From Roseibium algicola (lineage in GTDB: Bacteria > Pseudomonadota > Alphaproteobacteria > Rhizobiales > Stappiaceae), in NCBI RefSeq assembly GCF_001999245.1, contig NZ_CP019630.1, forward strand, positions 4,059,001-4,123,000: a stretch of 64,000 bases of DNA, given 5' to 3'. Each line of letters begins with the position of its first letter. Within the stretch, counting starts at the first letter, position 1. Below the pieces are notes generated by a model. The model saw only the letters and a list, made by a program, of their open reading frames with translations, was not told where the DNA came from and made no database searches. A program made the translations under genes and the position numbers. Shown in pieces: positions 1 to 64,000 of this stretch.

Positions 1-19
1 CCGGCAGGGTTTGAGCGCC

Positions 20-1006
20 ATGAACGCAGCATACAAACAAGTTGCCCTTTCACCGGAAAAGGCGAATGAGACCGGGACGCCCATTGCCGTGATCGGCAAC
101 GCCAATCTGGATATCGTCGGCGGCATGCTCTCCGGCTGGCCGGACAAGGGAACAGAGGCCTTCCTCGACCTTTCCGACATGCGCATCGGAGGATCGGCGG
201 CCAATACCGCTCTCGTCCTGGACCGCCTCGGCATGGAAAGCGGGCTGATCTCGGCGGTCGGGTCGGACCTTTCCGGAACGATGATCGAAACCCGGTTCGC
301 CGGTCCGCTCGATCGGATCATCCGCATCGACGGACCGAGTTCCGTCACCTTCGGACTTTTGCATCCAGGTTCCGAGCGCACTTTCTTCTCGACGCGCGGC
401 CACCTCGACCACTTCGGTGAAACCCAGGCCATGCAGGCGCTCGAGGAATGGCCGCTGAACGGCGCGCTGGTTCTCGTCAGCGGCAGCTTCGCGATGCCCG
501 AACTGCTTCACCCGACAGCCTCGATGCTGTCCTTCCTGAAAGACCAGGGCGCGCAAACCGCAATCGATCCGGGCTGGCCGGGGGAGGGCTGGACGCCTCA
601 CAACATCGCGCTCATGCGCGAATGGGTATCTGTCAGCGACCACATCCTGATCAACGACAAGGAACTCCTTGGCCTGACGGAGGCCGGCGACCTCGGCGAA
701 GCAACCCGCAAATTGTCGGGCATGCTTCAGGGCTCCGCGGTCGGGGTGGTCAAATGCGGGGCCAAGGGAGCCCTGTGCATTCTGCGGACCGGAAGATGCG
801 AACAGATCGCGGCGCCAGCCGCCGAGGTACTTGACACGATCGGTGCCGGGGACGCGTTCAATGCGGGCTACCTCGCGGCGATTGCGCGCGGATGGTCCGC
901 TGTCGCCGCCACCAGGGCCGGCTGCCGTGTCGCCACTGCGGTGGTGACGGATTTTCCCCGGCAGGAGGGGCCACTCGTGCTGGACGAGGAAGACCCGTCG
1001 AGATGA
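20..1006 (+). CDS. PfkB-family carbohydrate kinase
   Basis: An ATP-dependent sugar or nucleoside kinase of the ribokinase/PfkB fold, about 328 residues, which is the normal family length. The N-terminal strand and glycine-rich region (IGNANLDIVGG, then GGSAANTA) and the C-terminal anion-hole motif DTIGAGDAFNAGY, with its catalytic Asp, are all present, so it looks active. The ATG at 20 is preferred over a TTG at 11 because AGGG at 6-9 is correctly spaced for the ATG. The stop overlaps the start of the sulfatase gene (ATGA), so the two are translationally coupled. The substrate cannot be read from sequence. Pairing with a sulfatase suggests use of a sulfated sugar or polyol, which is inference only. 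Confidence 0.85.
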   Translation: MNAAYKQVALSPEKANETGTPIAVIGNANLDIVGGMLSGWPDKGTEAFLDLSDMRIGGSAANTALVLDRLGMESGLISAVGSDLSGTMIETRFAGPLDRIIRIDGPSSVTFGLLHPGSERTFFSTRGHLDHFGETQAMQALEEWPLNGALVLVSGSFAMPELLHPTASMLSFLKDQGAQTAIDPGWPGEGWTPHNIALMREWVSVSDHILINDKELLGLTEAGDLGEATRKLSGMLQGSAVGVVKCGAKGALCILRTGRCEQIAAPAAEVLDTIGAGDAFNAGYLAAIARGWSAVAATRAGCRVATAVVTDFPRQEGPLVLDEEDPSR

Positions 1007-2385
1007 ACATTCTCCTGCTCGTCGCCGACGATCTCGGCCGCATGACCGGTTGCTACGGGGAAACGGCCATCCGGACTCCCAACATCGACGCGCTCGCCGC
1101 CGAGGGCACGCGCTTCGACATGGCCTTCACCTCCACTGCATCATGCTCGGCAAGCCGGTCCGTCATCTATACCGGCCTGCACACCCATGAAACCGGCCAG
1201 TATGGCCTTCACCACGACCATCACCATTTCATGACCGTTGCCGATGTCGAAACGGCACCGGCATTGCTGAATGCCGCCGGCTATCACACCGGCATCATCG
1301 GCAAGGTGCATGTCGGGCCGCCCGAGGTCTATCCGTGGGCCTTGCGGGAGGAAAGCGCGACGCGTGATGTTGGCTGGGTGGCTGAGCGTGCGGAGGCCTA
1401 TTTCGGTGACCGGGTCAAAGATGGCAATCCGTTCTTCCTGACGATCGGTTTCATCGATCCGCACCGTGACGAGACGAGGGGCGGGTTCGGAAACGAGAAG
1501 TTCGGCGCCGACGATCCGGTGTTCTCGCCGGACGATACGCTCGTTCCGTCCTTTCTGCCCGATCTGCCCGAGGTGCGTGAGGAACTTGCCGAATACTACC
1601 GTTCGGTCCACCGTCTCGACCGGGGCGTCGGCATGGTGCTTGACCGGCTCGAAAAAGCGGGGCTTGCTGACGATACGCTGGTCGTGTTTCTTTCCGACAA
1701 CGGATCGCCGTTCCTCAACTCCAAAACGACCCTGTTCGACGCCGGTGTCCACTTGCCGCTCCTCATGCGCCGGCCCGGTCAAAAGGCAGGTGTGGTCAAT
1801 CCCAATCTCGTCTCGTTCACGGATCTTTTGCCGACATTCCTGGAGGCTGCGGGTCTCACGCCGGAGGCCGGGAGGCGCAAGGGCCGCTCCCTCTTGCCGA
1901 TCCTCGAAAACACTTCGACACTGCCCGCCTGGCAGCTCGTCTTCGGGTCGCATACGTTCCACGAGGTCACCAACTACTGGCCGACACGCTTCCTGCGGAC
2001 ACGGCGCTACAAATACCATCGAAATGTGGCCTGGCAGCTTGATTTTCCGTTTTCCGGTGATCTCTATGGGTCTCTGTCGTGGCAGGGCATGCGCCTCCAG
2101 CGTTCGGTGATGATCGGTGACCGGCCCCTCAGGTCCTACATCAGGCGGCCGCCGGAGGAGCTCTTCGATCTGCACAATGATCCGGGCGAGGTGAATAACC
2201 TTGCCGAAGATCCCGAATACACGGCGGCCTTGATGCGCTATCGCGCATTGATGGAAGAATGGCAGCGCAAAACCGCCGATCCATGGCTTTACAAGGATGG
2301 TATTTCCGTGCGCGCTGTAGAACACCACCTCGCCAACGGACTTGAGCTTCCCGACCGCTTCGACTTTGATCCCGACAATCCGTGA
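1003..2385 (+). CDS. Sulfatase, formylglycine type
   Basis: Type I sulfatase of the alkaline-phosphatase superfamily, 460 residues. The N-terminal metal-binding DD (VADDLGRM) and the activation motif C-S-A-S-R-S-V-I-Y-T-G are present; Cys48 would be converted to formylglycine. Ala replaces the more common Pro of CxPSR, a substitution the family tolerates. SDNGSP and a C-terminal ELFDLHNDPGE segment are also typical. There is no signal peptide, so it should act in the cytoplasm on an imported sulfate ester. Its start overlaps the kinase stop by 4 bp. A decayed relative lies near 11.5 kb. Choline-, sugar- and alkyl-sulfatases share this fold, so the substrate is open. Confidence 0.9.
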   Translation: MNILLLVADDLGRMTGCYGETAIRTPNIDALAAEGTRFDMAFTSTASCSASRSVIYTGLHTHETGQYGLHHDHHHFMTVADVETAPALLNAAGYHTGIIGKVHVGPPEVYPWALREESATRDVGWVAERAEAYFGDRVKDGNPFFLTIGFIDPHRDETRGGFGNEKFGADDPVFSPDDTLVPSFLPDLPEVREELAEYYRSVHRLDRGVGMVLDRLEKAGLADDTLVVFLSDNGSPFLNSKTTLFDAGVHLPLLMRRPGQKAGVVNPNLVSFTDLLPTFLEAAGLTPEAGRRKGRSLLPILENTSTLPAWQLVFGSHTFHEVTNYWPTRFLRTRRYKYHRNVAWQLDFPFSGDLYGSLSWQGMRLQRSVMIGDRPLRSYIRRPPEELFDLHNDPGEVNNLAEDPEYTAALMRYRALMEEWQRKTADPWLYKDGISVRAVEHHLANGLELPDRFDFDPDNP

Positions 2386-2627
2386 CGATTTCTCATGCCG
2401 GTTTGAGTTGAAGTGGAGGTGCCATCACCGACACAACAACGCTCAGGAAATGCCCATAAGAGGTTGGCGGTCGTCAGCTAGTTATATTTCTTAAGGTCGG
2501 CGGCAACACACGTGCTCGCCGGTTCCAGGAAAGCATCCAGAAACTCACTTTAGTGACAAGGAGCGGAGTGAGACCCGTTTCGGCAACCTCTATCTTCGCT
2601 TCGTTGCGAATTTGGAGGGCAAGACCA

Positions 2628-3143
2628 ATGGGTGAAAGTATTCGCTATGCATGCGGGATGAGTTTCCTGGGTGATTTTATGCTCGCAAGCTCTGCCAAAG
2701 GCATTGTGGCTCTTGAGTTCGGTAGTACACGAACCGCGCTGAAAGATGCTCTGTTAGTCCGTTTTCTTGATGTTGAATTGGAGAAAGACGAAGAGGGGCT
2801 TGCAACCGCCATGCACATTTCTGGAAATCTCATCGACGGCCTGACGGCAAACAGTGATCTGCCGCTCGATTTGCGAGGGACGTCCCTTGAAGTCGATGTT
2901 TGGGATATGCTGCAGGAAATTCCTTCCGGACAAACCACAACCTATGGCGCGCTGGCGGCGAAGCTCGGAATACTGGATGCGCGCGTTGTTTCCGAAGCGG
3001 TTGCGGCCAATCCGGTGGCTCTCATTGTACCGTGTCACCGCGTTATCAGAAAGAACGGTTCCATATCCGGTTACAGATGGGGCGTTTGGCGCAAGCGTGC
3101 GCTGTTGGCGCGCGAATTGGAAGACGCCAGGCGCACAGCGTGA
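2628..3143 (+). CDS. ogt: Methylated-DNA--protein-cysteine methyltransferase
   Basis: Single-domain O6-alkylguanine-DNA alkyltransferase, 171 residues. The active-site motif PCHRVI with the acceptor Cys, followed by the GSISGYRWG loop and the helix-turn-helix region before it (VWDMLQEIPSGQTTTYGALAAK), identify the family. It transfers the alkyl group from O6-alkylguanine to its own cysteine in a suicide reaction. The ATG at 2628 has GGAGGG about 9 bp upstream; longer starts at 2553 lack this. Its stop overlaps the GTG start of the next gene. It is distinct from the larger Ada-type protein at 9.1 kb. Confidence 0.9.
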   Translation: MGESIRYACGMSFLGDFMLASSAKGIVALEFGSTRTALKDALLVRFLDVELEKDEEGLATAMHISGNLIDGLTANSDLPLDLRGTSLEVDVWDMLQEIPSGQTTTYGALAAKLGILDARVVSEAVAANPVALIVPCHRVIRKNGSISGYRWGVWRKRALLARELEDARRTA

Positions 3144-3763
3144 CCCAAGATCCTGAAGACCAGAACAGCCCACTGGAAAGTCCGAGCTTGTTGTCAGTAC
3201 AAAGTGACAACTTGCAAGACGTATTTGCTGGACCTGTAGAGGTGATCAGACTGTCGCTCGTGTCGGCTAATACCGCCTTCAAACGCTATCCTGGCTTTTC
3301 CCTGATGCGGTTGGTTACTGCCCGGCTAGATCTGGACGAAATCGAAACACAGCATTTGTCAGATATTTTCGGTATCGACCCGAGACGCTCGGAACCAAAT
3401 GTCGCGAAATTGTTCGACGAACACCTGCGAAAGTCGATCTCCCGCTACGATCTGCACAGTCTTTTCACCGACGACTGCAAGGCGCTTTACCATCACGCGA
3501 TCCGCCCAGCAGGGTACGATTTTTATCGCGGCGAAGTCGATCCGGAGGGGATGAGGGAATGGCGTGCCTGCTATCGTGGGATGTCGGGCGCACGGCAAAT
3601 GCTTGCTGCATCCATCGTCTGGCTCTACCGGGCCGGGAAAGACAAAGTTTGGCTGAGGCGCGTGCCGTGCACATGGCAAGCCGCGGAGGCGATTGCCTGC
3701 ATGCAAACCGCCGGCGTTCTGACCGATTGGGCGCGCCTCTATCTTCTGTACCCTGGCTGGTAG
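3140..3763 (+). CDS. Hypothetical protein coupled to ogt
   Basis: Unrecognised 207-residue soluble protein. The GTG start overlaps the ogt stop (GTGA), so it is probably co-translated with the repair gene. The sequence is rich in Leu, Arg, Tyr and Trp and reads as a compact alpha-helical protein, with no signal peptide, membrane segment or metal-binding cysteine cluster. The C-terminal third (MLAASIVWLYRAGKDK, then PCTWQAAEAIACMQTAGV) is the most structured-looking part. The coupling suggests a role in alkylation repair or its control, which is guilt by association only. Confidence 0.65.
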   Translation: MTQDPEDQNSPLESPSLLSVQSDNLQDVFAGPVEVIRLSLVSANTAFKRYPGFSLMRLVTARLDLDEIETQHLSDIFGIDPRRSEPNVAKLFDEHLRKSISRYDLHSLFTDDCKALYHHAIRPAGYDFYRGEVDPEGMREWRACYRGMSGARQMLAASIVWLYRAGKDKVWLRRVPCTWQAAEAIACMQTAGVLTDWARLYLLYPGW

Positions 3764-3786
3764 CCCGCAAAAGGATCGCCTGAATT

Positions 3787-4038
3787 TCAGAAAAGCCTGA
3801 ATACGGTGGTTTTTCCCAGCAAAAAGGTTTCGCCTGAAGTGAAACGGACTTCGATGGCTCCGTTCCGTGTCATTTTCCAGTCCGCGTGGCCCGCAGCGAC
3901 AAGCTGGCCGATGGACCTGACAACGAACGCCTTATCCGGGTTGTCTTGCGCAAATTCGACAAATGCATCGACGGTCTGCGCGGTTCCGGGCGGGCTTTGC
4001 TGCCTGGTCTTACTATCGAAATCGTCGCACGGGCACAT
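3787..4038 (-). CDS. Small hypothetical protein downstream of alkB
   Basis: An 83-residue ORF that follows alkB on the minus strand after a 72-bp gap and converges with the ogt-linked gene. It contains a plausible beta-rich C-terminus (AIEVRFTSGETFLLGKTTVFRLF) and a central helix (DAFVEFAQDNPDKAFVVRSIGQLVAAG). No known domain is recognised. It may be the last gene of the alkB operon. It is short, so the call rests mainly on its position and protein-like composition. Confidence 0.5.
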   Translation of the reverse strand: MCPCDDFDSKTRQQSPPGTAQTVDAFVEFAQDNPDKAFVVRSIGQLVAAGHADWKMTRNGAIEVRFTSGETFLLGKTTVFRLF

Positions 4039-4110
4039 CGTCGTGTCGGTTCCTGTTTTCGTCAGGCTAGCCGGTTGCCGGCATAGGCTCGAGTGCCGGC
4101 GAAAGGAATG

Positions 4111-4761
4111 CTAAAGGGCTTTTCGGAACGTCAGATTTATCCGCATGCTTCCGACCAATCCGTGAACGCCTTTTTTCAAGGCGGGTACCCCGTGGTGGAA
4201 GAGCCGTGACGGTCCTCCCCAAACTACAATGTCACCATGGTTCAGCGCGTATTTCCTGACAGGATCCTCACGCTTCAAGCCGCCGAACTGAAAAATCGCC
4301 GGGAGCCCGAGCGAGACGGACACGATCGGGTTGTCGAAGTCGTGCTCGTCCTTGTCCTGGTGCAGCGACAGGCGCGCTCCCGGCTCGTACCGGTTGATCA
4401 GGCAGGCATCAGGATGGAAATCGTGATAGCCGGCCCGGGATGCCGCGCTGCCCGCCAGTGAGCGGAAACACACCGGAAGAGGAGGCCACGGCTTGCCGGT
4501 CTCCGGGTCGATACAATCGTAGCGATAACCCGAACGATCGGTGACCCAGCCGGCAGAACCGCAATTCGTCAGGGCAACCGACATGGTGAACCCGCCTGGC
4601 GTCACCATGTGCCGGAAGGGCGAGCGGGCCGCGATGCTGTCGATTTCGGCAAGGAGATCATGCTCATGGGAAATCGCTGCCCCGCGCAGGAGGCATGCAC
4701 CATCGGTTATGACTTCGAATGCCGGCTCGAGCGGAAAGAGCGTTTCAGTTTGAGTGCTCAT
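4111..4761 (-). CDS. alkB: Alpha-ketoglutarate-dependent DNA dioxygenase AlkB
   Basis: Fe(II)/2-oxoglutarate dioxygenase that removes 1-methyladenine and 3-methylcytosine lesions by oxidation, 216 residues as usual for bacterial AlkB. The iron-binding HxD lies in LHQDKDE near residue 133, the distal His is in the LFHHGVP segment, and the 2-oxoglutarate-binding arginines are in the C-terminal RINLTFRKAL, the classic AlkB signature. INRYEPGARLSLH and FGG-x-KREDP are also typical. It sits 1 bp downstream of the preceding minus-strand gene, so the two form an operon. Confidence 0.95.
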   Translation of the reverse strand: MSTQTETLFPLEPAFEVITDGACLLRGAAISHEHDLLAEIDSIAARSPFRHMVTPGGFTMSVALTNCGSAGWVTDRSGYRYDCIDPETGKPWPPLPVCFRSLAGSAASRAGYHDFHPDACLINRYEPGARLSLHQDKDEHDFDNPIVSVSLGLPAIFQFGGLKREDPVRKYALNHGDIVVWGGPSRLFHHGVPALKKGVHGLVGSMRINLTFRKAL

Positions 4762-4762
4762 G

Positions 4763-5395
4763 TTAGGGCCTGCAAGAATGCGTGATGAGGGACGGGTGAT
4801 AGATGGGCTGGTAGCCGGCCCGGAGTACCAAGACGGTGGACGGCGGCGTTAGCAGCCAATCCACCTGCCGGAGGAGTTCAGGTTTTTGATAGCCTTCATT
4901 GGTCCAGCGGTGGGCAAAGCCACCGTAAAGGGTGTAGGCATCGCCATTGGCTGCGACCATCGCACCGTCCGGCAGGTCGCTCAGGCAGGAGGTGACGGGG
5001 TGCAAACGTTTACGACCGTCCTTGAGACGCTCGGCATGAAGCTCTGCATCGATCCGGGGAGCCAGAGGTGGCGCTTGCTGTTTCGCCGCGGCCCAGCACG
5101 TACGGTATCGTTCTGCGGCCGTGCGCCTGCAATAAAAACACGGGCGGTGGCCGGCCGCCAGCGCCACGGCCTCGTCGAGGAAGAACAGTTCTGTCCAGCT
5201 CCGACGCGCCATCACTTCCCGATGACAACCCTTGAATTCACGTTGGCAGATGAGCCAAGTTCGCGACGACCATCGGCGGTTCAGCAGGGTCTTCGTTGCC
5301 GGGTCGTGGATGATGCCCCGATTGCCGGTGAGAAGGCCTCGTTGTGAAATAGCGAGGATCTCTCCAAAGGGGGTGATACGATTTTGAAGGGGCAT
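4763..5395 (-). CDS. Conserved hypothetical protein with CxxC motif, upstream of alkB
   Basis: A 210-residue protein ending 1 bp before alkB, so it is the first gene of that operon. A conserved-looking segment GHRPCFYCRR around residue 85 resembles a zinc-binding CxxC knuckle and recalls the RPxCxxR style of the Ada metal domain, but overall homology to Ada is not evident. A CHREV segment about 25 residues earlier could supply further metal ligands. No membrane or secretion signal. The function is not known; co-transcription with alkB points to handling of DNA damage. Confidence 0.7.
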   Translation of the reverse strand: MPLQNRITPFGEILAISQRGLLTGNRGIIHDPATKTLLNRRWSSRTWLICQREFKGCHREVMARRSWTELFFLDEAVALAAGHRPCFYCRRTAAERYRTCWAAAKQQAPPLAPRIDAELHAERLKDGRKRLHPVTSCLSDLPDGAMVAANGDAYTLYGGFAHRWTNEGYQKPELLRQVDWLLTPPSTVLVLRAGYQPIYHPSLITHSCRP

Positions 5396-5653
5396 TGAGT
5401 GCTTTCGTGCGACTGGCCATGCATGGAGAATTCGGACCTCCCCGCATCATGGACTGCGCCGCCACGGTCCGCACTCCGAAATTTAGCATCAAACCCGAAT
5501 GCGCGCAGCTGGCGATCTGCCATGCTTCGTTTACAAAAAGTGCGGAAAGCGCGGCCAATGTGAAGCAGTGTTCGCGGGGAGGGGAGCGCCAGCCCTGTTC
5601 ACATATCGCCTGCTCCCTGCGCTTTGGTTGACGTAGGTATTTGGAAAGACCTC

Positions 5654-6769
5654 CTATTCGACTTCGAAAGTCAGTGTCTCCCGGAGGGGCCTCAAGGCAT
5701 TTGCCTGCCCCGCCCGTATTTCGAAAGCTGTCTGAGCCGAGTTGCCGGAAACATCCTCAATCGTTGTGTCCACAACTACCCGATATCGACCGCTTTGCCA
5801 GGGTGAGGAGGGTATGAAGGACCAACCCGCGGGACTTTTTTCGATACGGAAGCGACCATTCACACGCAGCCCGCGATCGTTCACAACCAGCAGCCGTCGA
5901 AACGCGTTCACGGCATCCAGTAAAACGAGGGTCCGAACCGTCAATGGCTGATTTGAGCCGTTGACTGGCGTTTCGAAGGTCCAGGTATTCAAATCAACGC
6001 GCTGCTTTACTGCTTCAGAGGTGCTGAACGACCAGTTGTATCCCCGGCCAAGCCTGTTTCCATCGGCATCTCGCAGGTCTCTCGAAACCTTGAGCCTGTA
6101 GTGGCCTTCTGGCTGCAAGGGGGGACCATTGCGGAGGTTGGGTTCCACTCCGGTCTTGAGGCGGCCGGGATCCAGAAGTATCGTCAAACGTGTTTGGGAT
6201 GCATCCCAGAGACCTCTTGGAAGGTTAAGGAATGGACTGTAGATCTGTGCCCCGTTTTCATCGAAAAGCGAAATGTTCCGGTAAACATCGCCTTGCGCCA
6301 TGGGCTTGGAAAAATACAGATAAAAACGCAGGACATTTGCCGGTACCACTTCCGCCCCCGGCTCGACAGTCAGCAGTTCGCTGCGATTAAATTCTTCCGA
6401 AGGCCTGATTTGGAACGTTGCAGTCACGATATTCCGTCCGGTGCACACTTGACTCCAAAAACAGTCAGTCTCGACCTCAACGCGATAGTCTGTCCCTTTC
6501 TGAAAGGGAAAACTCGGTTGAAACTGGATGGAATGTTCTGCGTAGGCGATACGCCCGGAAATTGCGCGGTCGGACTCCTGACCTTCGACAAAGACACGCA
6601 GTGACTTTGGATTGAAGTGTCTGCCTTCCGGCGCAACATTCAGCGTTACCGACCCATTGTCTGTGCGCGGCAGGACAAGCCATTCTGGCGAGTTTTGCGT
6701 CGAGGCGAAGGCTGGTACTGGCACCAAAAGTGCCAATACCATGAGCGAGGTTGCCCTTTTGAGGCGCAT
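5654..6769 (-). CDS. Exported protein with bacterial Ig-like domains
   Basis: Secreted or periplasmic protein of about 371 residues. The N-terminus is a clear signal peptide (MRLKRATSLMVLALLVPVPAFAS). Two or more repeats of Ig-like (Big_5-type) strand patterns follow, for example LRFYLYFSKPMAQGDVYRNI and YRLKVSRDLRDADGNRLG, ending in a typical WSFSTSE. Such domains mediate adhesion or matrix assembly. ATG 6769 lies 2 bp after the stop of the upstream minus-strand gene, so the pair is an operon. A TTG at 6775 is an alternative start. No catalytic motif was seen. Confidence 0.75.
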   Translation of the reverse strand: MRLKRATSLMVLALLVPVPAFASTQNSPEWLVLPRTDNGSVTLNVAPEGRHFNPKSLRVFVEGQESDRAISGRIAYAEHSIQFQPSFPFQKGTDYRVEVETDCFWSQVCTGRNIVTATFQIRPSEEFNRSELLTVEPGAEVVPANVLRFYLYFSKPMAQGDVYRNISLFDENGAQIYSPFLNLPRGLWDASQTRLTILLDPGRLKTGVEPNLRNGPPLQPEGHYRLKVSRDLRDADGNRLGRGYNWSFSTSEAVKQRVDLNTWTFETPVNGSNQPLTVRTLVLLDAVNAFRRLLVVNDRGLRVNGRFRIEKSPAGWSFIPSSPWQSGRYRVVVDTTIEDVSGNSAQTAFEIRAGQANALRPLRETLTFEVE

Positions 6770-6771
6770 GA

Positions 6772-7992
6772 TCAACGCTCCAGAACTTCAAAGTTCCGGA
6801 AGCCGAATTTGTCCGGTGCGCTCGCGAAATTCATCTCAACGACGTGCGGGGCACGATCCAGGAAGAATGGAAGCGGAATGGAAACCAGATCCATTTTTCG
6901 GGCATCATCCATGTTGCGCCGGATAGAGACCGACCAATAAGGGTTCAGCATGTCGAGATGGAGTGCTTCCGTCGGCATCGGGAACTGGGAAACGCCGGCC
7001 GGCCCGAAATTGGCGTCGACACCGGTCGGCATCGGTTCCGCATGGGCAATTTCATCCAGCGCGATCCGTTTTGCGGAACGGCTGGTGTTGGTCACCAGAA
7101 TGTAATCGTTTTTGTCCATCGGGTCGGTGTAACTGATCATGTCGATCGGCGTGTTGCCGTAGCCAAGTTCACCAATCATCTCGCCGCGCACCCTCGCACC
7201 GTCGTTCAATTCGCTGAGCGGAATTCGAACGAGGGGTGTGCAGGCATAAGCAGCGATCATGGTTGGAACACCGTTCAGCTCCCGGATCTCCTGACTGATA
7301 ATCGGAGCACGCGTCTCGAACTGGGCATGCACAGCGTGCCAGATTTCGATCGACGATGAGCTTACCTCTCCGTCAAAGGGATACTTAATTCGGCGAAGTT
7401 TGGAGGCGAAATCACCTGTTCCGACGCCCGCCACAAAAATCTCGCCGTTGTAGAAGTCAATGTCGGTGATCGACAGATCTCGTACTGACTGGCCGAACTC
7501 GAGCTTTTCGTCATCTGCGATTTCGCCTACTGAAACCTGGCTGTGTTCGGCCTGTGTCAAATCGGCAAGTTCGACAGATCCTTTGTTTACCTGAACGATG
7601 ACGGGTGTCGCGTCCGGACCCACACCCCGGGAAACCGAGAGGAAGATTTGCTGCGACGGTCCGTGAACGACCATGTCGTTGATCAGGACATCATAGGGGT
7701 GCACCCCCAACAGTGCGGCGATTTCCGCATCAATGCTCTTGACCAACGTCCACGCCTCAAAGGTTTCCGGGCGCCCCAGAAACACGTCGGCCTGATCGTT
7801 GAAATAATCCGGAGCAAAGTCGAAGGCATGAACCATTCCGGCCTTTGTATCACCGATGAAGAGGACGTCGTCGGCCCCGAAGGTCATTGAGCCTGCCGAC
7901 GATAGAACGTCAGCTGAGTATGCGAGCTGCGCGCCGCTGCTCATCAGCGTCCAGGTGAAGGACAGCACTGCCAGTTTTCCGAATTTGAACAT
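6772..7992 (-). CDS. Exported beta-propeller-like hypothetical protein
   Basis: A 406-residue protein with a signal peptide (MFKFGKLAVLSFTWTLMSSGAQLAYSAD) and repeated short beta-strand motifs such as MTFGADDVLFIGDTKAGMVHAF and ITDIDFYNGEIFVAGVG, reading like blades of a propeller (compare NHL or lactonase folds). The start is supported by AAGGA upstream on the minus strand. It is followed immediately by the Ig-like exported protein, and the two probably act together at the cell surface. No catalytic residues are recognised, so the function is unknown. Confidence 0.7.
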   Translation of the reverse strand: MFKFGKLAVLSFTWTLMSSGAQLAYSADVLSSAGSMTFGADDVLFIGDTKAGMVHAFDFAPDYFNDQADVFLGRPETFEAWTLVKSIDAEIAALLGVHPYDVLINDMVVHGPSQQIFLSVSRGVGPDATPVIVQVNKGSVELADLTQAEHSQVSVGEIADDEKLEFGQSVRDLSITDIDFYNGEIFVAGVGTGDFASKLRRIKYPFDGEVSSSSIEIWHAVHAQFETRAPIISQEIRELNGVPTMIAAYACTPLVRIPLSELNDGARVRGEMIGELGYGNTPIDMISYTDPMDKNDYILVTNTSRSAKRIALDEIAHAEPMPTGVDANFGPAGVSQFPMPTEALHLDMLNPYWSVSIRRNMDDARKMDLVSIPLPFFLDRAPHVVEMNFASAPDKFGFRNFEVLER

Positions 7993-8143
7993 GTTGAGTT
8001 CCTTGATTTGATTAGCTGAAAGTTCATGGCGGCAGGGAAATGTTTGTTGGCATTCCTGGCCACCTGGCCTGCACCCGCATGAACATGGCTGGTAAGCCGT
8101 TCACTCTGCGGGTGCAGATCATCTAGGCGCTGCCGTTGTCGGA

Positions 8144-8902
8144 TCAGACCTTGTTGATCGAGTTGCCGCCGTCGGCAATCATCGCCGATCCGGTGACAAA
8201 GCTTGAGCGGTCCGATGCGAGGAAAAGGGCTGCCTGGGCGATCTCAGTCGGTTCGGCAAGACGCTTCAGGGCGTGCAGGGAACTCAGGAAGCCCACATGA
8301 TCCGGATCTGTGAGGTCCCCTGCCAGCACGGTCTTCGTGCCCCCTGGGAGGAGCGCATTCGCACGGACACCGTCAGCACCATGCTCGGTGGCCAGTGCCT
8401 GAACCAGACCGACCAGGCCCGCCTTGCTGGCGGAATAGGCGGCCCAGCCTGGGAAAGAGGCGGTGTGCCCGACAAAGCTTGAGGTGAAGATGATCGAACC
8501 ACCGCCCGCACGCTTGAGCGCGGGTATCTGATGCTTTGCGGCGTAGAAGGCGCTGGTGAGATTTGTCTCGAGTACCTTCTGCCAATTCTGACTTTCCATG
8601 TCAGGAACTGGAACCATATCACCGACCATGCCGGCGTTGTTGAATGCTGCGTGGAGGCCACCAAACTCCTTTTCCGCAGCCTCTACGAGCTCCTCAGCAA
8701 AGTGTTCGTCACAAACATCACCGACGACAGAAACAGCACGGCCGTTGTTTCGTCTAATGTGGCCTTCGACGTTACGAAGTTCTTTCTCCCTCCGTGCCCC
8801 CAACACAACGTTTGCGCCCTCCGCAGCAAACAGGTTGGCGGCCGCTGCCCCGATCCCGCTGCTCGCACCGGTGATGATGACTGTCTTGTCCTGCATATGC
8901 AT
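8144..8902 (-). CDS. SDR-family NAD(P)-dependent oxidoreductase
   Basis: Classical short-chain dehydrogenase/reductase, 252 residues. The cofactor motif TGASSGIG, the structural NNAG, and the catalytic Ser (TSSF) with YxxxK (YSASK) are all present, so it should be active. The C-terminal GSAMIADGGNSI is typical of FabG-like members. The ATG at 8902 has GGAG 8 nt upstream. Neighbours do not indicate a substrate. Confidence 0.9.
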   Translation of the reverse strand: MHMQDKTVIITGASSGIGAAAANLFAAEGANVVLGARREKELRNVEGHIRRNNGRAVSVVGDVCDEHFAEELVEAAEKEFGGLHAAFNNAGMVGDMVPVPDMESQNWQKVLETNLTSAFYAAKHQIPALKRAGGGSIIFTSSFVGHTASFPGWAAYSASKAGLVGLVQALATEHGADGVRANALLPGGTKTVLAGDLTDPDHVGFLSSLHALKRLAEPTEIAQAALFLASDRSSFVTGSAMIADGGNSINKV

Positions 8903-9009
8903 TTTAGCTTCTCCATGAATTGCGATGAGGTGAAGCTAAAGCGAAGCAATGGGCCGAGAATATCCGTTTCAGGCTGTCTAATTTACAAAATCACGCCGCT
9001 CGTTCGAAA

Positions 9010-9047
9010 CGAAAAAAGCCAACTACCATAATCACTTGGTAGTTGGC
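9010..9047 (-). terminator. Intrinsic terminator of the ada operon
   Basis: A perfect 11-bp inverted repeat (GCCAACTACCA at 9018-9028 and its complement at 9037-9047) with an 8-nt loop. Read on the minus strand it is followed by six T residues (9017 down to 9012). It lies just past the ada stop at 9109. Confidence 0.85.
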
Positions 9048-9108
9048 TTGCGATTGCTGTATAGGAGTCGCTGTGCCCGGCAATCCGCGCCGGTCGGGTG
9101 TTGGAAAG

Positions 9109-10164
9109 TCAGGCCTTGGCCTCCAGCGTCAGGAGCGCCCGCTTGCGCTCAACGCCCCATCGGTAGCCGGACAGTTCGCCGTTGCTGCGCACCACCCGGT
9201 GGCAGGGAATCGCGACCGCAATCCTGTTCGACGCACAGGCTTGGGCCACAGCCCGAGCCGATTTGGGATCTCCGATCATCTTTGCGACTTCAGCGTAAGT
9301 ACGGGTTTCACCTGCCGGAATTTCCCTCAAGATATTCCAGACACGTTGCTGAAAGACCGTCCCTTGAATATCAAGCGGCAGATTGAGGCCGAGGCCCGGA
9401 GTCTCGACAAAACCAACGACCTGCGCGACTTGCCGCTCAAATTCCTCGTCTCCGCCAACAAGCTCGGCCTTCGGGAAACGGTCCTGCAGATCGTGAACAA
9501 GCGCTAGTGCGTCGTCGCCAAGAGTAATGGCGCAGATACCTTTCTTGCTCCGCGCAACCAGGATCGCGCCGAGGCTGCACTGGCCGACCGCAAACAGGAT
9601 CTCTGTATTCGCGCCGCCTTTCTTGAAGGTCGAAGGCGTCATGCCGAGGAAGTCGTTCGAATTCTCGTAGAACCGGCTGTTAGAATTGAAGCCAGCATCG
9701 TATATCGCAGTGGTGACGCTGACATCGTCATTGGCAAGTTTGTCGCGCAGTTTCTTGTTCCTGTGCGCCACGCCATAAGCCTTGGGCGACAATCCTGTGG
9801 CCGCCTTGAACACGCGACTAAAATGCGAGGTGCTCAGGCCGGTCGACTTGGCCAGATGGCTCAGGTTCGGCTGGCTGCCGGATCCTTCGATCAAGCGGCA
9901 GGCCGCGATCACGATTTCCGTGTTCAATTCCTGAAGCGATTGCCCGCGCGGTGTGCATCGCTGACATTGCCGATATCCCGCTTCCTCCGCTTCGTCAGGG
10001 CCAGCGAAAAACTGGACGTTCTTCACCTTCGCCCGGCGGGAAGGGCATGACGGCCTGCAGTAGATGCCGGTAGTGCGGACGGCATAGACAAACTCGCCGT
10101 CGGCTGTCTCGTCCCGATCAAGCACCTTTTGCCAGCGCGGGTCGATTTCGATCTCCTTATCCAT
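9109..10164 (-). CDS. ada: Ada: bifunctional alkyltransferase and transcriptional activator
   Basis: About 351 residues with the full Ada layout. The N-terminal zinc/methylphosphotriester domain carries Cys ligands in GIYCRPSCPSRRAK and GYRQCQRCTPRG. An AraC-type HTH follows (LSHLAKSTGLSTSHFSRVFKAATG), then the C-terminal O6-methylguanine methyltransferase with PCHRVV and GELSGYRWG. Methylation of the N-terminal Cys by DNA phosphotriesters turns Ada into an activator of repair genes, which here could include the oxygenase upstream and the ogt/alkB cluster. ATG 10164 is chosen over TTG 10173, which would sit too close to the AGG. A strong terminator follows. Confidence 0.95.
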   Translation of the reverse strand: MDKEIEIDPRWQKVLDRDETADGEFVYAVRTTGIYCRPSCPSRRAKVKNVQFFAGPDEAEEAGYRQCQRCTPRGQSLQELNTEIVIAACRLIEGSGSQPNLSHLAKSTGLSTSHFSRVFKAATGLSPKAYGVAHRNKKLRDKLANDDVSVTTAIYDAGFNSNSRFYENSNDFLGMTPSTFKKGGANTEILFAVGQCSLGAILVARSKKGICAITLGDDALALVHDLQDRFPKAELVGGDEEFERQVAQVVGFVETPGLGLNLPLDIQGTVFQQRVWNILREIPAGETRTYAEVAKMIGDPKSARAVAQACASNRIAVAIPCHRVVRSNGELSGYRWGVERKRALLTLEAKA

Positions 10165-10271
10165 GATAGCCAAGGATACCTCTGTTTGATTGCTTTCCGA
10201 AACCTTTAGCCGCAGCTAGATATCGTTTCACTCCGTTCCATGCGGTCAAATCCGCAAAGTCGGCGCAGCTT

Positions 10272-10991
10272 TCAGGCCGCATCGTGGAAGATGACACCTA
10301 GCGTGTGCCGACTTCCCTCACGAACCCTGCTGACGCCGTGCCGCATGTTGACGCGGTAGAAACCGCGAGTGCCCCGTGCTGGGCGGTTGCGAACGGAGAA
10401 TACGACGGCATCTCCTTGCTGCAGGGAGACTACTTCGGCGCGGCTCTGCATTCTGGGGCGTTGTTCGGTCAGAACGAATTCCCCGCCCGAAAAGTCTGTT
10501 TCCGGGTCGGACAGCAACACAGCCGCCTGAAGTGGAAAGAGCATTTCCCCATAGACGTCCTGATGCAGGCAATTGTAGTCGCCAGGGCCGTAACGCAGCA
10601 GCAAGGGAGTGGGCTTCGTTTGGCCAGCCTTCGCACACAGCTCCAGGTAGTCTTTGTGGGCTACCGGAAACTGCGTTTCCAGTCCCATGTGTTCTTGCCA
10701 AGCATTAGCGGTCGGCACCAGCAGGGGATAGATCATTTCGCGCAAGGCCTGAACCAGCGGAGGCAGGGGATAGGCGAAATACTTGTACTCCCCCTTGCCG
10801 AAGCCGTGTCTTTGCATACGGATATGGCTGCGGAAACCGGTTCCCTGATCGTAGAGCGCGGTAACGGCCCGACACTCCGGCGGCGTCAGTATCCCGGAAA
10901 GGACGGCCGAACCCATTTCATCCAGGTTGTGCAGGAAGGTGTCTATGTCGTTGGCGGCAATTCTCGGCGCCAAGGCGGAGTTTTTACTCAT
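10272..10991 (-). CDS. 2OG-Fe(II) oxygenase, Ada-associated
   Basis: A 239-residue double-stranded beta-helix dioxygenase. The iron motif HxD is in NCLHQDVYGE near residue 152, with the distal His and the 2OG-binding Arg in the C-terminal NMRHGVSRVREGSRHTLG. It resembles the prolyl-4-hydroxylase-like oxygenases commonly encoded beside ada, which are presumed to act in alkylation damage repair. It lies upstream of ada on the same strand with a 107-bp gap. ATG 10991 is preferred; a TTG at 11003 would add four residues. Confidence 0.85.
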   Translation of the reverse strand: MSKNSALAPRIAANDIDTFLHNLDEMGSAVLSGILTPPECRAVTALYDQGTGFRSHIRMQRHGFGKGEYKYFAYPLPPLVQALREMIYPLLVPTANAWQEHMGLETQFPVAHKDYLELCAKAGQTKPTPLLLRYGPGDYNCLHQDVYGEMLFPLQAAVLLSDPETDFSGGEFVLTEQRPRMQSRAEVVSLQQGDAVVFSVRNRPARGTRGFYRVNMRHGVSRVREGSRHTLGVIFHDAA

Positions 10992-11429
10992 CTTGTAATC
11001 CAAAACTTACGCAGCTCACGGCACCGTCACGCCTTGCCTATGGTGCGGCGTCTTCAATCCGTAGCTCCGGGACAGTGATCGTCGGCGCAGTGCGTGTTGA
11101 AGGCATTTGGCCACGGCAGGAACCTTCCGGCTATCCGTTTTGCGCTTTCGAACCAAGGTTCCGATTGGCTCAACCATACGAGCGAGGAATTTGGTGGCTG
11201 ACACCTTGACGTAGGCTGGTATTGAAATTGCCTGCACGATCCGCAGGGGTCACTTCAGGAGTGAAGTCTGTCCAACTCAGCAATTCTCGCACCTCGCCGC
11301 CTGATTTGGGTGCCAAAGGTTCTGTATTCGAAGAAGACAAGTATTAGCGGCAAAACCACTCGCACCTAATCCAGCTGGAAGATGGGATCGGTGACATGTC
11401 GTTCGAGCGGCTGCCGCGCGGATTACTAC
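10992..11429. other. Non-coding interval, no gene seen
   Basis: About 440 bp between the oxygenase start and the sulfatase remnant. One minus-strand ORF of 73 codons (11016-11237) has no recognisable features and is not credited. No structured RNA or strong repeat was seen. It presumably contains the oxygenase/ada promoter near its left end. Confidence 0.5.
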
Positions 11430-11855
11430 TTACACCGGCATTCTGATTGCACATCGCCCTCGTTCACCGGACGATACATCCATCCTGTCCGTTTTGCCCT
11501 ACCTGCCGGAAGAGCATCGAGGACTTGTCGATTTCTGCCGCTCCATCCACCGCTTCGACCGTGGCGTTGGCATTGAGTTTCACTGACTGGAGCAAGCCGG
11601 TCCTGCCGGCGAAATGCTGGTCGCGTTCTTGCCCGGCATTGGATCGCCTTACCTCAACGCCGAAACGATCTTGTTCAACGCCGGTGTCTACTCGCTGTTC
11701 ATCATGCAAAGGCCTGGTCAAAGGGTTGGGAAACCAAATCCAATCTCGTCTCGTTCACCGACTTGTTGCTGACATTCGTGGATGCCGTAAGCGCCAAACT
11801 AGAAGACGGACTTCGCAAGGGTCGCTCTCTTCTGTCGCTATTGGGAAATGAATAA
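11430..11855 (+). pseudogene. Decayed sulfatase remnant
   Basis: The three plus-strand frames together encode pieces that align in order with the intact sulfatase at 1003-2385. Examples are SPDDT, a CRSIHRFDRGVG segment (intact gene: YRSVHRLDRGVG), GSPYLNAETILFNAGVY (GSPFLNSKTTLFDAGVH) and an RPGQ segment, then SSRSPTCC out of frame where the intact gene has LVSFTDLL. Nucleotide identity is visible across about 390 bp matching 1515-1905. The first part (near 11430-11455) resembles the intact gene around 1290, followed by an apparent internal deletion of roughly 200 bp. An in-frame stop at about 11582 and further frame changes show that it is dead. The formylglycine Cys region is absent. Confidence 0.8.
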
Positions 11856-12053
11856 CTGTGTTTCTGAGAATACGGTTAGAGGGTTCTGTGCCTTATATTT
11901 GGAGAAAATGAGTTGGCGCTGTTCATCGGATCGTTCACTCAGTCAAATGGGCAAGTTCCTGGAATGAAGGGAGCTCAGGTCTAAGCTGGCCTTTGAAAGA
12001 TTGAGCCGGCCGAGGAGATCGCGACCGGTCATTTTGCCAGTAATTCAGAACAA

Positions 12054-12947
12054 TCAGTCGCGTGGATCATTGCTGCCTGTCGAACGTACCAGCCAATCGG
12101 CGAATTCGGCCGCTTCCGTCTTGCCGCGTTTCGGGTTCACAACGATGTAGTTGCGGTTTTCCAGCACCGACAGGCCGAAAACGGGAACAAGCCGACCAGT
12201 GTCAACTTCCTGAGATATTAATGTGGGAGGACAGAGGGCGATGCCTTGGTGTGCAAGTGCCGCATGAACCAGAAGCTCAAAATCCTCAAAGATATCGCCT
12301 TCCGCCGCCCGCCGTGCGTCTATGCCGGCGCGTTCGTGCCATAGCTTCCATGCGCTCGTGTCGAAGTCATGAAGCAGGTTTGCATTTTTGATGTCGGAGG
12401 GAGCGTCAAACGGACCCTGGCTTTCCAGATAACCGGCAGAAGCAAACGGCTGCACTGCACCGCTAAAAAGCGTTCGAGAGCTGCCGGCACCTTCAAAGCC
12501 TGCATCGATGGCGCAGATCAAGACGTCCGCCTCCCAGTGGTGCACGTCGTCGAGACGATGGATGTAGGTGAAGCTAAGCTGCACGTCTGGCAGGCATTTG
12601 CGCAGCTCGCCCAGCCTTGGGAGCACGATTCTGGTTGCGACCGAAGGGAGTGTTGCGATCTTGAGCTGCGTTTTCTGCTTTGCTTCGATAAGTCCGTCGA
12701 CTGACTGGTAGATCGCATCAAACGCCCCGGAGATCGTGGCGGCCAGGGTCAGGGCAGCTTGCGTTGGCTTCATGGCGCGCCTGCTTCTGTCGAACAACTT
12801 CATTTCCAAATCCGCCTCAAGAGTCCGGATCTGCTGGCTAATTGCTCCTGCAGTAACATGAAGGTCTTCAGCGGCCTTTTGGATGCTGCCGCAGCGTACA
12901 AGAGCTTCAAACGCTCTGAGCGCAACAAAGGAGGGTCGACGAGGCAT
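12054..12947 (-). CDS. LysR-family regulator, GcvA-like
   Basis: A 297-residue LysR-type regulator. The N-terminal winged HTH (FVALRAFEALVRCGSIQKAAEDLHVTAGAISQQIRTLE) is followed by a substrate-binding domain of the GcvA/AmpR subgroup (SFTYIHRLDDVHHWEADVLI). It is divergent from the ectC-like gene, 99 bp away, and is the natural regulator of that operon. Its inducer may be a compound handled by the amidase/ABC transporter genes, which is inferred from position. Confidence 0.9.
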   Translation of the reverse strand: MPRRPSFVALRAFEALVRCGSIQKAAEDLHVTAGAISQQIRTLEADLEMKLFDRSRRAMKPTQAALTLAATISGAFDAIYQSVDGLIEAKQKTQLKIATLPSVATRIVLPRLGELRKCLPDVQLSFTYIHRLDDVHHWEADVLICAIDAGFEGAGSSRTLFSGAVQPFASAGYLESQGPFDAPSDIKNANLLHDFDTSAWKLWHERAGIDARRAAEGDIFEDFELLVHAALAHQGIALCPPTLISQEVDTGRLVPVFGLSVLENRNYIVVNPKRGKTEAAEFADWLVRSTGSNDPRD

Positions 12948-13046
12948 ACTTTAGATAAACTAAATAATATAGAAAAATCAATTCGTTTGTCTTCCGAAGC
13001 TGATTGGCGTTCATTTTGTGGATAGCAAAACTGCAGGGAGGCAGAC
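12948..13046. promoter_or_regulatory. Divergent LysR/ectC control region
   Basis: An AT-rich 99-bp gap between a LysR gene and the operon it faces. A short dyad TTTAG-N5-CTAAA at 12950-12964 lies next to the LysR start. AGGGAGG at 13034-13040 is the ribosome binding site for the GTG start of the ectC-like gene. LysR binding here is inferred from layout. Confidence 0.45.
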
Positions 13047-13427
13047 GTGATTGTAAGGACACTGCGTGAAATTGCGGGAACGGAGCGTGATGTGAACTGG
13101 GGCAACGGACAGAGCCGCAGGTTCCTGCTCGAGGCGGATGGAATGGGCTTTGCTTTTACCGAAACGCTTATCCTGGCAGGAACCGACATCTTCATTCAGT
13201 ACCGTAATCATCTGGAGGCGTGCTACTGCGTCGAAGGTGAAGGAGAAATCCAGCGGGAGGGAGGCGATACGCACCCGATCGCACCCGGCACGCTTTACGC
13301 GCTGAACGATCACGATCCGCATTATTTGCGTGCCTGGACGGACATGCGCCTGATCAGCGTCTTCAATCCGCCTATCAAGGGTAACGAGCGGCACAATCTG
13401 TCCGGCGATGAAACGTCCTCATACTGA
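13047..13427 (+). CDS. ectC: Orphan ectoine synthase-like cupin (EctC)
   Basis: A 126-residue cupin matching EctC, which closes N-gamma-acetyl-diaminobutyrate into ectoine. The iron-binding residues described for EctC are conserved: Glu57 (NHLEACYC), Tyr84 (GTLYALND) and His92 (DHDPHYLRA), with the usual MIVRTL start and GEGEIQ strand. The start is GTG with AGGGAGG upstream. No ectA or ectB is present in the window. The gene leads an amidase and ABC transporter operon, so it may act on an imported amide or in reverse, not in osmolyte synthesis. That role is inference. Confidence 0.85.
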   Translation: MIVRTLREIAGTERDVNWGNGQSRRFLLEADGMGFAFTETLILAGTDIFIQYRNHLEACYCVEGEGEIQREGGDTHPIAPGTLYALNDHDPHYLRAWTDMRLISVFNPPIKGNERHNLSGDETSSY

Positions 13428-13428
13428 A

Positions 13429-13623
13429 ATGGAAAACGCAGCATCCAGTGCGTGCCGTGAAATTGGCGCGTTTTACGAGCGCCTGGGTGTGGGCGCGGTC
13501 TTTCGGAACCATCAGCCAGATTGTCAGCGTGCCTGTGAGAACGCTCAGTCCATGCTGTTGGTTCTGAAAGATTGCCTTTTCAAATCTGGCCTTCATTCCT
13601 CGATTTCGGGAGATTCGGAATGA
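13429..13623 (+). CDS. Possible small protein between ectC and amidase
   Basis: A 64-codon ORF starting directly after the ectC stop and ending with an ATGA overlap with the amidase start, the arrangement of a coupled operon gene. The product has three to four Cys and a hydrophobic helix (AQSMLLVLKDCLFKSGL). It resembles no family I recognise; small partners of amidases such as AtzG/GatC-like proteins were considered, but no shared motif is visible. The ORF could equally be chance. Confidence 0.35.
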   Translation: MENAASSACREIGAFYERLGVGAVFRNHQPDCQRACENAQSMLLVLKDCLFKSGLHSSISGDSE

Positions 13624-15029
13624 CCTCACCAGTTGAACTGACCCTGGCGGACGCGCGCAATAAAATTGCCAGCAGAGAGTTGTGCCCCGTGGACTATGTC
13701 CAGGCCCTGCTCGATCGGATTGCGGCCTTTGACGACAGGTTCAATGCGCTGATTGAAGTCGCCGCGGAACAGGCACTTGCTGCCGCCAACTCGTTGACGC
13801 GGGGACGGCCTGACCGGTCCCGACCAATGTTTGGTATTCCGTTTCTGGTGAAGGACATCATAGATGTCGAAGGTTGTGTGACCACTTGCCAGTCGCGTGC
13901 TCACAGGCGCGCGGCGGCCCGCAGAAACGCGGATTGCGTGCAACGTCTTTTGGACGCCGGTGGCATCTTTCTGGGCAAGACATCCCTGGACGAATTTGCC
14001 CTTGGTGGGCCTCATTTCGACGCACCTTGGCCGCCCCCTCGGAACCCCTGGAATCGCGACTATACGCCCGGCTCGAGCTCCGGTGGCAGCGGTGCAGCGC
14101 TCGCAGCGAAATTTGCGCCGCTTGCACTTGGAACGGACACTGGTGGATCAATTCGCAGCCCAGCCATGATGACGGGTGTTGTGGGCCTGAAGCCGACTTT
14201 CAACAAGCTGTCGATGCGAGGCGTACATCCTCTTGCGCCCAGCATGGACGTGCTTGGACCGATGGCGCGAACTGTCGAGGACGTTGCCTTGGCCTTTCGC
14301 AGTCTTGCAAGACATCCTGTTGCCGTTGCGCGGGAACCGGTCGAAGCTCCGAGACTTGTCCGGCTCGATCATCTCTGGCGTGAAGAGCTCGTTGCGACGG
14401 GAGAGACCGCTGAGCTCTTCGACAAGGTTCTGCGAGAGCTGAACACTGCAGGCTCGGTGATCTCGAGCCGGCGCACGGCAGCCCTGAAATGTTTCAACGC
14501 AGCAGGCTGGGTCACACTCTTTGCCGAGGCTTTCCATGTTCACAGGCGATCGCTTTCCTCTCATCCGGAGCGATATGGGCACCTTACGCGGGAAAAATTA
14601 CTACGCGGCGCTCATGTATCGGTCGCCGACTACATCAATGCGCAGCACCTTCGCGAGCAATTGACGGCCGCCATCGATGATTGCTTGATCGAGGCAGAAG
14701 GCATTGTCTTGCCGGTGAGTGCCATGCCGCCGTGCAGGCTGGAAGACAGCACCGCCATGGCCGAACTGTCCGCGGCCTCCCTTCGCATGATCTGCAATGT
14801 GACCGGCCATCCTGCCCTGGCACTGCCGACCGGACTGAGCGGGCAAGGCCTGCCCATGGGTATTCAGGTCATCGGCAGGAAGGGCCAAGAAGAAGAATTG
14901 ATAGCTATAGGTTCCTGGATCGAAAGACATCTTTCGACCTGGAAACCGGGCACCAGTCCGGTTCTATCCCGCACGCCGAAGGAAAATGAACGGCTTGCGG
15001 CAAAACGATCTTCAAATCACCGGAACTGA
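13620..15029 (+). CDS. Amidase signature family hydrolase
   Basis: A 469-residue amidase (GatA/AtzF class). The Ser-cisSer-Lys triad is visible: Lys in PFLVKDIIDVEG, the cis-Ser loop in GSSSGGSGAALAAKF, and the nucleophile Ser in GTDTGGSIRSPA. It hydrolyses a C-N bond of an amide, but the substrate is not inferable. ATG 13620 is chosen because the family start (TSPVELTLADARNKI) follows it and GGGAG lies upstream. It belongs to the operon ectC, small ORF, amidase, binding protein, transporter, so the imported solute is probably its substrate. Confidence 0.9.
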   Translation: MTSPVELTLADARNKIASRELCPVDYVQALLDRIAAFDDRFNALIEVAAEQALAAANSLTRGRPDRSRPMFGIPFLVKDIIDVEGCVTTCQSRAHRRAAARRNADCVQRLLDAGGIFLGKTSLDEFALGGPHFDAPWPPPRNPWNRDYTPGSSSGGSGAALAAKFAPLALGTDTGGSIRSPAMMTGVVGLKPTFNKLSMRGVHPLAPSMDVLGPMARTVEDVALAFRSLARHPVAVAREPVEAPRLVRLDHLWREELVATGETAELFDKVLRELNTAGSVISSRRTAALKCFNAAGWVTLFAEAFHVHRRSLSSHPERYGHLTREKLLRGAHVSVADYINAQHLREQLTAAIDDCLIEAEGIVLPVSAMPPCRLEDSTAMAELSAASLRMICNVTGHPALALPTGLSGQGLPMGIQVIGRKGQEEELIAIGSWIERHLSTWKPGTSPVLSRTPKENERLAAKRSSNHRN

Positions 15030-15124
15030 ACGAGAAGGCGCATTTTCGGCTCCGGAAAGGCTCGAAACACAACCGGTTCGATTTGAAGACGAGCGTTACA
15101 AAAACATCAACAGAGGGAAACCAG

Positions 15125-15946
15125 ATGACTATCAAACGCTCCACTCTTCTCGCAGGTCTGGCCATTTGTGCAAACATGGCTCTTGCGCCGACCGGGCATG
15201 CGGACGGGCTCGTGGAAGCCGGACAGCTACTTGTCGGTTCCGATCTGACCTATCCGCCATACGACTATCTGGACGATGCCAATCAGCCCGCCGGTTTTGA
15301 CGCCGAACTCGCGACCGCGCTGGCAAAGGCTGCCAATCTGCAGGTGAAATTCGTCGATACCCGCTTCGAGAACCTTATCATCGGTGTTTCGAGCGATCAG
15401 TTCGACGTAATTGCCTCGACACTCTATGTGAAGCCGGAGCGTGCCAAACGGGTCGATTTCCTGCCGTACATGAAATCCGGCATTTCGATTGCCGTTCTGC
15501 AGGGAAGTGAATTCGCTTTCCGCACTCTCGAGGAGCTTTGCGGTCATTCCTTCGCGTCGGTGAAAGGCTCCGCCTGGTTGCAGCGGGTAGAAGAGCTCAA
15601 TCAAACAACTTGTGCCGGCGACGAGATTGACGCGCGCGAATTCCCAACAGCGCCGGAGGCCACCCAGGCACTCCTGTCCGGTGGAGTGGATGCCCAAGTA
15701 GAAGATTCAGCAGTCCTTGGAGAGGCAGCAAGAAAACTGAACGGGCGCATCGTCATGACGAATGAGGACCAACTTTATCCGGTGATCGTCGCGCTGGGAT
15801 TGAAGAAAGGTAACACGGAACTAGCAGAAATCCTTGAAAATGCGATGTCGGTGATCAAGGCCAACGGCGAGTACCGGGCCCTTTTGACAAAATACAACGT
15901 CGCAGCCCCTACCGACGGCGAATTCCGTGCAGCGGTCGGCCAATAG
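15125..15946 (+). CDS. Polar amino-acid ABC transporter substrate-binding protein
   Basis: Periplasmic family-3 solute-binding protein, 273 residues. It has a signal peptide (MTIKRSTLLAGLAICANMALAPTGHAD) and the hallmark region LLVGSDLTYPPYDYLDDANQPAGFDAELATALAK, followed by FENLIIGVSSDQFDVIAS. The ATG at 15125 follows GAGGGAAA. Related proteins bind amino acids, opines or ectoines. The EctC-like and amidase genes upstream hint at an ectoine-like or acylated diamino-acid ligand, which is inference. Confidence 0.9.
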   Translation: MTIKRSTLLAGLAICANMALAPTGHADGLVEAGQLLVGSDLTYPPYDYLDDANQPAGFDAELATALAKAANLQVKFVDTRFENLIIGVSSDQFDVIASTLYVKPERAKRVDFLPYMKSGISIAVLQGSEFAFRTLEELCGHSFASVKGSAWLQRVEELNQTTCAGDEIDAREFPTAPEATQALLSGGVDAQVEDSAVLGEAARKLNGRIVMTNEDQLYPVIVALGLKKGNTELAEILENAMSVIKANGEYRALLTKYNVAAPTDGEFRAAVGQ

Positions 15947-16018
15947 GTCATTTCCTGATCGATCTTACGGCAGCGGGTGAAAGAACTCGCTGCCACTATT
16001 GCCGGAGCACTGGTTACA

Positions 16019-17518
16019 ATGAGTTTTGACTGGAAATATCTGCTCTCGCTGGCAAGTTATAGCGAATTCTGGACCGCATCACTTACCGTTGTCTGGCTCA
16101 GCGTACTGACGTGGTGTGTGAGTGTTGCACTGGGATTTGGCGTTGCTATCGCTCGTACCGAGGGGCCGGGCTGGCTGCGGCAGCTGAGCGCGGTTTATAT
16201 CTGGTTCTTCCGGAGTGTGCCGCTGCTGGTTCTGCTTATATTTATCTATAACTTGCCTCAGATGCTGCCCGAATTGCGACCGGTCCTGTCCAACCCGTTC
16301 TGGGCTGGCGCGATTGCCCTCATCGTCAGCGAAGTCGCCTATATTTCCGAGATCCACCGGGGAGGACTAATATCCATCGATCGGGGTCAGCATGAGGCTG
16401 CTCATGTTCTTGGTATTCGATCCTTCGGAAAATATTTTAAGATCATCGTTCCGCAAGCCTTCCGTGTTGCCATGCCGACGCTCAGCAACGAATTCATCAC
16501 GATCGTCAAGCTGACATCGCTGGTGTCGGTTATTTCCCTTTCCGAAATTCTTCTTGTGGGCCAGCGCCTTTACACCAGGAACTTCCTCGTTATCGAAACA
16601 CTAGTGGCGGTGTCGGTCTACTATGTTTTGATCGTCACAATATTCACCTGGATTGCGCGTTGGATCGAAAATCACCTCGATGTCACGCGCCGCCGCGCGA
16701 CCGAAACGGAAATTGCCAAAACCCGGTTTGAGCACCCGGTGGTGACGGGGGAGCGCATCAGGAAAAGTGATATTGTTGTCGATCTCAACAGAGTGCGGAA
16801 GTCCTTTGGCGACAAGCGTGTGGTGAACGACATTTCGCTCCAAATTCGCTCCGGGGAGGTCGTATGTCTTATTGGCCCGTCAGGGTCGGGAAAGACCACG
16901 CTGCTGAGAACCATCAACGCATTGCAGGACATCGACGGCGGAACGATCTGCTTTCATGGGGAAGACTGGATCTGCGGCGACGGCAAGTATCAGCTGTCGC
17001 AGACATTTCGCGACGATGTCATACACCTCGGGATGGTGTTCCAGTCCTTCAATCTGTTCCCGCATTTGACGGTTCTGGAAAATGTGACACTTGGTCCGCG
17101 CTATCACACAATGGGCTCTGCGGACGAGTTGCGCGCATTCGCCATGCTCAATCTGGACAAGGTCGGGATGGCCGCGCATGCGCAAAAATACCCTCATCAG
17201 CTGTCCGGTGGACAAAAACAGCGTGTGGCAATTGCAAGGGCTCTTGCGATGAAGCCGCTGGTCATGCTGTTCGATGAGCCTACATCTGCGCTTGATCCAG
17301 AAATGGTGAGCGAAGTCCTACAGACGATTGAGGGTCTGGCTGCGGAAGGTATGACGATGCTAATCGTCACGCATGAAATGCGCTTCGCCGCGCGGATTTC
17401 CGACCGGATCATCATGCTCGAAAACGGCAGCCGCGTTGCCGAGGCGTCCGCCGATGACCTGAGAAACGGCATCACGGATGCACGTATCAGGCGCTTCATG
17501 GAGCAGTCCCAACACTGA
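16019..17518 (+). CDS. ABC transporter permease-ATPase fusion
   Basis: About 499 residues combining both membrane and energy subunits. Residues 1-230 are a HisM-type permease with several membrane helices and the EAA loop (EAAHVLGIRSFGKYFKIIVPQAF). Residues 250-499 are a GlnQ-type ATPase with Walker A (GPSGSGKTT), signature LSGGQKQRVAIARAL, Walker B (VMLFDEPTSALDP) and switch His (VTHEM). The usual system has separate genes, so this is a natural fusion, which would homodimerise. ATG 16019 is favoured; an in-frame GTG at 15977 is possible. It takes up the ligand of the preceding binding protein. Confidence 0.9.
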   Translation: MSFDWKYLLSLASYSEFWTASLTVVWLSVLTWCVSVALGFGVAIARTEGPGWLRQLSAVYIWFFRSVPLLVLLIFIYNLPQMLPELRPVLSNPFWAGAIALIVSEVAYISEIHRGGLISIDRGQHEAAHVLGIRSFGKYFKIIVPQAFRVAMPTLSNEFITIVKLTSLVSVISLSEILLVGQRLYTRNFLVIETLVAVSVYYVLIVTIFTWIARWIENHLDVTRRRATETEIAKTRFEHPVVTGERIRKSDIVVDLNRVRKSFGDKRVVNDISLQIRSGEVVCLIGPSGSGKTTLLRTINALQDIDGGTICFHGEDWICGDGKYQLSQTFRDDVIHLGMVFQSFNLFPHLTVLENVTLGPRYHTMGSADELRAFAMLNLDKVGMAAHAQKYPHQLSGGQKQRVAIARALAMKPLVMLFDEPTSALDPEMVSEVLQTIEGLAAEGMTMLIVTHEMRFAARISDRIIMLENGSRVAEASADDLRNGITDARIRRFMEQSQH

Positions 17519-17690
17519 ATGGCTCCACATCCGTCCGGAACTCATCGGCGCGCAACGCGAGGAAGGTGGGATTGACCCCGAGCCTCTTCCTGCACCGCCG
17601 CCTCCCGCTCGGACGCGAAAGGTTGCCCGGAGAACCGGAACGACAAGTCCTTTCTTCTGATATCTTCGCTGGTTTTGCGGTGCGTTCTGC

Positions 17691-18374
17691 TTATTCGATT
17701 TCGGCAAAAGCCCGTATTGGAAACGCTGCGGCGCCCCGGACTTTCAAGGGAATGGCGAAGAAGCGAAATGCTTGGCCGTGAAGCTGCTCCAGCCCCGTTA
17801 GATTCTCCACGATATGGATGTTGTTTTTCAAGAACCAGGTATGAGCGGGACGTTCGAGATCCTTGGGGCAGTCGGCGTTGAGAGCATCCACACCGAACAG
17901 AGAAATCTCGGAATCGAGTAGATGTTGTAGGCCTCTGCGGTCGACGTAAGGAAAATTATAATATTCTTCAGCGCCCCAGTGTCTGTCCCAACCGAAATTG
18001 ATCAGCACGGCGCGCCCGGCGAGTGTGTCTGCTCTTGGGAGATCTTCGGCGGTGAGTGGCGTGTTCGGACTACACCCGCGGGCGTCAATGACGATGCCAT
18101 GCGAAATCAGGCTCGAGATTTCGAGCGAAGCTATATCCCCCATGCCCTCGTGCCGGTGTCTGGGGGCGTCGAGATACGTTCCGATCGAAGTCTGAAAATG
18201 GACTTCCGTGATTTCGAAGGAAGCGTTGCCCCCATAATTCGGCTTTGACTCTTCGTGCGTCAGGAAGGGGTGTATTCTCGCAGTGAATTCCGTTGCCTGT
18301 CCCGCCTTGTCGCACATGCGGAATCCCGGCATGCCGTTTTCGAAAGTCTGGGTGAGGTCGATGAACCGGGTCAT
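17691..18374 (-). CDS. Cyclase/kynurenine formamidase-like protein with altered metal motif
   Basis: A 227-residue member of the cyclase (KynB-like) hydrolase superfamily. The core segment reads TSIGTYLDAPRHRHEG, corresponding to the family motif HxGTHxDxPxH, but with Ser and Tyr in place of the first two His ligands; Asp, Pro and the last His are kept. VLINFGWDRHWG and HTWFLKNNIHIVENL are typical downstream elements. ATG 18374 has AGGAG upstream. It converges with the transporter gene and may act on the same compound. The metal chemistry is uncertain given the substitutions. Confidence 0.8.
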   Translation of the reverse strand: MTRFIDLTQTFENGMPGFRMCDKAGQATEFTARIHPFLTHEESKPNYGGNASFEITEVHFQTSIGTYLDAPRHRHEGMGDIASLEISSLISHGIVIDARGCSPNTPLTAEDLPRADTLAGRAVLINFGWDRHWGAEEYYNFPYVDRRGLQHLLDSEISLFGVDALNADCPKDLERPAHTWFLKNNIHIVENLTGLEQLHGQAFRFFAIPLKVRGAAAFPIRAFAEIE

Positions 18375-18606
18375 GGACTGATCTCCTTTCGCACTATCGT
18401 GCATTTCACGCAGGCACGGCCAAGCGGACGAATTTGCCTTTCACCGCGCCCTGGACGCTGCGACAAGCCCAAATAGCTTGCTAGCGGGCTGCGAATTTCC
18501 TGACGCCGACGCACGAACGATCCGGCTGTCCGTTTCCAGCATTGCGTGGGCGAGAAATTGCAGCAATGCCGTTTTGATGTGATCAGTTATGCTGAAATTG
18601 AATATC

Positions 18607-19542
18607 TCACGACTTGGGGCTGAGCAGCTGCCCAGCCCATACAGCGCGTTCGACAAGATCCCGGGCGGTCTCCTCGATCGCCTGGCCGGCGAACCGCGCG
18701 AGCCGCGAGGCAGGCCGGTCAGCCGGATAGGCAAGGATGAGGCGCCGCGCGGGTGCTGGATCTATCAGGGGTGCGGCCGTCAGGAGGCCTGCTGTGACAT
18801 CGGCATGAATGGGGGCGAGTGGCAGGATCGTCCAGCCATGGCCGGTGCGAACGAGATCTTTCAAAAGCGCGTATGTGTCGGCCTCGATGCCGACATCGAG
18901 TGTGATGCCGGTCTCCGCTGCACAGTTTTCAACGATGATGCGCAGCCCATGTTTCAGGCTGGGCAAAAGCAGGCGCTTGCCTTCAAGGGAGGCGAACGAT
19001 ACGGCCTGGAACGTTGAAAAGTCTGTTCCAGGCGGACCGATAAGGAACAGGTTTTCAAGAAGAAGAGGTCGACAGCGCAACGAGCGGGCGTTGCGGGGAT
19101 CGTACATGACCGCGGTGTCGATTTCACCGCGATGCAACCAGTCGAGCAGATATCCGGTGTAGGCGCTGACTAGCCTGAGCTTCGCATCGGGATGGGCCTT
19201 GCCGAATGCGGCTGCCAGCGGCAACGAAATAATCTCGGCGACGGTCGGAGGCAGGCCGATGGCGACTTCGCCGGTTAGAGGCGCGCCGGCGGGCTTGGCA
19301 GTAGCGCGGATCTCTTCGACCTCGGCAAAGATTCGTGTTGCATGCGTCAGGACTTCAGCGCCTTGCTCGGATAGCACCATGCCGCGGCCATGCCGAAGAA
19401 AAAGGGCGAACCCGAGTTCCTCCTCCAGCATACGCACCTGCCGACTGAGAGCCGGCTGCGCAATGTGAAGCCTGTCGGCCGCCTTGCTGAGGCTACCGAG
19501 TTCGGCGACGTGTATCAGTGTGCGTAATTGAGATAACTCCAT
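18607..19542 (-). CDS. LysR-family regulator of the decarboxylase operon
   Basis: A 311-residue LysR regulator beginning MELSQLRTLIHVAELGSLSKAADRLHIAQPALSRQVRMLEEEL, a textbook HTH, followed by the effector domain (GEVAIGLPPTVAEIISLPL). It diverges from the ThDP decarboxylase/aldehyde dehydrogenase operon 100 bp away, and a T-N11-A dyad lies beside its start. The in-frame codons upstream to 19572 are possible but less typical of the family. Confidence 0.9.
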   Translation of the reverse strand: MELSQLRTLIHVAELGSLSKAADRLHIAQPALSRQVRMLEEELGFALFLRHGRGMVLSEQGAEVLTHATRIFAEVEEIRATAKPAGAPLTGEVAIGLPPTVAEIISLPLAAAFGKAHPDAKLRLVSAYTGYLLDWLHRGEIDTAVMYDPRNARSLRCRPLLLENLFLIGPPGTDFSTFQAVSFASLEGKRLLLPSLKHGLRIIVENCAAETGITLDVGIEADTYALLKDLVRTGHGWTILPLAPIHADVTAGLLTAAPLIDPAPARRLILAYPADRPASRLARFAGQAIEETARDLVERAVWAGQLLSPKS

Positions 19543-19543
19543 A

Positions 19544-19566
19544 AGGTATCTAATATCATTATACCT
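19544..19566. promoter_or_regulatory. LysR-type operator candidate
   Basis: Inverted repeat AGGTAT (19544-19549) and ATACCT (19561-19566), which satisfies the T-N11-A rule of LysR sites. It abuts the LysR start at 19542 and faces the decarboxylase operon. Confidence 0.6.
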
Positions 19567-19642
19567 GATCACAAGAAAGGGACGAGGATTATATATAAAA
19601 GCCGAGTTACTGTTCCGTCACATCCAATTATCGGAGGTTCAA

Positions 19643-20215
19643 GTGACGGCAATCAACCTAGACGCAAACAAGCCACAAGTTGCTGCATCAGCGCGGCTTT
19701 CAGCACCGGCAAATCAGTGGCCGGATCAGGTCTATGACGCTCTGAAGGAAGCTGGCGTTGCGCATATGTCCTATGTACCCGACGCGGGGCATACCACTTT
19801 GATCCGTCGCTTTGGTGCTGATCCGGACGTGGTTACCAACGTGCTGACAACCGAAGAGGAAGGCATTGCCGTCGCTGCCGGGTCATGGCTTGGAGGACAA
19901 CGCAGCGTCGTGCTGATGCAATCCTCCGGCGTAGGCAACTGCATCAACATGCTGTCTCTGCCGGTGCAGGCGCGCATTCCCTTGTTGGTGCTGGTAACGA
20001 TGCGGGGCGAATGGGCCGAATTCAATCCATGGCAGGTGCCGATGGGGCAGGCAACGGAGGCCTCGCTGAAAGCGATCGGCCTGACCGTACTGCGTGCCGA
20101 GACCGGACCCGCTGTCGTCGATACTGTGTCGCAAGCCGCTTCGATGGCATTCGATTCCGATCAACAAATCGCGGTGCTGATCGGACAGCGCCTGCTCGGT
20201 AAGAAAAAATGGTGA
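19643..20215 (+). CDS. ThDP-dependent decarboxylase, alpha (Pyr-domain) subunit, ComD-like
   Basis: A 190-residue protein carrying only the pyrimidine-binding half of a ThDP enzyme. The activating Glu lies in TTEEEGIAVAAGSWLGG, and GVGNCINML with RIPLLVLVTMRGEW matches the sulfopyruvate/phosphonopyruvate decarboxylase group. It needs the beta subunit encoded next. The start is GTG 19643 with GGAGG 6 bp upstream. The likely substrate is a 3-sulfo- or 3-phosphono-pyruvate or a related 2-oxoacid; sequence does not decide. Confidence 0.85.
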   Translation: MTAINLDANKPQVAASARLSAPANQWPDQVYDALKEAGVAHMSYVPDAGHTTLIRRFGADPDVVTNVLTTEEEGIAVAAGSWLGGQRSVVLMQSSGVGNCINMLSLPVQARIPLLVLVTMRGEWAEFNPWQVPMGQATEASLKAIGLTVLRAETGPAVVDTVSQAASMAFDSDQQIAVLIGQRLLGKKKW

Positions 20216-20808
20216 CCGCAATGACTATGCCGACAATGGACCGCCGTGAAGCGGTGAAAAAGCTGCTCGATACCCGGGAAGGCGCATTGGTGGTCACGGG
20301 CCTCGGGTCGCCGAGTTACGATGTCCATGCCGCGGGCGACTGCGCGGACAACTATTATCTTTGGGGTGCCATGGGAGGCGCCGCACTGGTGGGACTGGGT
20401 CTTGCTCAGGCGCAGCCTGACAAGCGGGTGATGATCATCACCGGAGACGGCGAACAGCTCATGGCGTTCGGCTCCCTGGCAACGATCGCCGTGGCGCGGC
20501 CCCGGAACCTCGATCTGATCATCCTCGACAATCAGCACTTCGGCGAGACCGGCATGCAATCCAGCCATACCGGACATGGCATCAGTTTCAACGAGATCGC
20601 CGCCGCCTGCGGGTTTGCAGAATCTGCCGAACTGCGTTCCCTGGAGGAAGTCGACGGATTGTGCGAAAAACTGCGCCGCACCGCCGCAGGGCCGCGTCTC
20701 TTCGTACTGAAGATCACCGCCGAAAACCTGCCGCGCTCACTGCCACCGCGTGACGCCGTCGCCATCAAGAATCGTTTCCGCGCAAATTTGGGCTTCGATA
20801 ACTGTTGA
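20209..20808 (+). CDS. ThDP-dependent decarboxylase, beta (PP-domain) subunit, ComE-like
   Basis: Pyrophosphate-binding half of the enzyme, up to 199 residues. The GDG...N motif for Mg-ThDP is clear (ITGDGEQLMAFGSLATIAVARPRNLDLIILDN). It overlaps the alpha subunit gene, so the two are coupled. The exact start is uncertain: ATGs at 20209, 20221 and 20227 are all in frame. The decarboxylated product would be an aldehyde, and an aldehyde dehydrogenase gene follows directly. Confidence 0.85.
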   Translation: MVTAMTMPTMDRREAVKKLLDTREGALVVTGLGSPSYDVHAAGDCADNYYLWGAMGGAALVGLGLAQAQPDKRVMIITGDGEQLMAFGSLATIAVARPRNLDLIILDNQHFGETGMQSSHTGHGISFNEIAAACGFAESAELRSLEEVDGLCEKLRRTAAGPRLFVLKITAENLPRSLPPRDAVAIKNRFRANLGFDNC

Positions 20809-20816
20809 GGACGGAC

Positions 20817-22295
20817 ATGCCCCTTGTACGTTTTGAAAACACGATCGGCGGCCGGTTGCGACCGGCAGCCAAGACTTTCGAAAGCTTCGATCCTTTCACT
20901 GGCAAACCGTGGGCACTGATCCCGCGATGCACCGCCACCGATGTGGACGAAGCAGTGGCGGCGGCCAGCAAAGCATTCCGTTCGAAGGACTGGGCCGGCA
21001 TGAACCCGAGTGCGCGCGGTAAGCTGTTGACACGGCTTGCCGACCTCATCGCGGAGAATGCCGAGCGCTTCGCCGCGCTGGAAACGCGCGACAACGGCAA
21101 GCTCATCACTGAGATGACCGCGCAATTGCACTACATCCCCGAATGGTTCCGTTATTTCGGCGGTCTTGCCGACAAGATCGAAGGATCGGTTCTGCCTATC
21201 GATAAGGCGGGAATGTTCGCCTTCACACGCTATGAGCCTCTTGGTGTCATCGCGGCTATCATGCCGTGGAATTCTCCCTTGCTTCTCCTGACGTGGAAGC
21301 TTGCACCGCTTCTTGCGGCAGGCAATACGGTCGTCATCAAGCCGTCGGAGCACGCGTCCGCGTCGACCCTGGAGCTTGTCAAGCTGTTCGAACAGGCCGG
21401 GTTCCCGGCCGGGGTGGTCAACACCGTCACTGGATTTCCGCAAGACGCGGGCGCGCCGCTCGTCTCACATCCGGACGTTGCCAAAATCGCCTTCACTGGT
21501 GGCGAGCCGGGAGGGCTTGCCATTTATCGTGCCGCCGCCGAGGGGCTAAAGACCGTGACCCTGGAGCTCGGGGGCAAATCCGCCAATATTGTCTTCGACG
21601 ATGCGGATCTGGAAAGCGCCGTTAACGGAGCGATCTCCGGCATTTTCGCCGCCAGCGGCCAGACCTGCATCGCGGGTTCGCGCCTACTGGTTCAGCGTAA
21701 TATTCACGACCGGGTCGTTGAAAAAATCGCCTCGCTGGCCGCCAGCGCAAGAATGGGCGATCCGGCAAGGCCAGATACTCAGGTAGGACCGATTACGACA
21801 CAGCTACAACGCGAGAAGGTTCTTTCCTATCTCGACATAGCGCGCAGCGAGGGCGCCCTATGCGTTTTGGGCGGTGGTGTTCCCGACCAGAAGGAACTTG
21901 CGCCGGGATGGTTTGTCCAACCCACAATCTTTACTGGCGTCAATAATTCCATGCGTATCGCGCGCGAGGAAGTGTTCGGGCCGATCCTGTCGGTCATCCC
22001 CTTCGATGACGAAGAAGAGGCTTTTGCAGTTGCCAATGACAGTCCTTACGGACTGGCAGCGGGCGTTTGGACAGGCGACATGGGCAGGGCGCTTCGTGGT
22101 GCGGAGGCGATGGAAGCTGGTATGGTCTGGATCAATTCATATCGCACCGTTTCTTATATGGCGCCGTTTGGCGGCTACAAGAGAAGCGGCATCGGGCGCG
22201 AAAATGGGCAGGAAGCAATCAACGCATATCTGCAAACCAAGACGGTGTGGCTGAACACGTCAGGCAAGACCGATAATCCCTTCGTGATCCGCTAG
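20817..22295 (+). CDS. NAD(P)-dependent aldehyde dehydrogenase
   Basis: A 492-residue ALDH-superfamily enzyme with the full set of motifs: PWNSPLLLLTWKLAPLLAAGNTVV, Glu in TLELGGKSANIVF, catalytic Cys in SGQTCIAGSRL, and EEVFGPILSVIPF. The ATG at 20817 follows GAGGACGG and starts 8 bp after the decarboxylase stop. Context suggests oxidation of the aldehyde released by the two-subunit decarboxylase, such as sulfoacetaldehyde or phosphonoacetaldehyde; this is inference. Confidence 0.9.
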   Translation: MPLVRFENTIGGRLRPAAKTFESFDPFTGKPWALIPRCTATDVDEAVAAASKAFRSKDWAGMNPSARGKLLTRLADLIAENAERFAALETRDNGKLITEMTAQLHYIPEWFRYFGGLADKIEGSVLPIDKAGMFAFTRYEPLGVIAAIMPWNSPLLLLTWKLAPLLAAGNTVVIKPSEHASASTLELVKLFEQAGFPAGVVNTVTGFPQDAGAPLVSHPDVAKIAFTGGEPGGLAIYRAAAEGLKTVTLELGGKSANIVFDDADLESAVNGAISGIFAASGQTCIAGSRLLVQRNIHDRVVEKIASLAASARMGDPARPDTQVGPITTQLQREKVLSYLDIARSEGALCVLGGGVPDQKELAPGWFVQPTIFTGVNNSMRIAREEVFGPILSVIPFDDEEEAFAVANDSPYGLAAGVWTGDMGRALRGAEAMEAGMVWINSYRTVSYMAPFGGYKRSGIGRENGQEAINAYLQTKTVWLNTSGKTDNPFVIR

Positions 22296-22450
22296 GCGGC
22301 CCTGCTGCGGGAACCTTCATTGACGCGGCTCTGATGCGATCGTCTTTCTTTTCTGCTTAGTGCCGACAAAAAGGGGGTTGAACGCTCCGTCTAGCCTTTG
22401 AAAACCAGGGCGAACCTTTCGCGCGATAAGCTCAGGGGCACTGCACCAGG

Positions 22451-23176
22451 ATGCAGCGCGTTTTTGAAACCTTCATAACCCGGATGTCCGGTTGCATCGA
22501 TGACAGCGATTTCCGGGAGACGATGGCCATCGCTGCACGAGAATTCGAAATAGAAAGATTTGCCTATTTTTCTTTACCCGGTGAACCACGCGGCGAACCT
22601 CACATCATCTCAAATTATCCGCAAGATTGGAGAAGCCGATATCGCGAGAAGGCCTATCACCAGGTCGATCCGGTAGTTTGTCATATGAGAAATGCGCACG
22701 AGCCCTTCCTTTGGCCTTCCGGAAGTGTTCGTGCCGCAGATCTCTCGCATGACTCGAAATTCTTCAGGGAGGCCTCCGAGTTCGGAATTGGCCGGGGCAT
22801 GACTATTCCCATTCATGACCGGTACGGACGCTTCGCTGCGGTGACATTTGCTGCGGCGCACGACGACGAGAAATTTGCCAAAATCGCCGCCACTTATAGG
22901 CATGCGCTTCAGCTCATGGTCACGTGCTTTCATATCCAGGTGCGCAAAAGATTTTCCGGCACCGGAATTGTGGACGGTATATCTCTCACAAAACGGGAAC
23001 TGGAATGTCTTCAATGGGCCGCACGAGGAAAATCCACTGGTGACACAGCGATTATCCTGGGCATCAAACGCCGGACAGTCACCTTTCATCTGGACAATGT
23101 CCGCCGCAAATTCGAGGTGAGGACAGTAGCGCAGGCAATTGCGATCCTCGCCGCATCAAGTCCGAAATCGCTTTGA
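22451..23176 (+). CDS. traR: LuxR/TraR-type quorum-sensing regulator
   Basis: A 241-residue regulator with an N-terminal acyl-homoserine-lactone-binding domain and a C-terminal LuxR HTH. The ligand-pocket residues are in place (Trp and Tyr in DWRSRYREKAY, Asp-Pro in QVDPVV, Trp in FLWPSG, Gly in GIGRGMTIP). The HTH reads LTKRELECLQWAARGKSTGDTAIILGIKRRTVTFHLDNVRRKF. It is followed by its cognate synthase and an fseA-type gene, matching the TraR position in ICEMlSym-type control. The symbol is by analogy. Confidence 0.9.
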   Translation: MQRVFETFITRMSGCIDDSDFRETMAIAAREFEIERFAYFSLPGEPRGEPHIISNYPQDWRSRYREKAYHQVDPVVCHMRNAHEPFLWPSGSVRAADLSHDSKFFREASEFGIGRGMTIPIHDRYGRFAAVTFAAAHDDEKFAKIAATYRHALQLMVTCFHIQVRKRFSGTGIVDGISLTKRELECLQWAARGKSTGDTAIILGIKRRTVTFHLDNVRRKFEVRTVAQAIAILAASSPKSL

Positions 23177-23227
23177 TCTTAAACTTCAACCTGTGATGGT
23201 TCTCAGGATGCGCGTGTCTGCAAAACC

Positions 23228-23259
23228 TCTCCAATAGAACGATCAAATCCTATTGGAGA
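23228..23259 (+). promoter_or_regulatory. Hairpin covering the luxI ribosome binding site
   Basis: A perfect 10-bp inverted repeat (TCTCCAATAG at 23228-23237, CTATTGGAGA at 23250-23259) with a 12-nt loop. The right arm contains the GGAGA Shine-Dalgarno of the synthase gene, 5 nt from its ATG at 23265. In mRNA this would hide the ribosome binding site; as DNA it could also be a regulator site. Confidence 0.7.
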
Positions 23260-23264
23260 AAACA

Positions 23265-23903
23265 ATGATACAGCTCATTTCGAAACCCTGGTACCGCGAG
23301 TTCTCCGGTGAAATCCAGGAAATGCATTTGCTTCGCCACCGAGTGTTCAATGAACGGCTCAACTGGGATGTGCCGGCCAAAGGCGGTTTTGAGATAGATA
23401 CCTATGACGCCGACTGTCCCGATTATCTCATTATGAAAGGCGCGACCGGACGCATCGAAGGCTGTGTGCGCTTTCTGCCGACAACAGGTCCGACGATGTT
23501 GCGCGACACGTTTTCCAATCTGCTCGATGGCCGATCAGCTCCCGAACACGACAGTATTCTCGAAAGCAGCCGTTTTGCTCTGGACCTTCCCGCGGCCGCG
23601 CCGAAAGGCCATGGCGGAATTGCGGTCGGCACCTACGAACTCTTCGCCGGCATGGTCGAATTTGCCCTCTCGCGCGGTTCCGACCGTATTGTCACCGTCA
23701 CGGACACACGCATGGAAAGGATCCTGCGGATAGCCGGCTGGCCGCTGGAACGCCTCGGATCTCCGAAACCCATCGGCAACACGATGGCGCTCGCAGGTTT
23801 TGTCGACGTTTCGAAAGAGATTTTGGACAGCCTTCGCGAAAGGGGAGGGGGCTATCAGCCCGTCCTCTGGGCTCCCGTCGTTCACTTGAATCGGGAAGAC
23901 TGA
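23265..23903 (+). CDS. traI: Acyl-homoserine-lactone synthase
   Basis: LuxI-family autoinducer synthase, 212 residues. The invariant N-terminal residues are in LRHRVFNERLNWDVP and EIDTYDADCPDYLI, followed by GCVRFLPTTGPTMLRDTF and ESSRFALD. It makes an AHL from SAM and acyl-ACP; the acyl chain is not predictable. ATG 23265 is used because GGAGA lies 5 nt upstream; the TTG at 23253 is inside that hairpin arm. It is located 88 bp after the regulator gene and 31 bp before the fseA-like gene. Confidence 0.92.
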   Translation: MIQLISKPWYREFSGEIQEMHLLRHRVFNERLNWDVPAKGGFEIDTYDADCPDYLIMKGATGRIEGCVRFLPTTGPTMLRDTFSNLLDGRSAPEHDSILESSRFALDLPAAAPKGHGGIAVGTYELFAGMVEFALSRGSDRIVTVTDTRMERILRIAGWPLERLGSPKPIGNTMALAGFVDVSKEILDSLRERGGGYQPVLWAPVVHLNRED

Positions 23904-23934
23904 CACGGTTTGCCCTCCGCCGAGTCCCGAAACC

Positions 23935-24733
23935 ATGCCCTCAAGTGCATCGAGGCCCGGCTTCCCCAACTGGTATCGCCGGGAGACCTACGCCCCGTGT
24001 TCCTTCCTTCCCCGAAGCGGCTGGGCCTGGGAATTCTTGAGGAGAAACCCAAGCTTTCAGTCAGACTTCGAAAACTTTATTGGCTCGATTGAGAAATCGA
24101 GCCAACACCCAGCCACCTACAGCATGCCCGCCCAATCTCCCCTGACGAAATTGGGCCTCTTTTTTCGCGACTTCTCTGGATCCTGGCGCCGGCGTCATCT
24201 GGGATCCGGACCTCTTCGCGCGTGTTCTTCCCGTAACAGCCGAACGCGCCAGACCGGGAGCAGCACAGCTGGATATCAAAGCTCTGCCATGCAACGTGAC
24301 AATCGTGCAATCCGGTTCAGACGCGCATCATGTCCTTCTTCAACAAGCAGGGCAGAGCCTGCAGATGCTCGTTGAAGCCAGGAACGTTCTTGCCCCACTT
24401 CACCTGAAGACGGAGGCGGTCTGGCCGCCGCATCTGAACAAGAGCCGTCTGGCCTTAATGGAAGCGCTGAACGTTTTTCTTCAAACCGGAGAACTTCCGG
24501 CACGCCTCTTTCCCCCGGATCCTCGCAACCGCCGCCTGACCGTCATCCTTCAGGCCCTCGATGGTGCCCTTGATGGAGCAACGCATCGCGAAATCGCGGT
24601 GGCACTATTCGGAGAGGAAAAGGTTAGCCGGGACTGGACGGATCCCGGCAATCATCTCCGCGATCATGTCCGGCGAGCAATCCGGCGTGGGCGGTACCTC
24701 ATGAAAGAAGGCTATCTAAACTTCCTGCGGTAG
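23935..24733 (+). CDS. fseA: FseA-like excision activator made by +1 frameshift (DUF6499-DUF2285)
   Basis: Two overlapping reading frames encode one protein. Frame 1 (from ATG 23935) carries DUF6499: PNWYRRETYA, then SGWAWEFLRRNPSFQSDF. Frame 2 (to 24733) carries DUF2285: WPPHLNKSRLALMEALN, HREIAVALFGEEKV and DHVRRAIRRGRYLMKEGYLNFLR. The frames join at CTC-TTT-TTT-C (24157-24166): a +1 step of the last Phe codon to TTC gives GLFF-ATSLDPG and a 265-residue fusion. This matches msi172/msi171 of ICEMlSym-R7A, where programmed +1 frameshifting makes FseA, activator of rdfS. Without the shift, frame 1 runs on to 24375 and lacks DUF2285. It follows the AHL synthase by 31 bp. A plain inactivating indel is the alternative reading. 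Confidence 0.85.
24157..24169 (+). other. Programmed +1 frameshift site in fseA
   Basis: Frame-0 codons are CTC TTT TTT CGC. Six T residues (24160-24165) are followed by C24166, so tRNA-Phe can move from UUU to UUC and resume at GCG (24167), in the frame of the DUF2285 half. The mechanism equals that reported for FseA of Mesorhizobium. Confidence 0.8.
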
Positions 24734-24751
24734 CCGGACCTGAGAGAGGGT

Positions 24752-25024
24752 TCAGACGGCTTCCCGGAATAGCTCTTTGTAGCCTGATGCTAAAAGCCAG
24801 TTCGCCCGCTTCAGGTGAGCTTCAACCATCTGCCTGGCATGTGCCGGGTCGGTCGCCGGATCGATGCCGAAAACCGCTTGAGCCATCTCGTCGATGCTTG
24901 CGTGGTCAGAGGCGAATGTGAGGAGCTGCATGTAGGTTGAAAAATGGGCAGCGTCATAGGCGGTGAAATGGTCGGAAGAGGGCGATAGTCGGCTCTGTTC
25001 GGTTGGTGTTCTCGTGCTTTCCAT
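24752..25024 (-). CDS. qseM: QseM-like antiactivator (DUF2285)
   Basis: A 90-residue protein whose C-terminal half (HASIDEMAQAVFGIDPATD, then VEAHLKRANWLLASGYKELFREAV) is a stand-alone DUF2285-type domain resembling the end of the FseA-like protein. In ICEMlSym-R7A, QseM is a small DUF2285 protein that binds TraR and FseA and blocks transfer. The gene ends 19 bp from fseA (convergent) and is divergent from a small XRE regulator with paired operators between, as in that element. Start ATG 25024. Confidence 0.8.
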   Translation of the reverse strand: MESTRTPTEQSRLSPSSDHFTAYDAAHFSTYMQLLTFASDHASIDEMAQAVFGIDPATDPAHARQMVEAHLKRANWLLASGYKELFREAV

Positions 25025-25067
25025 TAGGCAGCAACCTTCCATCAGTCTCAGGTGGTTACCACCAAAA

Positions 25068-25101
25068 TATCCCAAAATGGGATAATCCGAAACTGGGATT
25101 A
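25068..25101. promoter_or_regulatory. Paired operators between qseM and qseC
   Basis: Operator A is TATCCCA-AAA-TGGGATA (25068-25084), a perfect 7-bp dyad. Operator B is TAATCC-N7-GGATTA (25083-25101), a related 6-bp dyad. Their centres are 16 bp apart, on one helix face within about half a turn. They lie in the divergent promoter region of the antiactivator and XRE genes. Confidence 0.75.
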
Positions 25102-25137
25102 TTTGGTGAAACGGTCATTCCCCGGCCGGTTCACTTC

Positions 25138-25377
25138 ATGTCCAAATCCCTGAGATCAGAGCGTCATTTTTTGTTGTTGGAACAATTGGTCCAACTTCGA
25201 AAAGCTAAGGGACTCACACAAGAGCAATTGGCCAACAAGCTTGGCAAACCTCAATCTTTCGTTGCGAAATACGAGGGAGGCGAGCGACGGCTGGATGTGG
25301 TGGAATTTCTGGACGTTGTCGATGCAATCGGTGCGGATCCACTTCACATTCTTGCAGAACTGAAAACAACTCCATAG
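25138..25377 (+). CDS. qseC: QseC-like XRE regulator
   Basis: A 79-residue Cro/CI-type HTH protein (RKAKGLTQEQLANKLGKPQSFVAKYEGGERRLDVVEFLDVVDAIG). It is divergent from qseM with two dyad operators in the 113-bp gap. In ICEMlSym-R7A, QseC binds two such sites and sets a bistable switch on qseM. The start is ATG 25138; upstream in-frame codons overlap the operators and are not used. Confidence 0.85.
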   Translation: MSKSLRSERHFLLLEQLVQLRKAKGLTQEQLANKLGKPQSFVAKYEGGERRLDVVEFLDVVDAIGADPLHILAELKTTP

Positions 25378-25381
25378 CGCC

Positions 25382-25427
25382 TGCGCACCTATCGGTGCGC
25401 ACCGGGCGCTCGTGAACCGAGCCCGGC
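25382..25427 (+). repeat. Tandem GC-rich hairpins after qseC
   Basis: TGCGCACC (25382-25389) pairs with GGTGCGCA (25394-25401), and a second stem of CCGGGCGCTC type pairs with GAGCCCGG up to about 25427. There is no T-run, so they are not standard terminators, but they directly follow the qseC stop. Confidence 0.55.
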
Positions 25428-25610
25428 AAAAGCCGGTCTCGACCATGCGCCTTCGCTCCCTGGCGCGAAAGCTCAGGTGCAAGGAATCGTCTTCGCTATC
25501 GATTTTGATCTGAATTTCTGCGTGCCGTAGTCATTCGCCACTTCGACGCCTACCGCGCTTATTCGCGGACCTGCCAATTGTGATCTCGAATTCGAGGTAC
25601 GGTAGCGCGC

Positions 25611-26615
25611 CTATTCCGCACTTACACCGAATTGAGCGCGGTACTGCGACGGGCGTAATCCGAGTTTTTTCCGGAAATGATGCCGCAAGGCATGGGCACT
25701 GCCGAAACCAACCAAGGTGGCAATGGTTTCCATGTCGTCATTACCCCGGCTTAATATATCTTTGGCCGCTTCGAGCCTTTCATGAACCAGCCAGTCGCCC
25801 GGCGTCACGCCCGTGGCTTCGAGAAAACGCCGCTGGAAGGTGCGTGGACTCATGCGACCGGCTTCAGCCATTCGCTCGATGGTCCATACAGCAGCAATGT
25901 CTGCTCTCATTCGCTCAACTATAGGTGCGATTTCGCTGCCCTCCCGTTGCGCGACAGGACGTTCAAGAAACTGGGCCTGACCTCCAGTGCGGTGGGCGGG
26001 CACCACCAGGCGCCGGGCGACGGAATTGGCCCTTTCCGGTCCGTGGTCTTGACGGATGATCTCAATCATCAGGTCGATCCCGGCAGCACTGCCAGCTGAG
26101 GTGAATATCCGGTTTTCCAGCCTGTAAAGTGAGGTTTCGTCGACTGTGATTTCGGGATAGTGCTCGCGCAGTTTATCCGCATAGCGCCAGTGCGTGGTGG
26201 CGGAGCGGCCGTTCAGCAGACCCGTTGCAGCGAGCACGAAAGCACCGGAGCAAATGGAGACAAGTCTTGCTCCCCTGCTGTGTGCTTGTCGTAGCCGTTC
26301 GTTCAACTCTTCCGGAACCTGACAGTCCACGCCCTTCCAGCCCGGAACGACGATGATGTCCGCCTCCTCGATGAGTTCCGGATCATGGTCCGGGGTCAAG
26401 GTGAGGCCCCCATGCGCCCGCAAGGGACCACTCTCGACGGGGCAACTTGCGAAGCGATACCAATCAGATCCGAACTCTGGTCGGGCCAGACCAAAAATTT
26501 CCGCGACGAGGCCAAACTCGAACGTGCACAGTCCATCGTAAAGAAGGGCAACGACGAGTGGCCCGGTTAGTTCCGGCTGAGGGGGGCGAAGACGGGGCTC
26601 GAGTGTTTTTGTCAT
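25611..26615 (-). CDS. ftrA: GlxA/FtrA-type AraC-family regulator
   Basis: A 334-residue protein with an N-terminal DJ-1/PfpI-like domain (VALLYDGLCTFEFGLVAEIF; ICSGAFVLAATGLLNGRSATTHW) and a C-terminal AraC HTH (MAEAGRMSPRTFQRRFLEATG, TIATLVGFGSAHALRHHFRKKLG). This is the FtrA layout. It is divergent from a rhodanese gene 81 bp away, a recurrent pairing, and probably controls it. ATG 26615 (MTKTLEPRL) is taken as the start although the frame is open to 27167. Confidence 0.9.
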   Translation of the reverse strand: MTKTLEPRLRPPQPELTGPLVVALLYDGLCTFEFGLVAEIFGLARPEFGSDWYRFASCPVESGPLRAHGGLTLTPDHDPELIEEADIIVVPGWKGVDCQVPEELNERLRQAHSRGARLVSICSGAFVLAATGLLNGRSATTHWRYADKLREHYPEITVDETSLYRLENRIFTSAGSAAGIDLMIEIIRQDHGPERANSVARRLVVPAHRTGGQAQFLERPVAQREGSEIAPIVERMRADIAAVWTIERMAEAGRMSPRTFQRRFLEATGVTPGDWLVHERLEAAKDILSRGNDDMETIATLVGFGSAHALRHHFRKKLGLRPSQYRAQFGVSAE

Positions 26616-26696
26616 GATTTTTACGAATATCGTCAATCGCGCCAATTGCCAATAGGAGCTTCTGACAGCCAGAAAAGGCGGGAAAGGAGTTCCATC

Positions 26697-27095
26697 ATGA
26701 CCAACAACGTTACCTCCGTGCCAGCCGCCCCGAGCGATCTTGCACGCGAACACTTCGCCGCTGAATTCACATTTGAAGCCGATTGCTGGGACGTGCATGA
26801 CGCAATGTCCGGCGAGCCGGGGTTCGTCCTGCTGGATGTCAGAAGTCCGGCGCTGTTTGAAAAGGGCCACGTGCCTGGCGCCATCAACATGCCACATGGC
26901 AAGATCATCCGTTCCAAGATGGCGAAATGGCCGCAGGAGACACTCTTCGTGACCTACTGCGCCGGACCGCATTGCAATGGGGCCGCAAGAGGAGCTCTGC
27001 GGCTGGCGGAGCTTGGCCGACCGGTCAAGATCATGGCTGGGGGGGTTACAGGATGGTTGGACGAAGGCTTTGAACTCGCAACCGGGCCTGAGTAA
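26697..27095 (+). CDS. Rhodanese-like domain protein
   Basis: A single rhodanese domain of 132 residues (FVLLDVRSPALFEKGHVPGAINMPHG). The active-site loop CAGPHCNGAARGA contains the candidate catalytic Cys. It should transfer sulfane sulfur in the cytoplasm or act as a redox sensor. The ATG at 26697 is preceded by GGAAAGGAG. It is divergent from ftrA and appears to be cargo in the element. Confidence 0.88.
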   Translation: MTNNVTSVPAAPSDLAREHFAAEFTFEADCWDVHDAMSGEPGFVLLDVRSPALFEKGHVPGAINMPHGKIIRSKMAKWPQETLFVTYCAGPHCNGAARGALRLAELGRPVKIMAGGVTGWLDEGFELATGPE

Positions 27096-27166
27096 CTTCG
27101 CTTCGAAGAAGGAGCATGTCTTGTGGCACTCGCGTCGCAAGGCATGCTGGCGAACGATCTTGAGCA

Positions 27167-27490
27167 CTATGGCGTACCGCCAATAATGGAGTCTATTTTC
27201 TCCAGAGCCTGCGCCAGTTCACTGCGCATTTTAGTAACTTGTAGATCTATGACGGCCCGGTCTCGCCCAGCCATGATGAGAAACGCTTCCAGGACAGCAT
27301 CTGAGTGATGCGCTAGTGATGCCAGATGCGGCCCGCTTGGACCGTTGTCGGCTGACAGCCAATTGGTGGCAGTCCGTTCCGATGCCCCGGTCCACCTTCT
27401 GATTGTTTTGATGGATCTATGGGTGCTGCCCAGTTCCGTTCTCAGAGCGGTAGCAATGACCGCCGCATAGGCCTCTGCGTCGTATTGCAT
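27167..27490 (-). CDS. Small HTH protein divergent from the recombinase
   Basis: A 107-residue protein with a HTH-like segment (HRSIKTIRRWTGASERTATNWLSADNGPSG) and an amphipathic C-terminal helix (RAVIDLQVTKMRSELAQALEKIDSII). ATG 27490 is chosen since the conserved-looking part starts there. It is divergent from the serine recombinase gene, with a 7-bp dyad between them, so it is likely to regulate it. Confidence 0.75.
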   Translation of the reverse strand: MQYDAEAYAAVIATALRTELGSTHRSIKTIRRWTGASERTATNWLSADNGPSGPHLASLAHHSDAVLEAFLIMAGRDRAVIDLQVTKMRSELAQALEKIDSIIGGTP

Positions 27491-27511
27491 GGTCAAGCCC
27501 TTTTGCAAAAA

Positions 27512-27530
27512 GTTGCCGGTTTTCGGCAAC
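27512..27530. promoter_or_regulatory. Dyad in the HTH/recombinase divergent region
   Basis: GTTGCCG (27512-27518) and CGGCAAC (27524-27530) around a 5-nt spacer. It lies 21 bp from the HTH gene start and about 110 bp before the recombinase start. It is an operator candidate. Confidence 0.5.
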
Positions 27531-27639
27531 ATCTTTCAGGTCTTCTACGGCTATTATCGGGTTGCGAGCATTTCTGGCGGAAGAATTCCCCGCGCGGATA
27601 CTGCAGCTGCGAACGAGAACAGACTTCAGGGTCAACCCA

Positions 27640-29211
27640 GTGTCACAGCTCAATGATGCCCAACGAGCAGGCGACAAGAGTGCATCAGCCCCGGTTCGGG
27701 CTGTTGAATATGTGCGCATGTCGACGGAGCATCAGAAATACTCGACTGAAAACCAGTCGGACGTGATACGCCGCTACGCCACACAACGTGGGTTCACGAT
27801 TGTCCGCACGTATAAGGATGCGGGGCGCAGCGGTCTGAACATTGAAGGCAGATCCGGACTTCGTCAGCTGATTGCAGACATTGAAAGCGGCACAGCGGAT
27901 TTCTCGGTTGTGCTGGTCTACGACATCAGCCGCTGGGGCAGATTCCAGGATGCCGACGAAAGTGCTTTCTATGAGTATCGCTGCCGACGCGCAGGAGTGC
28001 GCGTCGAATATTGCGCCGAACAATTCGACAACGATGGCAGCATCGGCTCTGATGTCCAGAAAGTCGTGAAAAGGCGCATGGCTGCCGAATACAGCCGGGA
28101 GCTCTCGGTAAAGGTCTTTGCAGGGCAGTGCCGCCTGATCGAGATGGGCTATCGCCAGGGGGGACTGGCGGGTTTCGGTCTGCGCCGCGAATTGAGGGAC
28201 GAACAAGGTCGGCCGAAGGGCATTCTTGCTGTAGGCGAGAAAAAGAGCATTCAAACAGATAGAGTTGTGCTTGTTCCCGGTCCCTCTGAAGAAATTGCCA
28301 TCGTCCGCTGGATCTACCGGCGATTTGTGGAAGACCGGCAGAGCGAAGACGACATCGCAAAAGAACTCAACCAGCACGGTGTTCTGACGGATCTGGGGAG
28401 AGCTTGGACCAAAGGAACCGTCCACCAGATTCTCATCAATGAGAAATACATTGGGAACAATGTCTGGAACCACGAGTCCTTCAAGCTGAAACAGCATCGC
28501 GTCAACAACGACCCATCGATGTGGGTGCGTGCCGACAGTGCTTTTGAAGCCATTGTCGAAGCAGAAATGTTTGATGCGGCACGGGCAATCATCGAAGCGC
28601 GCTCGCGTCATTTGTCAAACGACGAAATGCTGGAATTGTTGCGCGGGGTCTACGAACAGACAGGCGTGCTTTCCGGGTTGATAATAGACGAGTCGGACAA
28701 TTGCCCGTCCAGCAAGGCGTATCAGCACCGGTTTGGTGGCCTGCTTAAAGCTTACAAACTGATCGGTTATGCCCCGGAACGAGATTATCGGTACATTCAG
28801 ATCAACCGGGCTCTGCGGCTCCGGCATCCCCAGGTGATAGCCGAGACAATTTCCGGAATAGAGACGGCTGGTGGCCGCGTTCATCGCGACGAACTCACTG
28901 ACCTTCTTACGATCAATCGCGAGTTTACAGCGTCGCTTACGATCAACCGTTGTTTTCAAACCCCGGCTGGAGCGCTGCGCTGGAAGTTGCGGCTCGACAG
29001 GGGTCTGCTTCCGGATCTCACCATTGCAGTTCGCATGAACGAGCAAAATCTCCGAGCCAGGGACTACCTGATACTGCCGACCTTCGATATGGACGCAAAA
29101 GTCTTGCGGCTTGGGGAGAACAACGGCATCTGGCTGGATGCCTTCCGCTTTGACAACCTGGATCCTCTCTTCGAAATGGCAGAACGCATTCCGATTTCGG
29201 AGGCTGCCTGA
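27640..29211 (+). CDS. Large serine recombinase
   Basis: About 523 residues. The N-terminal resolvase domain starts at AVEYVRMSTEHQ with catalytic Ser28, then YKDAGRSGLNIEGRSGLRQL and VLVYDISRWGRF with active-site Arg residues. A recombinase domain follows (GYRQGGLAGFGLRRE; LGRAWTKGTVHQILINEKYIGNNVW). The C-terminal 200 residues lack the usual Cys-rich zinc ribbon. The GTG at 27640 is preferred; the frame opens at 27562. Its stop overlaps the next ParB-like gene (TGATG), so the recombinase and two ParB-like genes form one operon. It may move the local cassette or act in element biology. Confidence 0.88.
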   Translation: MSQLNDAQRAGDKSASAPVRAVEYVRMSTEHQKYSTENQSDVIRRYATQRGFTIVRTYKDAGRSGLNIEGRSGLRQLIADIESGTADFSVVLVYDISRWGRFQDADESAFYEYRCRRAGVRVEYCAEQFDNDGSIGSDVQKVVKRRMAAEYSRELSVKVFAGQCRLIEMGYRQGGLAGFGLRRELRDEQGRPKGILAVGEKKSIQTDRVVLVPGPSEEIAIVRWIYRRFVEDRQSEDDIAKELNQHGVLTDLGRAWTKGTVHQILINEKYIGNNVWNHESFKLKQHRVNNDPSMWVRADSAFEAIVEAEMFDAARAIIEARSRHLSNDEMLELLRGVYEQTGVLSGLIIDESDNCPSSKAYQHRFGGLLKAYKLIGYAPERDYRYIQINRALRLRHPQVIAETISGIETAGGRVHRDELTDLLTINREFTASLTINRCFQTPAGALRWKLRLDRGLLPDLTIAVRMNEQNLRARDYLILPTFDMDAKVLRLGENNGIWLDAFRFDNLDPLFEMAERIPISEAA

Positions 29212-30089
29212 TGCCGGAAACAACACAGCTTCAGATCGAACTCATACCAATTGAGCAAATTGCGATATTGAATCCCCGAGTTCGAAACAGAAAGATTTTC
29301 CGGGAAATCGTTTCAAGTATAGAAGAAATCGGTCTCAAGCGTCCGGTCACGGTCACGAAGAGAGGTGACGGTCAATACGAATTGGTGTGTGGTCAGGGGC
29401 GCTTGGAGGCCTTTCGAGAGCTCGGGCAATCCGAAATCCCGGCAATTGTGATTGAGGCAGACACGGAAACGGTTCTCGTTAAGAGCCTGGTGGAGAACTG
29501 CGCCCGCCGTAAACATCAGGCGATCGATCTTCTCCAAGATATCAGCGGGATGAGTAAGAGGGGATACACAGACGTTGAAATTGGCCGAAAAACAGGCCTG
29601 TCAGTCGAATATGTGCGCGGCGTTGGCAAGCTATTGCGACAGGGGGAACGGCGTTTGCTGAGGTCGGTCGAAGCCGGTCACATCCCCGTCAGTGTTGCTG
29701 TCGAGATTGCCGACGCTGATGATGAAGGCATACAGGCAGCGCTTCAGCAAGCCTATGAAAAAAACATCTTGAGAGGTCGCAAGCTCTTCATCGCCAAACG
29801 GGTGATCGAAAACCGTCAACGCAAGGGAAAAGGGCTTGGTGGAGCTCGGAAAACGAGGAAAAACGTATCGTCCGATGCACTCGTCAAAGCCTATCAGGAA
29901 GATACTGACCGGAAAAAACTGCTGATCCGCAAGGCCGATGCAACCCGCGATCGGTTGATGTTCATTGCTCATGCCGTGCGTGAGCTTTTGCACGACGACG
30001 CTTTCGTAGAGGTTCTCAAAACGGAAAATCTCGATACCGTTCCCAAGAACCTTGCCGCGCGAATGGAGCGTCAGGAGCTTACGAGGTGA
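29211..30089 (+). CDS. ParB/RepB-like DNA-binding protein 1
   Basis: A 292-residue ParB-fold protein. The N-terminal ParB nuclease-like domain (LIPIEQIAILNPRVRNRKIF; GQYELVCGQGRLEAFRELGQSEIPAIV; LVENCARRKHQAIDLL) is followed by an HTH (YTDVEIGRKTGLSVEYVRGVGKLL) and a RepB-like C-terminal region. The start overlaps the recombinase stop by 1 bp. Plasmid partition ParB partners a ParA ATPase, which is absent here, so a role with the recombinase is more likely. Confidence 0.85.
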   Translation: MPETTQLQIELIPIEQIAILNPRVRNRKIFREIVSSIEEIGLKRPVTVTKRGDGQYELVCGQGRLEAFRELGQSEIPAIVIEADTETVLVKSLVENCARRKHQAIDLLQDISGMSKRGYTDVEIGRKTGLSVEYVRGVGKLLRQGERRLLRSVEAGHIPVSVAVEIADADDEGIQAALQQAYEKNILRGRKLFIAKRVIENRQRKGKGLGGARKTRKNVSSDALVKAYQEDTDRKKLLIRKADATRDRLMFIAHAVRELLHDDAFVEVLKTENLDTVPKNLAARMERQELTR

Positions 30090-30096
30090 CCAATAA

Positions 30097-31005
30097 ATGT
30101 CGGGTCGTCCTGTGCCGTTTGCCTTCGAAAAGGAACCTGTAACGCTCTCCATACCGGAAATTACTCCACTCCGGATTGTGAGCGACCGGGTCAAGCGCTC
30201 CCCGAAATACGCTCAAATTCGCGCATCCATTTTTTACTCAGGCCTGGCCGAACCTCCAGTGGTTGCCCGTGACCCAGGCGAAGAGGGGAAGTTTCTTCTG
30301 CTGGATGGTCATATCAGGCTGGCGGTGTTGCAGGAACTCGGCGAAGAGAAAGTTACCTGTCTAATTGCAACCGATGACGAGGCCTACACCTACAATAAAC
30401 GCGTCAACCGTCTCGCAATCATTCAGGAACACAAAATGATCCTGAAGGCCGTTGAAAAGGGCGTTTCGGAAGAAGTGCTCGCCAAGGTCTTAAACGTCAA
30501 TATTGCCAGCATTCGGACAAAGCGCCGCCTGCTCGAAGGCATATGCCAGGAAGTCGTTGACCTTCTGAAAGACAAGCATGTTTCGATAAACGCCTTCGGG
30601 GAATTGCGAAAATTGAAACCGCTTCGGCAAATCGAGGCCGCTCAGCTGATGGTCGCAATGAACAAGTACTCCTTCACTTATGCGAAATCCCTTGTTGGCG
30701 CGACACCGTCTTCGCAGCTTGTTGACGCTGGTAAGTCTAAGAAGGTCAACGGGTTATCCGAAGAGCAGATTGCTTTGATGGAGCAGGAGTCAGCCAAACT
30801 CGATCGAGAGTTTCATTTGTTGGAGGGCACATACGGTGAGGACCACCTCGATCTTGTGATCGCCACAGGCTATGTGAGGCGCTTGATTGAGAACGCTCAT
30901 GTCGTGCGCCACCTGGCACGCCACTTTCCGGAACTTCTGGCCGAGTTTCAAAAGATTGTTGAAAGCGACGAGGCAGCCAAGCCAACGGCTTTAAGAGAGG
31001 TTTGA
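30097..31005 (+). CDS. ParB/RepB-like DNA-binding protein 2
   Basis: A 302-residue relative of the preceding protein, 7 bp downstream. It has a ParB N-terminal domain (RASIFYSGLAEPPVVARDPGEEGKFLLLDGHIRLAVLQELG) and an HTH (VSEEVLAKVLNVNIASIRTKRRLLEGI). The C-terminal part is RepB-like (RQIEAAQLMVAMNKYSFTYAKSLV). Two diverged ParB-like genes after a serine recombinase make a compact three-gene operon. The joint function is not known to me. Confidence 0.82.
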   Translation: MSGRPVPFAFEKEPVTLSIPEITPLRIVSDRVKRSPKYAQIRASIFYSGLAEPPVVARDPGEEGKFLLLDGHIRLAVLQELGEEKVTCLIATDDEAYTYNKRVNRLAIIQEHKMILKAVEKGVSEEVLAKVLNVNIASIRTKRRLLEGICQEVVDLLKDKHVSINAFGELRKLKPLRQIEAAQLMVAMNKYSFTYAKSLVGATPSSQLVDAGKSKKVNGLSEEQIALMEQESAKLDREFHLLEGTYGEDHLDLVIATGYVRRLIENAHVVRHLARHFPELLAEFQKIVESDEAAKPTALREV

Positions 31006-31051
31006 TTATTTAAAGTGGTTTGTCATAGTCACCCTACTTAGGGGTGTGTCT

Positions 31052-32212
31052 GTGAAACGTGTATCGACAATCGCACTGGTCGCCTTCCTTTTTTCAATGC
31101 CCACCGAAGCTCGCAGGCGCGGATGGGGCGGTGGATCTATTCAGGGCTACGACGACGAGAAGCAACTGTTTCTGGTTGTTTTTCTCGCGATTTGCCTCAT
31201 GGCCGCTTTGGCTGGCTTTCGCAACCTGAGGCGTTCGTCCCGGCAGAACAAATATAAGTATTACTCGACAATCTCTTGCCCCAAGTGTGGCGCTCAAATG
31301 CGTCGTCGAACCGCGAAGCGCGGAAAATTCAAGGGGCGGGAGTTTTGGGGGTGCAGCCGATATCCGACTTGCGACGGCATCGTGGAAGGGAACGTTCACA
31401 CCTTGGTGCCACCAACCAACACGTCCAACAAATCTAAGATCAAAGGTTTTGATGTTTTGCTCGGAATTGCGGTTTTCCTGTTCGTCTCCACCATTCTTTC
31501 AGTCTGGTACTTCGGAACGCCCGCCCTCACTGGACTCGTGAAAAATCAGCTCAAGTCCCCGGGAGAACCAATCGTTGGCCGGGCATCGGTAATCGATGGT
31601 GACACGATCGAAATCCACGGACAGCACATACGTTTCAATGGAATTGATGCGCCTGAAACCGATCAGACCTGCCTTCGGAAGAGTGGCGATACATACCTTT
31701 GCGGATCTGAAGCGGCGAAGTTTCTAGATGCCTTTCTCGCAAAGTCCAGTCCAACCACTTGCAACTTCGTGGATTGGGATCAGTACGATCGATATGTCGG
31801 CGACTGTTATCGCGCGGATGGAGAGAGTGTTGCAGTTGCGCTTGTAACAGCAGGTCACGCGGTCGATTGGCCACGATACAGCAATGGAGCGTACGCCAAG
31901 AACCAGGATCAAGCTTGGGCAAATCAGCGAGGTATGTGGCAGGGAATGTTCGAAAACCCTTGGGACTATCGAGCCCGGAAGCGTGTCGAAAAACAAAAAC
32001 AGACACAAACAAGCCCGTCTTCGTTTAGTGGCCAAGACTCAGGGAATTGCAACATAAAGGGCAACATCAGTGTGGCGACCGGGGAAAAGATCTTCCATGT
32101 TCCCGGACAGGAATTTTACAGCCAAACACAGATTAATACGAGCAAGGGTGAACGCTGGTTCTGTTCAGAAGCGGATGCTCGCGCCGCGGGGTGGCGGAGA
32201 GCACGGCGATAG
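31052..32212 (+). CDS. Membrane-anchored SNase-like nuclease with zinc ribbon
   Basis: A 386-residue multidomain protein: signal/membrane helix (MKRVSTIALVAFLFSMPTEA), second helix near residue 45, topoisomerase-type zinc ribbon (ISCPKCGAQMRRRTAKRGKFKGREFWGCSRYPTC), third helix near 140, then a staphylococcal-nuclease domain (VIDGDTIEIHG; FNGIDAPETDQ; DRYVGDCY) and a C-terminal sunset-like module ending EADARAAGWRRARR. The Ca/active residues Asp and Arg of SNase appear present. GTG 31052 is favoured by AGGGG spacing; GTG 31046 is possible. It converges with an SH3 membrane protein. Confidence 0.82.
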   Translation: MKRVSTIALVAFLFSMPTEARRRGWGGGSIQGYDDEKQLFLVVFLAICLMAALAGFRNLRRSSRQNKYKYYSTISCPKCGAQMRRRTAKRGKFKGREFWGCSRYPTCDGIVEGNVHTLVPPTNTSNKSKIKGFDVLLGIAVFLFVSTILSVWYFGTPALTGLVKNQLKSPGEPIVGRASVIDGDTIEIHGQHIRFNGIDAPETDQTCLRKSGDTYLCGSEAAKFLDAFLAKSSPTTCNFVDWDQYDRYVGDCYRADGESVAVALVTAGHAVDWPRYSNGAYAKNQDQAWANQRGMWQGMFENPWDYRARKRVEKQKQTQTSPSSFSGQDSGNCNIKGNISVATGEKIFHVPGQEFYSQTQINTSKGERWFCSEADARAAGWRRARR

Positions 32213-32239
32213 TTATCCGCACGGCTACGGATCTATAAT

Positions 32240-33211
32240 TCATTGCCTCGCCCGATAATTGGCGATCATGGTTTTTGTCACATCGCTGCGGTAACAGAGG
32301 GGAGAAGCTCCGCCCGGTCTTGAATAAGCACTGCGCCTACCGCAGCTGCTTCCATTGCGCGCTCTATTGTAGGGGCAAGGGCAATTCCCGCTGTAGTACG
32401 CAATGGATCGCTTTATCAATATCTCGGCTATTTGCGCATCTGAAAGGCCTGGTCGAGGATTGGATGCAAGGGGAGCTGCATCTTGATTTTTCGCGGCCTT
32501 CGCCGTCCCAAGTTTAGGAGTTAAGTAAGTCGCAAAAACCCAGCCTTGATAGCGATCGTCTTTGAGCAGCGCCCAACTCCCATCCCGATCGACCACCTGA
32601 ACCTTTTCGTTGTTTTTGAGCGTCCAGATGACCTTGTGAGTCTTCGAGGGACCGTCGCGCACATTGAGGCGAGTTGCGTCCACATACATGGTTTCAGGTG
32701 CAAACGTCGGTTTCGGTTGGCGAAGGAATGCATTCGTTTGGGTAGGCGAATTTGGCTTTGCGACCTTTTCTGCTATCGGGGGAGAAGGTGCAGGCGCTTT
32801 GGCAGGTGGAGCGCTTTTCTTTGCCGGCTCTTCGGGAGTTGTTTTTTGGATGGCTGCGACTTCACGTTTGCCCGACTTTTGCGGAACGGTTTCATCTGCA
32901 AACACAAAGACAAGTATTCCCGCCAAGAGACCGCCAAGGGATGATTTGAGAACAGTTTTTGCTGCCGTCCGCCGTCGCGGGAGAAACAGCAAAAGCACGC
33001 CAGCTACAATTCCCAAAAGCGATATCAGGACCGCCAGCGCCGCCAATGAAGCGATTCCACCCGACGCGCCCGCACCAAGAAAAAACGATGCGCCGGACAA
33101 CATGAAAGCCCAGCGTGCGTTAGGGCGCCAGTTGCGGACACAGAGCATCACAACGCCGGCACACAAAGACACCAAAAATGTGAGCGCCAATGGACCGGCA
33201 AACAGTTCCAT
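32240..33211 (-). CDS. Membrane protein with SH3 domain and Cys-rich C-terminus
   Basis: A 323-residue protein: three or four N-terminal membrane helices (1-115), a Pro/Ala/Lys-rich linker (120-165), a bacterial SH3 domain (VDATRLNVRDGPSKTHKVIWTLKNNEKVQVV), and a C-terminal motif with GNCPCPYNRARNGSSCGRRSAYSRPGG. The last motif is also seen in other SH3- or SNase-linked exported proteins. It faces the SNase gene tail to tail with 27 bp between. Possibly a periplasmic or envelope partner; the function is unknown. Confidence 0.75.
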   Translation of the reverse strand: MELFAGPLALTFLVSLCAGVVMLCVRNWRPNARWAFMLSGASFFLGAGASGGIASLAALAVLISLLGIVAGVLLLFLPRRRTAAKTVLKSSLGGLLAGILVFVFADETVPQKSGKREVAAIQKTTPEEPAKKSAPPAKAPAPSPPIAEKVAKPNSPTQTNAFLRQPKPTFAPETMYVDATRLNVRDGPSKTHKVIWTLKNNEKVQVVDRDGSWALLKDDRYQGWVFATYLTPKLGTAKAAKNQDAAPLASNPRPGLSDAQIAEILIKRSIAYYSGNCPCPYNRARNGSSCGRRSAYSRPGGASPLCYRSDVTKTMIANYRARQ

Positions 33212-33793
33212 GAAGATCCTCCACTAACAGGCAAACAGCTTAACCTGAGAGTGTCGGAATTCAACTTTTGCGATATGTAGTGGCGTGAACAACTCGACAT
33301 TCACTGCCCCTTATGGAACATCGAGGTCGGATGTTCGCTGCCAACGTGTTCAGCTTCAAAGCCAACAGCCCGCTGTCGACTTCATACCCCTTACTTTAGC
33401 AAGTGGGTAGAATGATTATCTCAGTCAAAGTCCGAACCGAAAGTTCCAGAAGGCACGTTATGCGAATCCGCGACGGGGAGCTTCGTTTCAGGTCAACCCG
33501 GATGGGGAAGGAGTGCCGCCGCGATTCTTACTTGGCGGTATTCGAACCAATGACCGCTTTGCGCCCTCGTCGCCGCCATTGAGGCCGCTCTCGCGATTTT
33601 CCGAATGCTGCCAGTCCGTTGAGTGTCGGCTTCGGTGAATCTGTCTGGTAATGTCCGGATGTAGGTCGCGGCATGATGCGGCCCTTTCTATGATCGTCTC
33701 ATAATTGGGCTTGAGGCCTGAACGATGGCGAAAAGCGCCCGCCTGAGGTTCAAGACGTTTTCCATCGACAACGAGTCTGCTTTAGTAGCCGTT
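33212..33793. other. Non-coding interval before the defence island
   Basis: About 580 bp with no convincing ORF. Short minus-strand readings near 33673 and 33760 look like fragments of unrelated genes, but none exceeds 50 codons with recognisable features. The interval separates the nuclease/SH3 pair from the toxin-antitoxin-like operon and may be the scar of an insertion boundary. Confidence 0.5.
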
Positions 33794-33852
33794 ACGCTAA
33801 CATTAGAATTGCACACTAACACCATCAATGTTAGCGTGCGTATCCATGTTAG
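33794..33852. promoter_or_regulatory. Operator array overlapping the antitoxin-like start codons
   Basis: A perfect 11-bp inverted repeat (ACGCTAACATT at 33794-33804, complement at 33827-33837). Half-sites CTAACAT/C start at 33797 and 33816, and ATGTTAG starts at 33828 and 33846. Both candidate ATG codons of the following gene (33828, 33846) lie within ATGTTAG units, so a bound repressor would cover transcription and translation start. Confidence 0.7.
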
Positions 33853-34853
33853 AAAGAGACATTAGCAACCACGATGTTCAGTTTCCCGAAGCGTTGGAAC
33901 GCTACCTGGGAGCGCTCCTTCATGAGCGTATCGATGTCCGCCCATTCGAAGCCACGCGCAGCTTACCGGCCTTTATCGGACGCACCTACACCCTCTACGA
34001 AACCCGGGTTCTTGGACGGCAATGCGTCATCGTTGCCAAGCTCGACGGCACAGGCACTCCAGCCGATATCGCCAAACATATCGACATAGTCCGCAACGCC
34101 ACTCATGCTACGGTAGCGTTCGCCACCATGACCATCAGTGCGCACAACCGGTCACGCCTCATCGGTCAAGGTGTTCCATTTATCGTTCCCGGCAACCAGC
34201 TCTATATACCAGATCTGGCGATCGATCTGCGCGAGCACTTCCGGGCGCCGCGCCTCCGAAAGTTGGACGGCCTGTCCCCCGCCGCCCAAACCGTCCTTTT
34301 TCATCATATCCTGCACCTCGACAGGCATGTGACAACGCCATCCCTATTGGCCGAACGCTTGCATTACTCGGCAATGTCGATCGGTCGAGCGTTCGACGAT
34401 CTGGTTGCCACCGGTCTCGCTGAAACCGTCAGGCACGGGAAAGAAAGGCGTATTCACTTCAAGGCAGAAGGGCGACACCTCCTGGAGGAAGCAACACCAC
34501 ATCTCCGCAGTCCGGTTCGTTCCATGAAATTCGTGCGTGGGAGCGCCTCCAGCGCGCACCTGAAGTTGGCCGGGGAAACGGCGCTATCCCACCTCACGGA
34601 GCTGGCTAGCCCCCGTATCGACACTTATGCCGTCGCCGCCAGCGACTGGAAAGCGATTTCGCAAGCGACGGACCTGACCGAAACCGACCGCGACGAAGCC
34701 AACTGCATCATCGAGACATGGTCCTACGATCCGGCCGCCTTGTCCGACACAAATACCGTGGACGTCCTGTCCTTGTACGCACAATTCCGGGATCATCGCG
34801 ATGAGCGTGTCGCCATGGCCGCGGATCGACTTTTGGAGAACCTGCCTTGGTAG
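33846..34853 (+). CDS. Winged-helix antitoxin-like protein
   Basis: A 335-residue protein (341 from ATG 33828). The centre holds a MarR/winged-helix DNA-binding domain (SAQTVLF-type start at about residue 150, LLAERLHYSAMSIGRAFDDLVATGLAETVRHGKERRIHF). The N-terminal 120 residues (IGRTYTLYETRVLGRQCVIVAKLDGTGTP) and the C-terminal part are unlike anything I recognise. It overlaps the next gene, a nucleotidyltransferase, by 7 bp. HTH protein plus nucleotidyltransferase is the AbiE-like toxin-antitoxin layout, with this gene as antitoxin and autorepressor; the operator repeats at its start fit that. Confidence 0.7.
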   Translation: MLERDISNHDVQFPEALERYLGALLHERIDVRPFEATRSLPAFIGRTYTLYETRVLGRQCVIVAKLDGTGTPADIAKHIDIVRNATHATVAFATMTISAHNRSRLIGQGVPFIVPGNQLYIPDLAIDLREHFRAPRLRKLDGLSPAAQTVLFHHILHLDRHVTTPSLLAERLHYSAMSIGRAFDDLVATGLAETVRHGKERRIHFKAEGRHLLEEATPHLRSPVRSMKFVRGSASSAHLKLAGETALSHLTELASPRIDTYAVAASDWKAISQATDLTETDRDEANCIIETWSYDPAALSDTNTVDVLSLYAQFRDHRDERVAMAADRLLENLPW

Positions 34854-35611
34854 CTGGCATCAATAAATTTCAGAAGTACTTCGCTGGCCATGAGGACCAC
34901 TACGCCATCATCGGCGGCGCGGCCTGTGACCTCCTGTTCGATGAAGCCGGTCTCGATTTCAGGGCCACCAAGGACATCGACATGGTGCTCTGTGTTGAGG
35001 TGGTCGATGCCGCCTTCGGCACCGCTTTCAAAGCGTTTCTGGACGCGGGTGGCTATCAGGCACGCGAACGCAGCACCGGCGAAAAGGAATTCTACCGCTT
35101 TCACAAGCCGTCGGACCAGAGCTTCCCCTTCATGATCGAGCTGTTTTCCCGTAAGCCGGGCACCCTCGATCTTCCGGAAAGTGCAGAACTCACCCCCATC
35201 CCGGTTGAGGAAGACATCGTCAGCCTGTCGGCCATTCTGCTCGACGACGGATACTATGAAGCGTTGCAGTCAGCGAAGCGGAAGATCGAGGGCGTAACCG
35301 TCATCGATGAAACACTTCTCATCCCCTTTAAAGCGCGGGCGTTCCTCGATCTATCCGCGCGCGCCGAGTCCGGAGAAAGGATCGACAGCAAAAATATCAA
35401 GAAGCACCGCAATGATGTACTTCGCCTGACCCAGCTTCTGCCCGGTGATGCATCGATCACCTTGCCCGATCAAATTCGCGAGGACATACGACGCTTCCTT
35501 GATCTGGCTGAAGCCGACGAAACGCTCGACCCCAAAGCGCTCAACGTGCCGTTTACGCGCGGTGAGGCGATTGCACTTCTCAGGTCAGCCTACAAGCTGG
35601 CCGATGCATGA
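34847..35611 (+). CDS. Nucleotidyltransferase, AbiEii-like toxin
   Basis: A 254-residue protein with the nucleotidyltransferase hallmark: IIGGAACDLLFDEAGL, then RATKDIDMVL (GG...D-x-D). KAFLDAGGYQARE and FMIELFSR give the third acidic region. The start is TTG 34847 with GGAG 9 bp upstream, overlapping the upstream stop by 7 bp. AbiEii toxins modify a nucleic-acid or nucleotide target and are neutralised by the partner gene. Its stop overlaps the next gene by 4 bp. It could also be a host-genetic-context transferase of other function. Confidence 0.75.
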   Translation: MVAGINKFQKYFAGHEDHYAIIGGAACDLLFDEAGLDFRATKDIDMVLCVEVVDAAFGTAFKAFLDAGGYQARERSTGEKEFYRFHKPSDQSFPFMIELFSRKPGTLDLPESAELTPIPVEEDIVSLSAILLDDGYYEALQSAKRKIEGVTVIDETLLIPFKARAFLDLSARAESGERIDSKNIKKHRNDVLRLTQLLPGDASITLPDQIREDIRRFLDLAEADETLDPKALNVPFTRGEAIALLRSAYKLADA

Positions 35612-35967
35612 GCCGGACCTTCATCTACAGCTTTACTCCGCCATCGCTGGACCCAGCCCCCGGCGCGACCATCGAGTTGGACGTATCCGAGATCGAGGAT
35701 GCCGGCATTCGGGAGGTGCTTCAGACGCCGGGCGCCGCTTACGGCGCATGGTCGATCCTCGTTTCCATGAGACACCGCGCAGCTAGCCGCGAGGGCGCTC
35801 GGTTCACATTCGACCTAGATAAGCGCCGCTTGGAGATCGCCTTCGGACGAAAGAGCGCACTCGAACTCGTTGATGCTGCGCAGCAGTTCCAGCTCGGCGT
35901 CGGTCGTTCAAGCCCCATGCTGGCCGCCCCGTCGCGCAGCAGTCGAAGCGCTGACGATGAAGCATAG
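35608..35967 (+). CDS. Hypothetical protein coupled to the nucleotidyltransferase
   Basis: A 119-residue protein with ATGA overlap to the toxin-like gene. It contains a beta-rich first half (TFIYSFTPPSLDPAPGATIELDVSEI) and FTFDLDKRRLEIAFGRKSALELVDAAQQF. The tail is low complexity. It is unrecognised and absent from the usual two-gene AbiE modules. Confidence 0.65.
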   Translation: MSRTFIYSFTPPSLDPAPGATIELDVSEIEDAGIREVLQTPGAAYGAWSILVSMRHRAASREGARFTFDLDKRRLEIAFGRKSALELVDAAQQFQLGVGRSSPMLAAPSRSSRSADDEA

Positions 35968-35976
35968 CGAGCGCCC

Positions 35977-36432
35977 ATGACGCAAGACATCACCACGCAA
36001 GAGGCGATCAAACGACTGGAGCAGCATTTCGGGTCTCGCGAGGGGATGCTGACCCATAACCTCACGATGCTGTCGTCCTCAGGCCAGCCTGCCGACATCA
36101 CGTTCTATAGGCGAAAGCCGTTGATTAACGTCCAGATTAGCACGAAGATCGCTGCGGCACGGCTTTATGGGCTTGAAGACCAGCTTCCGAAGATACTGAA
36201 ATGCATACCGTTCTCGAATGGTGTGGTCGCCAGTCTTGCCGAGATTTGGACTGTCAATCCTATGCCCATAGGGGGATTCACCGACGAAGAACTGGCGGCG
36301 GTGGACCTCGCCGAAGGCGAGGAACGGCACGGCCCGAATGGGGAGACGCTGCGGAAAATGATCCGCAAGACCTACCAGTGCAAAAGCCGCAAAGAGACTG
36401 ATTTCTATCTGCGGCGGTGGATCGCGTCTTAG
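35977..36432 (+). CDS. Hypothetical protein, last gene of the nucleotidyltransferase operon
   Basis: A 151-residue soluble protein 9 bp after the preceding gene. It has an N-terminal helix (ITTQEAIKRLEQHFGSREGMLTHNL), central segments INVQISTKIAAARLYGLEDQLPKIL, and a basic C-terminus (LRKMIRKTYQCKSRKETDFYLRRWI). No family is recognised. It converges with the STAND gene (18 bp apart). Confidence 0.65.
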   Translation: MTQDITTQEAIKRLEQHFGSREGMLTHNLTMLSSSGQPADITFYRRKPLINVQISTKIAAARLYGLEDQLPKILKCIPFSNGVVASLAEIWTVNPMPIGGFTDEELAAVDLAEGEERHGPNGETLRKMIRKTYQCKSRKETDFYLRRWIAS

Positions 36433-36450
36433 TGGCACTTGCTGCGGGAG

Positions 36451-39180
36451 CTACCGCGCCGGGCCGCCGAGTTTAGGCGGCATCTGCCATTGTGGTGGCG
36501 GCGGGTTCTCCCGCAAATGAGCGATCAGCGCCCGCTGATTTCGAAGTTCCCACTGCCCTTTGGGGTCCAAGCCGCCTTCGTAAGGCTCCAGGCGTGCCAT
36601 CTCGGTGTCAGCAGCATTGAGCGCCCCGCAATAGGCGAGGACGACGGCGTATTGGCTGCGTACGGGAATGATCCGCCCTGCGAGCTTCAGTCCCGTAATC
36701 GTCGGCATGAGGTTGCGCTCGATGACGTCGCGCGCGCCGATGTAGTCGTTGCGGCCAATGAAGTCATCGACCAGCTCCTGGCCAACGCGGACGAACGAAT
36801 CCAACGACTGGGCCATCGAGTAGAACTTCATCGCGTGTATCGGAGCGAGACCTGGATTGCCTCCGCTCGCCTTGAGCGCCTTCGACTGGAGATCGAGCGC
36901 ATCGGCGAGGTGTTTCAGGTCGTCGGGGTGGTTCTGGTCGCTTTTCAAGAGCGGCCAGATCTTGTCCGGGTTGTTGCCCATCACGTCGGCCAGCCTGAGG
37001 CCAAGCTCATCGTAATAGTCGACTATGAGATCGAGCGTGCCGGCGATGCATTCGTCCATCATGCCGAGTTCGAACAGCGCGTGCGCGTAATTGTATTTCG
37101 CCACGCGAAGGTGCTGAGGCGTCTGCGGGAGGACCCGGCTCAGTTCATCCATGGTCTTCTTGACCGTCGTGACGTCCTTCTCGCGCGCGGCAAATACCAT
37201 GCGCTTCATTCCAACGGCCAAGCGTTCGGTCAGGCCGAGGTTGTTCTCCCGGACAAGCGCATCCATCCGGTCGAGCTTATTGCCGATATCGGCGTCGTCG
37301 CCGTCCTTGAAATGCGCGAAGACGAGACCATCCAGGGCCCAGAACCGATCCTCTGGAGCGATCGTCTCCGATGCGGAGGCTTCGACCAGGAAACCGGAAA
37401 TCTCCTCCATATAGCCGAGTTCATGGAATAGTTCGTCAGTGGCCATCTGCACGAGAGGTTTCACGTTTCCAAGCGCCACGAACATCCGCAGCAGCAAGAA
37501 GACCCGCTGACGATCATGGTCCTGCGGTAGCGCGGTCATCAGCATGTCGCGAATTGCCTCTTGAGCGGCTTTCAGGGCGCCGGCGCCGCAATCGTCGAGG
37601 AAGGCGCGACCGAGCGGGCGGATTGCGTCGTGAACCTTGAAGCGATCGACACCGAAAATCTGGATCGAGCCAGTCGTACGAAGACGCCGGAAAGCGGCAG
37701 CCGCTGCGACTGGCTCAACGCCGAAGGTCCGCGTGAGAATAGAGGTGGCCTCTGTCAGTGACAGTGGGACATCGCTGAGGCTGAGCGCGGCTACCGCGCG
37801 GCGCTCGTTGTCGTTAAAGGTCTCGAAGACGTCGGCGAGGATGAGTTCCTGCACAGTTTCGACAACGTGTGTCCGCTGCTCCAGAGCTGTGCAGAGGCGA
37901 TCGATGTCGCCCTTGTACGATCCCGCTGCAATTTTCAGGGCGTTCTGGACGTAGAGCGGAAGGCCGGCGGTCAGCTTCAGCAAACGATCGTAATCCGCAT
38001 AGTCTCCGCGACACCCAAGTGATGCGCCCTCTGCGGCAGCGGTATCGTTCGACCATCCAAGAAGGTGCTCAGCCGCGATGCCAAGGGTTGCTTCGAGGCG
38101 GGACGTCGAAGCCGTCGGTTGCGCGAGGAACAGGAAGCGCAGCTGGGGCGATGCGCCGACAAGCGACACGAGATCGGTGGCAGGAACGCGGTGTGCATTG
38201 TCCAGCACGACGGTCGCCGTGAGACCATCCTCGGCGAGGTGACGACCGGTCGCGACGAGGATCTCCGCCCCGCTCGCGCCGGGCAGAAGAATCTCCCCCA
38301 GCTTCGCGCCGCGCGATCCGAATATGCGGGCGGCAAGCTCGCGCGCAACCGCGTTCGCCAAGGCGGGCCCGGATATGTCTGCAACGTCGTAGTACGCAAG
38401 CCGGTCGGTGGCGTGGAGGGCCGTCTGCGAGACCCAGGAGGTCTTGCCCGCGCCTGAGAAGCCGATGACCAGGCGCACTCGTTGCTCGCTGAAGAGAGGC
38501 GGCTCATTGTCCTGTGGCCGGTATCGCAGTGGCGGCGCCGGGAAGTCCTGGAGCTGGATGACAAGCTGTTCGAAAAGGGTTGGAAGAGCGTCGACGGCAA
38601 AGGTGTGGGTAGCTTCGGGCTCGATGCCAGCCGAGGCGGCCAGGATGCGCCCAGCAAGCTTCCAGACCAGCGTTTCGGGAGCGAGAATGGCGAATGGTAG
38701 TGTTTCCGCCGCGGTACGACAGGCTTGGAAGCCGTCAACGATGGAGGCCCATGGTTCTGGGAGTGAAGCGTCCATCGACGTGCACCCCGGGTACATCAGG
38801 GCGACGTCAACGGGCCAAGTCTGGCTGCTGATACGCTTCGAAAGATCCGGCCCGGGTGTCGAATTCGAGATGATGACGAATTGGCAGGCACCACTTCGGC
38901 GACCGGCGGTGTGCTCTGCCCGAATTTGGTCAAACCTAGCGAGAGCGTCAGCGATGTCGCTGAAGATGAGTTGTGATCTGCGGGTTTTGACTTGGCCGTA
39001 GATTCGCTTTTCAGTGAAAACGAGTTCGATGTCCTCGTCGTTTTCGACAATGACATGGGTGACCCCCGACTTTGCTGCCCGAAATAGACACGCTGCCGCG
39101 TAGAGGTGCTGGTAGAGGAAGCCTCGATGAACGGCCTCGATCCGGGCAAGCTGGCGGGCGTCTAGATTAAAACTCTCCAT
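36451..39180 (-). CDS. STAND NTPase with DUF4297/Cap4-like nuclease domain
   Basis: A 909-residue protein built like a single-gene antiviral sensor. Residues 1-110 resemble a DUF4297/Cap4 PD-(D/E)xK nuclease: RGFLYQHLYAAACLF, Asp50 in NDEDIELVF and QVK at 63-65. Residues 235-520 are a STAND/AAA-like NTPase with Walker A GFSGAGKTS (240-248) and Walker B VVLDNAH. The C-terminal 380 residues are helical repeats of TPR type, the expected sensor. Avs-like and other STAND proteins recognise phage proteins and then fire the N-terminal effector. Which phage feature is sensed cannot be told. It lies between a toxin-antitoxin-like operon and a short Argonaute system. Confidence 0.78.
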   Translation of the reverse strand: MESFNLDARQLARIEAVHRGFLYQHLYAAACLFRAAKSGVTHVIVENDEDIELVFTEKRIYGQVKTRRSQLIFSDIADALARFDQIRAEHTAGRRSGACQFVIISNSTPGPDLSKRISSQTWPVDVALMYPGCTSMDASLPEPWASIVDGFQACRTAAETLPFAILAPETLVWKLAGRILAASAGIEPEATHTFAVDALPTLFEQLVIQLQDFPAPPLRYRPQDNEPPLFSEQRVRLVIGFSGAGKTSWVSQTALHATDRLAYYDVADISGPALANAVARELAARIFGSRGAKLGEILLPGASGAEILVATGRHLAEDGLTATVVLDNAHRVPATDLVSLVGASPQLRFLFLAQPTASTSRLEATLGIAAEHLLGWSNDTAAAEGASLGCRGDYADYDRLLKLTAGLPLYVQNALKIAAGSYKGDIDRLCTALEQRTHVVETVQELILADVFETFNDNERRAVAALSLSDVPLSLTEATSILTRTFGVEPVAAAAAFRRLRTTGSIQIFGVDRFKVHDAIRPLGRAFLDDCGAGALKAAQEAIRDMLMTALPQDHDRQRVFLLLRMFVALGNVKPLVQMATDELFHELGYMEEISGFLVEASASETIAPEDRFWALDGLVFAHFKDGDDADIGNKLDRMDALVRENNLGLTERLAVGMKRMVFAAREKDVTTVKKTMDELSRVLPQTPQHLRVAKYNYAHALFELGMMDECIAGTLDLIVDYYDELGLRLADVMGNNPDKIWPLLKSDQNHPDDLKHLADALDLQSKALKASGGNPGLAPIHAMKFYSMAQSLDSFVRVGQELVDDFIGRNDYIGARDVIERNLMPTITGLKLAGRIIPVRSQYAVVLAYCGALNAADTEMARLEPYEGGLDPKGQWELRNQRALIAHLRENPPPPQWQMPPKLGGPAR

Positions 39181-39398
39181 GCGACGTTTCTATCTTGCGG
39201 AATATGAACGGTGCCGCGCCGCCAACAACACGGATTTCGGCAGCGTAGTTGAGATAAACGTAGTGAATCAAGTCCGGGACAAGCGATCATCTCCCCAGGG
39301 CCGATCACAGCGTTGAGTTAGTTTTAGAGAGACTACAGATCTTGCACTGCGTTCCTCTCCAAGAGTTCGACCGCTATTAAACCAAACTGGTGGAGTTC

Positions 39399-39452
39399 TG
39401 GGGTCCCAGCTCACGTGAGCAGCACGCTGGGGTCAGAGCTTACATGAATAGC
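39399..39452. repeat. Imperfect 24-bp direct repeat at the end of the Argonaute gene
   Basis: Units at 39399-39422 and 39429-39452 share 18 of 24 bases (both begin TGGGGTC). The first contains the palindrome GCTCACGTGAGC (39409-39420). The second overlaps the Argonaute stop codon. Repeated end sequences of this form recall an insertion-sequence terminus. Confidence 0.5.
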
Positions 39453-40891
39453 CGATAGGGATACACGTTTCGCGGCAGGTCCGGAACATTTGCGATCGTA
39501 CGTGCCAGTCTTTGTGAGTAGCGGATGCTTACCGGGACGGGGTCATAGAGGGCGTCATTGTTCCAATCCATCTTCGTCAGTGCCAACGCCTCGTGAGCGG
39601 TCAGTTCGAGCGGGCCTCTGCCAGCATGACGGATTAATTCCAGCGGTCGCGGGATGCTCTTCTTACCTTGATAATAATCGCCCTTGGTTGAGACATCTGG
39701 CGCATTTCCGGCGACCCAGACCAGTGCGGAATTCCCAGACCTAACCACCATCGTTCCTCTCGGCACCGGATACCCTGATGGCTTGGTCGGGGGGCTACGC
39801 ATACCTGACTCAATCAGCCAGACGCCGCGCCAGCAGGATGCCGAACTGACCTCTACGCACTCAATTTCAGGAACGCCCGTCAACGCATCGAACGCCCCTT
39901 CGATCTCGCCGTCCTTGAAGGCTGTGGTTTTGTGAATGACCAGCCTTTTTGGCAGATTACCGCCGTTGCGCCCTTGGTAGAGTTCCAAACTGCGGGCCAG
40001 AACGGCGCGCATGTCATCGCGGCTTAAGAACGGGTTCCTACGCGCCTCGGCAAGGTCAGTAACAGGATCCTGGGCTTCGAAGGCCACGAATTGCATGCCG
40101 CCGCCATCCATGTCGAACACTTGCGAGCAGCACGTTACATAATGCGCATCCCGTTGGTCGCCACGCAGCGCATAGGCCAGTCCGATATACGCCGTGTCGG
40201 TCGGAACGCCCTTTAGTGGCGCAAGTTTCCACGGTGTGCCGGCGGCCTTCACGTAGAGGGCTGTCGCAAGTCGCCATGCGAGCGAGGCCTTGTGTGTGAA
40301 AGTAAAAACGCGGTCGTTCAGGACCTGGGTTGGGATGTTGAATCTGGCACCAAGCGCTTTGAGCGCGTCATGGGCGTCAAAGAATTTGCTGCGCGTGGCC
40401 GGACTCCAGCTGTCGGGAAAATGTACCAGCACGACGTCGAATTCGTTTCGCACCAGTTCCAGCTGCCGGAATGCTGCCTCCATCGCGAGGAAGAGTCTGG
40501 CTTGCGGATTACCAGCTCCAGCCAATTCTTGGATATTCTCAGGCCACTTGATGTGGGCTTCGCGTGGTGCCGACACGAGATCCACGTGGAAGAGCTGCTC
40601 GAAGCCCGGATATTGTGGGACATACTCGGACCTGTCAGAAGGGCGGTGCGCACTGCGCAGCGACAGCATCAACTCACCGCGCCGTTTGAAGGCGCTTCCC
40701 GGACCTACGGTTGCGATCCTAATACTCGAGGTAAAGCCGCCGAACGACCCTTTCGAATAGGGGCCGAAATTCGCAAGCCCCCTAAGCGGATGGACATCGA
40801 CTTGCGTCGCTTCCGAGGGTGAGAAGGACAAAGCCGGTTCGTCCAGCAGTGTGAACGGCGGTAGTTTTGTCAAAAGCGCAGGACTGCTCAT
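39440..40891 (-). CDS. Short prokaryotic Argonaute (MID-PIWI)
   Basis: A 483-residue protein with the layout of short pAgo: no PAZ domain, a MID-like half (IRIATVGPGSAF; LELVRNEFDVVLVHFPDSW; IPTQVLNDRVF) and an inactive PIWI half (KGVPTDTAYIGLAYALRG; LYQGRNGGNLPKRLVIHKTTAF; YSQRLARTIANVPDLPRNVYPYRLFM). The DEDX tetrad is not apparent, as usual for short forms, which guide recognition only. The ATG at 40891 overlaps the SIR2-APAZ stop (TGATG). With its partner it should load a guide RNA, detect invader DNA and trigger NAD loss. Confidence 0.88.
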   Translation of the reverse strand: MSSPALLTKLPPFTLLDEPALSFSPSEATQVDVHPLRGLANFGPYSKGSFGGFTSSIRIATVGPGSAFKRRGELMLSLRSAHRPSDRSEYVPQYPGFEQLFHVDLVSAPREAHIKWPENIQELAGAGNPQARLFLAMEAAFRQLELVRNEFDVVLVHFPDSWSPATRSKFFDAHDALKALGARFNIPTQVLNDRVFTFTHKASLAWRLATALYVKAAGTPWKLAPLKGVPTDTAYIGLAYALRGDQRDAHYVTCCSQVFDMDGGGMQFVAFEAQDPVTDLAEARRNPFLSRDDMRAVLARSLELYQGRNGGNLPKRLVIHKTTAFKDGEIEGAFDALTGVPEIECVEVSSASCWRGVWLIESGMRSPPTKPSGYPVPRGTMVVRSGNSALVWVAGNAPDVSTKGDYYQGKKSIPRPLELIRHAGRGPLELTAHEALALTKMDWNNDALYDPVPVSIRYSQRLARTIANVPDLPRNVYPYRLFM

Positions 40892-42708
40892 CACGTGGTC
40901 CTATCGAAATAGACATGATGATGGCCTGGGCGGCTCCAGCCGGTGATCTGGGATACTTTAAATACAGCATCAATCCCGGTGCCCTCTTTTAGTCCGACAG
41001 CCCGCGCGGTCCCGCCGTCGGTGTCGGTTAGAAGCTGTGCCCAGGCCGCGACGATTCTGGCCCAGTTTCGATTGTAACGTTGGGCCCAACGTTCTCGGCG
41101 CCAGTCGCCGGCCGGATCCCCACCCCGGTTAATTCGAGCAGCCATCGGTTCCCCGTTGGCGATTTCCGATTTTTCGGGATCTCCTTCCTTTGTTATTTCT
41201 GGACGCGGGATATGCACAAATGTGTAAGGTTCGTAACCGCACCACCAGCGCCCGTCGATCAGGTCAAGCTTTAGGAGCAGGCCTTCCTGAAAGGGGAGCC
41301 CGAGGCCGGGAATGGTGCCGGTAAGATCGCTATTATAAGCGCTCCGAAGTTTTGATAAAAACTGCGCGTCCTGGCGTGTTTTTTCCGGATCATCACCTTC
41401 ACTTGGCGAGGCAATGACTACGGAATGTCCAGAGCGTTTAAATCGCGGTATGAGCGGAAGTCGCCGCGCGAGGCCTCTGACTAAGGCGTCATAGATAAGA
41501 CCCTTTGCCCAACTGTCTTTGGCCGGATCCAGTTCGATCTCACCATTGGGTGTCGCACCGAACGGTGCAAGCGCATCGACTATCTCCCGATCCCTGCCAA
41601 ACACGGCGAGCTCTCGTCCAAGCACCGCAACCGTCGCCTTGACCCCTTTCTCCTTCAATAGCTCCCGCACAACGGAAGAGGTTGTGCTTTGCGCGAGTTT
41701 TATCCGCCGGGCAGCACTTGGAATTCCTTCGATATGAAGACAGGAATAGCGCAGGATAGGGAACGCGCGAGCCTCGGCAGTAGGCAGCTGGACCGGCACT
41801 AAGCGTGGTGCAGGGCGCCCGGCCATCACCTGATCATAGAGCGGTTGGGGCAGGTCGCTCGTTTTGGAGATGTCGGCGCTCAGCTCGTCGAATGTCGCAC
41901 ATTCAACGACAGCCACGTCAACGCCGGCGAGCTGGGCCCGTTTCAGGAATTCGGATACAGAGGGCAGCAAGCGGGAGGCCGACGAGGTAAGCCAGTAAAG
42001 TCCATTCGGGAAAGGCGAAGGTTCATCGAGAACAGCGGTCAACGCTTCCATGATCGAGGCGTCGCGACCGCTATAGCCAACAAAGACCATTCCGAAACGC
42101 TTGCCGGCTTCCACCAAGACATGGCGCATTCGGATGTCCTGCTCCTCCAGCTCCGATCCCGTATTCTTGATCGAGATCGACTGATAATCGCCGTGAAGCT
42201 TGGCGATCATCGGCCAGTCCGATTCATTGAGGCAGCGCATTGCCCGATCGGCGGAGTCGATCGCTGCCACTGTCGGACGTTTCTGATCGACGACAGGCAG
42301 GATTGCGTTTGCGGAAAGTGCTGCCTCTTCAATCAGCGGATCGAAGTTCGTCGTGAAAACGCAATCTACCTTGCCGGCCGCCATCAAGCTTCCCAGCACC
42401 TTGTGCCCGAAACAGGGCGTACCCTTAGAGATCGCGTCGGCTATATATTGCCGTCGATGCCGGGGCTGCGGGTATACCGCTTCGAAGGCCGCAGCATATT
42501 CCGTGGGATCACCTTCAGGAGGCAGGAGTGACGTTTGTCGGAAGAAACTGTCAATCCTGTCGATCCAGATAGGATCGGCCGTATCGATCTCCCGCTTCGA
42601 CAGGTTGGTCTCGCGGCAAAAGATCTGTGCCTTGAAATCCCGGATCATAGCATAGCCGGTTGGAATGCCAGAGGCCGCCGATGCACCCGCTCCAAGGAAC
42701 CATGCCAC
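40891..42708 (-). CDS. SIR2-APAZ effector of a short-Argonaute (SPARSA) system
   Basis: A 605-residue protein. The SIR2 domain shows the NAD-binding FLGAGASAASG, TTNFD and the catalytic His in KLHGDYQS; the C-terminal about 300 residues are the APAZ domain that pairs with short Argonautes. SPARSA systems degrade NAD(P)+ and kill the cell on target detection. The only standard start is GTG 42708, but the frame is open upstream to a stop at 42789 and encodes FATAFDLRPNLVAWFLGAG, a typical SIR2 N-terminus with no ATG, GTG or TTG. The start is therefore doubtful: either non-standard or damaged. Confidence 0.87.
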   Translation of the reverse strand: MAWFLGAGASAASGIPTGYAMIRDFKAQIFCRETNLSKREIDTADPIWIDRIDSFFRQTSLLPPEGDPTEYAAAFEAVYPQPRHRRQYIADAISKGTPCFGHKVLGSLMAAGKVDCVFTTNFDPLIEEAALSANAILPVVDQKRPTVAAIDSADRAMRCLNESDWPMIAKLHGDYQSISIKNTGSELEEQDIRMRHVLVEAGKRFGMVFVGYSGRDASIMEALTAVLDEPSPFPNGLYWLTSSASRLLPSVSEFLKRAQLAGVDVAVVECATFDELSADISKTSDLPQPLYDQVMAGRPAPRLVPVQLPTAEARAFPILRYSCLHIEGIPSAARRIKLAQSTTSSVVRELLKEKGVKATVAVLGRELAVFGRDREIVDALAPFGATPNGEIELDPAKDSWAKGLIYDALVRGLARRLPLIPRFKRSGHSVVIASPSEGDDPEKTRQDAQFLSKLRSAYNSDLTGTIPGLGLPFQEGLLLKLDLIDGRWWCGYEPYTFVHIPRPEITKEGDPEKSEIANGEPMAARINRGGDPAGDWRRERWAQRYNRNWARIVAAWAQLLTDTDGGTARAVGLKEGTGIDAVFKVSQITGWSRPGHHHVYFDRTT

Positions 42709-42913
42709 AAGGTTTGGCCTAAGATCGAAGGCGGTTGCGAATTGAGAGGCGGTTATTGTCGGGACTGGGTTGATGATTATGTTCCTTCAACCGATGCAGG
42801 AGAAGAATAGTATTGGGGGTTGCAAAGCTCTGTAAAGTCAATCTGGCCGTTTCACACAGGAACCATCTTCGGAGCGGACATCGGAACCGGTCGAATTCAT
42901 TGGATAAAGAAAA

Positions 42914-42944
42914 CCCGCCCGATCGTCTCCGATGGGTGGGATTT
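42914..42944 (-). terminator. Terminator-like hairpin between EEP gene and SIR2-APAZ
   Basis: CCCGCCC (42914-42920) pairs with GGGTGGG (42934-42940) and inner ATCG with CGAT around TCTC. T-runs flank it on both strands (TTTTCTTT on minus, ATTTTGTG on plus), so it can act in either direction. It fits the end of the minus-strand nuclease gene. Confidence 0.65.
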
Positions 42945-43158
42945 TGTGTTTCAAGGCTATTTGAGCCGCTTATTGGCCTAAATTGGCCATCCTATGCGAC
43001 TCGGGACAACAACAACTTCTTTGCTCGTCTTCAGTTTCCAGCTCGTGAGACCACAGGTTTCGCATTTCTCGCGTTTACCGTTTCGCACTAAACTCCAAGT
43101 TTTCCTCAAGTTGACAAAAAAACTTTGGGCTCTTCGGCACGGTCGCAACGGGCCAGTC

Positions 43159-44196
43159 TCAAGTCGTGCGACCGGGTTCGGGCTTCCATCGAAATCCAAC
43201 GCGAACGATCCCATGGTCGTTGGTTCCGCTTTCCTTGTGGTCGTCGTAGTTCAGGTGGTCATTCTGCACCAGCATCTCGTCGAACGCCCACAATCGCTTC
43301 TTGGAGTTGTCATAAAATTCCTGACTGAACAATATGTGGTCCAGGCTCTCACGTTGTCCCTTGAAAACATGGGTGTAATAGACATCACGCGTCGAGCGGT
43401 ATTCCTGCATGGTTTGTGCTGTGTACAGCGCGTTGTCGCCGCCGCCAGTCGAGAGCGGGGACAGATAAGTAGGCTGTTCGGACAATACGTTAAGCGTATT
43501 GCTTTCCTTGCCATCGTTCATATCTCCGATCAGCACCACCGGCGTGTCGGTATCTTTCGTCAGGTTGGTCACAATCATTCGAAGTGCTGCGGCCTCAGCG
43601 GTCCGTCGAACTGTTGAAATTGCGTAGCCAAGAGCATTTACATGAGGGCCATGAATGTCTTGTTTGTACCAACTCCTCTCACGCCAGATCTGTGCAGGAC
43701 GACGGGACTTAAAGTGACAAATAAACACGTGAATGACCGGTGTTCGAGGGTCAGGTTGGACTTGTAGGTGCATGACCGGACGTGAAAAACCGTCGAGCGA
43801 AACGGAAATGTCAGGCTGCTGTGGGTCATCACCAGTCGATTGCAATACGAAATCTTTAGGAAAAGTGTCGATCCACTCAGGACTGTCCACCAGCATTTCC
43901 TTGCGCACCGCGGCGGCGCAAATAATCTTGTCGTTGTTATGATCGTTCGGGACAAGCAGAGTGTGCGTGTCAGCTATCGCCGATTGATCCATCGCACGCT
44001 GCAGTGCTTCTTTCGCCCAAAGTTCCTGAAACCCGATGACGTCTGCGTCGAGCCGGGTCAATGCACGAGCGGTGTAGTCAACCTTCTTGTCGAATACTTC
44101 CTGAGCCCAGCCGTCGGTATCCCCGTAAATGGCCTCTCCAGGAAGATGGAGATTGAGTAAATTGAAACTGGCAAATGAAATATCGCGCGCGTTCAT
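43159..44196 (-). CDS. Endonuclease/exonuclease/phosphatase (EEP) family protein
   Basis: About 345 residues. EEP-fold motifs are seen: SFASFNLLNLH, the metal Glu in IGFQELW, VFICHFKSRRP, VVLIGDMNDGK, LDHILFSQEF, and NDHGIVRVGF with the terminal Asp-His. It hydrolyses a phosphodiester in nucleic acid, lipid or a signalling molecule; the substrate is unknown. ATG 44196 follows GAAGGG; the frame is open to ATG 44352, adding 52 atypical residues. It lies upstream of the short-Argonaute pair on the same strand but is separated by a terminator-like hairpin. Confidence 0.85.
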   Translation of the reverse strand: MNARDISFASFNLLNLHLPGEAIYGDTDGWAQEVFDKKVDYTARALTRLDADVIGFQELWAKEALQRAMDQSAIADTHTLLVPNDHNNDKIICAAAVRKEMLVDSPEWIDTFPKDFVLQSTGDDPQQPDISVSLDGFSRPVMHLQVQPDPRTPVIHVFICHFKSRRPAQIWRERSWYKQDIHGPHVNALGYAISTVRRTAEAAALRMIVTNLTKDTDTPVVLIGDMNDGKESNTLNVLSEQPTYLSPLSTGGGDNALYTAQTMQEYRSTRDVYYTHVFKGQRESLDHILFSQEFYDNSKKRLWAFDEMLVQNDHLNYDDHKESGTNDHGIVRVGFRWKPEPGRTT

Positions 44197-44489
44197 TTCG
44201 TAACCCTTCAAGACAATTTGTCTAACAAGGTATCTCATCTTGTGGTTGTTGTTTGTGACAATCACGTCACTGATGCCTGCAGGCGCTGCCGATACGGCAC
44301 GCGCTGAGGTTACTTGCATGCCGGTTTCGATTTGACTGTACCTGGTACTCATTGAACGAGGTTTTGCAAACCACCTTAGCTGGTCCGGTTTCTTTTAAAT
44401 CGCTCTGTTTCGTAGATCCGAGGATTTGGTTCCGGGCAAACGGCCGCCGGCCATCGGCCGTCGAAATTCATATTGAGCTTTTCCCTGCC

Positions 44490-44641
44490 GGTGAGGGGCG
44501 GTCAGCCCTTTTAGCCCCGAGCGGTCGCGCCGCAACCGTTTCGGTTTTCAGTCCGTCCAGGTTTCCATTCTTCTCCTACCGAACCCATTGCACCGCGCCC
44601 TTGAAGCTCGGGGCTGACGGGCCTCTTCGCCGCCCCTCACC
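44490..44641 (+). repeat. Long nested inverted repeat in the ardA leader
   Basis: GGTGAGGGGCGG (44490-44501) pairs with CCGCCCCTCACC (44630-44641), GCCC (44505-44508) with GGGC (44619-44622), and AGCCCCGAG (44513-44521) with CTCGGGGCT (44607-44615). The closed loop is about 85 nt. It ends 34 bp before the ardA ATG. A folded leader RNA or a single-strand promoter on the transferred strand are both possible. Confidence 0.7.
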
Positions 44642-44675
44642 TTGGGGGAAAAGCGGCGGGATAGAGGGTAAGGAA

Positions 44676-45224
44676 ATGACAGAGAACACCCAACGGGCAC
44701 AGAAACCAGCGGAAGGGCAGGAACCTCGCATCTATGTGGCGTGCCTGGCTGCCTACAACAACGGCTGCCTTCACGGGCAATGGATACGCGCCGAACAGGA
44801 AACGGAAGACATTCAGGCGGAAATTTCCGAGATGCTCAAAGGCTCCCCGATCCTTGATGCCGAGGAATGGGCCATTCACGATTACGAAGGCTTTGAAGGG
44901 GCCGAAATCTCCGAATACGCGAGCATCAAAAGCGTAGCAGAACTTGCTGCCTTCGTATGTGAACACGGATCTCTCGGCGGCAAGCTGCTTCAGCATTTTT
45001 GCGGCGACATCGAGCAAGCAGAAGGCGCATTTGAAAACTATGCGGGCCTTTATAGCTCGCTCGCGGATTACGCTCAGGCCCTCATCGAAGAAACGATCGA
45101 GATCCCCGAACGACTCGCCAACTACATAGATTACGAGGCGATCGCCCGTGACATGGAACTCGGCGGCGAAGTCTTCACCATCGAACTGAGCTTCGAAAAA
45201 GTCCACGTTTTCTGGGTCCGGTAA
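44676..45224 (+). CDS. ardA: ArdA antirestriction protein
   Basis: A 182-residue acidic DNA-mimic of the ArdA family (RIYVACLAAYNNGCLHGQWIRA; EWAIHDYEGF; ASIKSVAELAAFVCEHG; PERLANYIDYEAIARDMELGGE). ArdA blocks type I restriction-modification enzymes during establishment in a new host. ATG 44676 follows AAGGA. It is placed at the start of the conjugation-core genes and behind a long hairpin, as for early-expressed plasmid leading-region genes. Confidence 0.92.
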   Translation: MTENTQRAQKPAEGQEPRIYVACLAAYNNGCLHGQWIRAEQETEDIQAEISEMLKGSPILDAEEWAIHDYEGFEGAEISEYASIKSVAELAAFVCEHGSLGGKLLQHFCGDIEQAEGAFENYAGLYSSLADYAQALIEETIEIPERLANYIDYEAIARDMELGGEVFTIELSFEKVHVFWVR

Positions 45225-45272
45225 GCCCCAAACACCTCGTTCATAACCTGCCGGTCTTCGGTCCGGGTTGAG

Positions 45273-45293
45273 CATGACCGGGCCGGTCATGCC
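45273..45293. repeat. Perfect 10-bp-arm palindrome upstream of parB
   Basis: GCATGACCGG (45273-45282), single G, CCGGTCATGC (45284-45293). It is 60 bp upstream of the parB ATG and 49 bp after ardA. An operator or ParB-type binding site is plausible. Confidence 0.65.
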
Positions 45294-45352
45294 AGCAATT
45301 CACGCCTCACATTCCGGTGGGCGCACCGGCAGATTTCAAGGAGCCATTTCCA

Positions 45353-47065
45353 ATGGAACTCGCACATATTCCTCTCGATCAGTTGAAAATTTCACCGCTC
45401 AATATGCGTCATGCGCGCAAAGCCCCGGATATCTCCGATATCCTTCCCTCAATTCGCGCAAGAGGCGTCCAGCAACCGCTGCTCGTTCGCAAAAACGGCA
45501 GCGGATACGAGATCGTTGCCGGACGGCGGCGGTTCTACTGCCTCAAGAAGATCGAAAAGGAGGGCGGTGAGATCGAGCCGGTCCCCTGCGCCGTCATGAG
45601 CGAAAAAGATGATGCCGCAGCGCTCGAGGCTTCCCTGATCGAAAACGTCGCTCGCCTCGCACCCGATGAAATGACACGCTTTGAAACCTTTGCGCGACTG
45701 GCCGCAGAAGGCCGTAGCGTCGAAGAGATCGCATCAACTTTTGGCGTGACGGCGATCATGGTCAAACGCTCGCTTGCCCTCGGTAATCTTTTGCCCGAGA
45801 TCCGGGACGCCTACCGGCAAGAAGACATCGACCCCGAAACCATCAGGCACCTGACCCTGGCAACGAAAGGTCAGCAAGCCGACTGGCTCAAACTGTTTCA
45901 AAATCCGGAGGAGCGCGCACCGCGTGGCCGACACCTCAAACAATGGCTCTTCGGCGGTGAGATCAAACTGGAAGCCGCGCTTTTTCCGCTTGATGCCTAT
46001 CAGGGGGAGATTGTCGCGGATCTCTTCGCAGAGACCGGGTATTTCGTCGATGGTGACCTGTTCTGGCAGCTCCAGAACAAGGCTATCGCCGAACGGTGCG
46101 ACGCCCTTAGAGAAGAAGGCTGGCAGGATGTCGTCGTGCTCGATCCCGGCGCATATTTTCCGCAATGGGAGCACGCGAAAACAGGAAAAGAAGACGGTGG
46201 CCGGGTCTATGTTGAAACAAAATTGAACGGTGAAATCACTTTCCACGAAGGCTACCTGACACGCAAAGAACACGACCGGCGCATGAAAGTTCGCGTTGGA
46301 GAAGGCGGCGAAGCTGTCGATGACCGTCCGGTCCGCCCTGAACTTACAGCCGCCGCGCAAAACTACATCGAACTTCACCGGCATGCGGCTGTTCGTGGTG
46401 CTCTGCTGAAAGAGCCGCAGTTGGCATTGCGCGTGATGGTCGCTCATGCGATCCGCGGATCGGATCTTTGGCAGGTCCGGCCCGAGCCGCAAATAGCCGA
46501 CCGCGAAACAACCGCTGAAAGCATCGCAAATTCGAAGGCCCAGGTTGCCTTCGAAGCCGAACGCGCAGAGATCCTGAAACTCCTCGATCTTGCCGAAGAC
46601 TGTCCCTCCCTGACGCGCCCCTTCGGCCTCGATGTGCGGGTCGGAACGCTACTGGCAAAACTCATCACACTCACCGACGCCGAAGTCGGGCGATTGCTCA
46701 CCTTCGTCATGGCGGAAACCTTGAGCGCCGGAACTAGCCTGATCGAGCAGATCGGCAATCATTTGAGTGTCGATCTCAGTGACCTCTGGGAGCCGGAAGA
46801 TGCCTTCTTCGACCTTCTTCGCGACAAGGCAGCGATCAATGAAATTCTGGCCGAGACCGGAGGAAAGGGCCTTGCGAACGCCAATATCAGCGCAACGGCA
46901 AAAGACCAGAAGCAGGCGATCCGGGACAGTCTGAAGGGAGCGGAAGACAAACAAGACGCGAAATGGCTGCCGCGCTATCTGAAGTTCCCATTTGCTGCCT
47001 ACACCAAATCCGGGGCTGCCCGGCTCGGCGAAATGGCTGATCGAGCCCAAAAGCTTTCCGGCTGA
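45353..47065 (+). CDS. ParB/RepB/Spo0J-family protein of the conjugative core
   Basis: A 570-residue ParB-superfamily protein, much longer than chromosomal ParB. The N-terminal ParB domain (IPLDQLKISPLNMRHARKAPDI; GYEIVAGRRRFYCLKKIEKEGG; LIENVARLAPDEMTRFETFARL) and an HTH (RSVEEIASTFGVTAIMVKRSLALGNLLPEI) are followed by about 350 residues typical of the ICE/plasmid form. ATG 45353 has AAGGAG upstream. No ParA is present. It lies in the ardA-parB-DUF736 block seen in related ICEs and probably acts in maintenance or regulation. Confidence 0.9.
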   Translation: MELAHIPLDQLKISPLNMRHARKAPDISDILPSIRARGVQQPLLVRKNGSGYEIVAGRRRFYCLKKIEKEGGEIEPVPCAVMSEKDDAAALEASLIENVARLAPDEMTRFETFARLAAEGRSVEEIASTFGVTAIMVKRSLALGNLLPEIRDAYRQEDIDPETIRHLTLATKGQQADWLKLFQNPEERAPRGRHLKQWLFGGEIKLEAALFPLDAYQGEIVADLFAETGYFVDGDLFWQLQNKAIAERCDALREEGWQDVVVLDPGAYFPQWEHAKTGKEDGGRVYVETKLNGEITFHEGYLTRKEHDRRMKVRVGEGGEAVDDRPVRPELTAAAQNYIELHRHAAVRGALLKEPQLALRVMVAHAIRGSDLWQVRPEPQIADRETTAESIANSKAQVAFEAERAEILKLLDLAEDCPSLTRPFGLDVRVGTLLAKLITLTDAEVGRLLTFVMAETLSAGTSLIEQIGNHLSVDLSDLWEPEDAFFDLLRDKAAINEILAETGGKGLANANISATAKDQKQAIRDSLKGAEDKQDAKWLPRYLKFPFAAYTKSGAARLGEMADRAQKLSG

Positions 47066-47074
47066 AGACCGGAA

Positions 47075-47120
47075 GGCGGGGGCGAACCTTTCACCCTGGA
47101 ATGAAGGTTCGCACCCCGCC
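47075..47120 (+). terminator. Strong hairpin after parB
   Basis: GGCGGGGGCGAACCTT (47075-47090) pairs over 16 bp with 47104-47120 (one unpaired A at 47113), loop 13 nt. It starts 9 bp after the parB stop, and a TTTTT run appears 7 bp past the stem. It is probably a terminator, or one of the structured elements of this region. Confidence 0.65.
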
Positions 47121-47783
47121 GTACGGATTTTTCGAACGTCCAAACAAAGCCCCGCGCCGAACCGGCGCGAGCTGTGTGTTATGGCCGGATCACGCGTACT
47201 GACATGAGAAAATCCAACGTTTCAGTCGCGCTGCTCGGCCGTTGTTGCAGGCGATGGTGTTTGGCAACGGATGCATTCAACGTGGCTCAATTGCGAATTT
47301 ACCACGGTCTTGGCTTGCCCGGATCCGGTTGCTGCCAATTGGCGGGAAACGGATTCTCCCGTTTTGCTTGGCCATTCTCCCAGCCGGCAAAGTTGGAGCG
47401 TTTGCTCGTTCTTTGGGCTCAAATCGAGCGCTGCGCTGCATTCGAATTCCTTTCCGTTCTGCCCGTGCCCGCGTCCCGTATCTGACCATTTCCACCCCTA
47501 GTTGGCCTCGTCGCTTCAAGGCCTCTCCCCTGCGGCTTTGCTAGTTGGACCTATGGCGAACGGCGCCTGGGCGAAACTGCCGCTCCGCGGTTTTTTCCCC
47601 GTCCGCTTGTCCAGGCGGACTTCCTCGCGCATGGGGCTTGCGCCCCCAAAAAACCGCTGCGCGGCAGTCCTCCGCTTGGCGCTTCGGCCCTGAAGGGTTC
47701 CCCCAGTCACCGCCCGCCATTTCTGGTCCCGCGTCAGCCGAGGGGAGAGGCCCCGAAGCGGCAAACACAAGGAGATGAAGAAA
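47121..47783 (+). other. Long non-coding leader with inverted repeats, upstream of DUF736
   Basis: About 660 bp without a credible gene. Its right half is highly structured. The 21-nt arms at 47576-47596 and 47648-47668 are near-perfect complements, each with a T6/A6 end. Inside are GTCCGC/GCGGAC (47601-47620) and a GGGGC/GCCCC stem (about 47633-47646). The left half holds a CGGGA/TCCCG stem followed by TTTT near 47365. It could be a structured RNA leader, a single-strand origin or a promoter acting on the transferred strand. Confidence 0.6.
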
Positions 47784-48110
47784 ATGGCACAGGCACTCGG
47801 ATTTGTGACGAAGACGGAAAACGGCGCTTTCGAAGGCACCCTCTCCATGATGAGCCTCAAAAAACGCATCAGCATCAAGCCCAACGAGGCCAAGGAAAGT
47901 GATGGCCAGCCCGACTTCCGGGTCTTCACCGAAGACCGCATCGAAATCGGTGGCGGCTGGAACCGGACCGGAAAAGTCAGTGGGAAATCCTACATCTCCC
48001 TGACCTTCGCAGCCCCTGAATTCGGGCCGCACCGGATCTTCGCCAACCTCGGCAGGGCTGCTGGCGAGACAAACGAAAACGTCATGGCAATCCTCTGGAA
48101 TCCGGCCTGA
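47784..48110 (+). CDS. DUF736 family protein
   Basis: A 108-residue DUF736 protein (LGFVTKTENGAFEGTL; QPDFRVFTEDRIEIGGGWNRTGKVSGKSYISLTFAAPEFGPHRIFANLG), a family found next to conjugation and parB genes on alphaproteobacterial plasmids and ICEs, with no assigned function. ATG 47784 is chosen as AAGGAG lies 9 bp upstream; an ATG at 47775 is too close to it. Confidence 0.9.
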   Translation: MAQALGFVTKTENGAFEGTLSMMSLKKRISIKPNEAKESDGQPDFRVFTEDRIEIGGGWNRTGKVSGKSYISLTFAAPEFGPHRIFANLGRAAGETNENVMAILWNPA

Positions 48111-48116
48111 CAGAAA

Positions 48117-48158
48117 TAAGAAAGCCTCCGCACTGAGCGGTGCGGGGGCGCTTTCTTA
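48117..48158 (+). terminator. Terminator after DUF736
   Basis: TAAGAAAGC (48117-48125) pairs with GCTTTCTTA (48150-48158), with inner CCGCAC/GTGCGG. The outer A/T-rich arms can act on either strand. It starts 6 bp after the stop codon. Confidence 0.75.
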
Positions 48159-48203
48159 CAACCGGTATCCGAATTCGGGCGAAAGGCGTAACTGAAATGC
48201 TCC

Positions 48204-48231
48204 GGCGAAAACCGGCTTGAAGGTTTTCGCC
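48204..48231 (+). promoter_or_regulatory. Hairpin upstream of rdfS
   Basis: GGCGAAAACC (48204-48213) and GGTTTTCGCC (48222-48231), perfect 10-bp arms, 8-nt loop, 114 bp before the rdfS ATG. Candidate site for the FseA-type activator or a leader hairpin. Confidence 0.55.
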
Positions 48232-48344
48232 GCTGCTCAAATAGACAGTCTTCGCCGATCTTGGCAGCTATCGGCGCTGCTTTCTCACCTACGGCAAGAC
48301 CATCCTCGGCACCGCAGCTCCGAAATCCAACCATTGGAGTTGCC

Positions 48345-48557
48345 ATGACCGACACACAATTGGAAGACGACGGCCCGTTCCTCACAACGAAGGAAGCAGC
48401 CCGGTTTTTAAAGCTGAGACCCAACACGCTGGAGAAAATGCGTGTCAATGGCGGCGGTCCCATCTACCGCAAACACGGCCGTCACGTGCGCTATCACATC
48501 GACGATCTCAACGACTGGTCGAACCTCAGAAAGAAGGATTCGACCGCCGATGTCTGA
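48345..48557 (+). CDS. rdfS: RdfS-like excisionase (recombination directionality factor)
   Basis: A 70-residue winged-helix protein of the AlpA/excisionase type (FLTTKEAARFLKLRPNTLEKMRVNGGGPIYRKHGRHVRYHIDDLNDW). In ICEMlSym-R7A, RdfS directs the integrase toward excision and heads an operon with traF and the relaxase gene, under FseA control. The same gene order is seen here. ATG 48345 follows TTGGAG. Its stop overlaps the DUF2840 gene by 8 bp. Confidence 0.85.
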   Translation: MTDTQLEDDGPFLTTKEAARFLKLRPNTLEKMRVNGGGPIYRKHGRHVRYHIDDLNDWSNLRKKDSTADV

Positions 48558-49032
48558 TCGACTTTTTACGACAGTTGAGCTCGTGTTCTATCCCGAGTTC
48601 CGCAACGACCGCTTGCGTTTCGGCAGGCCCGTCGGGCGCGTGGATTTGGATCGAAGACGCGCGCTCGCCGTCTTCGATCCCGGCGAGATGTTCGGCTATG
48701 TCCGCTGGTACGCCAACGAATATGGAACGCAGTCCTGGAGCTTTCTGGTCGCGCAGACCCTTGGTCAGTTGGACCGGCAAGGTGTCGCGCTTACCCGTGT
48801 TGATGGCATCAAACCAGGAGCCGGGATCCTGCTTCATTTGGACGGTGCGGCGCGTGTAAGGCAACTCTTCAAGCTGCTGGACGCGCTCGAAGCGCGCGGT
48901 TTCGAGGCGGAAGATATCTCTCCTTCCTATTACCGGCATCTTCACAACCGTATTCTCACGCGCAGCGAAATCCGGCCCTATTCAAACACCCAGCACAGAG
49001 CCGTTCAAACGGCAAGGCTGGTGCTGGAATGA
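48550..49032 (+). CDS. DUF2840 family protein
   Basis: A 160-residue protein of the DUF2840 family (TTVELVFYPEFRNDRLRFGRP; FGYVRWYANEYGTQSWSFLVAQTL; GAGILLHLDGAARVRQLFKLLDAL). It is found between excisionase and traF genes in this ICE class. Overlaps with rdfS (8 bp) and traF (4 bp) show tight coupling. The function is not known; a role in transfer is likely from position. Confidence 0.88.
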   Translation: MSDRLFTTVELVFYPEFRNDRLRFGRPVGRVDLDRRRALAVFDPGEMFGYVRWYANEYGTQSWSFLVAQTLGQLDRQGVALTRVDGIKPGAGILLHLDGAARVRQLFKLLDALEARGFEAEDISPSYYRHLHNRILTRSEIRPYSNTQHRAVQTARLVLE

Positions 49033-49532
49033 GAACCCGGACCCTCATTGCGACCGTTGTTTCTGTGCTTGCCCTGGCCGCTTCCGGCGCGCATTGGCTG
49101 CCGCTCAAGCTTGTCTATAACGGTTCTGCAAGCGCTCCGGCCGGTTATTATTGGGTCGATCAATTACCCGCGAAACCCGGCGACCACGTGCTGATCGAGC
49201 CGCCGGACGCAATTCGAAAGCTTATTGAAGATCGGCTCTATCTTCCGCGTGGTGTCCCCTTGATCAAGGAAATTGCCGCGTCCAATGGCGACACCGTTTG
49301 CCGTCTTGATCGCGATGTTCTGATCAACGGAATGACCGTCGCACATGCCCGGGCGACGGACAAAAAGGGGCGGCCATTGCCGAATTGGAAGGGGTGCCAC
49401 TTGCTCGCAGAGAACCAGATTTTCCTGCTGCAACAGCATCCGGATTCTTTCGACAGCCGGTATTTCGGGATCGTCGAAAGGTCCCGGATACTCGGCAGGG
49501 CGACGCGGCTCAGTGTCTTGAGCCGGAAATGA
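49029..49532 (+). CDS. traF: TraF-type S26 signal peptidase
   Basis: A 167-residue conjugative peptidase related to LepB and TraF of RP4. It has an N-terminal membrane helix (LIATVVSVLALAASGAHWLPL), nucleophile Ser in NGSASAPAGYYWV, general-base Lys in PRGVPLIKEIAAS, and the C-terminal QHPDSFDSRYFGIVERSRILGRA. TraF matures and cyclises the TrbC pilin. The start overlaps the DUF2840 stop (ATGA). Confidence 0.92.
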   Translation: MRTRTLIATVVSVLALAASGAHWLPLKLVYNGSASAPAGYYWVDQLPAKPGDHVLIEPPDAIRKLIEDRLYLPRGVPLIKEIAASNGDTVCRLDRDVLINGMTVAHARATDKKGRPLPNWKGCHLLAENQIFLLQQHPDSFDSRYFGIVERSRILGRATRLSVLSRK

Positions 49533-49648
49533 CAGGTAAGGCCGTCCAGAGAATATGTGGCCCAGAGCGGCTGAAATGGACTGAGGCGGCGGAAGGCAAG
49601 ATAAAAGGGGAGCGTGCAAGCTCCCCGGAACTTCAGTCTGCACATGGG

Positions 49649-49691
49649 GTTTCACCTGCACCCAGCGGCAAACCTCTGGTGCAGGTGAAAC
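49649..49691. other. Candidate oriT: perfect 14-bp inverted repeat before rlxS
   Basis: GTTTCACCTGCACC (49649-49662) and its exact complement (49678-49691) with a 15-nt loop, 91 bp before the relaxase ATG. A further AGGTGCA half-site lies at about 49724. No T-run follows, so it is not a normal terminator for traF. The position next to the relaxase gene is typical of an origin of transfer. Confidence 0.55.
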
Positions 49692-49782
49692 AGGTCAAGC
49701 TTCTGAAATCTCAAAAGAAGACCAGGTGCAAGTTAGCAGATTGTCTTGATCCGACCCAAACGGATGTGAGCTGCAACAAGAT

Positions 49783-51783
49783 ATGAGCAGAGACAAGGAC
49801 GATGTCTTCAGGCCGAAACCGGGCCGAATTCGGAGCCTGGGCGGCACGAAGTCGAAGAGCTATCTCAACCGGGTGCTCCACCAGATGTCCGCCGAGCGAG
49901 CGAGCGGTGCAAGCCCCAAGCTGTCCACGAGGTTCACCGGCCGCCGGATCGGACGCGGCAACGATTGGCTGAACCGGCACCGCGCAGGTCACCGGTTCGC
50001 TCCCGCCACCAGGCGTGTCGTCATTAAATCCCGCATCGTCAAATTGGCGGGAAGGAGCGGGAGAGGCGGGCTTGGCGCGGCGCGGGCCCACCTCCGCTAC
50101 CTGCAGAGGGATGGTGTTTCCAGGGAGCAAGAACCCGGCCGGCTCTACGATGCGAACAGCAATGAGGCGGACGGCCGCGCCTTCCTGAAACGCAGCGAGG
50201 ACGACCGGCACCAGTTCCGTTTCATCGTGTCACCGGAAGACGCTGTCGAGCTTGAGGATCTGAAACCCTTCGTCCGCGATCTGATGCGCTCGATGGAACA
50301 GGATCTCGGCACCAAACTCGATTGGGTGGCCGTCGATCATTTCAATACCGCCCAGCCCCATTCCCATATCCTTCTGCGCGGCCGGGACGATCAGGGCAAG
50401 GATCTCATAATCGCCAGGGATTATATCGGCCATGGCATGCGCCGGCGGGCGAGCGAACTTCTGACTTTGGAACTTGGACCACAAACAGAGCAGGAATTTC
50501 GCCAAAAGCTTGCGCGGCAGGTCGGACAGGACCGGTTCACGGATCTCGACCGGCGCCTGCTCCGCCAGGCAGGAAACGGGCTGCTCGATGTTGGAGCCAG
50601 CAAAGCGTCTGCGAACGAACGGTCCTGGCAAACACTCAAGGCAGGACGTCTTCGTGTCCTGGAACAGCGAGGACTTGCAAATGAGGTCGCGCCAGGCCAG
50701 TGGCAGCTTTCGGCCAAACTGGAAGCGACCCTGCGGCGTGCAGGCGAGCGCGGCGACATTATCAAGACCATGCACCGCGGTTTGAAAGCAGCAGGACTGG
50801 ATGCGGGTGCTTCCGACTATGCAATTTTCGATCCCGGCGATCCGCGCAGCCGAACCGTAACAGGCCAGGTCATTGACCGGGGACTGCACGATGAGCTGAA
50901 TGAAGGGCATTACATCCTGGTCGATGGCGCCGACGGCCGCGTCCATCATGTCGCTCTCGATCCGCGCCAGGATATGGAGGATCTGCCTCTTGGTGCCGTC
51001 GTCGCAGTCGAGCCGGTGGGGCAGGGCATCAAAGAAGCGGATCGTATTATCGCCGACCTGGCGAGGCAGAATGGCGGGATCTATGCGCCGGAGGTGTCCC
51101 GGAGCAATCCCGGAGAGGTCTCGGAGGAGGTCGTCAAAACACATATCCGCCGGCTCGAAGCCCTCCGGCGCCAGGGTATCGTCCAGCGCAACGCCGATGG
51201 TTCCTGGAAAATTCCGGACGATTTCGAGGAACGGATCACCGGCCTTGCAATGAATGAGACGCGCTTTCCTGCGCGTGCAACCGCACTTTCCTATCTTTCG
51301 CTCGAAGCTCAAGTCGGCGCGGACGGGGCCACCTGGCTCGACCGGCAACTGCTCGACGCAAAGCCTCTCCAGCTTCGAGGCGGGCGGTTTGGAAGCCGTG
51401 CAAACTCGGCAATTCAACGTCGGCAAGAGCATCTGATCGAGCAGGGGCTGGCCGAGCGGAAGGCAGGGAGGATCCGCTTCAGGCGCAATCTGTTGCAATT
51501 CCTGCGGCAAAGGGAGCTGAGTGCGGTTGGAGCCAAGCTCTCGAATGAAACCGGACTTACCTTTGTTGAAACACCTGATGGGGAACGCGCGGAAGGCGTC
51601 TACAAGCGGTCTGTCAAGCTTGCCAGCGGCAGGTTTGCAATCCTGGAAAAGTCAAAGGAGTTCAATCTTGTGCCCTGGCGGCCGGTCCTCGAACGCCAGC
51701 GTGGCAAATTGGTCTCCGGACGTCTTCGTGGGGCAAGCATGTCCTTCGATTTCTCGCGCAAACGCGGGATGGGCATCGGGTAA
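49783..51783 (+). CDS. rlxS: Relaxase with DUF3363 domain (RlxS-like)
   Basis: A 666-residue MOBP-type relaxase. The N-terminal domain contains ARAHLRYLQRDGV with the candidate nicking Tyr, and the metal motif VDHFNTAQPHSHILLRG (His-rich motif III). The C-terminal half is DUF3363. It nicks oriT and pilots the strand to the recipient through the TraG/Trb apparatus. It is the last gene of the rdfS-DUF2840-traF-rlxS series, after a 250-bp gap containing the oriT candidate, and is convergent with hipA. Confidence 0.9.
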   Translation: MSRDKDDVFRPKPGRIRSLGGTKSKSYLNRVLHQMSAERASGASPKLSTRFTGRRIGRGNDWLNRHRAGHRFAPATRRVVIKSRIVKLAGRSGRGGLGAARAHLRYLQRDGVSREQEPGRLYDANSNEADGRAFLKRSEDDRHQFRFIVSPEDAVELEDLKPFVRDLMRSMEQDLGTKLDWVAVDHFNTAQPHSHILLRGRDDQGKDLIIARDYIGHGMRRRASELLTLELGPQTEQEFRQKLARQVGQDRFTDLDRRLLRQAGNGLLDVGASKASANERSWQTLKAGRLRVLEQRGLANEVAPGQWQLSAKLEATLRRAGERGDIIKTMHRGLKAAGLDAGASDYAIFDPGDPRSRTVTGQVIDRGLHDELNEGHYILVDGADGRVHHVALDPRQDMEDLPLGAVVAVEPVGQGIKEADRIIADLARQNGGIYAPEVSRSNPGEVSEEVVKTHIRRLEALRRQGIVQRNADGSWKIPDDFEERITGLAMNETRFPARATALSYLSLEAQVGADGATWLDRQLLDAKPLQLRGGRFGSRANSAIQRRQEHLIEQGLAERKAGRIRFRRNLLQFLRQRELSAVGAKLSNETGLTFVETPDGERAEGVYKRSVKLASGRFAILEKSKEFNLVPWRPVLERQRGKLVSGRLRGASMSFDFSRKRGMGIG

Positions 51784-51791
51784 GCAGCGTC

Positions 51792-53111
51792 TCAGGGGCA
51801 TTCCCCGCTCTCGGCTATGTCCAGCCGCTGGTTGCTCCTGATGTCCTGAATGCGGTGCGCATCTATCCCGGTCTCTTCGGCAATCGCCGGCCAGTGCTGA
51901 ACGGCCTCGTGCACCTGGCCGACAATTTCCCTGGCGCGTCCGCGCTTCATCGAAGCAAGCCTGGCGCAGGCCTCAAAATCTGCCATGACGAACCTGTCCC
52001 GCTTGCCGTTCAGCGTCATCTGGTGGGAACTCGTCCAGTCGCCTGAGGGATTGTAGCTGTAAGTCACGTCAAAGGCCGGAGACAGCGACCAGCTGCCGGA
52101 CCGGTCCATCAGGAAAGCAATGTTCTTGACGTGATCGTCCTGATTACGGGCAATGATGTTGAAGGCCATGCGGCGGAATTGCTCTTCGACAGCTTCGATC
52201 GGCAGGCCTAACTTGCGGATCGTCTGGAGTGCCTGCTCGTAGGAATAGGCGCCGGCGCGCTTGAAGTCGAAATGCTCCATCGCGCAGAGCGATTGCATGT
52301 GGAACTTGCCACCCGTTTCCGTCCTGTCGAAACGCCTGGTCATGAAGTGATTGCGGCCGCCTTCCTTCAGGAGACGGCATTCGCTCATCTGGATGCCCGC
52401 CTCTTTGGCCATCCGGTAGTAGGCATATTCGATCAGGCCATAGCCCGCGGGATCTTCAAGCTCCTTGTCGCGGTTGCCGGAAACGCCGTCGAATTTTATA
52501 AGCCAATAGCTGAAACCTTCACCGGCCGATACCTGTCCCGACCGGACTTCTCCGGTCTGATCGTTCCAGGCGATGATGGCTTTTGCTCGCGCGCCGCCTG
52601 CCGAGGTGCCGACACGCAGGATGTCGCGCAAGGTCCCCTCCCGGTCGTCTGGGAGAAACGAGCCTTGCAGATTGTTGCGTTTGGTCAGGATCTCGCTTGC
52701 GAGCTCGACCAGGGCCGCGACATCAACGTCGACGGATCTGTCACCGACCGGCCCGATCGCCGGCTGATACTCAAGCGCGCCCATGCCCCGTGCGCCGGTA
52801 TAACAAAGCCGCTCCACCGGATTGAAGGTATCAGGCGTTCGGCCCTGGCGGGCAAGCCAGGCATTGATCAAGGCGTTGCCGAAATCGTCCGGAAGAGAGT
52901 CCGCGAGCAGTCCAGGTAGTCCGTGATAGGTCGGACGAGGTAAAGCAGGGAAATTGTAGATCCGGTCCGAGAGCGGCATTGTGAGCGGGGAGATTTCAAT
53001 TCCGCTAGACCGGAAGACCGGATCGTATTCGAAATTACCGATCGCGCCGTCCGCATCCCAGCTTACTGCCCCGATATCCCGGCCCCACAGCCTGACTATT
53101 GCCGTTGTCAT
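51792..53111 (-). CDS. hipA: HipA-like kinase toxin
   Basis: A 439-residue HipA-family Ser/Thr kinase. The N-terminal HipA lobe (LPDDFGNALINAWLARQG; GARGMGALEYQP) is followed by the kinase core: GTSAGGARAKAII (P-loop-like), YWLIKFDG with the ATP-binding Lys, ARNQDDHVKNIAFL (catalytic Asp and Asn) and SPAFDVTYS (metal Asp). HipA kinases halt translation, classically by phosphorylating glutamyl-tRNA synthetase. It overlaps the antitoxin gene by 4 bp. The insertion between rlxS and traG suggests a maintenance role for the element. Confidence 0.92.
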   Translation of the reverse strand: MTTAIVRLWGRDIGAVSWDADGAIGNFEYDPVFRSSGIEISPLTMPLSDRIYNFPALPRPTYHGLPGLLADSLPDDFGNALINAWLARQGRTPDTFNPVERLCYTGARGMGALEYQPAIGPVGDRSVDVDVAALVELASEILTKRNNLQGSFLPDDREGTLRDILRVGTSAGGARAKAIIAWNDQTGEVRSGQVSAGEGFSYWLIKFDGVSGNRDKELEDPAGYGLIEYAYYRMAKEAGIQMSECRLLKEGGRNHFMTRRFDRTETGGKFHMQSLCAMEHFDFKRAGAYSYEQALQTIRKLGLPIEAVEEQFRRMAFNIIARNQDDHVKNIAFLMDRSGSWSLSPAFDVTYSYNPSGDWTSSHQMTLNGKRDRFVMADFEACARLASMKRGRAREIVGQVHEAVQHWPAIAEETGIDAHRIQDIRSNQRLDIAESGECP

Positions 53112-53458
53112 TCATCGTCTCCCCAGGACCAGGTGCCTTTTTCCCGTGGTTCCTCTTGAGGAGACGAGGCGCGCTTGCGGGTTTTTCCATGCTGCTTGGC
53201 TTGCTGGATGGGGCTTAAGGGCGGGGGCGGCACCAGAGCGTCGAAATTCTGCAAGAGGCCGTGCGCACGCAAGGCCCGGATCAAACTGGTCGCCTGAACG
53301 GATTCCCCGTCTTCAAGCCGCATGAGCGTCCGTTTCGAAATGCCTGCCTCATCGGCGAGTGCCTCCTGCGTCAGGTCGCGGTTGAGGCGATAACGGGAAA
53401 GCCGGTCTCCGAGTTCTCTCATGATGGCTTCGTCAGAACTGTCTCGCGATATCTGCAT
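53108..53458 (-). CDS. hipB: HipB-like XRE antitoxin
   Basis: A 116-residue protein with a Cro/CI HTH (LSRYRLNRDLTQEALADEAGISKRTLMRLEDGESVQ) and a Pro- and Lys-rich C-terminal tail (VPPPPLSPIQQAKQHGKTRKRASS). The stop overlaps the hipA start by 4 bp. It should neutralise HipA and repress the operon, with several dyads upstream. Confidence 0.9.
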   Translation of the reverse strand: MQISRDSSDEAIMRELGDRLSRYRLNRDLTQEALADEAGISKRTLMRLEDGESVQATSLIRALRAHGLLQNFDALVPPPPLSPIQQAKQHGKTRKRASSPQEEPREKGTWSWGDDE

Positions 53459-53903
53459 GATGTGCCAATTCTGTCACCTAATGGCTTTATTCCAGCTTAA
53501 GATGACATGTTTGGCACTTTATGGAAAGGAGAATTAATTTTGTTAAGTGACAATAATGGCATATTATCGCGATAAATGGAGAGATAAATGGCAAAAATGT
53601 CACTTTATGAGTTTGCGCAGGTCGAGGTCCGCTTTTCCGTCCTTCTAAGAAATGACCTCGTGAAACGAGGAGAATCGAAGGAAGCCGTTTCCGGGTGCAA
53701 ATCATACCCTGGAAATCAAAAGCTCCAATCCCGATTGATGCTGACATCGGCCGCTACCCGAAAATCGACTGGATGAAACCGGAGCAAGCTTCCCTGGATA
53801 TGCCCAACTTGCAGTCCTTGGATTACCTTGGTGCCGATCTCATTGATTAACAAACCAAATTCCGCCGATCTTCTGCCCGGCTTCAACGAGCGGCAAGAGA
53901 TCG
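53459..53903. promoter_or_regulatory. AT-rich hipBA/traG intergenic region with dyads and gene fragments
   Basis: Lower GC than its surroundings. Dyads include GTGCCAA (53462-53468)/TTGGCAC (53511-53517), GTGACA (53547)/TGTCAC (53598) and the palindrome TTATCGCGATAA (53564-53575), all suitable as HipB-type operators. A 62-codon plus-strand ORF (53588-53776) and a GTG-initiated 51-codon ORF (53695-53850, containing PIPIDADIGRYPKIDWMKPE) may be pieces of one broken small gene. No function is recognised. Confidence 0.5.
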
Positions 53904-55931
53904 ATGACACCCACCAAACTCCTTATAGGTCAGATTGCGATCGTTTTTTCGATCGTCATTGGTGCCGTTTGGGCGGGAACGCAATGGGCAGCATATTCGC
54001 TGGATAACCAGCCGCGGCTCGGGCCGTTCTGGTTCGAAATTGCCGGATATGAGGTTTACCTGCCCTGGCGCCTGTTCGAGTGGTGGTATGCTTTCGATAG
54101 CTATGCTCCGGACGTTTTCAACACGGCAGGGACCATAGCAGCTTCCGGCGGTCTGGCAGGGGTTGCGGTTGCGATTGCCGGATCGCTTTGGCGGGCGCGT
54201 CAGAACCAATTGGTGACCACCTACGGCTCTGCGCGCTGGGCAACCAGAGCCGAGATCGCAAAGTCCGGGCTCACCCACGACAAAGGTGTATTTCTCGGAC
54301 GGTTAAACGACCGGTATCTGCGCCATGACGGGCCAGAACACGTCATGTGCTTTGCACCGACACGGTCGGGCAAAGGCGTCGGCCTCGTCATTCCGACCTT
54401 GTTGAGCTGGCCGCATTCTGCGGTCATCCACGACATCAAGGGTGAAAACTGGCAACTGACCGCAGGCTGGCGCTCGCATTTCTCCCATTGCCTGTTCTTC
54501 AACCCGACCGATCCGGCAAGCGCCAAGTACAATCCTCTTCTGGAGGTCCGCAAAGGTCCCTTCGAAGTCCGCGATGTCCAGAACATTGCAGACATTCTTG
54601 TCGATCCGGAAGGCGCGCTCGAGCGGCGCAACCATTGGGAAAAAACCAGTCACTCCCTGCTCGTCGGCGTGATCCTGCATGTCCTTTATGCCGAAAAGGA
54701 AAAGACACTCTCCCGGGTTGCTACTTTCCTCTCCGATCCCAAGCATTCCTTTGAGCATTCGCTGCGCGTCATGATGCGCACAAATCATCTGGGCTCAGGC
54801 AACGATCCAAAGGTTCACCCTGTCGTTGCCCAGGCGGCGCGTGAGCTCCTGAACAAATCCGAGAACGAACGTTCCGGCGTTCTCTCAACGGCCATGTCCT
54901 TCCTTGGCCTTTACCGGGATCCGACAGTCGCGGAAACAACGAGCGCATGCGAGTGGCGGATCGCCGATCTGAAGGATGCGAAAAATCCGGTCTCGCTTTA
55001 TCTGGTCATTCCGCCGTCAGATATCTCCCGGACCAAACCGCTCGTCCGATTGATCCTCAATCAGATCGGGCGCCGCCTGACAGAACGCCTGGAGGGCGAC
55101 AAGAAGAAGTCCCGGCAGCACCAGCTTCTGATGATGCTGGATGAATTCCCCGCGCTCGGACGGCTCGATTTCTTCGAAAACGCACTCGCATTCATGGCCG
55201 GCTATGGCGTGCGCAGCTTTCTGATCGCCCAGTCCCTCAACCAGATAACCAAGGCCTATGGCGAGAACAATTCCATCCTCGACAATTGCCATCTTCGCAT
55301 CGCGTTCGCGGCCAATGACGAACGCACGGCAAAGAGGATCTCCGACTCGCTCGGGACCGCGACGGAACTCCGGGCACAACGGAACTACGCCGGTCACAGG
55401 CTCGCGCCCTGGCTCGCGCACGTCATGGTCTCCCGCCAGGAAACGGCACGTGCGCTCATGACACCGGGAGAAATCATGCAACTGCCGGCGGACGAGGAGG
55501 TCGTCATGATCTCCGGTCACCCGCCGGTCAGGGCCAAAAAGCTCCGTTACTTCGATGACAAAAACCTTTCGGGCCGGGTCCTCCCCCCGCCTGGCCTGAA
55601 GGCGGGCGGTCCGTTTGAGGATCGCCCGCCGACCCGACCTGACGATTGGACCGGCCTCACGCGAACGCCTCGTGCTGACCTTGAAAAAATCCAGCAGCAA
55701 ACGGCGATCAGCTCCGACGAAGACGAAGGCGGTCTCCAGCGCCACCCGGCTTTGCCGGAGGAAGTGCCGACGCCGACCGAACCTGAAATTGCGCCTGATG
55801 CCGGTCTCCTCGACGACGACTTCGACGCCGCCAACGCAAACCGCCTCACGCAACTGAACCGAACCACTGCTGCCGTCCGCCGCGCGCATGCGATGGACCA
55901 CTCAGACGACGACCTGCTGCCCGGATTTTAG
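53904..55931 (+). CDS. traG: TraG/VirD4 type IV coupling protein
   Basis: A 675-residue inner-membrane ATPase that links the relaxosome to the secretion channel. It has two N-terminal membrane helices (IAIVFSIVIGAVWAG; GLAGVAVAIAGSLW), Walker A in FAPTRSGKGVGLVIP, IHDIKGENW, Walker B in LLMMLDEFPALGRLDF, and a C-terminal acidic tail. It is the first gene of the traG-RHH-trb operon, 10 bp before the RHH gene. Confidence 0.95.
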   Translation: MTPTKLLIGQIAIVFSIVIGAVWAGTQWAAYSLDNQPRLGPFWFEIAGYEVYLPWRLFEWWYAFDSYAPDVFNTAGTIAASGGLAGVAVAIAGSLWRARQNQLVTTYGSARWATRAEIAKSGLTHDKGVFLGRLNDRYLRHDGPEHVMCFAPTRSGKGVGLVIPTLLSWPHSAVIHDIKGENWQLTAGWRSHFSHCLFFNPTDPASAKYNPLLEVRKGPFEVRDVQNIADILVDPEGALERRNHWEKTSHSLLVGVILHVLYAEKEKTLSRVATFLSDPKHSFEHSLRVMMRTNHLGSGNDPKVHPVVAQAARELLNKSENERSGVLSTAMSFLGLYRDPTVAETTSACEWRIADLKDAKNPVSLYLVIPPSDISRTKPLVRLILNQIGRRLTERLEGDKKKSRQHQLLMMLDEFPALGRLDFFENALAFMAGYGVRSFLIAQSLNQITKAYGENNSILDNCHLRIAFAANDERTAKRISDSLGTATELRAQRNYAGHRLAPWLAHVMVSRQETARALMTPGEIMQLPADEEVVMISGHPPVRAKKLRYFDDKNLSGRVLPPPGLKAGGPFEDRPPTRPDDWTGLTRTPRADLEKIQQQTAISSDEDEGGLQRHPALPEEVPTPTEPEIAPDAGLLDDDFDAANANRLTQLNRTTAAVRRAHAMDHSDDDLLPGF

Positions 55932-55941
55932 AGGAATTTCG

Positions 55942-56451
55942 ATGAAGCCCCGTTTGAATGTCCATATTTCGCACGAACTCTCCGAGCGGGTGGAAATTGC
56001 CACCAAACGTCCCGGAGTGACCAAAGCCGCCGTCGTCGAAGCTGCTCTCCTAGGGTTTTTCTCCAGGGAATTTGACGACCAGCGTGACGGCGCCTTGGTC
56101 CGAAGGCTCGATCGGATAAGCCGTCAATACGACCGTCTTGAGCGGAACCTCTCCATCGCGACCGAAACGCTCGCTCTCTACATCCGCTTTTTCCTGACGG
56201 TCACGCCGCCCTTGCCGAACGCGGATCAGGATGCGGCCCGGGCGCTCGGCAAGGAGCGGTTTGAATATTTTACGACGCAGCTCGCCAGGCGGCTTGCTGG
56301 TGGCAAGAACATGATCCGCGACGTGCTGGATGAAATCAGTGCCGGCGAGAGCGAGTTCTTCACCGAGGCCGAAATCGAAGCTCTGCGCTCGGTACGCAAG
56401 GACCAGTCAAATTCCCGCGAAGGTGAAAACCTGGAGACGAGCGATGAATGA
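55942..56451 (+). CDS. Ribbon-helix-helix protein between traG and trbB
   Basis: A 169-residue protein with an N-terminal CopG-type RHH domain (LNVHISHELSERVEIATKRPGVTKAAVVEAALLGFF) and a helical C-terminal part with a hydrophobic stretch (ETLALYIRFFLTVTPPLP). It is the usual companion of traG and trbB in this operon type and may be a relaxosome accessory or autoregulator. ATG 55942 follows GAGGAA. It overlaps trbB by 8 bp. Confidence 0.85.
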   Translation: MKPRLNVHISHELSERVEIATKRPGVTKAAVVEAALLGFFSREFDDQRDGALVRRLDRISRQYDRLERNLSIATETLALYIRFFLTVTPPLPNADQDAARALGKERFEYFTTQLARRLAGGKNMIRDVLDEISAGESEFFTEAEIEALRSVRKDQSNSREGENLETSDE

Positions 56452-57424
56452 CCGTCTCCTGTCTACGACCCGCAACCGCCGCCGGTCAATGCTGGCAACG
56501 GCCATGGGCCCGCAGATCGCCGATGCCCTCGCCGACAATTTGACAACCGAGGTGATGGTCAACCCCGATGGAAGGCTGTGGCTTGACCGGCATGGCGAAG
56601 GCCGGGTTGCCACCGGTCAAAGGATCGGTGCGGACGAAGCAGAACGAATCATCCGGCTGGTCGCAAGCCATATCGGACAGGAGTGCCATTCCGGTGCTCC
56701 CATAGTCTCCGCCGAATTGCCGGAAACAGGCGAACGTTTCGAAGGCTTGCTTCCCCCTGTCGCACCGGCACCCTGCTTCTCGATCCGAAAACCGGCGAAC
56801 GTCCTCTACTCGTTGAGTGATTATGTCGGTGCGCAGATCCTGACGCCTCTTCAGGCGACTGCCATTCGCGAGGCCATTGAATCTCATCAGAACATTGTCG
56901 TCGTAGGCGGAACCGGCTCGGGCAAGACAACACTGGTAAATGCCATGTTGGCTGAGGTCGCTCTGGGCGGCGACCGGGTGATCATCATCGAGGACACGCG
57001 CGAACTTCAATGCGCGGCTGAAGATTGCGTGAACCTTCGAACCAAGTCTGGCACCGCCTCCCTTGCCGACCTCGTGCGCTCGACCATGCGCCTGCGTCCG
57101 GACCGGATCGTTGTCGGCGAAGTCAGGGGACCGGAAGCTCTCGACATGCTCAAGGCCTGGAACACCGGACATCCGGGCGGAATTACGACGCTGCACGCCA
57201 ACTCAGGCCATGCCGCGCTCTACCGGCTTGAGCAGCTCATTCAGGAAGCTGTCATCACCGTGCCGCGGCGCCTCATCGCCGAAGCAATCGACATCGTCGT
57301 CTTTCTGAAGGGGAGGGGACCGGGACGGCGTGTTGAAACCGTCTCGTCTCTCAAGGGCCTCGATGCCAACGGCGACTATCGCCTTGAAACTCTGACACCC
57401 GTGCCATTCGCCTCGACAACCTGA
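56444..57424 (+). CDS. trbB: TrbB conjugal transfer ATPase
   Basis: A 326-residue VirB11-family hexameric ATPase. Walker A is VVGGTGSGKTTLVN, followed by an Asp box (IIIEDTRELQC), Walker B/His box (RIVVGEVRGPEALDMLKAWNTGHPGGITTLHANS). It powers assembly of the mating channel and pilus. The start overlaps the RHH gene stop. Confidence 0.96.
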   Translation: MNDRLLSTTRNRRRSMLATAMGPQIADALADNLTTEVMVNPDGRLWLDRHGEGRVATGQRIGADEAERIIRLVASHIGQECHSGAPIVSAELPETGERFEGLLPPVAPAPCFSIRKPANVLYSLSDYVGAQILTPLQATAIREAIESHQNIVVVGGTGSGKTTLVNAMLAEVALGGDRVIIIEDTRELQCAAEDCVNLRTKSGTASLADLVRSTMRLRPDRIVVGEVRGPEALDMLKAWNTGHPGGITTLHANSGHAALYRLEQLIQEAVITVPRRLIAEAIDIVVFLKGRGPGRRVETVSSLKGLDANGDYRLETLTPVPFASTT

Positions 57425-57439
57425 AAAAGGGAGCCACAT

Positions 57440-57769
57440 ATGACCCGATCTGATTTTGTGTTTCGCCGACTTGCGGACGTTGCCTCTGCATCCACCATTG
57501 TCCTCATCCTCACCGCCAGGGCTCATGCGGCTGGTTCCGGCATGCCCTGGGAAGCGCCTCTCACCCAGATCCTGGAATCCATCGAAGGTCCGGTTGCCCG
57601 TATTGTCGCGGTGATGATCATCGTCATTACAGGACTGTCGCTCGCCTTCGGGGAAGCCTCGGGCGGGTTCCGGCGCCTGATCCAGATCGTCTTCGGCCTT
57701 TCCATCGCCTTTGCCGCCACATCGTTTTTCCTTTCATTCTTTTCCTTTGCGGGCGGAGCGCTTGTCTGA
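57440..57769 (+). CDS. trbC: TrbC pilin
   Basis: A 109-residue VirB2-like pre-pilin: signal region (VASASTIVLILTARAHAAG) and two hydrophobic helices (IVAVMIIVITGLSLAFG; IVFGLSIAFAATSFFLSFFSFAGG). It would be processed and cyclised by TraF. It overlaps trbD by 1 bp (TGATG). Confidence 0.92.
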   Translation: MTRSDFVFRRLADVASASTIVLILTARAHAAGSGMPWEAPLTQILESIEGPVARIVAVMIIVITGLSLAFGEASGGFRRLIQIVFGLSIAFAATSFFLSFFSFAGGALV

Positions 57770-58026
57770 TGGCCGTTCAAGGATTTGAGATCCCGCTCCA
57801 CCGCGCGTTGACCGAGCCCATCCTGATGGGCGGTGCGCCGCGCACTGTTGCGATCGCCAACGGCACGCTCGCTGCCGCTCTTGGGCTGGGCCTTCAGCTT
57901 TGGAGTGCGGGTGCCGCTGTTTGGCTGATCGGGCATGCGATCGCCGTCTTTGCCGCACGCAAGGATCCCGCCTTCATGGATGTCCTTGCCCGCCATATCC
58001 GACACAAGGGCTTTCTTTCATGTTGA
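57769..58026 (+). CDS. trbD: TrbD, VirB3-like
   Basis: An 85-residue inner-membrane protein of the VirB3 family (FEIPLHRALTEPILMGGAPRTVAIANGTLAAALGLGLQLWSAGAAVWLIG; FAARKDPAFMDVLARHIRHK). It overlaps trbC by 1 bp and trbE by 7 bp. Confidence 0.93.
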   Translation: MAVQGFEIPLHRALTEPILMGGAPRTVAIANGTLAAALGLGLQLWSAGAAVWLIGHAIAVFAARKDPAFMDVLARHIRHKGFLSC

Positions 58027-60467
58027 ACCTTGCAGAATACCGCAAACGGCCGACGGGCCTTGCCGACTATTTGCCTTGGGGCTGCCTCGTTGCTCCGGGT
58101 GTCGTTCTGAACAAGGATGGTTCCCTGCAGCGCTCAGCCCGGTTTCGCGGATCTGATCTTGAAAGTGCAACCGAAGCTGAGCTGGTCGCGGCGTGTGCCC
58201 GGATCAACAACTTGCTTCGAAGGTTCGGGTCCGGCTGGGCATTGTTCTTTGAAGCGGACCGGCATGATGCCGGACAGTATCCGCGCTCGGACTTTCCTGA
58301 CCCGCTGTCGGCCCTGGTCGACGAAGAGCGCAGGGCTCTCTTTGAAGCCTCCGACACTCTTTTTGAAAACAGCTATGTGCTGACGTTCACCTGGTTGCCG
58401 CCTTCAGAAAGTGTGAGCCGGGCTGAGCGGTATCTGGTCGAAAATTCCGGAAATCGGCACAATGAAAGTTTTCGCGACCAGTTGAAGACCTTCATCGACC
58501 GAACGGATCGTGCAATCGATCTGCTCGAACAAGTCATGCCGGAAGCCGAGCCGCTCTCAGACAGCGAGACCCTGACCTACCTGCACAATTGTATCTCCTC
58601 CTATCGCCAATCGATCTCGGTGCCGGAGATCCCCGCCTATCTCGACGCTGCGCTTGTCGATACGCCTCTTGTCGGCGGCCTTTCGCCGAAGCTTGGGGAG
58701 TTGCATCTCAGACTTCTTACGGTGCTGGGATTTCCGGGCGCCACCACCCCCGGCATTCTCGACGATCTCAATCATCTTGGCTTTTCCTATCGCTGGATGA
58801 CGCGGTTTTTGCCGCTCGACAAGGCCGCGGCTGAAAAGATGATCCGGCGTTACCGCCGGCAATGGTTCGCCAAACGAAAGTCCATAGGGGCGATCGTCAA
58901 AGAGGTCATGACCAACGAACAGTCGGTGCTGATTGACGCCGATGCGGAAAACAAGGCGGCGGATGCCGATGAGGCTCTGCAAGAGCTTGGTGCGGATCTT
59001 GTTTCCTACGGTTATGTCACGACGACACTCGTCATCTCCGATGAACATGACCACCGGGCCGATCAGAAGCTCCGATTGGCCAAGCGCGTTACTGACGGGC
59101 GAGGTTTTGCGACAATTGAAGAAAGCCTCAATGCGGTGGAGGCCTGGCTTTCGTCTCTTCCCGGACACGTCTATGCGAACGTCCGGGCAGCGCCCGTCAA
59201 CACTTTGAACCTTGCTCACATGATGCCGCTCTCGGCCAGCTGGGCCGGGCCGGAGCGCAACGAGCATCTGGATGGTCCGCCGCTCCTGACCGTTCGCACC
59301 AATGGCACGACGCCGTTTCGCCTGAGCACTCATGTCGGCGATGTCGGCCACACCATCATCGTCGGACCGACCGGCGCAGGCAAATCGGTGTTGCTGTCTC
59401 TGATCGCCCTGCAGTTCCGCCGATACCCAAAGAGCCAGATCACGATCTTCGACAAGGGCGGCTCGGCACGGGCGACCGTCCTTGGAATGGGAGGCGCTTA
59501 TTTTGACCTTGGTGCGGCGAGGGAGGGGCTGAAGGGCGCGCTCGCATTCCAACCGCTGGTGAACATCGATCTGATCATGGAGCGAACCTTCGCGCAGGAA
59601 TGGATCCTGGGATTACTGACCCAGGAGAAAGTGGAAGTTTCGCCCGACATCAAGGACGCGGTCTGGTCGGCGCTATCGAGCCTTGCCTCGGCACCGCAGC
59701 CGGAACGCACATTAACCGGTCTTACCACTTTGCTCCAACGCAACGATTTGCGTCAGGCACTGCTCCCTTACACTCTGGAAGGTCCTTATGGCCGCTTGCT
59801 CGATGCCGATCACGACCGGCTGACACTCGGGGCCGTCCAGTGTTTCGAGATGGAAGAGCTGATGCACAGCGAAGGCGCCGTTTTGCCTGTGCTCACCTAC
59901 CTCTTTCACAGGTTGGAGCAAAAATTCGACGGAACGCCAGCCCTCCTGATCCTCGATGAAGCCTGGCTGTTTCTGGATCATCCAGCATTTGCTGCGCGTA
60001 TCCGTGAATGGTTGAAGACGCTCAGAAAACGAAACGTCTCAGTGATTTTCGCGACGCAGGCTCTCTCGGATGTTGCCAGTTCCTCGATTGCGCCTGCGAT
60101 CATTGAGAGCTGTCCGAGCCGTATTTTCCTGCCCAATGATCGGGCAATAGAGCCTCAAGCCAAAGAGATCTACGAGGCCTTCGGACTGAACGGCCGTCAG
60201 ATCGAAATCATCGCCAGGGCAATGCCGAAACGCGACTACTACTACCAGTCGCGACACGGCAACCGGCTCTTCGAACTCAACCCAGGTCCTGTCGCGCTGG
60301 CCTTCATCGCTGCTTCGAGCAGGGAAGATCACGCTCTCATGGATGAGCTCATCGCCGCGCATGGCGAAGAGGAATTCGCAGATTCGTGGCTGCGAGCGCA
60401 CGGGCTCGAATGGGCTGCAGAACTCACCGGAAACGTCCCCCAATCAGAAGCCGAAGGAGAACTCTGA
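58020..60467 (+). CDS. trbE: TrbE, VirB4-family ATPase
   Basis: An 815-residue ATPase of the type IV secretion system. CagE/TrbE N-terminal domain, then Walker A (VGPTGAGKSVLL) near residue 450 and Walker B (LLILDEAWLFLDHP) with ATQALSDVASSSIAP and CPSRIFLPNDRA. It energises pilus biogenesis and substrate transfer. The start at ATG 58020 overlaps trbD. Full length. Confidence 0.96.
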   Translation: MLNLAEYRKRPTGLADYLPWGCLVAPGVVLNKDGSLQRSARFRGSDLESATEAELVAACARINNLLRRFGSGWALFFEADRHDAGQYPRSDFPDPLSALVDEERRALFEASDTLFENSYVLTFTWLPPSESVSRAERYLVENSGNRHNESFRDQLKTFIDRTDRAIDLLEQVMPEAEPLSDSETLTYLHNCISSYRQSISVPEIPAYLDAALVDTPLVGGLSPKLGELHLRLLTVLGFPGATTPGILDDLNHLGFSYRWMTRFLPLDKAAAEKMIRRYRRQWFAKRKSIGAIVKEVMTNEQSVLIDADAENKAADADEALQELGADLVSYGYVTTTLVISDEHDHRADQKLRLAKRVTDGRGFATIEESLNAVEAWLSSLPGHVYANVRAAPVNTLNLAHMMPLSASWAGPERNEHLDGPPLLTVRTNGTTPFRLSTHVGDVGHTIIVGPTGAGKSVLLSLIALQFRRYPKSQITIFDKGGSARATVLGMGGAYFDLGAAREGLKGALAFQPLVNIDLIMERTFAQEWILGLLTQEKVEVSPDIKDAVWSALSSLASAPQPERTLTGLTTLLQRNDLRQALLPYTLEGPYGRLLDADHDRLTLGAVQCFEMEELMHSEGAVLPVLTYLFHRLEQKFDGTPALLILDEAWLFLDHPAFAARIREWLKTLRKRNVSVIFATQALSDVASSSIAPAIIESCPSRIFLPNDRAIEPQAKEIYEAFGLNGRQIEIIARAMPKRDYYYQSRHGNRLFELNPGPVALAFIAASSREDHALMDELIAAHGEEEFADSWLRAHGLEWAAELTGNVPQSEAEGEL

Positions 60468-61177
60468 TGTCACGTAGTTTTTTCATAGGTGCTCTTGCCG
60501 CGACAATCGCACTCCTGCCCGGGCAAAGCGCTGCCTGGCGGGTGGTCTACGATCCATGGAACCATGCGGAAAATGTGCTGTCGGCAGCCCGTGCGCTGGA
60601 GGAGATCAACAATCAGGTCCAGCAACTCTCCAATGAAGCGCAGATGCTGATCAATCAGACCAGGAATTTGGCCAATCTTCCGGTTTCGATTGCCGGCGAA
60701 CTCCAGGGATCTCTCAATCAGGTTGACCGTCTGATCCAGGACGCGCAGGGGATCGCCTATGAGATTTCCGAAATCGACAGCACCTACCGGCAGTTCTTCC
60801 CGGAAGAGTATGCAAGCGGCGTTCCGACGACCAGGATCCTGCAGGATGCCCGACAGACCTGGAACCTGGCGCGCGATGGCTTCCGTCATGCACTTGAAGT
60901 TCAGGCGAGCGTTGTCGGCGAAATCAGAACCGACGCAGCCGCGCTCGACCGGTTGATCGGTGAAAGCCAGGGCGCCGTCGGCAATCTTCAGGCCGTTCAG
61001 GCCGGCAATCAATTGACGGCACTTGCCGCCAAACAGTCCATGCAACTCCAGAGCCTCCTGGCCGCATCCGCGCGCGCCGATGCATTGTCACAGGCCGATG
61101 TGCTGGCTGCCCATGAGCGCGGCCAGGCCCGGTTCGAACATTTTGTGGGAAGCGGATCCGCTTACTCGCCGCACTGA
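60467..61177 (+). CDS. trbJ: TrbJ, VirB5-like
   Basis: A 236-residue periplasmic protein with a signal peptide (MSRSFFIGALAATIALLPGQSAAW), then DPWNHAENVLSAARALEEINNQVQQLSNEAQMLINQTRNL, the TrbJ hallmark, and long helices. It serves as a minor pilus component. It overlaps trbE by 1 bp. Confidence 0.93.
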   Translation: MSRSFFIGALAATIALLPGQSAAWRVVYDPWNHAENVLSAARALEEINNQVQQLSNEAQMLINQTRNLANLPVSIAGELQGSLNQVDRLIQDAQGIAYEISEIDSTYRQFFPEEYASGVPTTRILQDARQTWNLARDGFRHALEVQASVVGEIRTDAAALDRLIGESQGAVGNLQAVQAGNQLTALAAKQSMQLQSLLAASARADALSQADVLAAHERGQARFEHFVGSGSAYSPH

Positions 61178-61189
61178 CCTAAAGCCAAA

Positions 61190-61291
61190 TTGAAGAAGCT
61201 CATCATCCGAGCGGCGGTGACCGGACTGCCGCTCGGAACGGGAAACCATGTCTTGCAGCTCGAGCGAAAGAACACGCAATGGATGACCTGA
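61190..61291 (+). CDS. Possible degenerate trbK position ORF
   Basis: A TTG-initiated 33-codon ORF (MKKLIIRAAVTGLPLG at its start) fills the gap where trbK (entry exclusion) stands in many trb operons. It overlaps the trbL start. Too short and lacking a lipobox, so it may be a remnant or chance. Confidence 0.25.
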   Translation: MKKLIIRAAVTGLPLGTGNHVLQLERKNTQWMT

Positions 61292-62610
61292 ACGTGATCG
61301 ACCGATTTACCGAAACTTTCGTTCGTTACATCGATTCCGGCTTTGGGCTTCTTGCACCCGATATTGCCTTTCTGACGACGATCCTGATCGGGATAGACGT
61401 CACGCTTGCAGGACTGTTCTGGGCGCTTTCCGAAGACCGGTCCCTGCTGCCGTCGTTGGTCCGCAAAGTCCTTTATGTCGGCGCATTCGCCTTTATTCTG
61501 AACAATTTCTCCGACTTGTCTTCCATTGTCTTTAAGAGTTTTGCAGGGCTCGGGTTGCAGGCGACCGGGTCTCCGATCAGCGCCGATGATTTGATGAGGC
61601 CGGGTTTCGTTGCCACGGCCGGGTATGATGCGGCGCTGCCGCTGCTGGACGAGGTTTCGACACTCATCGGCCCGATCGCGTTCTTCGAGAATTTCGTGAC
61701 CATCGTCGTCCTTCTGCTTGCCTGGATCGTTGTGCTGATCGCCTTTTTCATCCTGGCAATCCAGCTCTTCATCACGATCCTGGAATTCAAGCTGACGACA
61801 CTCGCAGGCTTTGTGCTTGTTCCCTTTGCGCTCTGGAACAAGTCAGCTTTTCTTGCCGAACGGGTGCTCGGAAATGTGATTGCCGCCGGCATCAAGCTCA
61901 TGGTGCTCGCCATTATTGTCGGTATTGGTTCGACGCTCTTCGGTGAGTTCGCGTCGTCCTTTTCCGGTGGCGACATCACGTTGGCGCAAGCCGCCTCGAC
62001 AGTTCTCGGTGCTCTGTCGATCTTCATGCTCGGGATTTTTGGAACCGGTATTGCTGCCGGGCTAGTATCCGGCGCGCCGCAACTCGGCGCCGGCACTGTC
62101 GCTGGTTCCGCTGCAGGGCTGTTACTTGGCGGAGCAGCTGCGGGCGGTGTTGCGCTCGGAGCAGGCGGCGCTGTTGCTTCGGGTGGTGTCGGCGCGACGC
62201 GCGCAGCCGCGGCGATGGCCGGCGGCGCAACAGCTTCGTTTCAGATGAGCAAGACTGCTTCAGGGGAAACCGGTGCAGCCGGGATTGCCGCAGGGGTCGC
62301 GGGTGTCGTGCGTGCGGGAGCAGGGACGATTGGCCTTGGCGCCCGGAAACTGGCGACGAGTGCGACGAGCGGAATACGTGACTCGTATGAAAATGGAGAA
62401 CGCGCCGCTTCTTCTACCTCCGGTACCGCGGAAGCCAATGCCACGCGGAATAGCCCAGGCGAACCCGCAAAATCCGGAGCACCTGACTGGGCACATCGGC
62501 TCCGCCGCGAACAAAGGCTGAGAGAAGGTGTGACCATCGCCGCCCATACCCTGCGCGACGGTGACCGGCCCGTCTCCGGCGACACTCCTAAACTTGATCC
62601 CAATGACTAA
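61279..62610 (+). CDS. trbL: TrbL, VirB6-like channel protein
   Basis: A 443-residue polytopic inner-membrane protein with at least five helices in residues 30-260 (for example ILIGIDVTLAGLFWAL; VVLLLAWIVVLIAFFILAIQLFITI; LMVLAIIVGIGSTLF). A Gly/Ala-rich stretch (270-360) and a hydrophilic tail follow, typical for TrbL. The start is at ATG 61279. Confidence 0.93.
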   Translation: MDDLNVIDRFTETFVRYIDSGFGLLAPDIAFLTTILIGIDVTLAGLFWALSEDRSLLPSLVRKVLYVGAFAFILNNFSDLSSIVFKSFAGLGLQATGSPISADDLMRPGFVATAGYDAALPLLDEVSTLIGPIAFFENFVTIVVLLLAWIVVLIAFFILAIQLFITILEFKLTTLAGFVLVPFALWNKSAFLAERVLGNVIAAGIKLMVLAIIVGIGSTLFGEFASSFSGGDITLAQAASTVLGALSIFMLGIFGTGIAAGLVSGAPQLGAGTVAGSAAGLLLGGAAAGGVALGAGGAVASGGVGATRAAAAMAGGATASFQMSKTASGETGAAGIAAGVAGVVRAGAGTIGLGARKLATSATSGIRDSYENGERAASSTSGTAEANATRNSPGEPAKSGAPDWAHRLRREQRLREGVTIAAHTLRDGDRPVSGDTPKLDPND

Positions 62611-62620
62611 GAGGCGAGCG

Positions 62621-63319
62621 ATGTTCTTCAAGCGAGCAACCATCTCCTACGGCAGGACGCCGGAACCCGAAACGCCGTACCAGAAGGCAGCTCAGGTCTG
62701 GGACGAGCGGATCGGATCCGCGCGCGTCCAGGCACGAAACTGGCGCCTGATGGCCTTCGGTTGCCTGGTTCTCGCCGGCGGACTCTCCTTTGGTGTCGCC
62801 TGGCAAACCGGCCACAGCACAGTCACGCCTTACGTTGTCGAGGTCGATCGGCTGGGTGAAGTGAAGGCAATTGGACCGGCGCTCGAAGCCTATTCGCCAA
62901 GCGATGCACAGATTGCATGGCACCTCGCCCGGTTCATCGAGAACGTCCGCTCGTTGTCGATAGACCCGATCATTGTCCGCGAGAACTGGTTGGCTGCCTA
63001 TGACGTCACGACCACTGAAGCTGCAAATACACTGAACGAATTTGCGCGACAGAACGATCCCTTCGGCAAGGTCGGCACGAAGACGGTCACCGTCGAGGTG
63101 ACAAGCGTTGTGCGCTCCTCGCCAGAGAGCTTCGATATTCGCTGGCGTGAGGAAGAGTTCGAGAACGGAACGCTCGGCGCCACGACCCATCACCGGGCTG
63201 TCGTGACGGTCATCGTCAAGCCACCCCGTACCGAAGCTGCTCTGAGGCGGAACCCGCTCGGCATTTACGTCCACGCGGTGAACTGGAGCCGCGAACTCAC
63301 TCCCAAAGAAGAAAAGTGA
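62621..63319 (+). CDS. trbF: TrbF, VirB8-like
   Basis: A 232-residue bitopic protein: a cytoplasmic N-terminus (FKRATISYGRTPEPETPYQKAAQVWDERIG), one membrane helix (LMAFGCLVLAGGLSFGVAW) and a periplasmic VirB8 domain (YVVEVDRLGEVKAIGPALE). ATG 62621 follows GAGGCGAG; ATG 62603 is an alternative. The stop overlaps trbG by 1 bp. Confidence 0.93.
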   Translation: MFFKRATISYGRTPEPETPYQKAAQVWDERIGSARVQARNWRLMAFGCLVLAGGLSFGVAWQTGHSTVTPYVVEVDRLGEVKAIGPALEAYSPSDAQIAWHLARFIENVRSLSIDPIIVRENWLAAYDVTTTEAANTLNEFARQNDPFGKVGTKTVTVEVTSVVRSSPESFDIRWREEEFENGTLGATTHHRAVVTVIVKPPRTEAALRRNPLGIYVHAVNWSRELTPKEEK

Positions 63320-64000
63320 TGAAACTGATGAAGAGACTGATCTTTCTTTGTGTTTCCGTCAGCCTTGGTGCTTGCACCCAAAAGCAGTTGCCACCGGAAA
63401 TCGATTTCGACGCAGCCACCTTCGATCAGGCGAGCCTTACTGTCGACCCTCCGGGTCCGGTAACGATTGTTGAAAAGCCAAAACTTCTGCCTTTGCCGGG
63501 ACAGATGAAAAAGGCGCCGGGCATCGTCAGAAAAACCAAGGATGAGCGGACACCGGAAGAACGTATCGCATCCGCCAACGAGGCCGCGAAAATCGAGCCA
63601 ACCGGGGGCGGCTATATCAACGCGATCCAGATCTATCCATACGTCGAAGGCGCGCTCTATCAGCTCTACACTGCTCCGGAACAGCTCAGCGACATCGCAC
63701 TCCAAACCGGTGAGGCAATTGTTGCTGTATCTGCCGGCGATACTGTCCGATGGGTCATCGGGGATACGGTGAGCGGGACAGGGGACAAGGCTCGTGCCCA
63801 TGTGCTGGTGAAACCGATTAAAGAAGGTTTGAAAACCAACCTGGTCATCATCACCGACAGGCGCACTTATCATCTGGAACTGACCAGCGACACCGAAACC
63901 TATATGGCGTCGGTTTCCTGGCACTATCCGCGCGACGAGCTCCTGGCGCTCCAGCGCCGCAACGTTCAGGCACACTCAGCCGCGGAAATCGTTGCTGACC
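63319..64000 (+). CDS. trbG: TrbG, VirB9-like (runs off window end)
   Basis: The reading frame from ATG 63319 is open to the window end (227 codons seen). It begins with a lipoprotein signal (MKLMKRLIFLCVSVSLGAC, lipobox LGAC), then a Pro-rich linker and VirB9-like strands (GGGYINAIQIYPYVEGALYQLYTAPEQLSDIALQTGE; YHLELTSDTETYMASVSWHYP). It is an outer-membrane-complex component of the channel. The 3' end lies beyond the window. Confidence 0.9.
   Translation, partial: MKLMKRLIFLCVSVSLGACTQKQLPPEIDFDAATFDQASLTVDPPGPVTIVEKPKLLPLPGQMKKAPGIVRKTKDERTPEERIASANEAAKIEPTGGGYINAIQIYPYVEGALYQLYTAPEQLSDIALQTGEAIVAVSAGDTVRWVIGDTVSGTGDKARAHVLVKPIKEGLKTNLVIITDRRTYHLELTSDTETYMASVSWHYPRDELLALQRRNVQAHSAAEIVAD

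Follow-up and report, generated by a model that had tools for sequence, protein, structure and literature searches.

The five-gene module that the initial annotation had described in Roseibium algicola (traR, traI, a split fseA, a lone qseM and a small HTH gene read divergently) is real, and all five genes are confirmed at 22451–25377; positions throughout are those of the window, the whole 64,000-nt stretch of DNA analyzed here (NZ_CP019630.1, 4,059,001–4,123,000, forward strand). The genes follow one another in the order published for ICEMlSym-R7A (legend of S6 Fig in PMC5882170), as had been claimed, with fseA in two frames, qseM convergent with it, and the HTH gene divergent. The interpretation of the module as an R7A-type circuit is partly supported: judged by its sequence, the locus is a further case of the known R7A-type arrangement, with the published gene order; it is related to the R7A locus and differs from it in the switch, so that it does not count as an orthologue in every part. 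Very probably, it controls the transfer of an ICE of approximately 108 kb, of the R7A conjugation type, located in tRNA-Met in a member of the Labrenzia group (Stappiaceae), and it likely works as proposed here.

The genes, their order, the boxes, operators, frames and conservation can be read from the DNA itself, and every binding and regulatory step of the proposed circuit is one that we infer from R7A. TraI would make an AHL, and TraR with this AHL would bind a box 66.5 bp before traI, giving traI-fseA as a single transcript, on which a rare +1 slip at UUU-C would fuse the frames for DUF6499 and DUF2285, yielding FseA. FseA would bind GGCGAA-N16-TTCGCC upstream of rdfS and switch on rdfS-traF-rlxS, leading to transfer. 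In most cells, QseM would keep TraR and FseA inactive, and the HTH protein, acting at two overlapping operators between qseM and its own gene, would set qseM on or off.

Quorum-sensing genes, fseA and qseM

The DUF6499, DUF2285 and AHL synthase domains named in the initial annotation all have Pfam matches (PF20109, PF10074 and PF00765). The traR gene (22451–23176, forward strand) encodes a LuxR-type AHL-responsive activator of 241 aa (PF03472, E 7.7e-34; PF00196, E 6.7e-15), for which TraR and LasR chains are the closest solved structures by sequence comparison. The AHL synthase gene, traI (23265–23903, forward strand; 212 aa; PF00765, E 9.3e-50), aligns with LasI and is the sole match in its own genome in a search at E ≤ 0.001. 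Between these genes lies a tra/lux box, ACCTGTGATGGTTCTCAGGA (23189–23208, forward strand), centered 66.5 bp upstream of the traI ATG; the corresponding distance is 67 bp in the R7A traI2 operon, as given in PMC5882170, and 67.5 bp, computed from positions, in L165, a quorum-sensing locus of R7A type on plasmid MesoLj131c2 of Mesorhizobium sp. 131-3-5. Taken alone, the pattern CCTG-N10-CAGG is no rarity, with three occurrences in the window vs. 1.11 expected, and lux half-sites by themselves show no significant excess in the window.

The fseA gene is read in two overlapping frames on the forward strand: a first frame encoding DUF6499 (23935–24375; PF20109, E 5.2e-10), with the AWEFLRRN motif, and a second frame, +1 to the first, encoding the DUF2285/RovC DNA-binding domain (24146–24733; PF10074, E 3.5e-22) and open from a stop at 24143 onward. 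The two domains are thus one base apart in frame, and a +1 reading yields a single protein of 265 aa, which matches the RovC structure 6xz5 (E 1.6e-9). In the frameshift region, TTG GGC CTC TTT TTT CGC (24151–24168, forward strand), the UUU-C slip site is kept and the upstream TGGGG is lost: instead of WGL encoded from an RBS-like UGGGGG, the window has KLGL and TTGGGC. WGL/UGGGGG beside the slip site is described in PMC10359603 as highly conserved, not obligatory; of the 46 fseA loci that could be read, 44 have TGGGG beside the frameshift, and the window is one of the two without it.

An alternative reading is that the locus is decaying or near silent, its frameshift signal weakened and transfer by the FseA route lost. 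The missing TGGGG is in keeping with such a copy, as is a weak DUF6499 match, which at 40.6 bits ranks 24th of 28 matches to the family, with four lower. Every frame is nevertheless intact, the operators and tra box are kept, the tested conjugation genes read through, and dN is well below dS in all nine reading frames compared with Labrenzia sp. DG1229, although this ratio is an average over the whole divergence and is blind to recent loss; a silent copy is improbable. FseA output in the R. algicola element may still be low, given the missing TGGGG and the DUF6499 half, which shows the lowest conservation among the nine frames (46% to DG1229).

Convergent with fseA, qseM (24752–25024, reverse strand; searches were run on 24755–25021) encodes a stand-alone DUF2285 antiactivator. 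The protein comprises a lone DUF2285 domain (PF10074, E 2.9e-6; 28.3 bits vs. a Pfam cut-off of 26.4), has a net charge of −5, and resembles the R7A QseM structure 7uqt (E 4.4e-23).

A repressor and operator pair of a second lineage

The divergent, qseC-like HTH gene (25138–25377, forward strand; PF01381, E 1.2e-9) and the operators before it constitute a second lineage, not the R7A-type pair, and we name its product QseC2. The protein is only 26% identical over 54 residues to the HTH protein beside qseM in L165 (QseC1), vs. 62% over 76 residues to a second variant (QseC2) in the same locus. The initial annotation had claimed paired operators as in ICEMlSym-R7A, and a pair is indeed present at 25068–25102, with matches at up to three mismatches in none of 100 shuffles; these are not, however, the operators that accompany an R7A-type qseC, and no R7A-lineage HTH protein with operators of its own adjoins qseM here. 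The first of these type-2 operators, TATCCCAAAATGGGATA (25068–25084), is identical in DG1229, and the second, ATAATCCGAAACTGGGATTAT (25082–25102), has one base changed there. In an order-wide scan, all 11 places with such operators paired each operator type with the repressor lineage that belongs to it, and type-2 operators adjoined a QseC2 at all five places where they occur (in 4 of 397 genomes), the window being included in both counts. Given that the HTH protein and operators are not the R7A-type pair, the claim of a bistable switch is not supported as written for QseC2, for which no functional data were found in the FseA/QseM/QseC literature examined.

The rdfS target set and its element

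The rdfS-traF-rlxS set proposed as the target at 48.3–51.8 kb was found at 48345–51783 on the forward strand, with a DUF2840 gene in between. The first gene, rdfS (48345–48557, starting at ATG 48345), encodes a homologue of winged-helix recombination directionality factors (PDB 8dgl, R7A RdfS; E 6.9e-20). It is followed by the DUF2840 gene (48442–49032; PF11000, E 1.2e-41), whose true start is probably later than 48442, a position inside rdfS, and by genes for the TraF peptidase (49029–49532; PF10502; TIGR02771, 90 bits vs. a cut-off of 100) and the RlxS relaxase (49783–51783; PF11843; NF041267, 773 bits, below the cut-off of 850).

Upstream of rdfS is an FseA-box-like inverted repeat, GGCGAA-N16-TTCGCC (48204–48231, forward strand), which was chosen post hoc, having been spotted by eye farther upstream. 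It ends 114 bp before the rdfS ATG, whereas the published FseA-box logo places the near hexamer 62–67 bp before the ATG, where no convincing FseA box was seen here. The repeat is the sole exact match in the window (shuffle mean 0.01, with one of 100 shuffles reaching 1) and the one perfect match in the 108-kb element (0.1 expected), although with up to one mismatch the element has four matches vs. 2.55 expected, no meaningful excess. Across 42 rdfS upstream regions, perfect repeats with CG centers occur in 7 (shuffle mean 1.2, maximum 4), and repeats with at least 5 of 6 pairs in 20 (shuffle 11.4, maximum 17). Of the seven perfect repeats, three share the same hexamers (the window element, DG1229 and L146), two read TGCGAA/TTCGCA (L137 and L048), and the remaining two are unlike in sequence (L056 and L145).

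Farther along the element, traG and trbB, E, J, L and F (53904–63319, forward strand) each score above their curated cut-offs. The trb test covered trbB, E, J, L, F and I; trbI lies beyond the window, and its match, like those of RlxS and TraF, is below its cut-off. The element thus has the rdfS, traF, rlxS, traG and trb cluster of the R7A conjugation type.

Compared with the close relative G002, the element appears to occupy about 108 kb in tRNA-Met. By BLAST and word search, the right and left flanks share only a 14-bp repeat, which by itself is near chance level; it was accepted as the end because it lies exactly at the tRNA 3′ end and because, in G002, the tRNA passes at these 14 bases directly into that left flank. 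The left-flank match in G002 spans 117 bases (81% with gaps, E 2e-22); ungapped, owing to small gaps, identity is only 24%, no better than the inner-end controls. This left flank occurs in 1 of 29 tRNA/mnmA loci fetched from the genus (L090–L118), and farther left the R. algicola and G002 genomes differ, so that the stretch could belong to another element at the same site.

At the right end of the element is a serine recombinase with Resolvase, Recombinase and zinc-ribbon domains, likely its integrase; a tyrosine integrase, usual but not obligatory for the type, was sought with PF00589 and had no match inside the element. RdfS-driven excision as in R7A therefore cannot be assumed, and it is safer to regard RdfS as an activator of transfer than to treat a role in excision as proven. 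The circuit could control conjugation only, with the serine integrase excising by means of another directionality factor of its own, a possibility that we place a little below even. Three other genomes have relatives of the recombinase at this site, which fits this division of roles, as do the retention of rdfS on plasmids (described in PMC8627217) and the need for R7A rdfS in oriT-plasmid mobilization, which requires no excision (described in PMC11963761). Set against these, RdfS shows the highest conservation among the nine frames (94% to DG1229), in keeping with any essential function, including excision, and one serine-recombinase ICE of Mesorhizobium is reported within this conjugation type.

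A broader reading is more speculative and, taken whole, rather doubtful: the quorum-sensing/FseA/RdfS circuit would drive a serine-integrase ICE, with RdfS either a directionality factor or expression switch for its integrase or purely a conjugation activator; the QseM switch would be run by a second, exchangeable repressor-operator cassette; and loss of the frameshift stimulator would shift control from translation to that switch.

Comparison with known systems

A literature search by title or abstract found no publication describing the R. algicola element. The claim that it widens the range of the circuit is weak, as PMC10359603 and PMC8627217 already report control of the FseA/QseM type from across the proteobacteria and the occurrence of fseA on ICEs that lack symbiosis genes.

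A close counterpart is in Labrenzia sp. DG1229 (NZ_KI928942.1; L043; G031:C27), which has the whole module in the same order and on the same strands. Its operators are kept with the one base changed, as are the FseA-box hexamers and spacer length; rdfS is present, the relaxase is 73% identical, and the serine recombinase is 96% identical at the same tRNA-Met/mnmA site. DG1229 differs in keeping TGG GGT at the frameshift, and the DNA flanking its module does not align with the window. That unrelated LuxR/LuxI and HTH genes came to lie beside fseA by chance has a negligible probability, and is ruled out by the recurrence of five genes in order and strand in DG1229 and of the same arrangement with the other HTH type in genome G057 and in L165.

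The L165 locus has the order of the window and a QseM with a single residue changed relative to 7uqt over the aligned part. Downstream is its QseC2 gene, preceded by nearly the operators of the window: the first differs by one base, and the second in its outermost base. It differs in that qseM faces QseC1, TGG GGG is kept, and traR is in two frames. A frequent arrangement that lacks quorum sensing, seen for example in G000 at 2.17 Mb, shares the +1 frameshift fseA, a QseM-like gene and rdfS, all on one strand; it has no traR/traI match within the compared loci, and differs in that the QseM-like gene precedes fseA on its strand and rdfS lies next to them.

With the traR-traI2-msi172-msi171/qseM-qseC locus of ICEMlSym-R7A (PMC5882170; PMC10359603), the window shares gene order, strands, the +1 frameshift fseA, the tra box distance, the build of the FseA box, and QseM and RdfS homology. 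R7A uses a separate traI1; here the one traI match of the genome is in the fseA operon, which makes for a simpler version of the circuit. Unlike R7A, the window element has a second-lineage HTH protein with its operators, has lost TGGGG, ends in a serine recombinase, and has a DUF2840 gene between rdfS and traF, a gene that according to PMC8627217 is missing from ICESyms and occurs on other ICEs. The R7A counterpart of this switch decides when a rhizobial symbiosis island moves, and here the switch is found in a marine relative of rhizobia, as a system for asking what RdfS does where a tyrosine recombinase is not the likely integrase. With TraR, TraI, FseA, QseM and RdfS constant while repressor/operator, frameshift neighbor and integrase type differ, the locus serves as a natural experiment on how far the components of the R7A circuit can be interchanged.

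The control module and its probable target site

The 6.65-Mb genome is assembled in three contigs, and the window (C1:4059001-4123000) contains traR, traI, a two-frame fseA, qseM (minus strand, up to 25024) and a small HTH gene (plus strand) at 22451-25377, where all five genes of the module proposed in the initial annotation are found. TraR aligns with the TraR and LasR structures and TraI with LasI, and, so far as the alignments show, the pocket and catalytic positions (those which we take to be the key residues) are as usual. QseM had been named from sequence, and the identification is borne out by its match to the QseM structure (7uqt; E-value 4.4e-23) from ICEMlSym-R7A (R7A), the reference system for this circuit; the RdfS homologue likewise matches the R7A RdfS structure (8dgl; E-value 6.9e-20). 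The split DUF6499/DUF2285 gene is fseA, as had been claimed: +1 fusion of its two frames gives a 265-residue protein that matches RovC, a solved FseA relative named in PMC10359603.

A lux/tra box, ACCTGTGATGGTTCTCAGGA, is centered 66.5 bp upstream of traI, compared with 67 bp described for the R7A traI2 operon (PMC5882170) and 67.5 bp, computed from positions, in L165, the quorum-sensing locus of plasmid MesoLj131c2 of Mesorhizobium sp. 131-3-5. The latter comes from a Lotus symbiont; we term it R7A-type on the grounds that a single residue separates its QseM from 7uqt over the part that aligns. In the same locus, traR reads in two frames (L165:3182-3882), which suggests that it is broken.

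Upstream of rdfS, the motif GGCGAA-N16-TTCGCC has the build of an FseA box, described as two inverted hexamers 16 bp apart (PMC10359603). It is the sole exact match in the window (shuffle mean 0.01) and in the whole element, and both hexamers and their spacing are kept in Labrenzia sp. DG1229; 114 bp separate the end of the site from the rdfS ATG, a greater distance than in the FseA-box logo of PMC10359603.

The frameshift site of fseA (24151-24168) reads TTG GGC CTC TTT TTT CGC, in contrast to TGG GGG in L165 and TGG GGT in DG1229, and the WGL encoded by UGGGGG beside the +1 site is described as highly conserved (PMC10359603). Among 46 readable sites (57 fseA loci, minus 10 in which the search found no motif and one duplicate), TGGGG occurs in 44, TTT in 45, and TTT followed by C in 43. 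The two sites without TGGGG are those of the window, which keeps TTT-C, and of one other fetched locus (L067), which is also without TTT.

Operators and repressors of the QseM switch

Two inverted repeats that overlap each other, TATCCCAAAATGGGATA and ATAATCCGAAACTGGGATTAT, lie between qseM and the HTH gene; in DG1229 the first is unchanged and the second has one base changed. The initial annotation had described a QseC with paired operators as in ICEMlSym-R7A. The two operators and the divergent small HTH gene are present, but their type is different: the HTH gene adjoining qseM in L165 is 26% identical to that of the window over 54 residues and has another operator, TAGGAACGATCGTTCCTAGAACGAT, whereas a second, downstream HTH gene in L165 is 62% identical over 76 residues and follows operators almost identical to those of the window. 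These lineages are here named QseC1 and QseC2, respectively, and from its place beside qseM we infer that QseC1 is the protein studied in R7A.

Both operator types were searched for in 397 genomes of the order, allowing up to three mismatches for the type-2 pair and up to two for type 1; reversed-pattern controls gave no matches in these genomes. The type-2 pair occurs at five places in four genomes, namely in the window, in G289 and G383 (near-identical loci of one genus) and twice in G249, with QseC2 adjoining each (a partial match at one of the two G249 places). A qseM gene is beside these operators at three of the five places and absent at both in G249. The type-1 operator occurs once in each of six genomes, always beside QseC1 and qseM, and in three of the six with traI and fseA as well. 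Operator type and repressor lineage are thus paired at all 11 places, the window included. The G249 loci (G249:C7:14939 and G249:C24:281026; L168 and L170), which have QseC2 and its operators and no qseM match within 1.5 kb, may represent a switch that stands alone and acts on a different target.

We infer all regulatory steps from R7A. By this analogy, accumulation of AHL would activate TraR, and the tra box before traI would drive traI and fseA jointly, placing signal amplification and FseA production on one shared transcript. The working synthase of R7A is located elsewhere, according to the published accounts drawn on here, whereas traI in the window is in the fseA operon and is the one traI match in the whole genome. 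Rare frameshifting would then yield FseA, which would act at the rdfS promoter, while QseM would block TraR and FseA alike, and qseM itself would be set by QseC2 acting with its operators.

Conservation and distribution of the module

A search of the genome collection with TraI gave one named locus, that of Labrenzia sp. DG1229 (Stappiaceae, Hyphomicrobiales), which we take to be genome G031 of the same genus, since contig C27 of G031 agrees with it in sequence across the module. The five genes follow one another there as they do in the window, and the pieces that align are 72-77% identical in DNA. The flanking DNA of the two loci gave no alignment, and the module is conserved as a block. In all nine frames compared between the two (traR, traI, both fseA parts, qseM, qseC, rdfS, traF, and rlxS; NG86), dN is far below dS, although the ratios are rough because dS exceeds 0.8 in every frame. 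RdfS is the most similar of the nine, with 94% identity over 62 residues.

Gene layout was compared across 57 fseA loci, comprising all 28 matches in 87 family genomes and 29 from among the best of many more matches in 297 order genomes, with one duplicate sequence kept. Three combine traR and traI with a convergent qseM (the window, DG1229, and G057, from another genus of the family); three others have traR without a QseM match (one of these also with traI), and one has a convergent QseM-like gene alone. At 31 loci a QseM-like gene precedes fseA on the same strand, and at 29 of them rdfS is no more than 1.5 kb away; rdfS only is found at three and none of these genes at two, and the remaining 14 are unclassed, the window's protein having given no match to a second frame there. 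The quorum-sensing layout is therefore a minority form within this sample.

In G057, traR, traI, fseA and qseM share the layout of the window, and the divergent HTH gene is of the other type. This module (G057:C9:329644-333174; L077) directly adjoins a close relative of the window element's serine recombinase, while the relaxase at a distance of 27 kb belongs to a less closely related type (44%), a combination that would fit a move of the control module from one conjugation backbone to another. The Roseibium genome itself harbors a second element (C1:2166851-2173644; L040) that has the common order without quorum sensing and comprises a QseM-like gene, a two-frame fseA, rdfS, traF and a relative of rlxS. 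Its rdfS is preceded by box-like hexamers (TGCGAT...TTCGCA; L058) unlike those of the window, so that cross-talk between both circuits is a fair question.

The integrated element and comparison with known systems

The element spans C1:4027267-4135284 (window -31733 to 76284, position 0 counted), or 108,018 bp with a 14-bp repeat counted at both ends; one copy of this repeat forms the 3' end of tRNA-Met. In the close relative G002, the same 14 bases are the junction between the tRNA and the sequence that here flanks the element on the left. A 566-codon frame with large serine recombinase domains ends inside the tRNA gene, and the NCBIfam models that fit it best, those of Ccr recombinases, score far below their cut-offs. 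This frame (window 74614-76314; L038:10614-12314, beyond the window) crosses the attachment core into tRNA-Met antisense and ends in ...MVAEEGLEPPTRGL; its last residues are therefore host-coded when integrated and would differ in the circle. Close relatives (at least 81%) occur in five of the 87 family genomes, this one included, with a stop codon in the G034 copy and a partial copy in G042; those in DG1229, G034 and G042 are also at the tRNA-Met/mnmA site. In several genomes of the genus, the contig with the intact tRNA-Met gene has additional copies of its 3' end, 45-55 bp long and ∼1 to 70 kb away, which suggests that this is a busy integration site.

Other genes on the element include a second serine-type recombinase (549 codons) with two RepB/ParB-like genes (27562-31005), ∼2 kb from the control module, and an ArdA antirestriction gene (44352-45224). 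Large genes at 36454-42708, with weak matches to Cap4-nuclease/AAA (below cut-off) and SIR2-like proteins, are possibly a defense cluster. A two-subunit thiamine-pyrophosphate decarboxylase (PF02775; sulfopyruvate decarboxylase-like, below cut-off), followed by an aldehyde dehydrogenase gene (PF00171), at 19643-22295, is likely cargo.

Winged-helix directionality factors are described as associated with tyrosine recombinases in PMC11963761, where RdfS is also argued to act directly in conjugation, and PMC8627217 describes rdfS on plasmids and one serine-recombinase ICE. Because the recombinase here is of the serine type, with no PF00589 match inside the element at E 0.001, and given the plasmid occurrences and the argued conjugative role, an excision role of RdfS is here treated as a possibility only.

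Several qseC variants, and two qseM-qseC pairs in Cicer ICEs, are described in PMC8627217, and G289 and G383 show two qseM genes with unlike HTH partners. Since variants and pairs are thus already on record in that source, the swap in the window is a better-resolved case of described variation. The control locus is genuine and of the R7A type, with one of its parts exchanged, and the ICE that carries it shares the R7A conjugation genes; it is new as an instance, of a kind already known.
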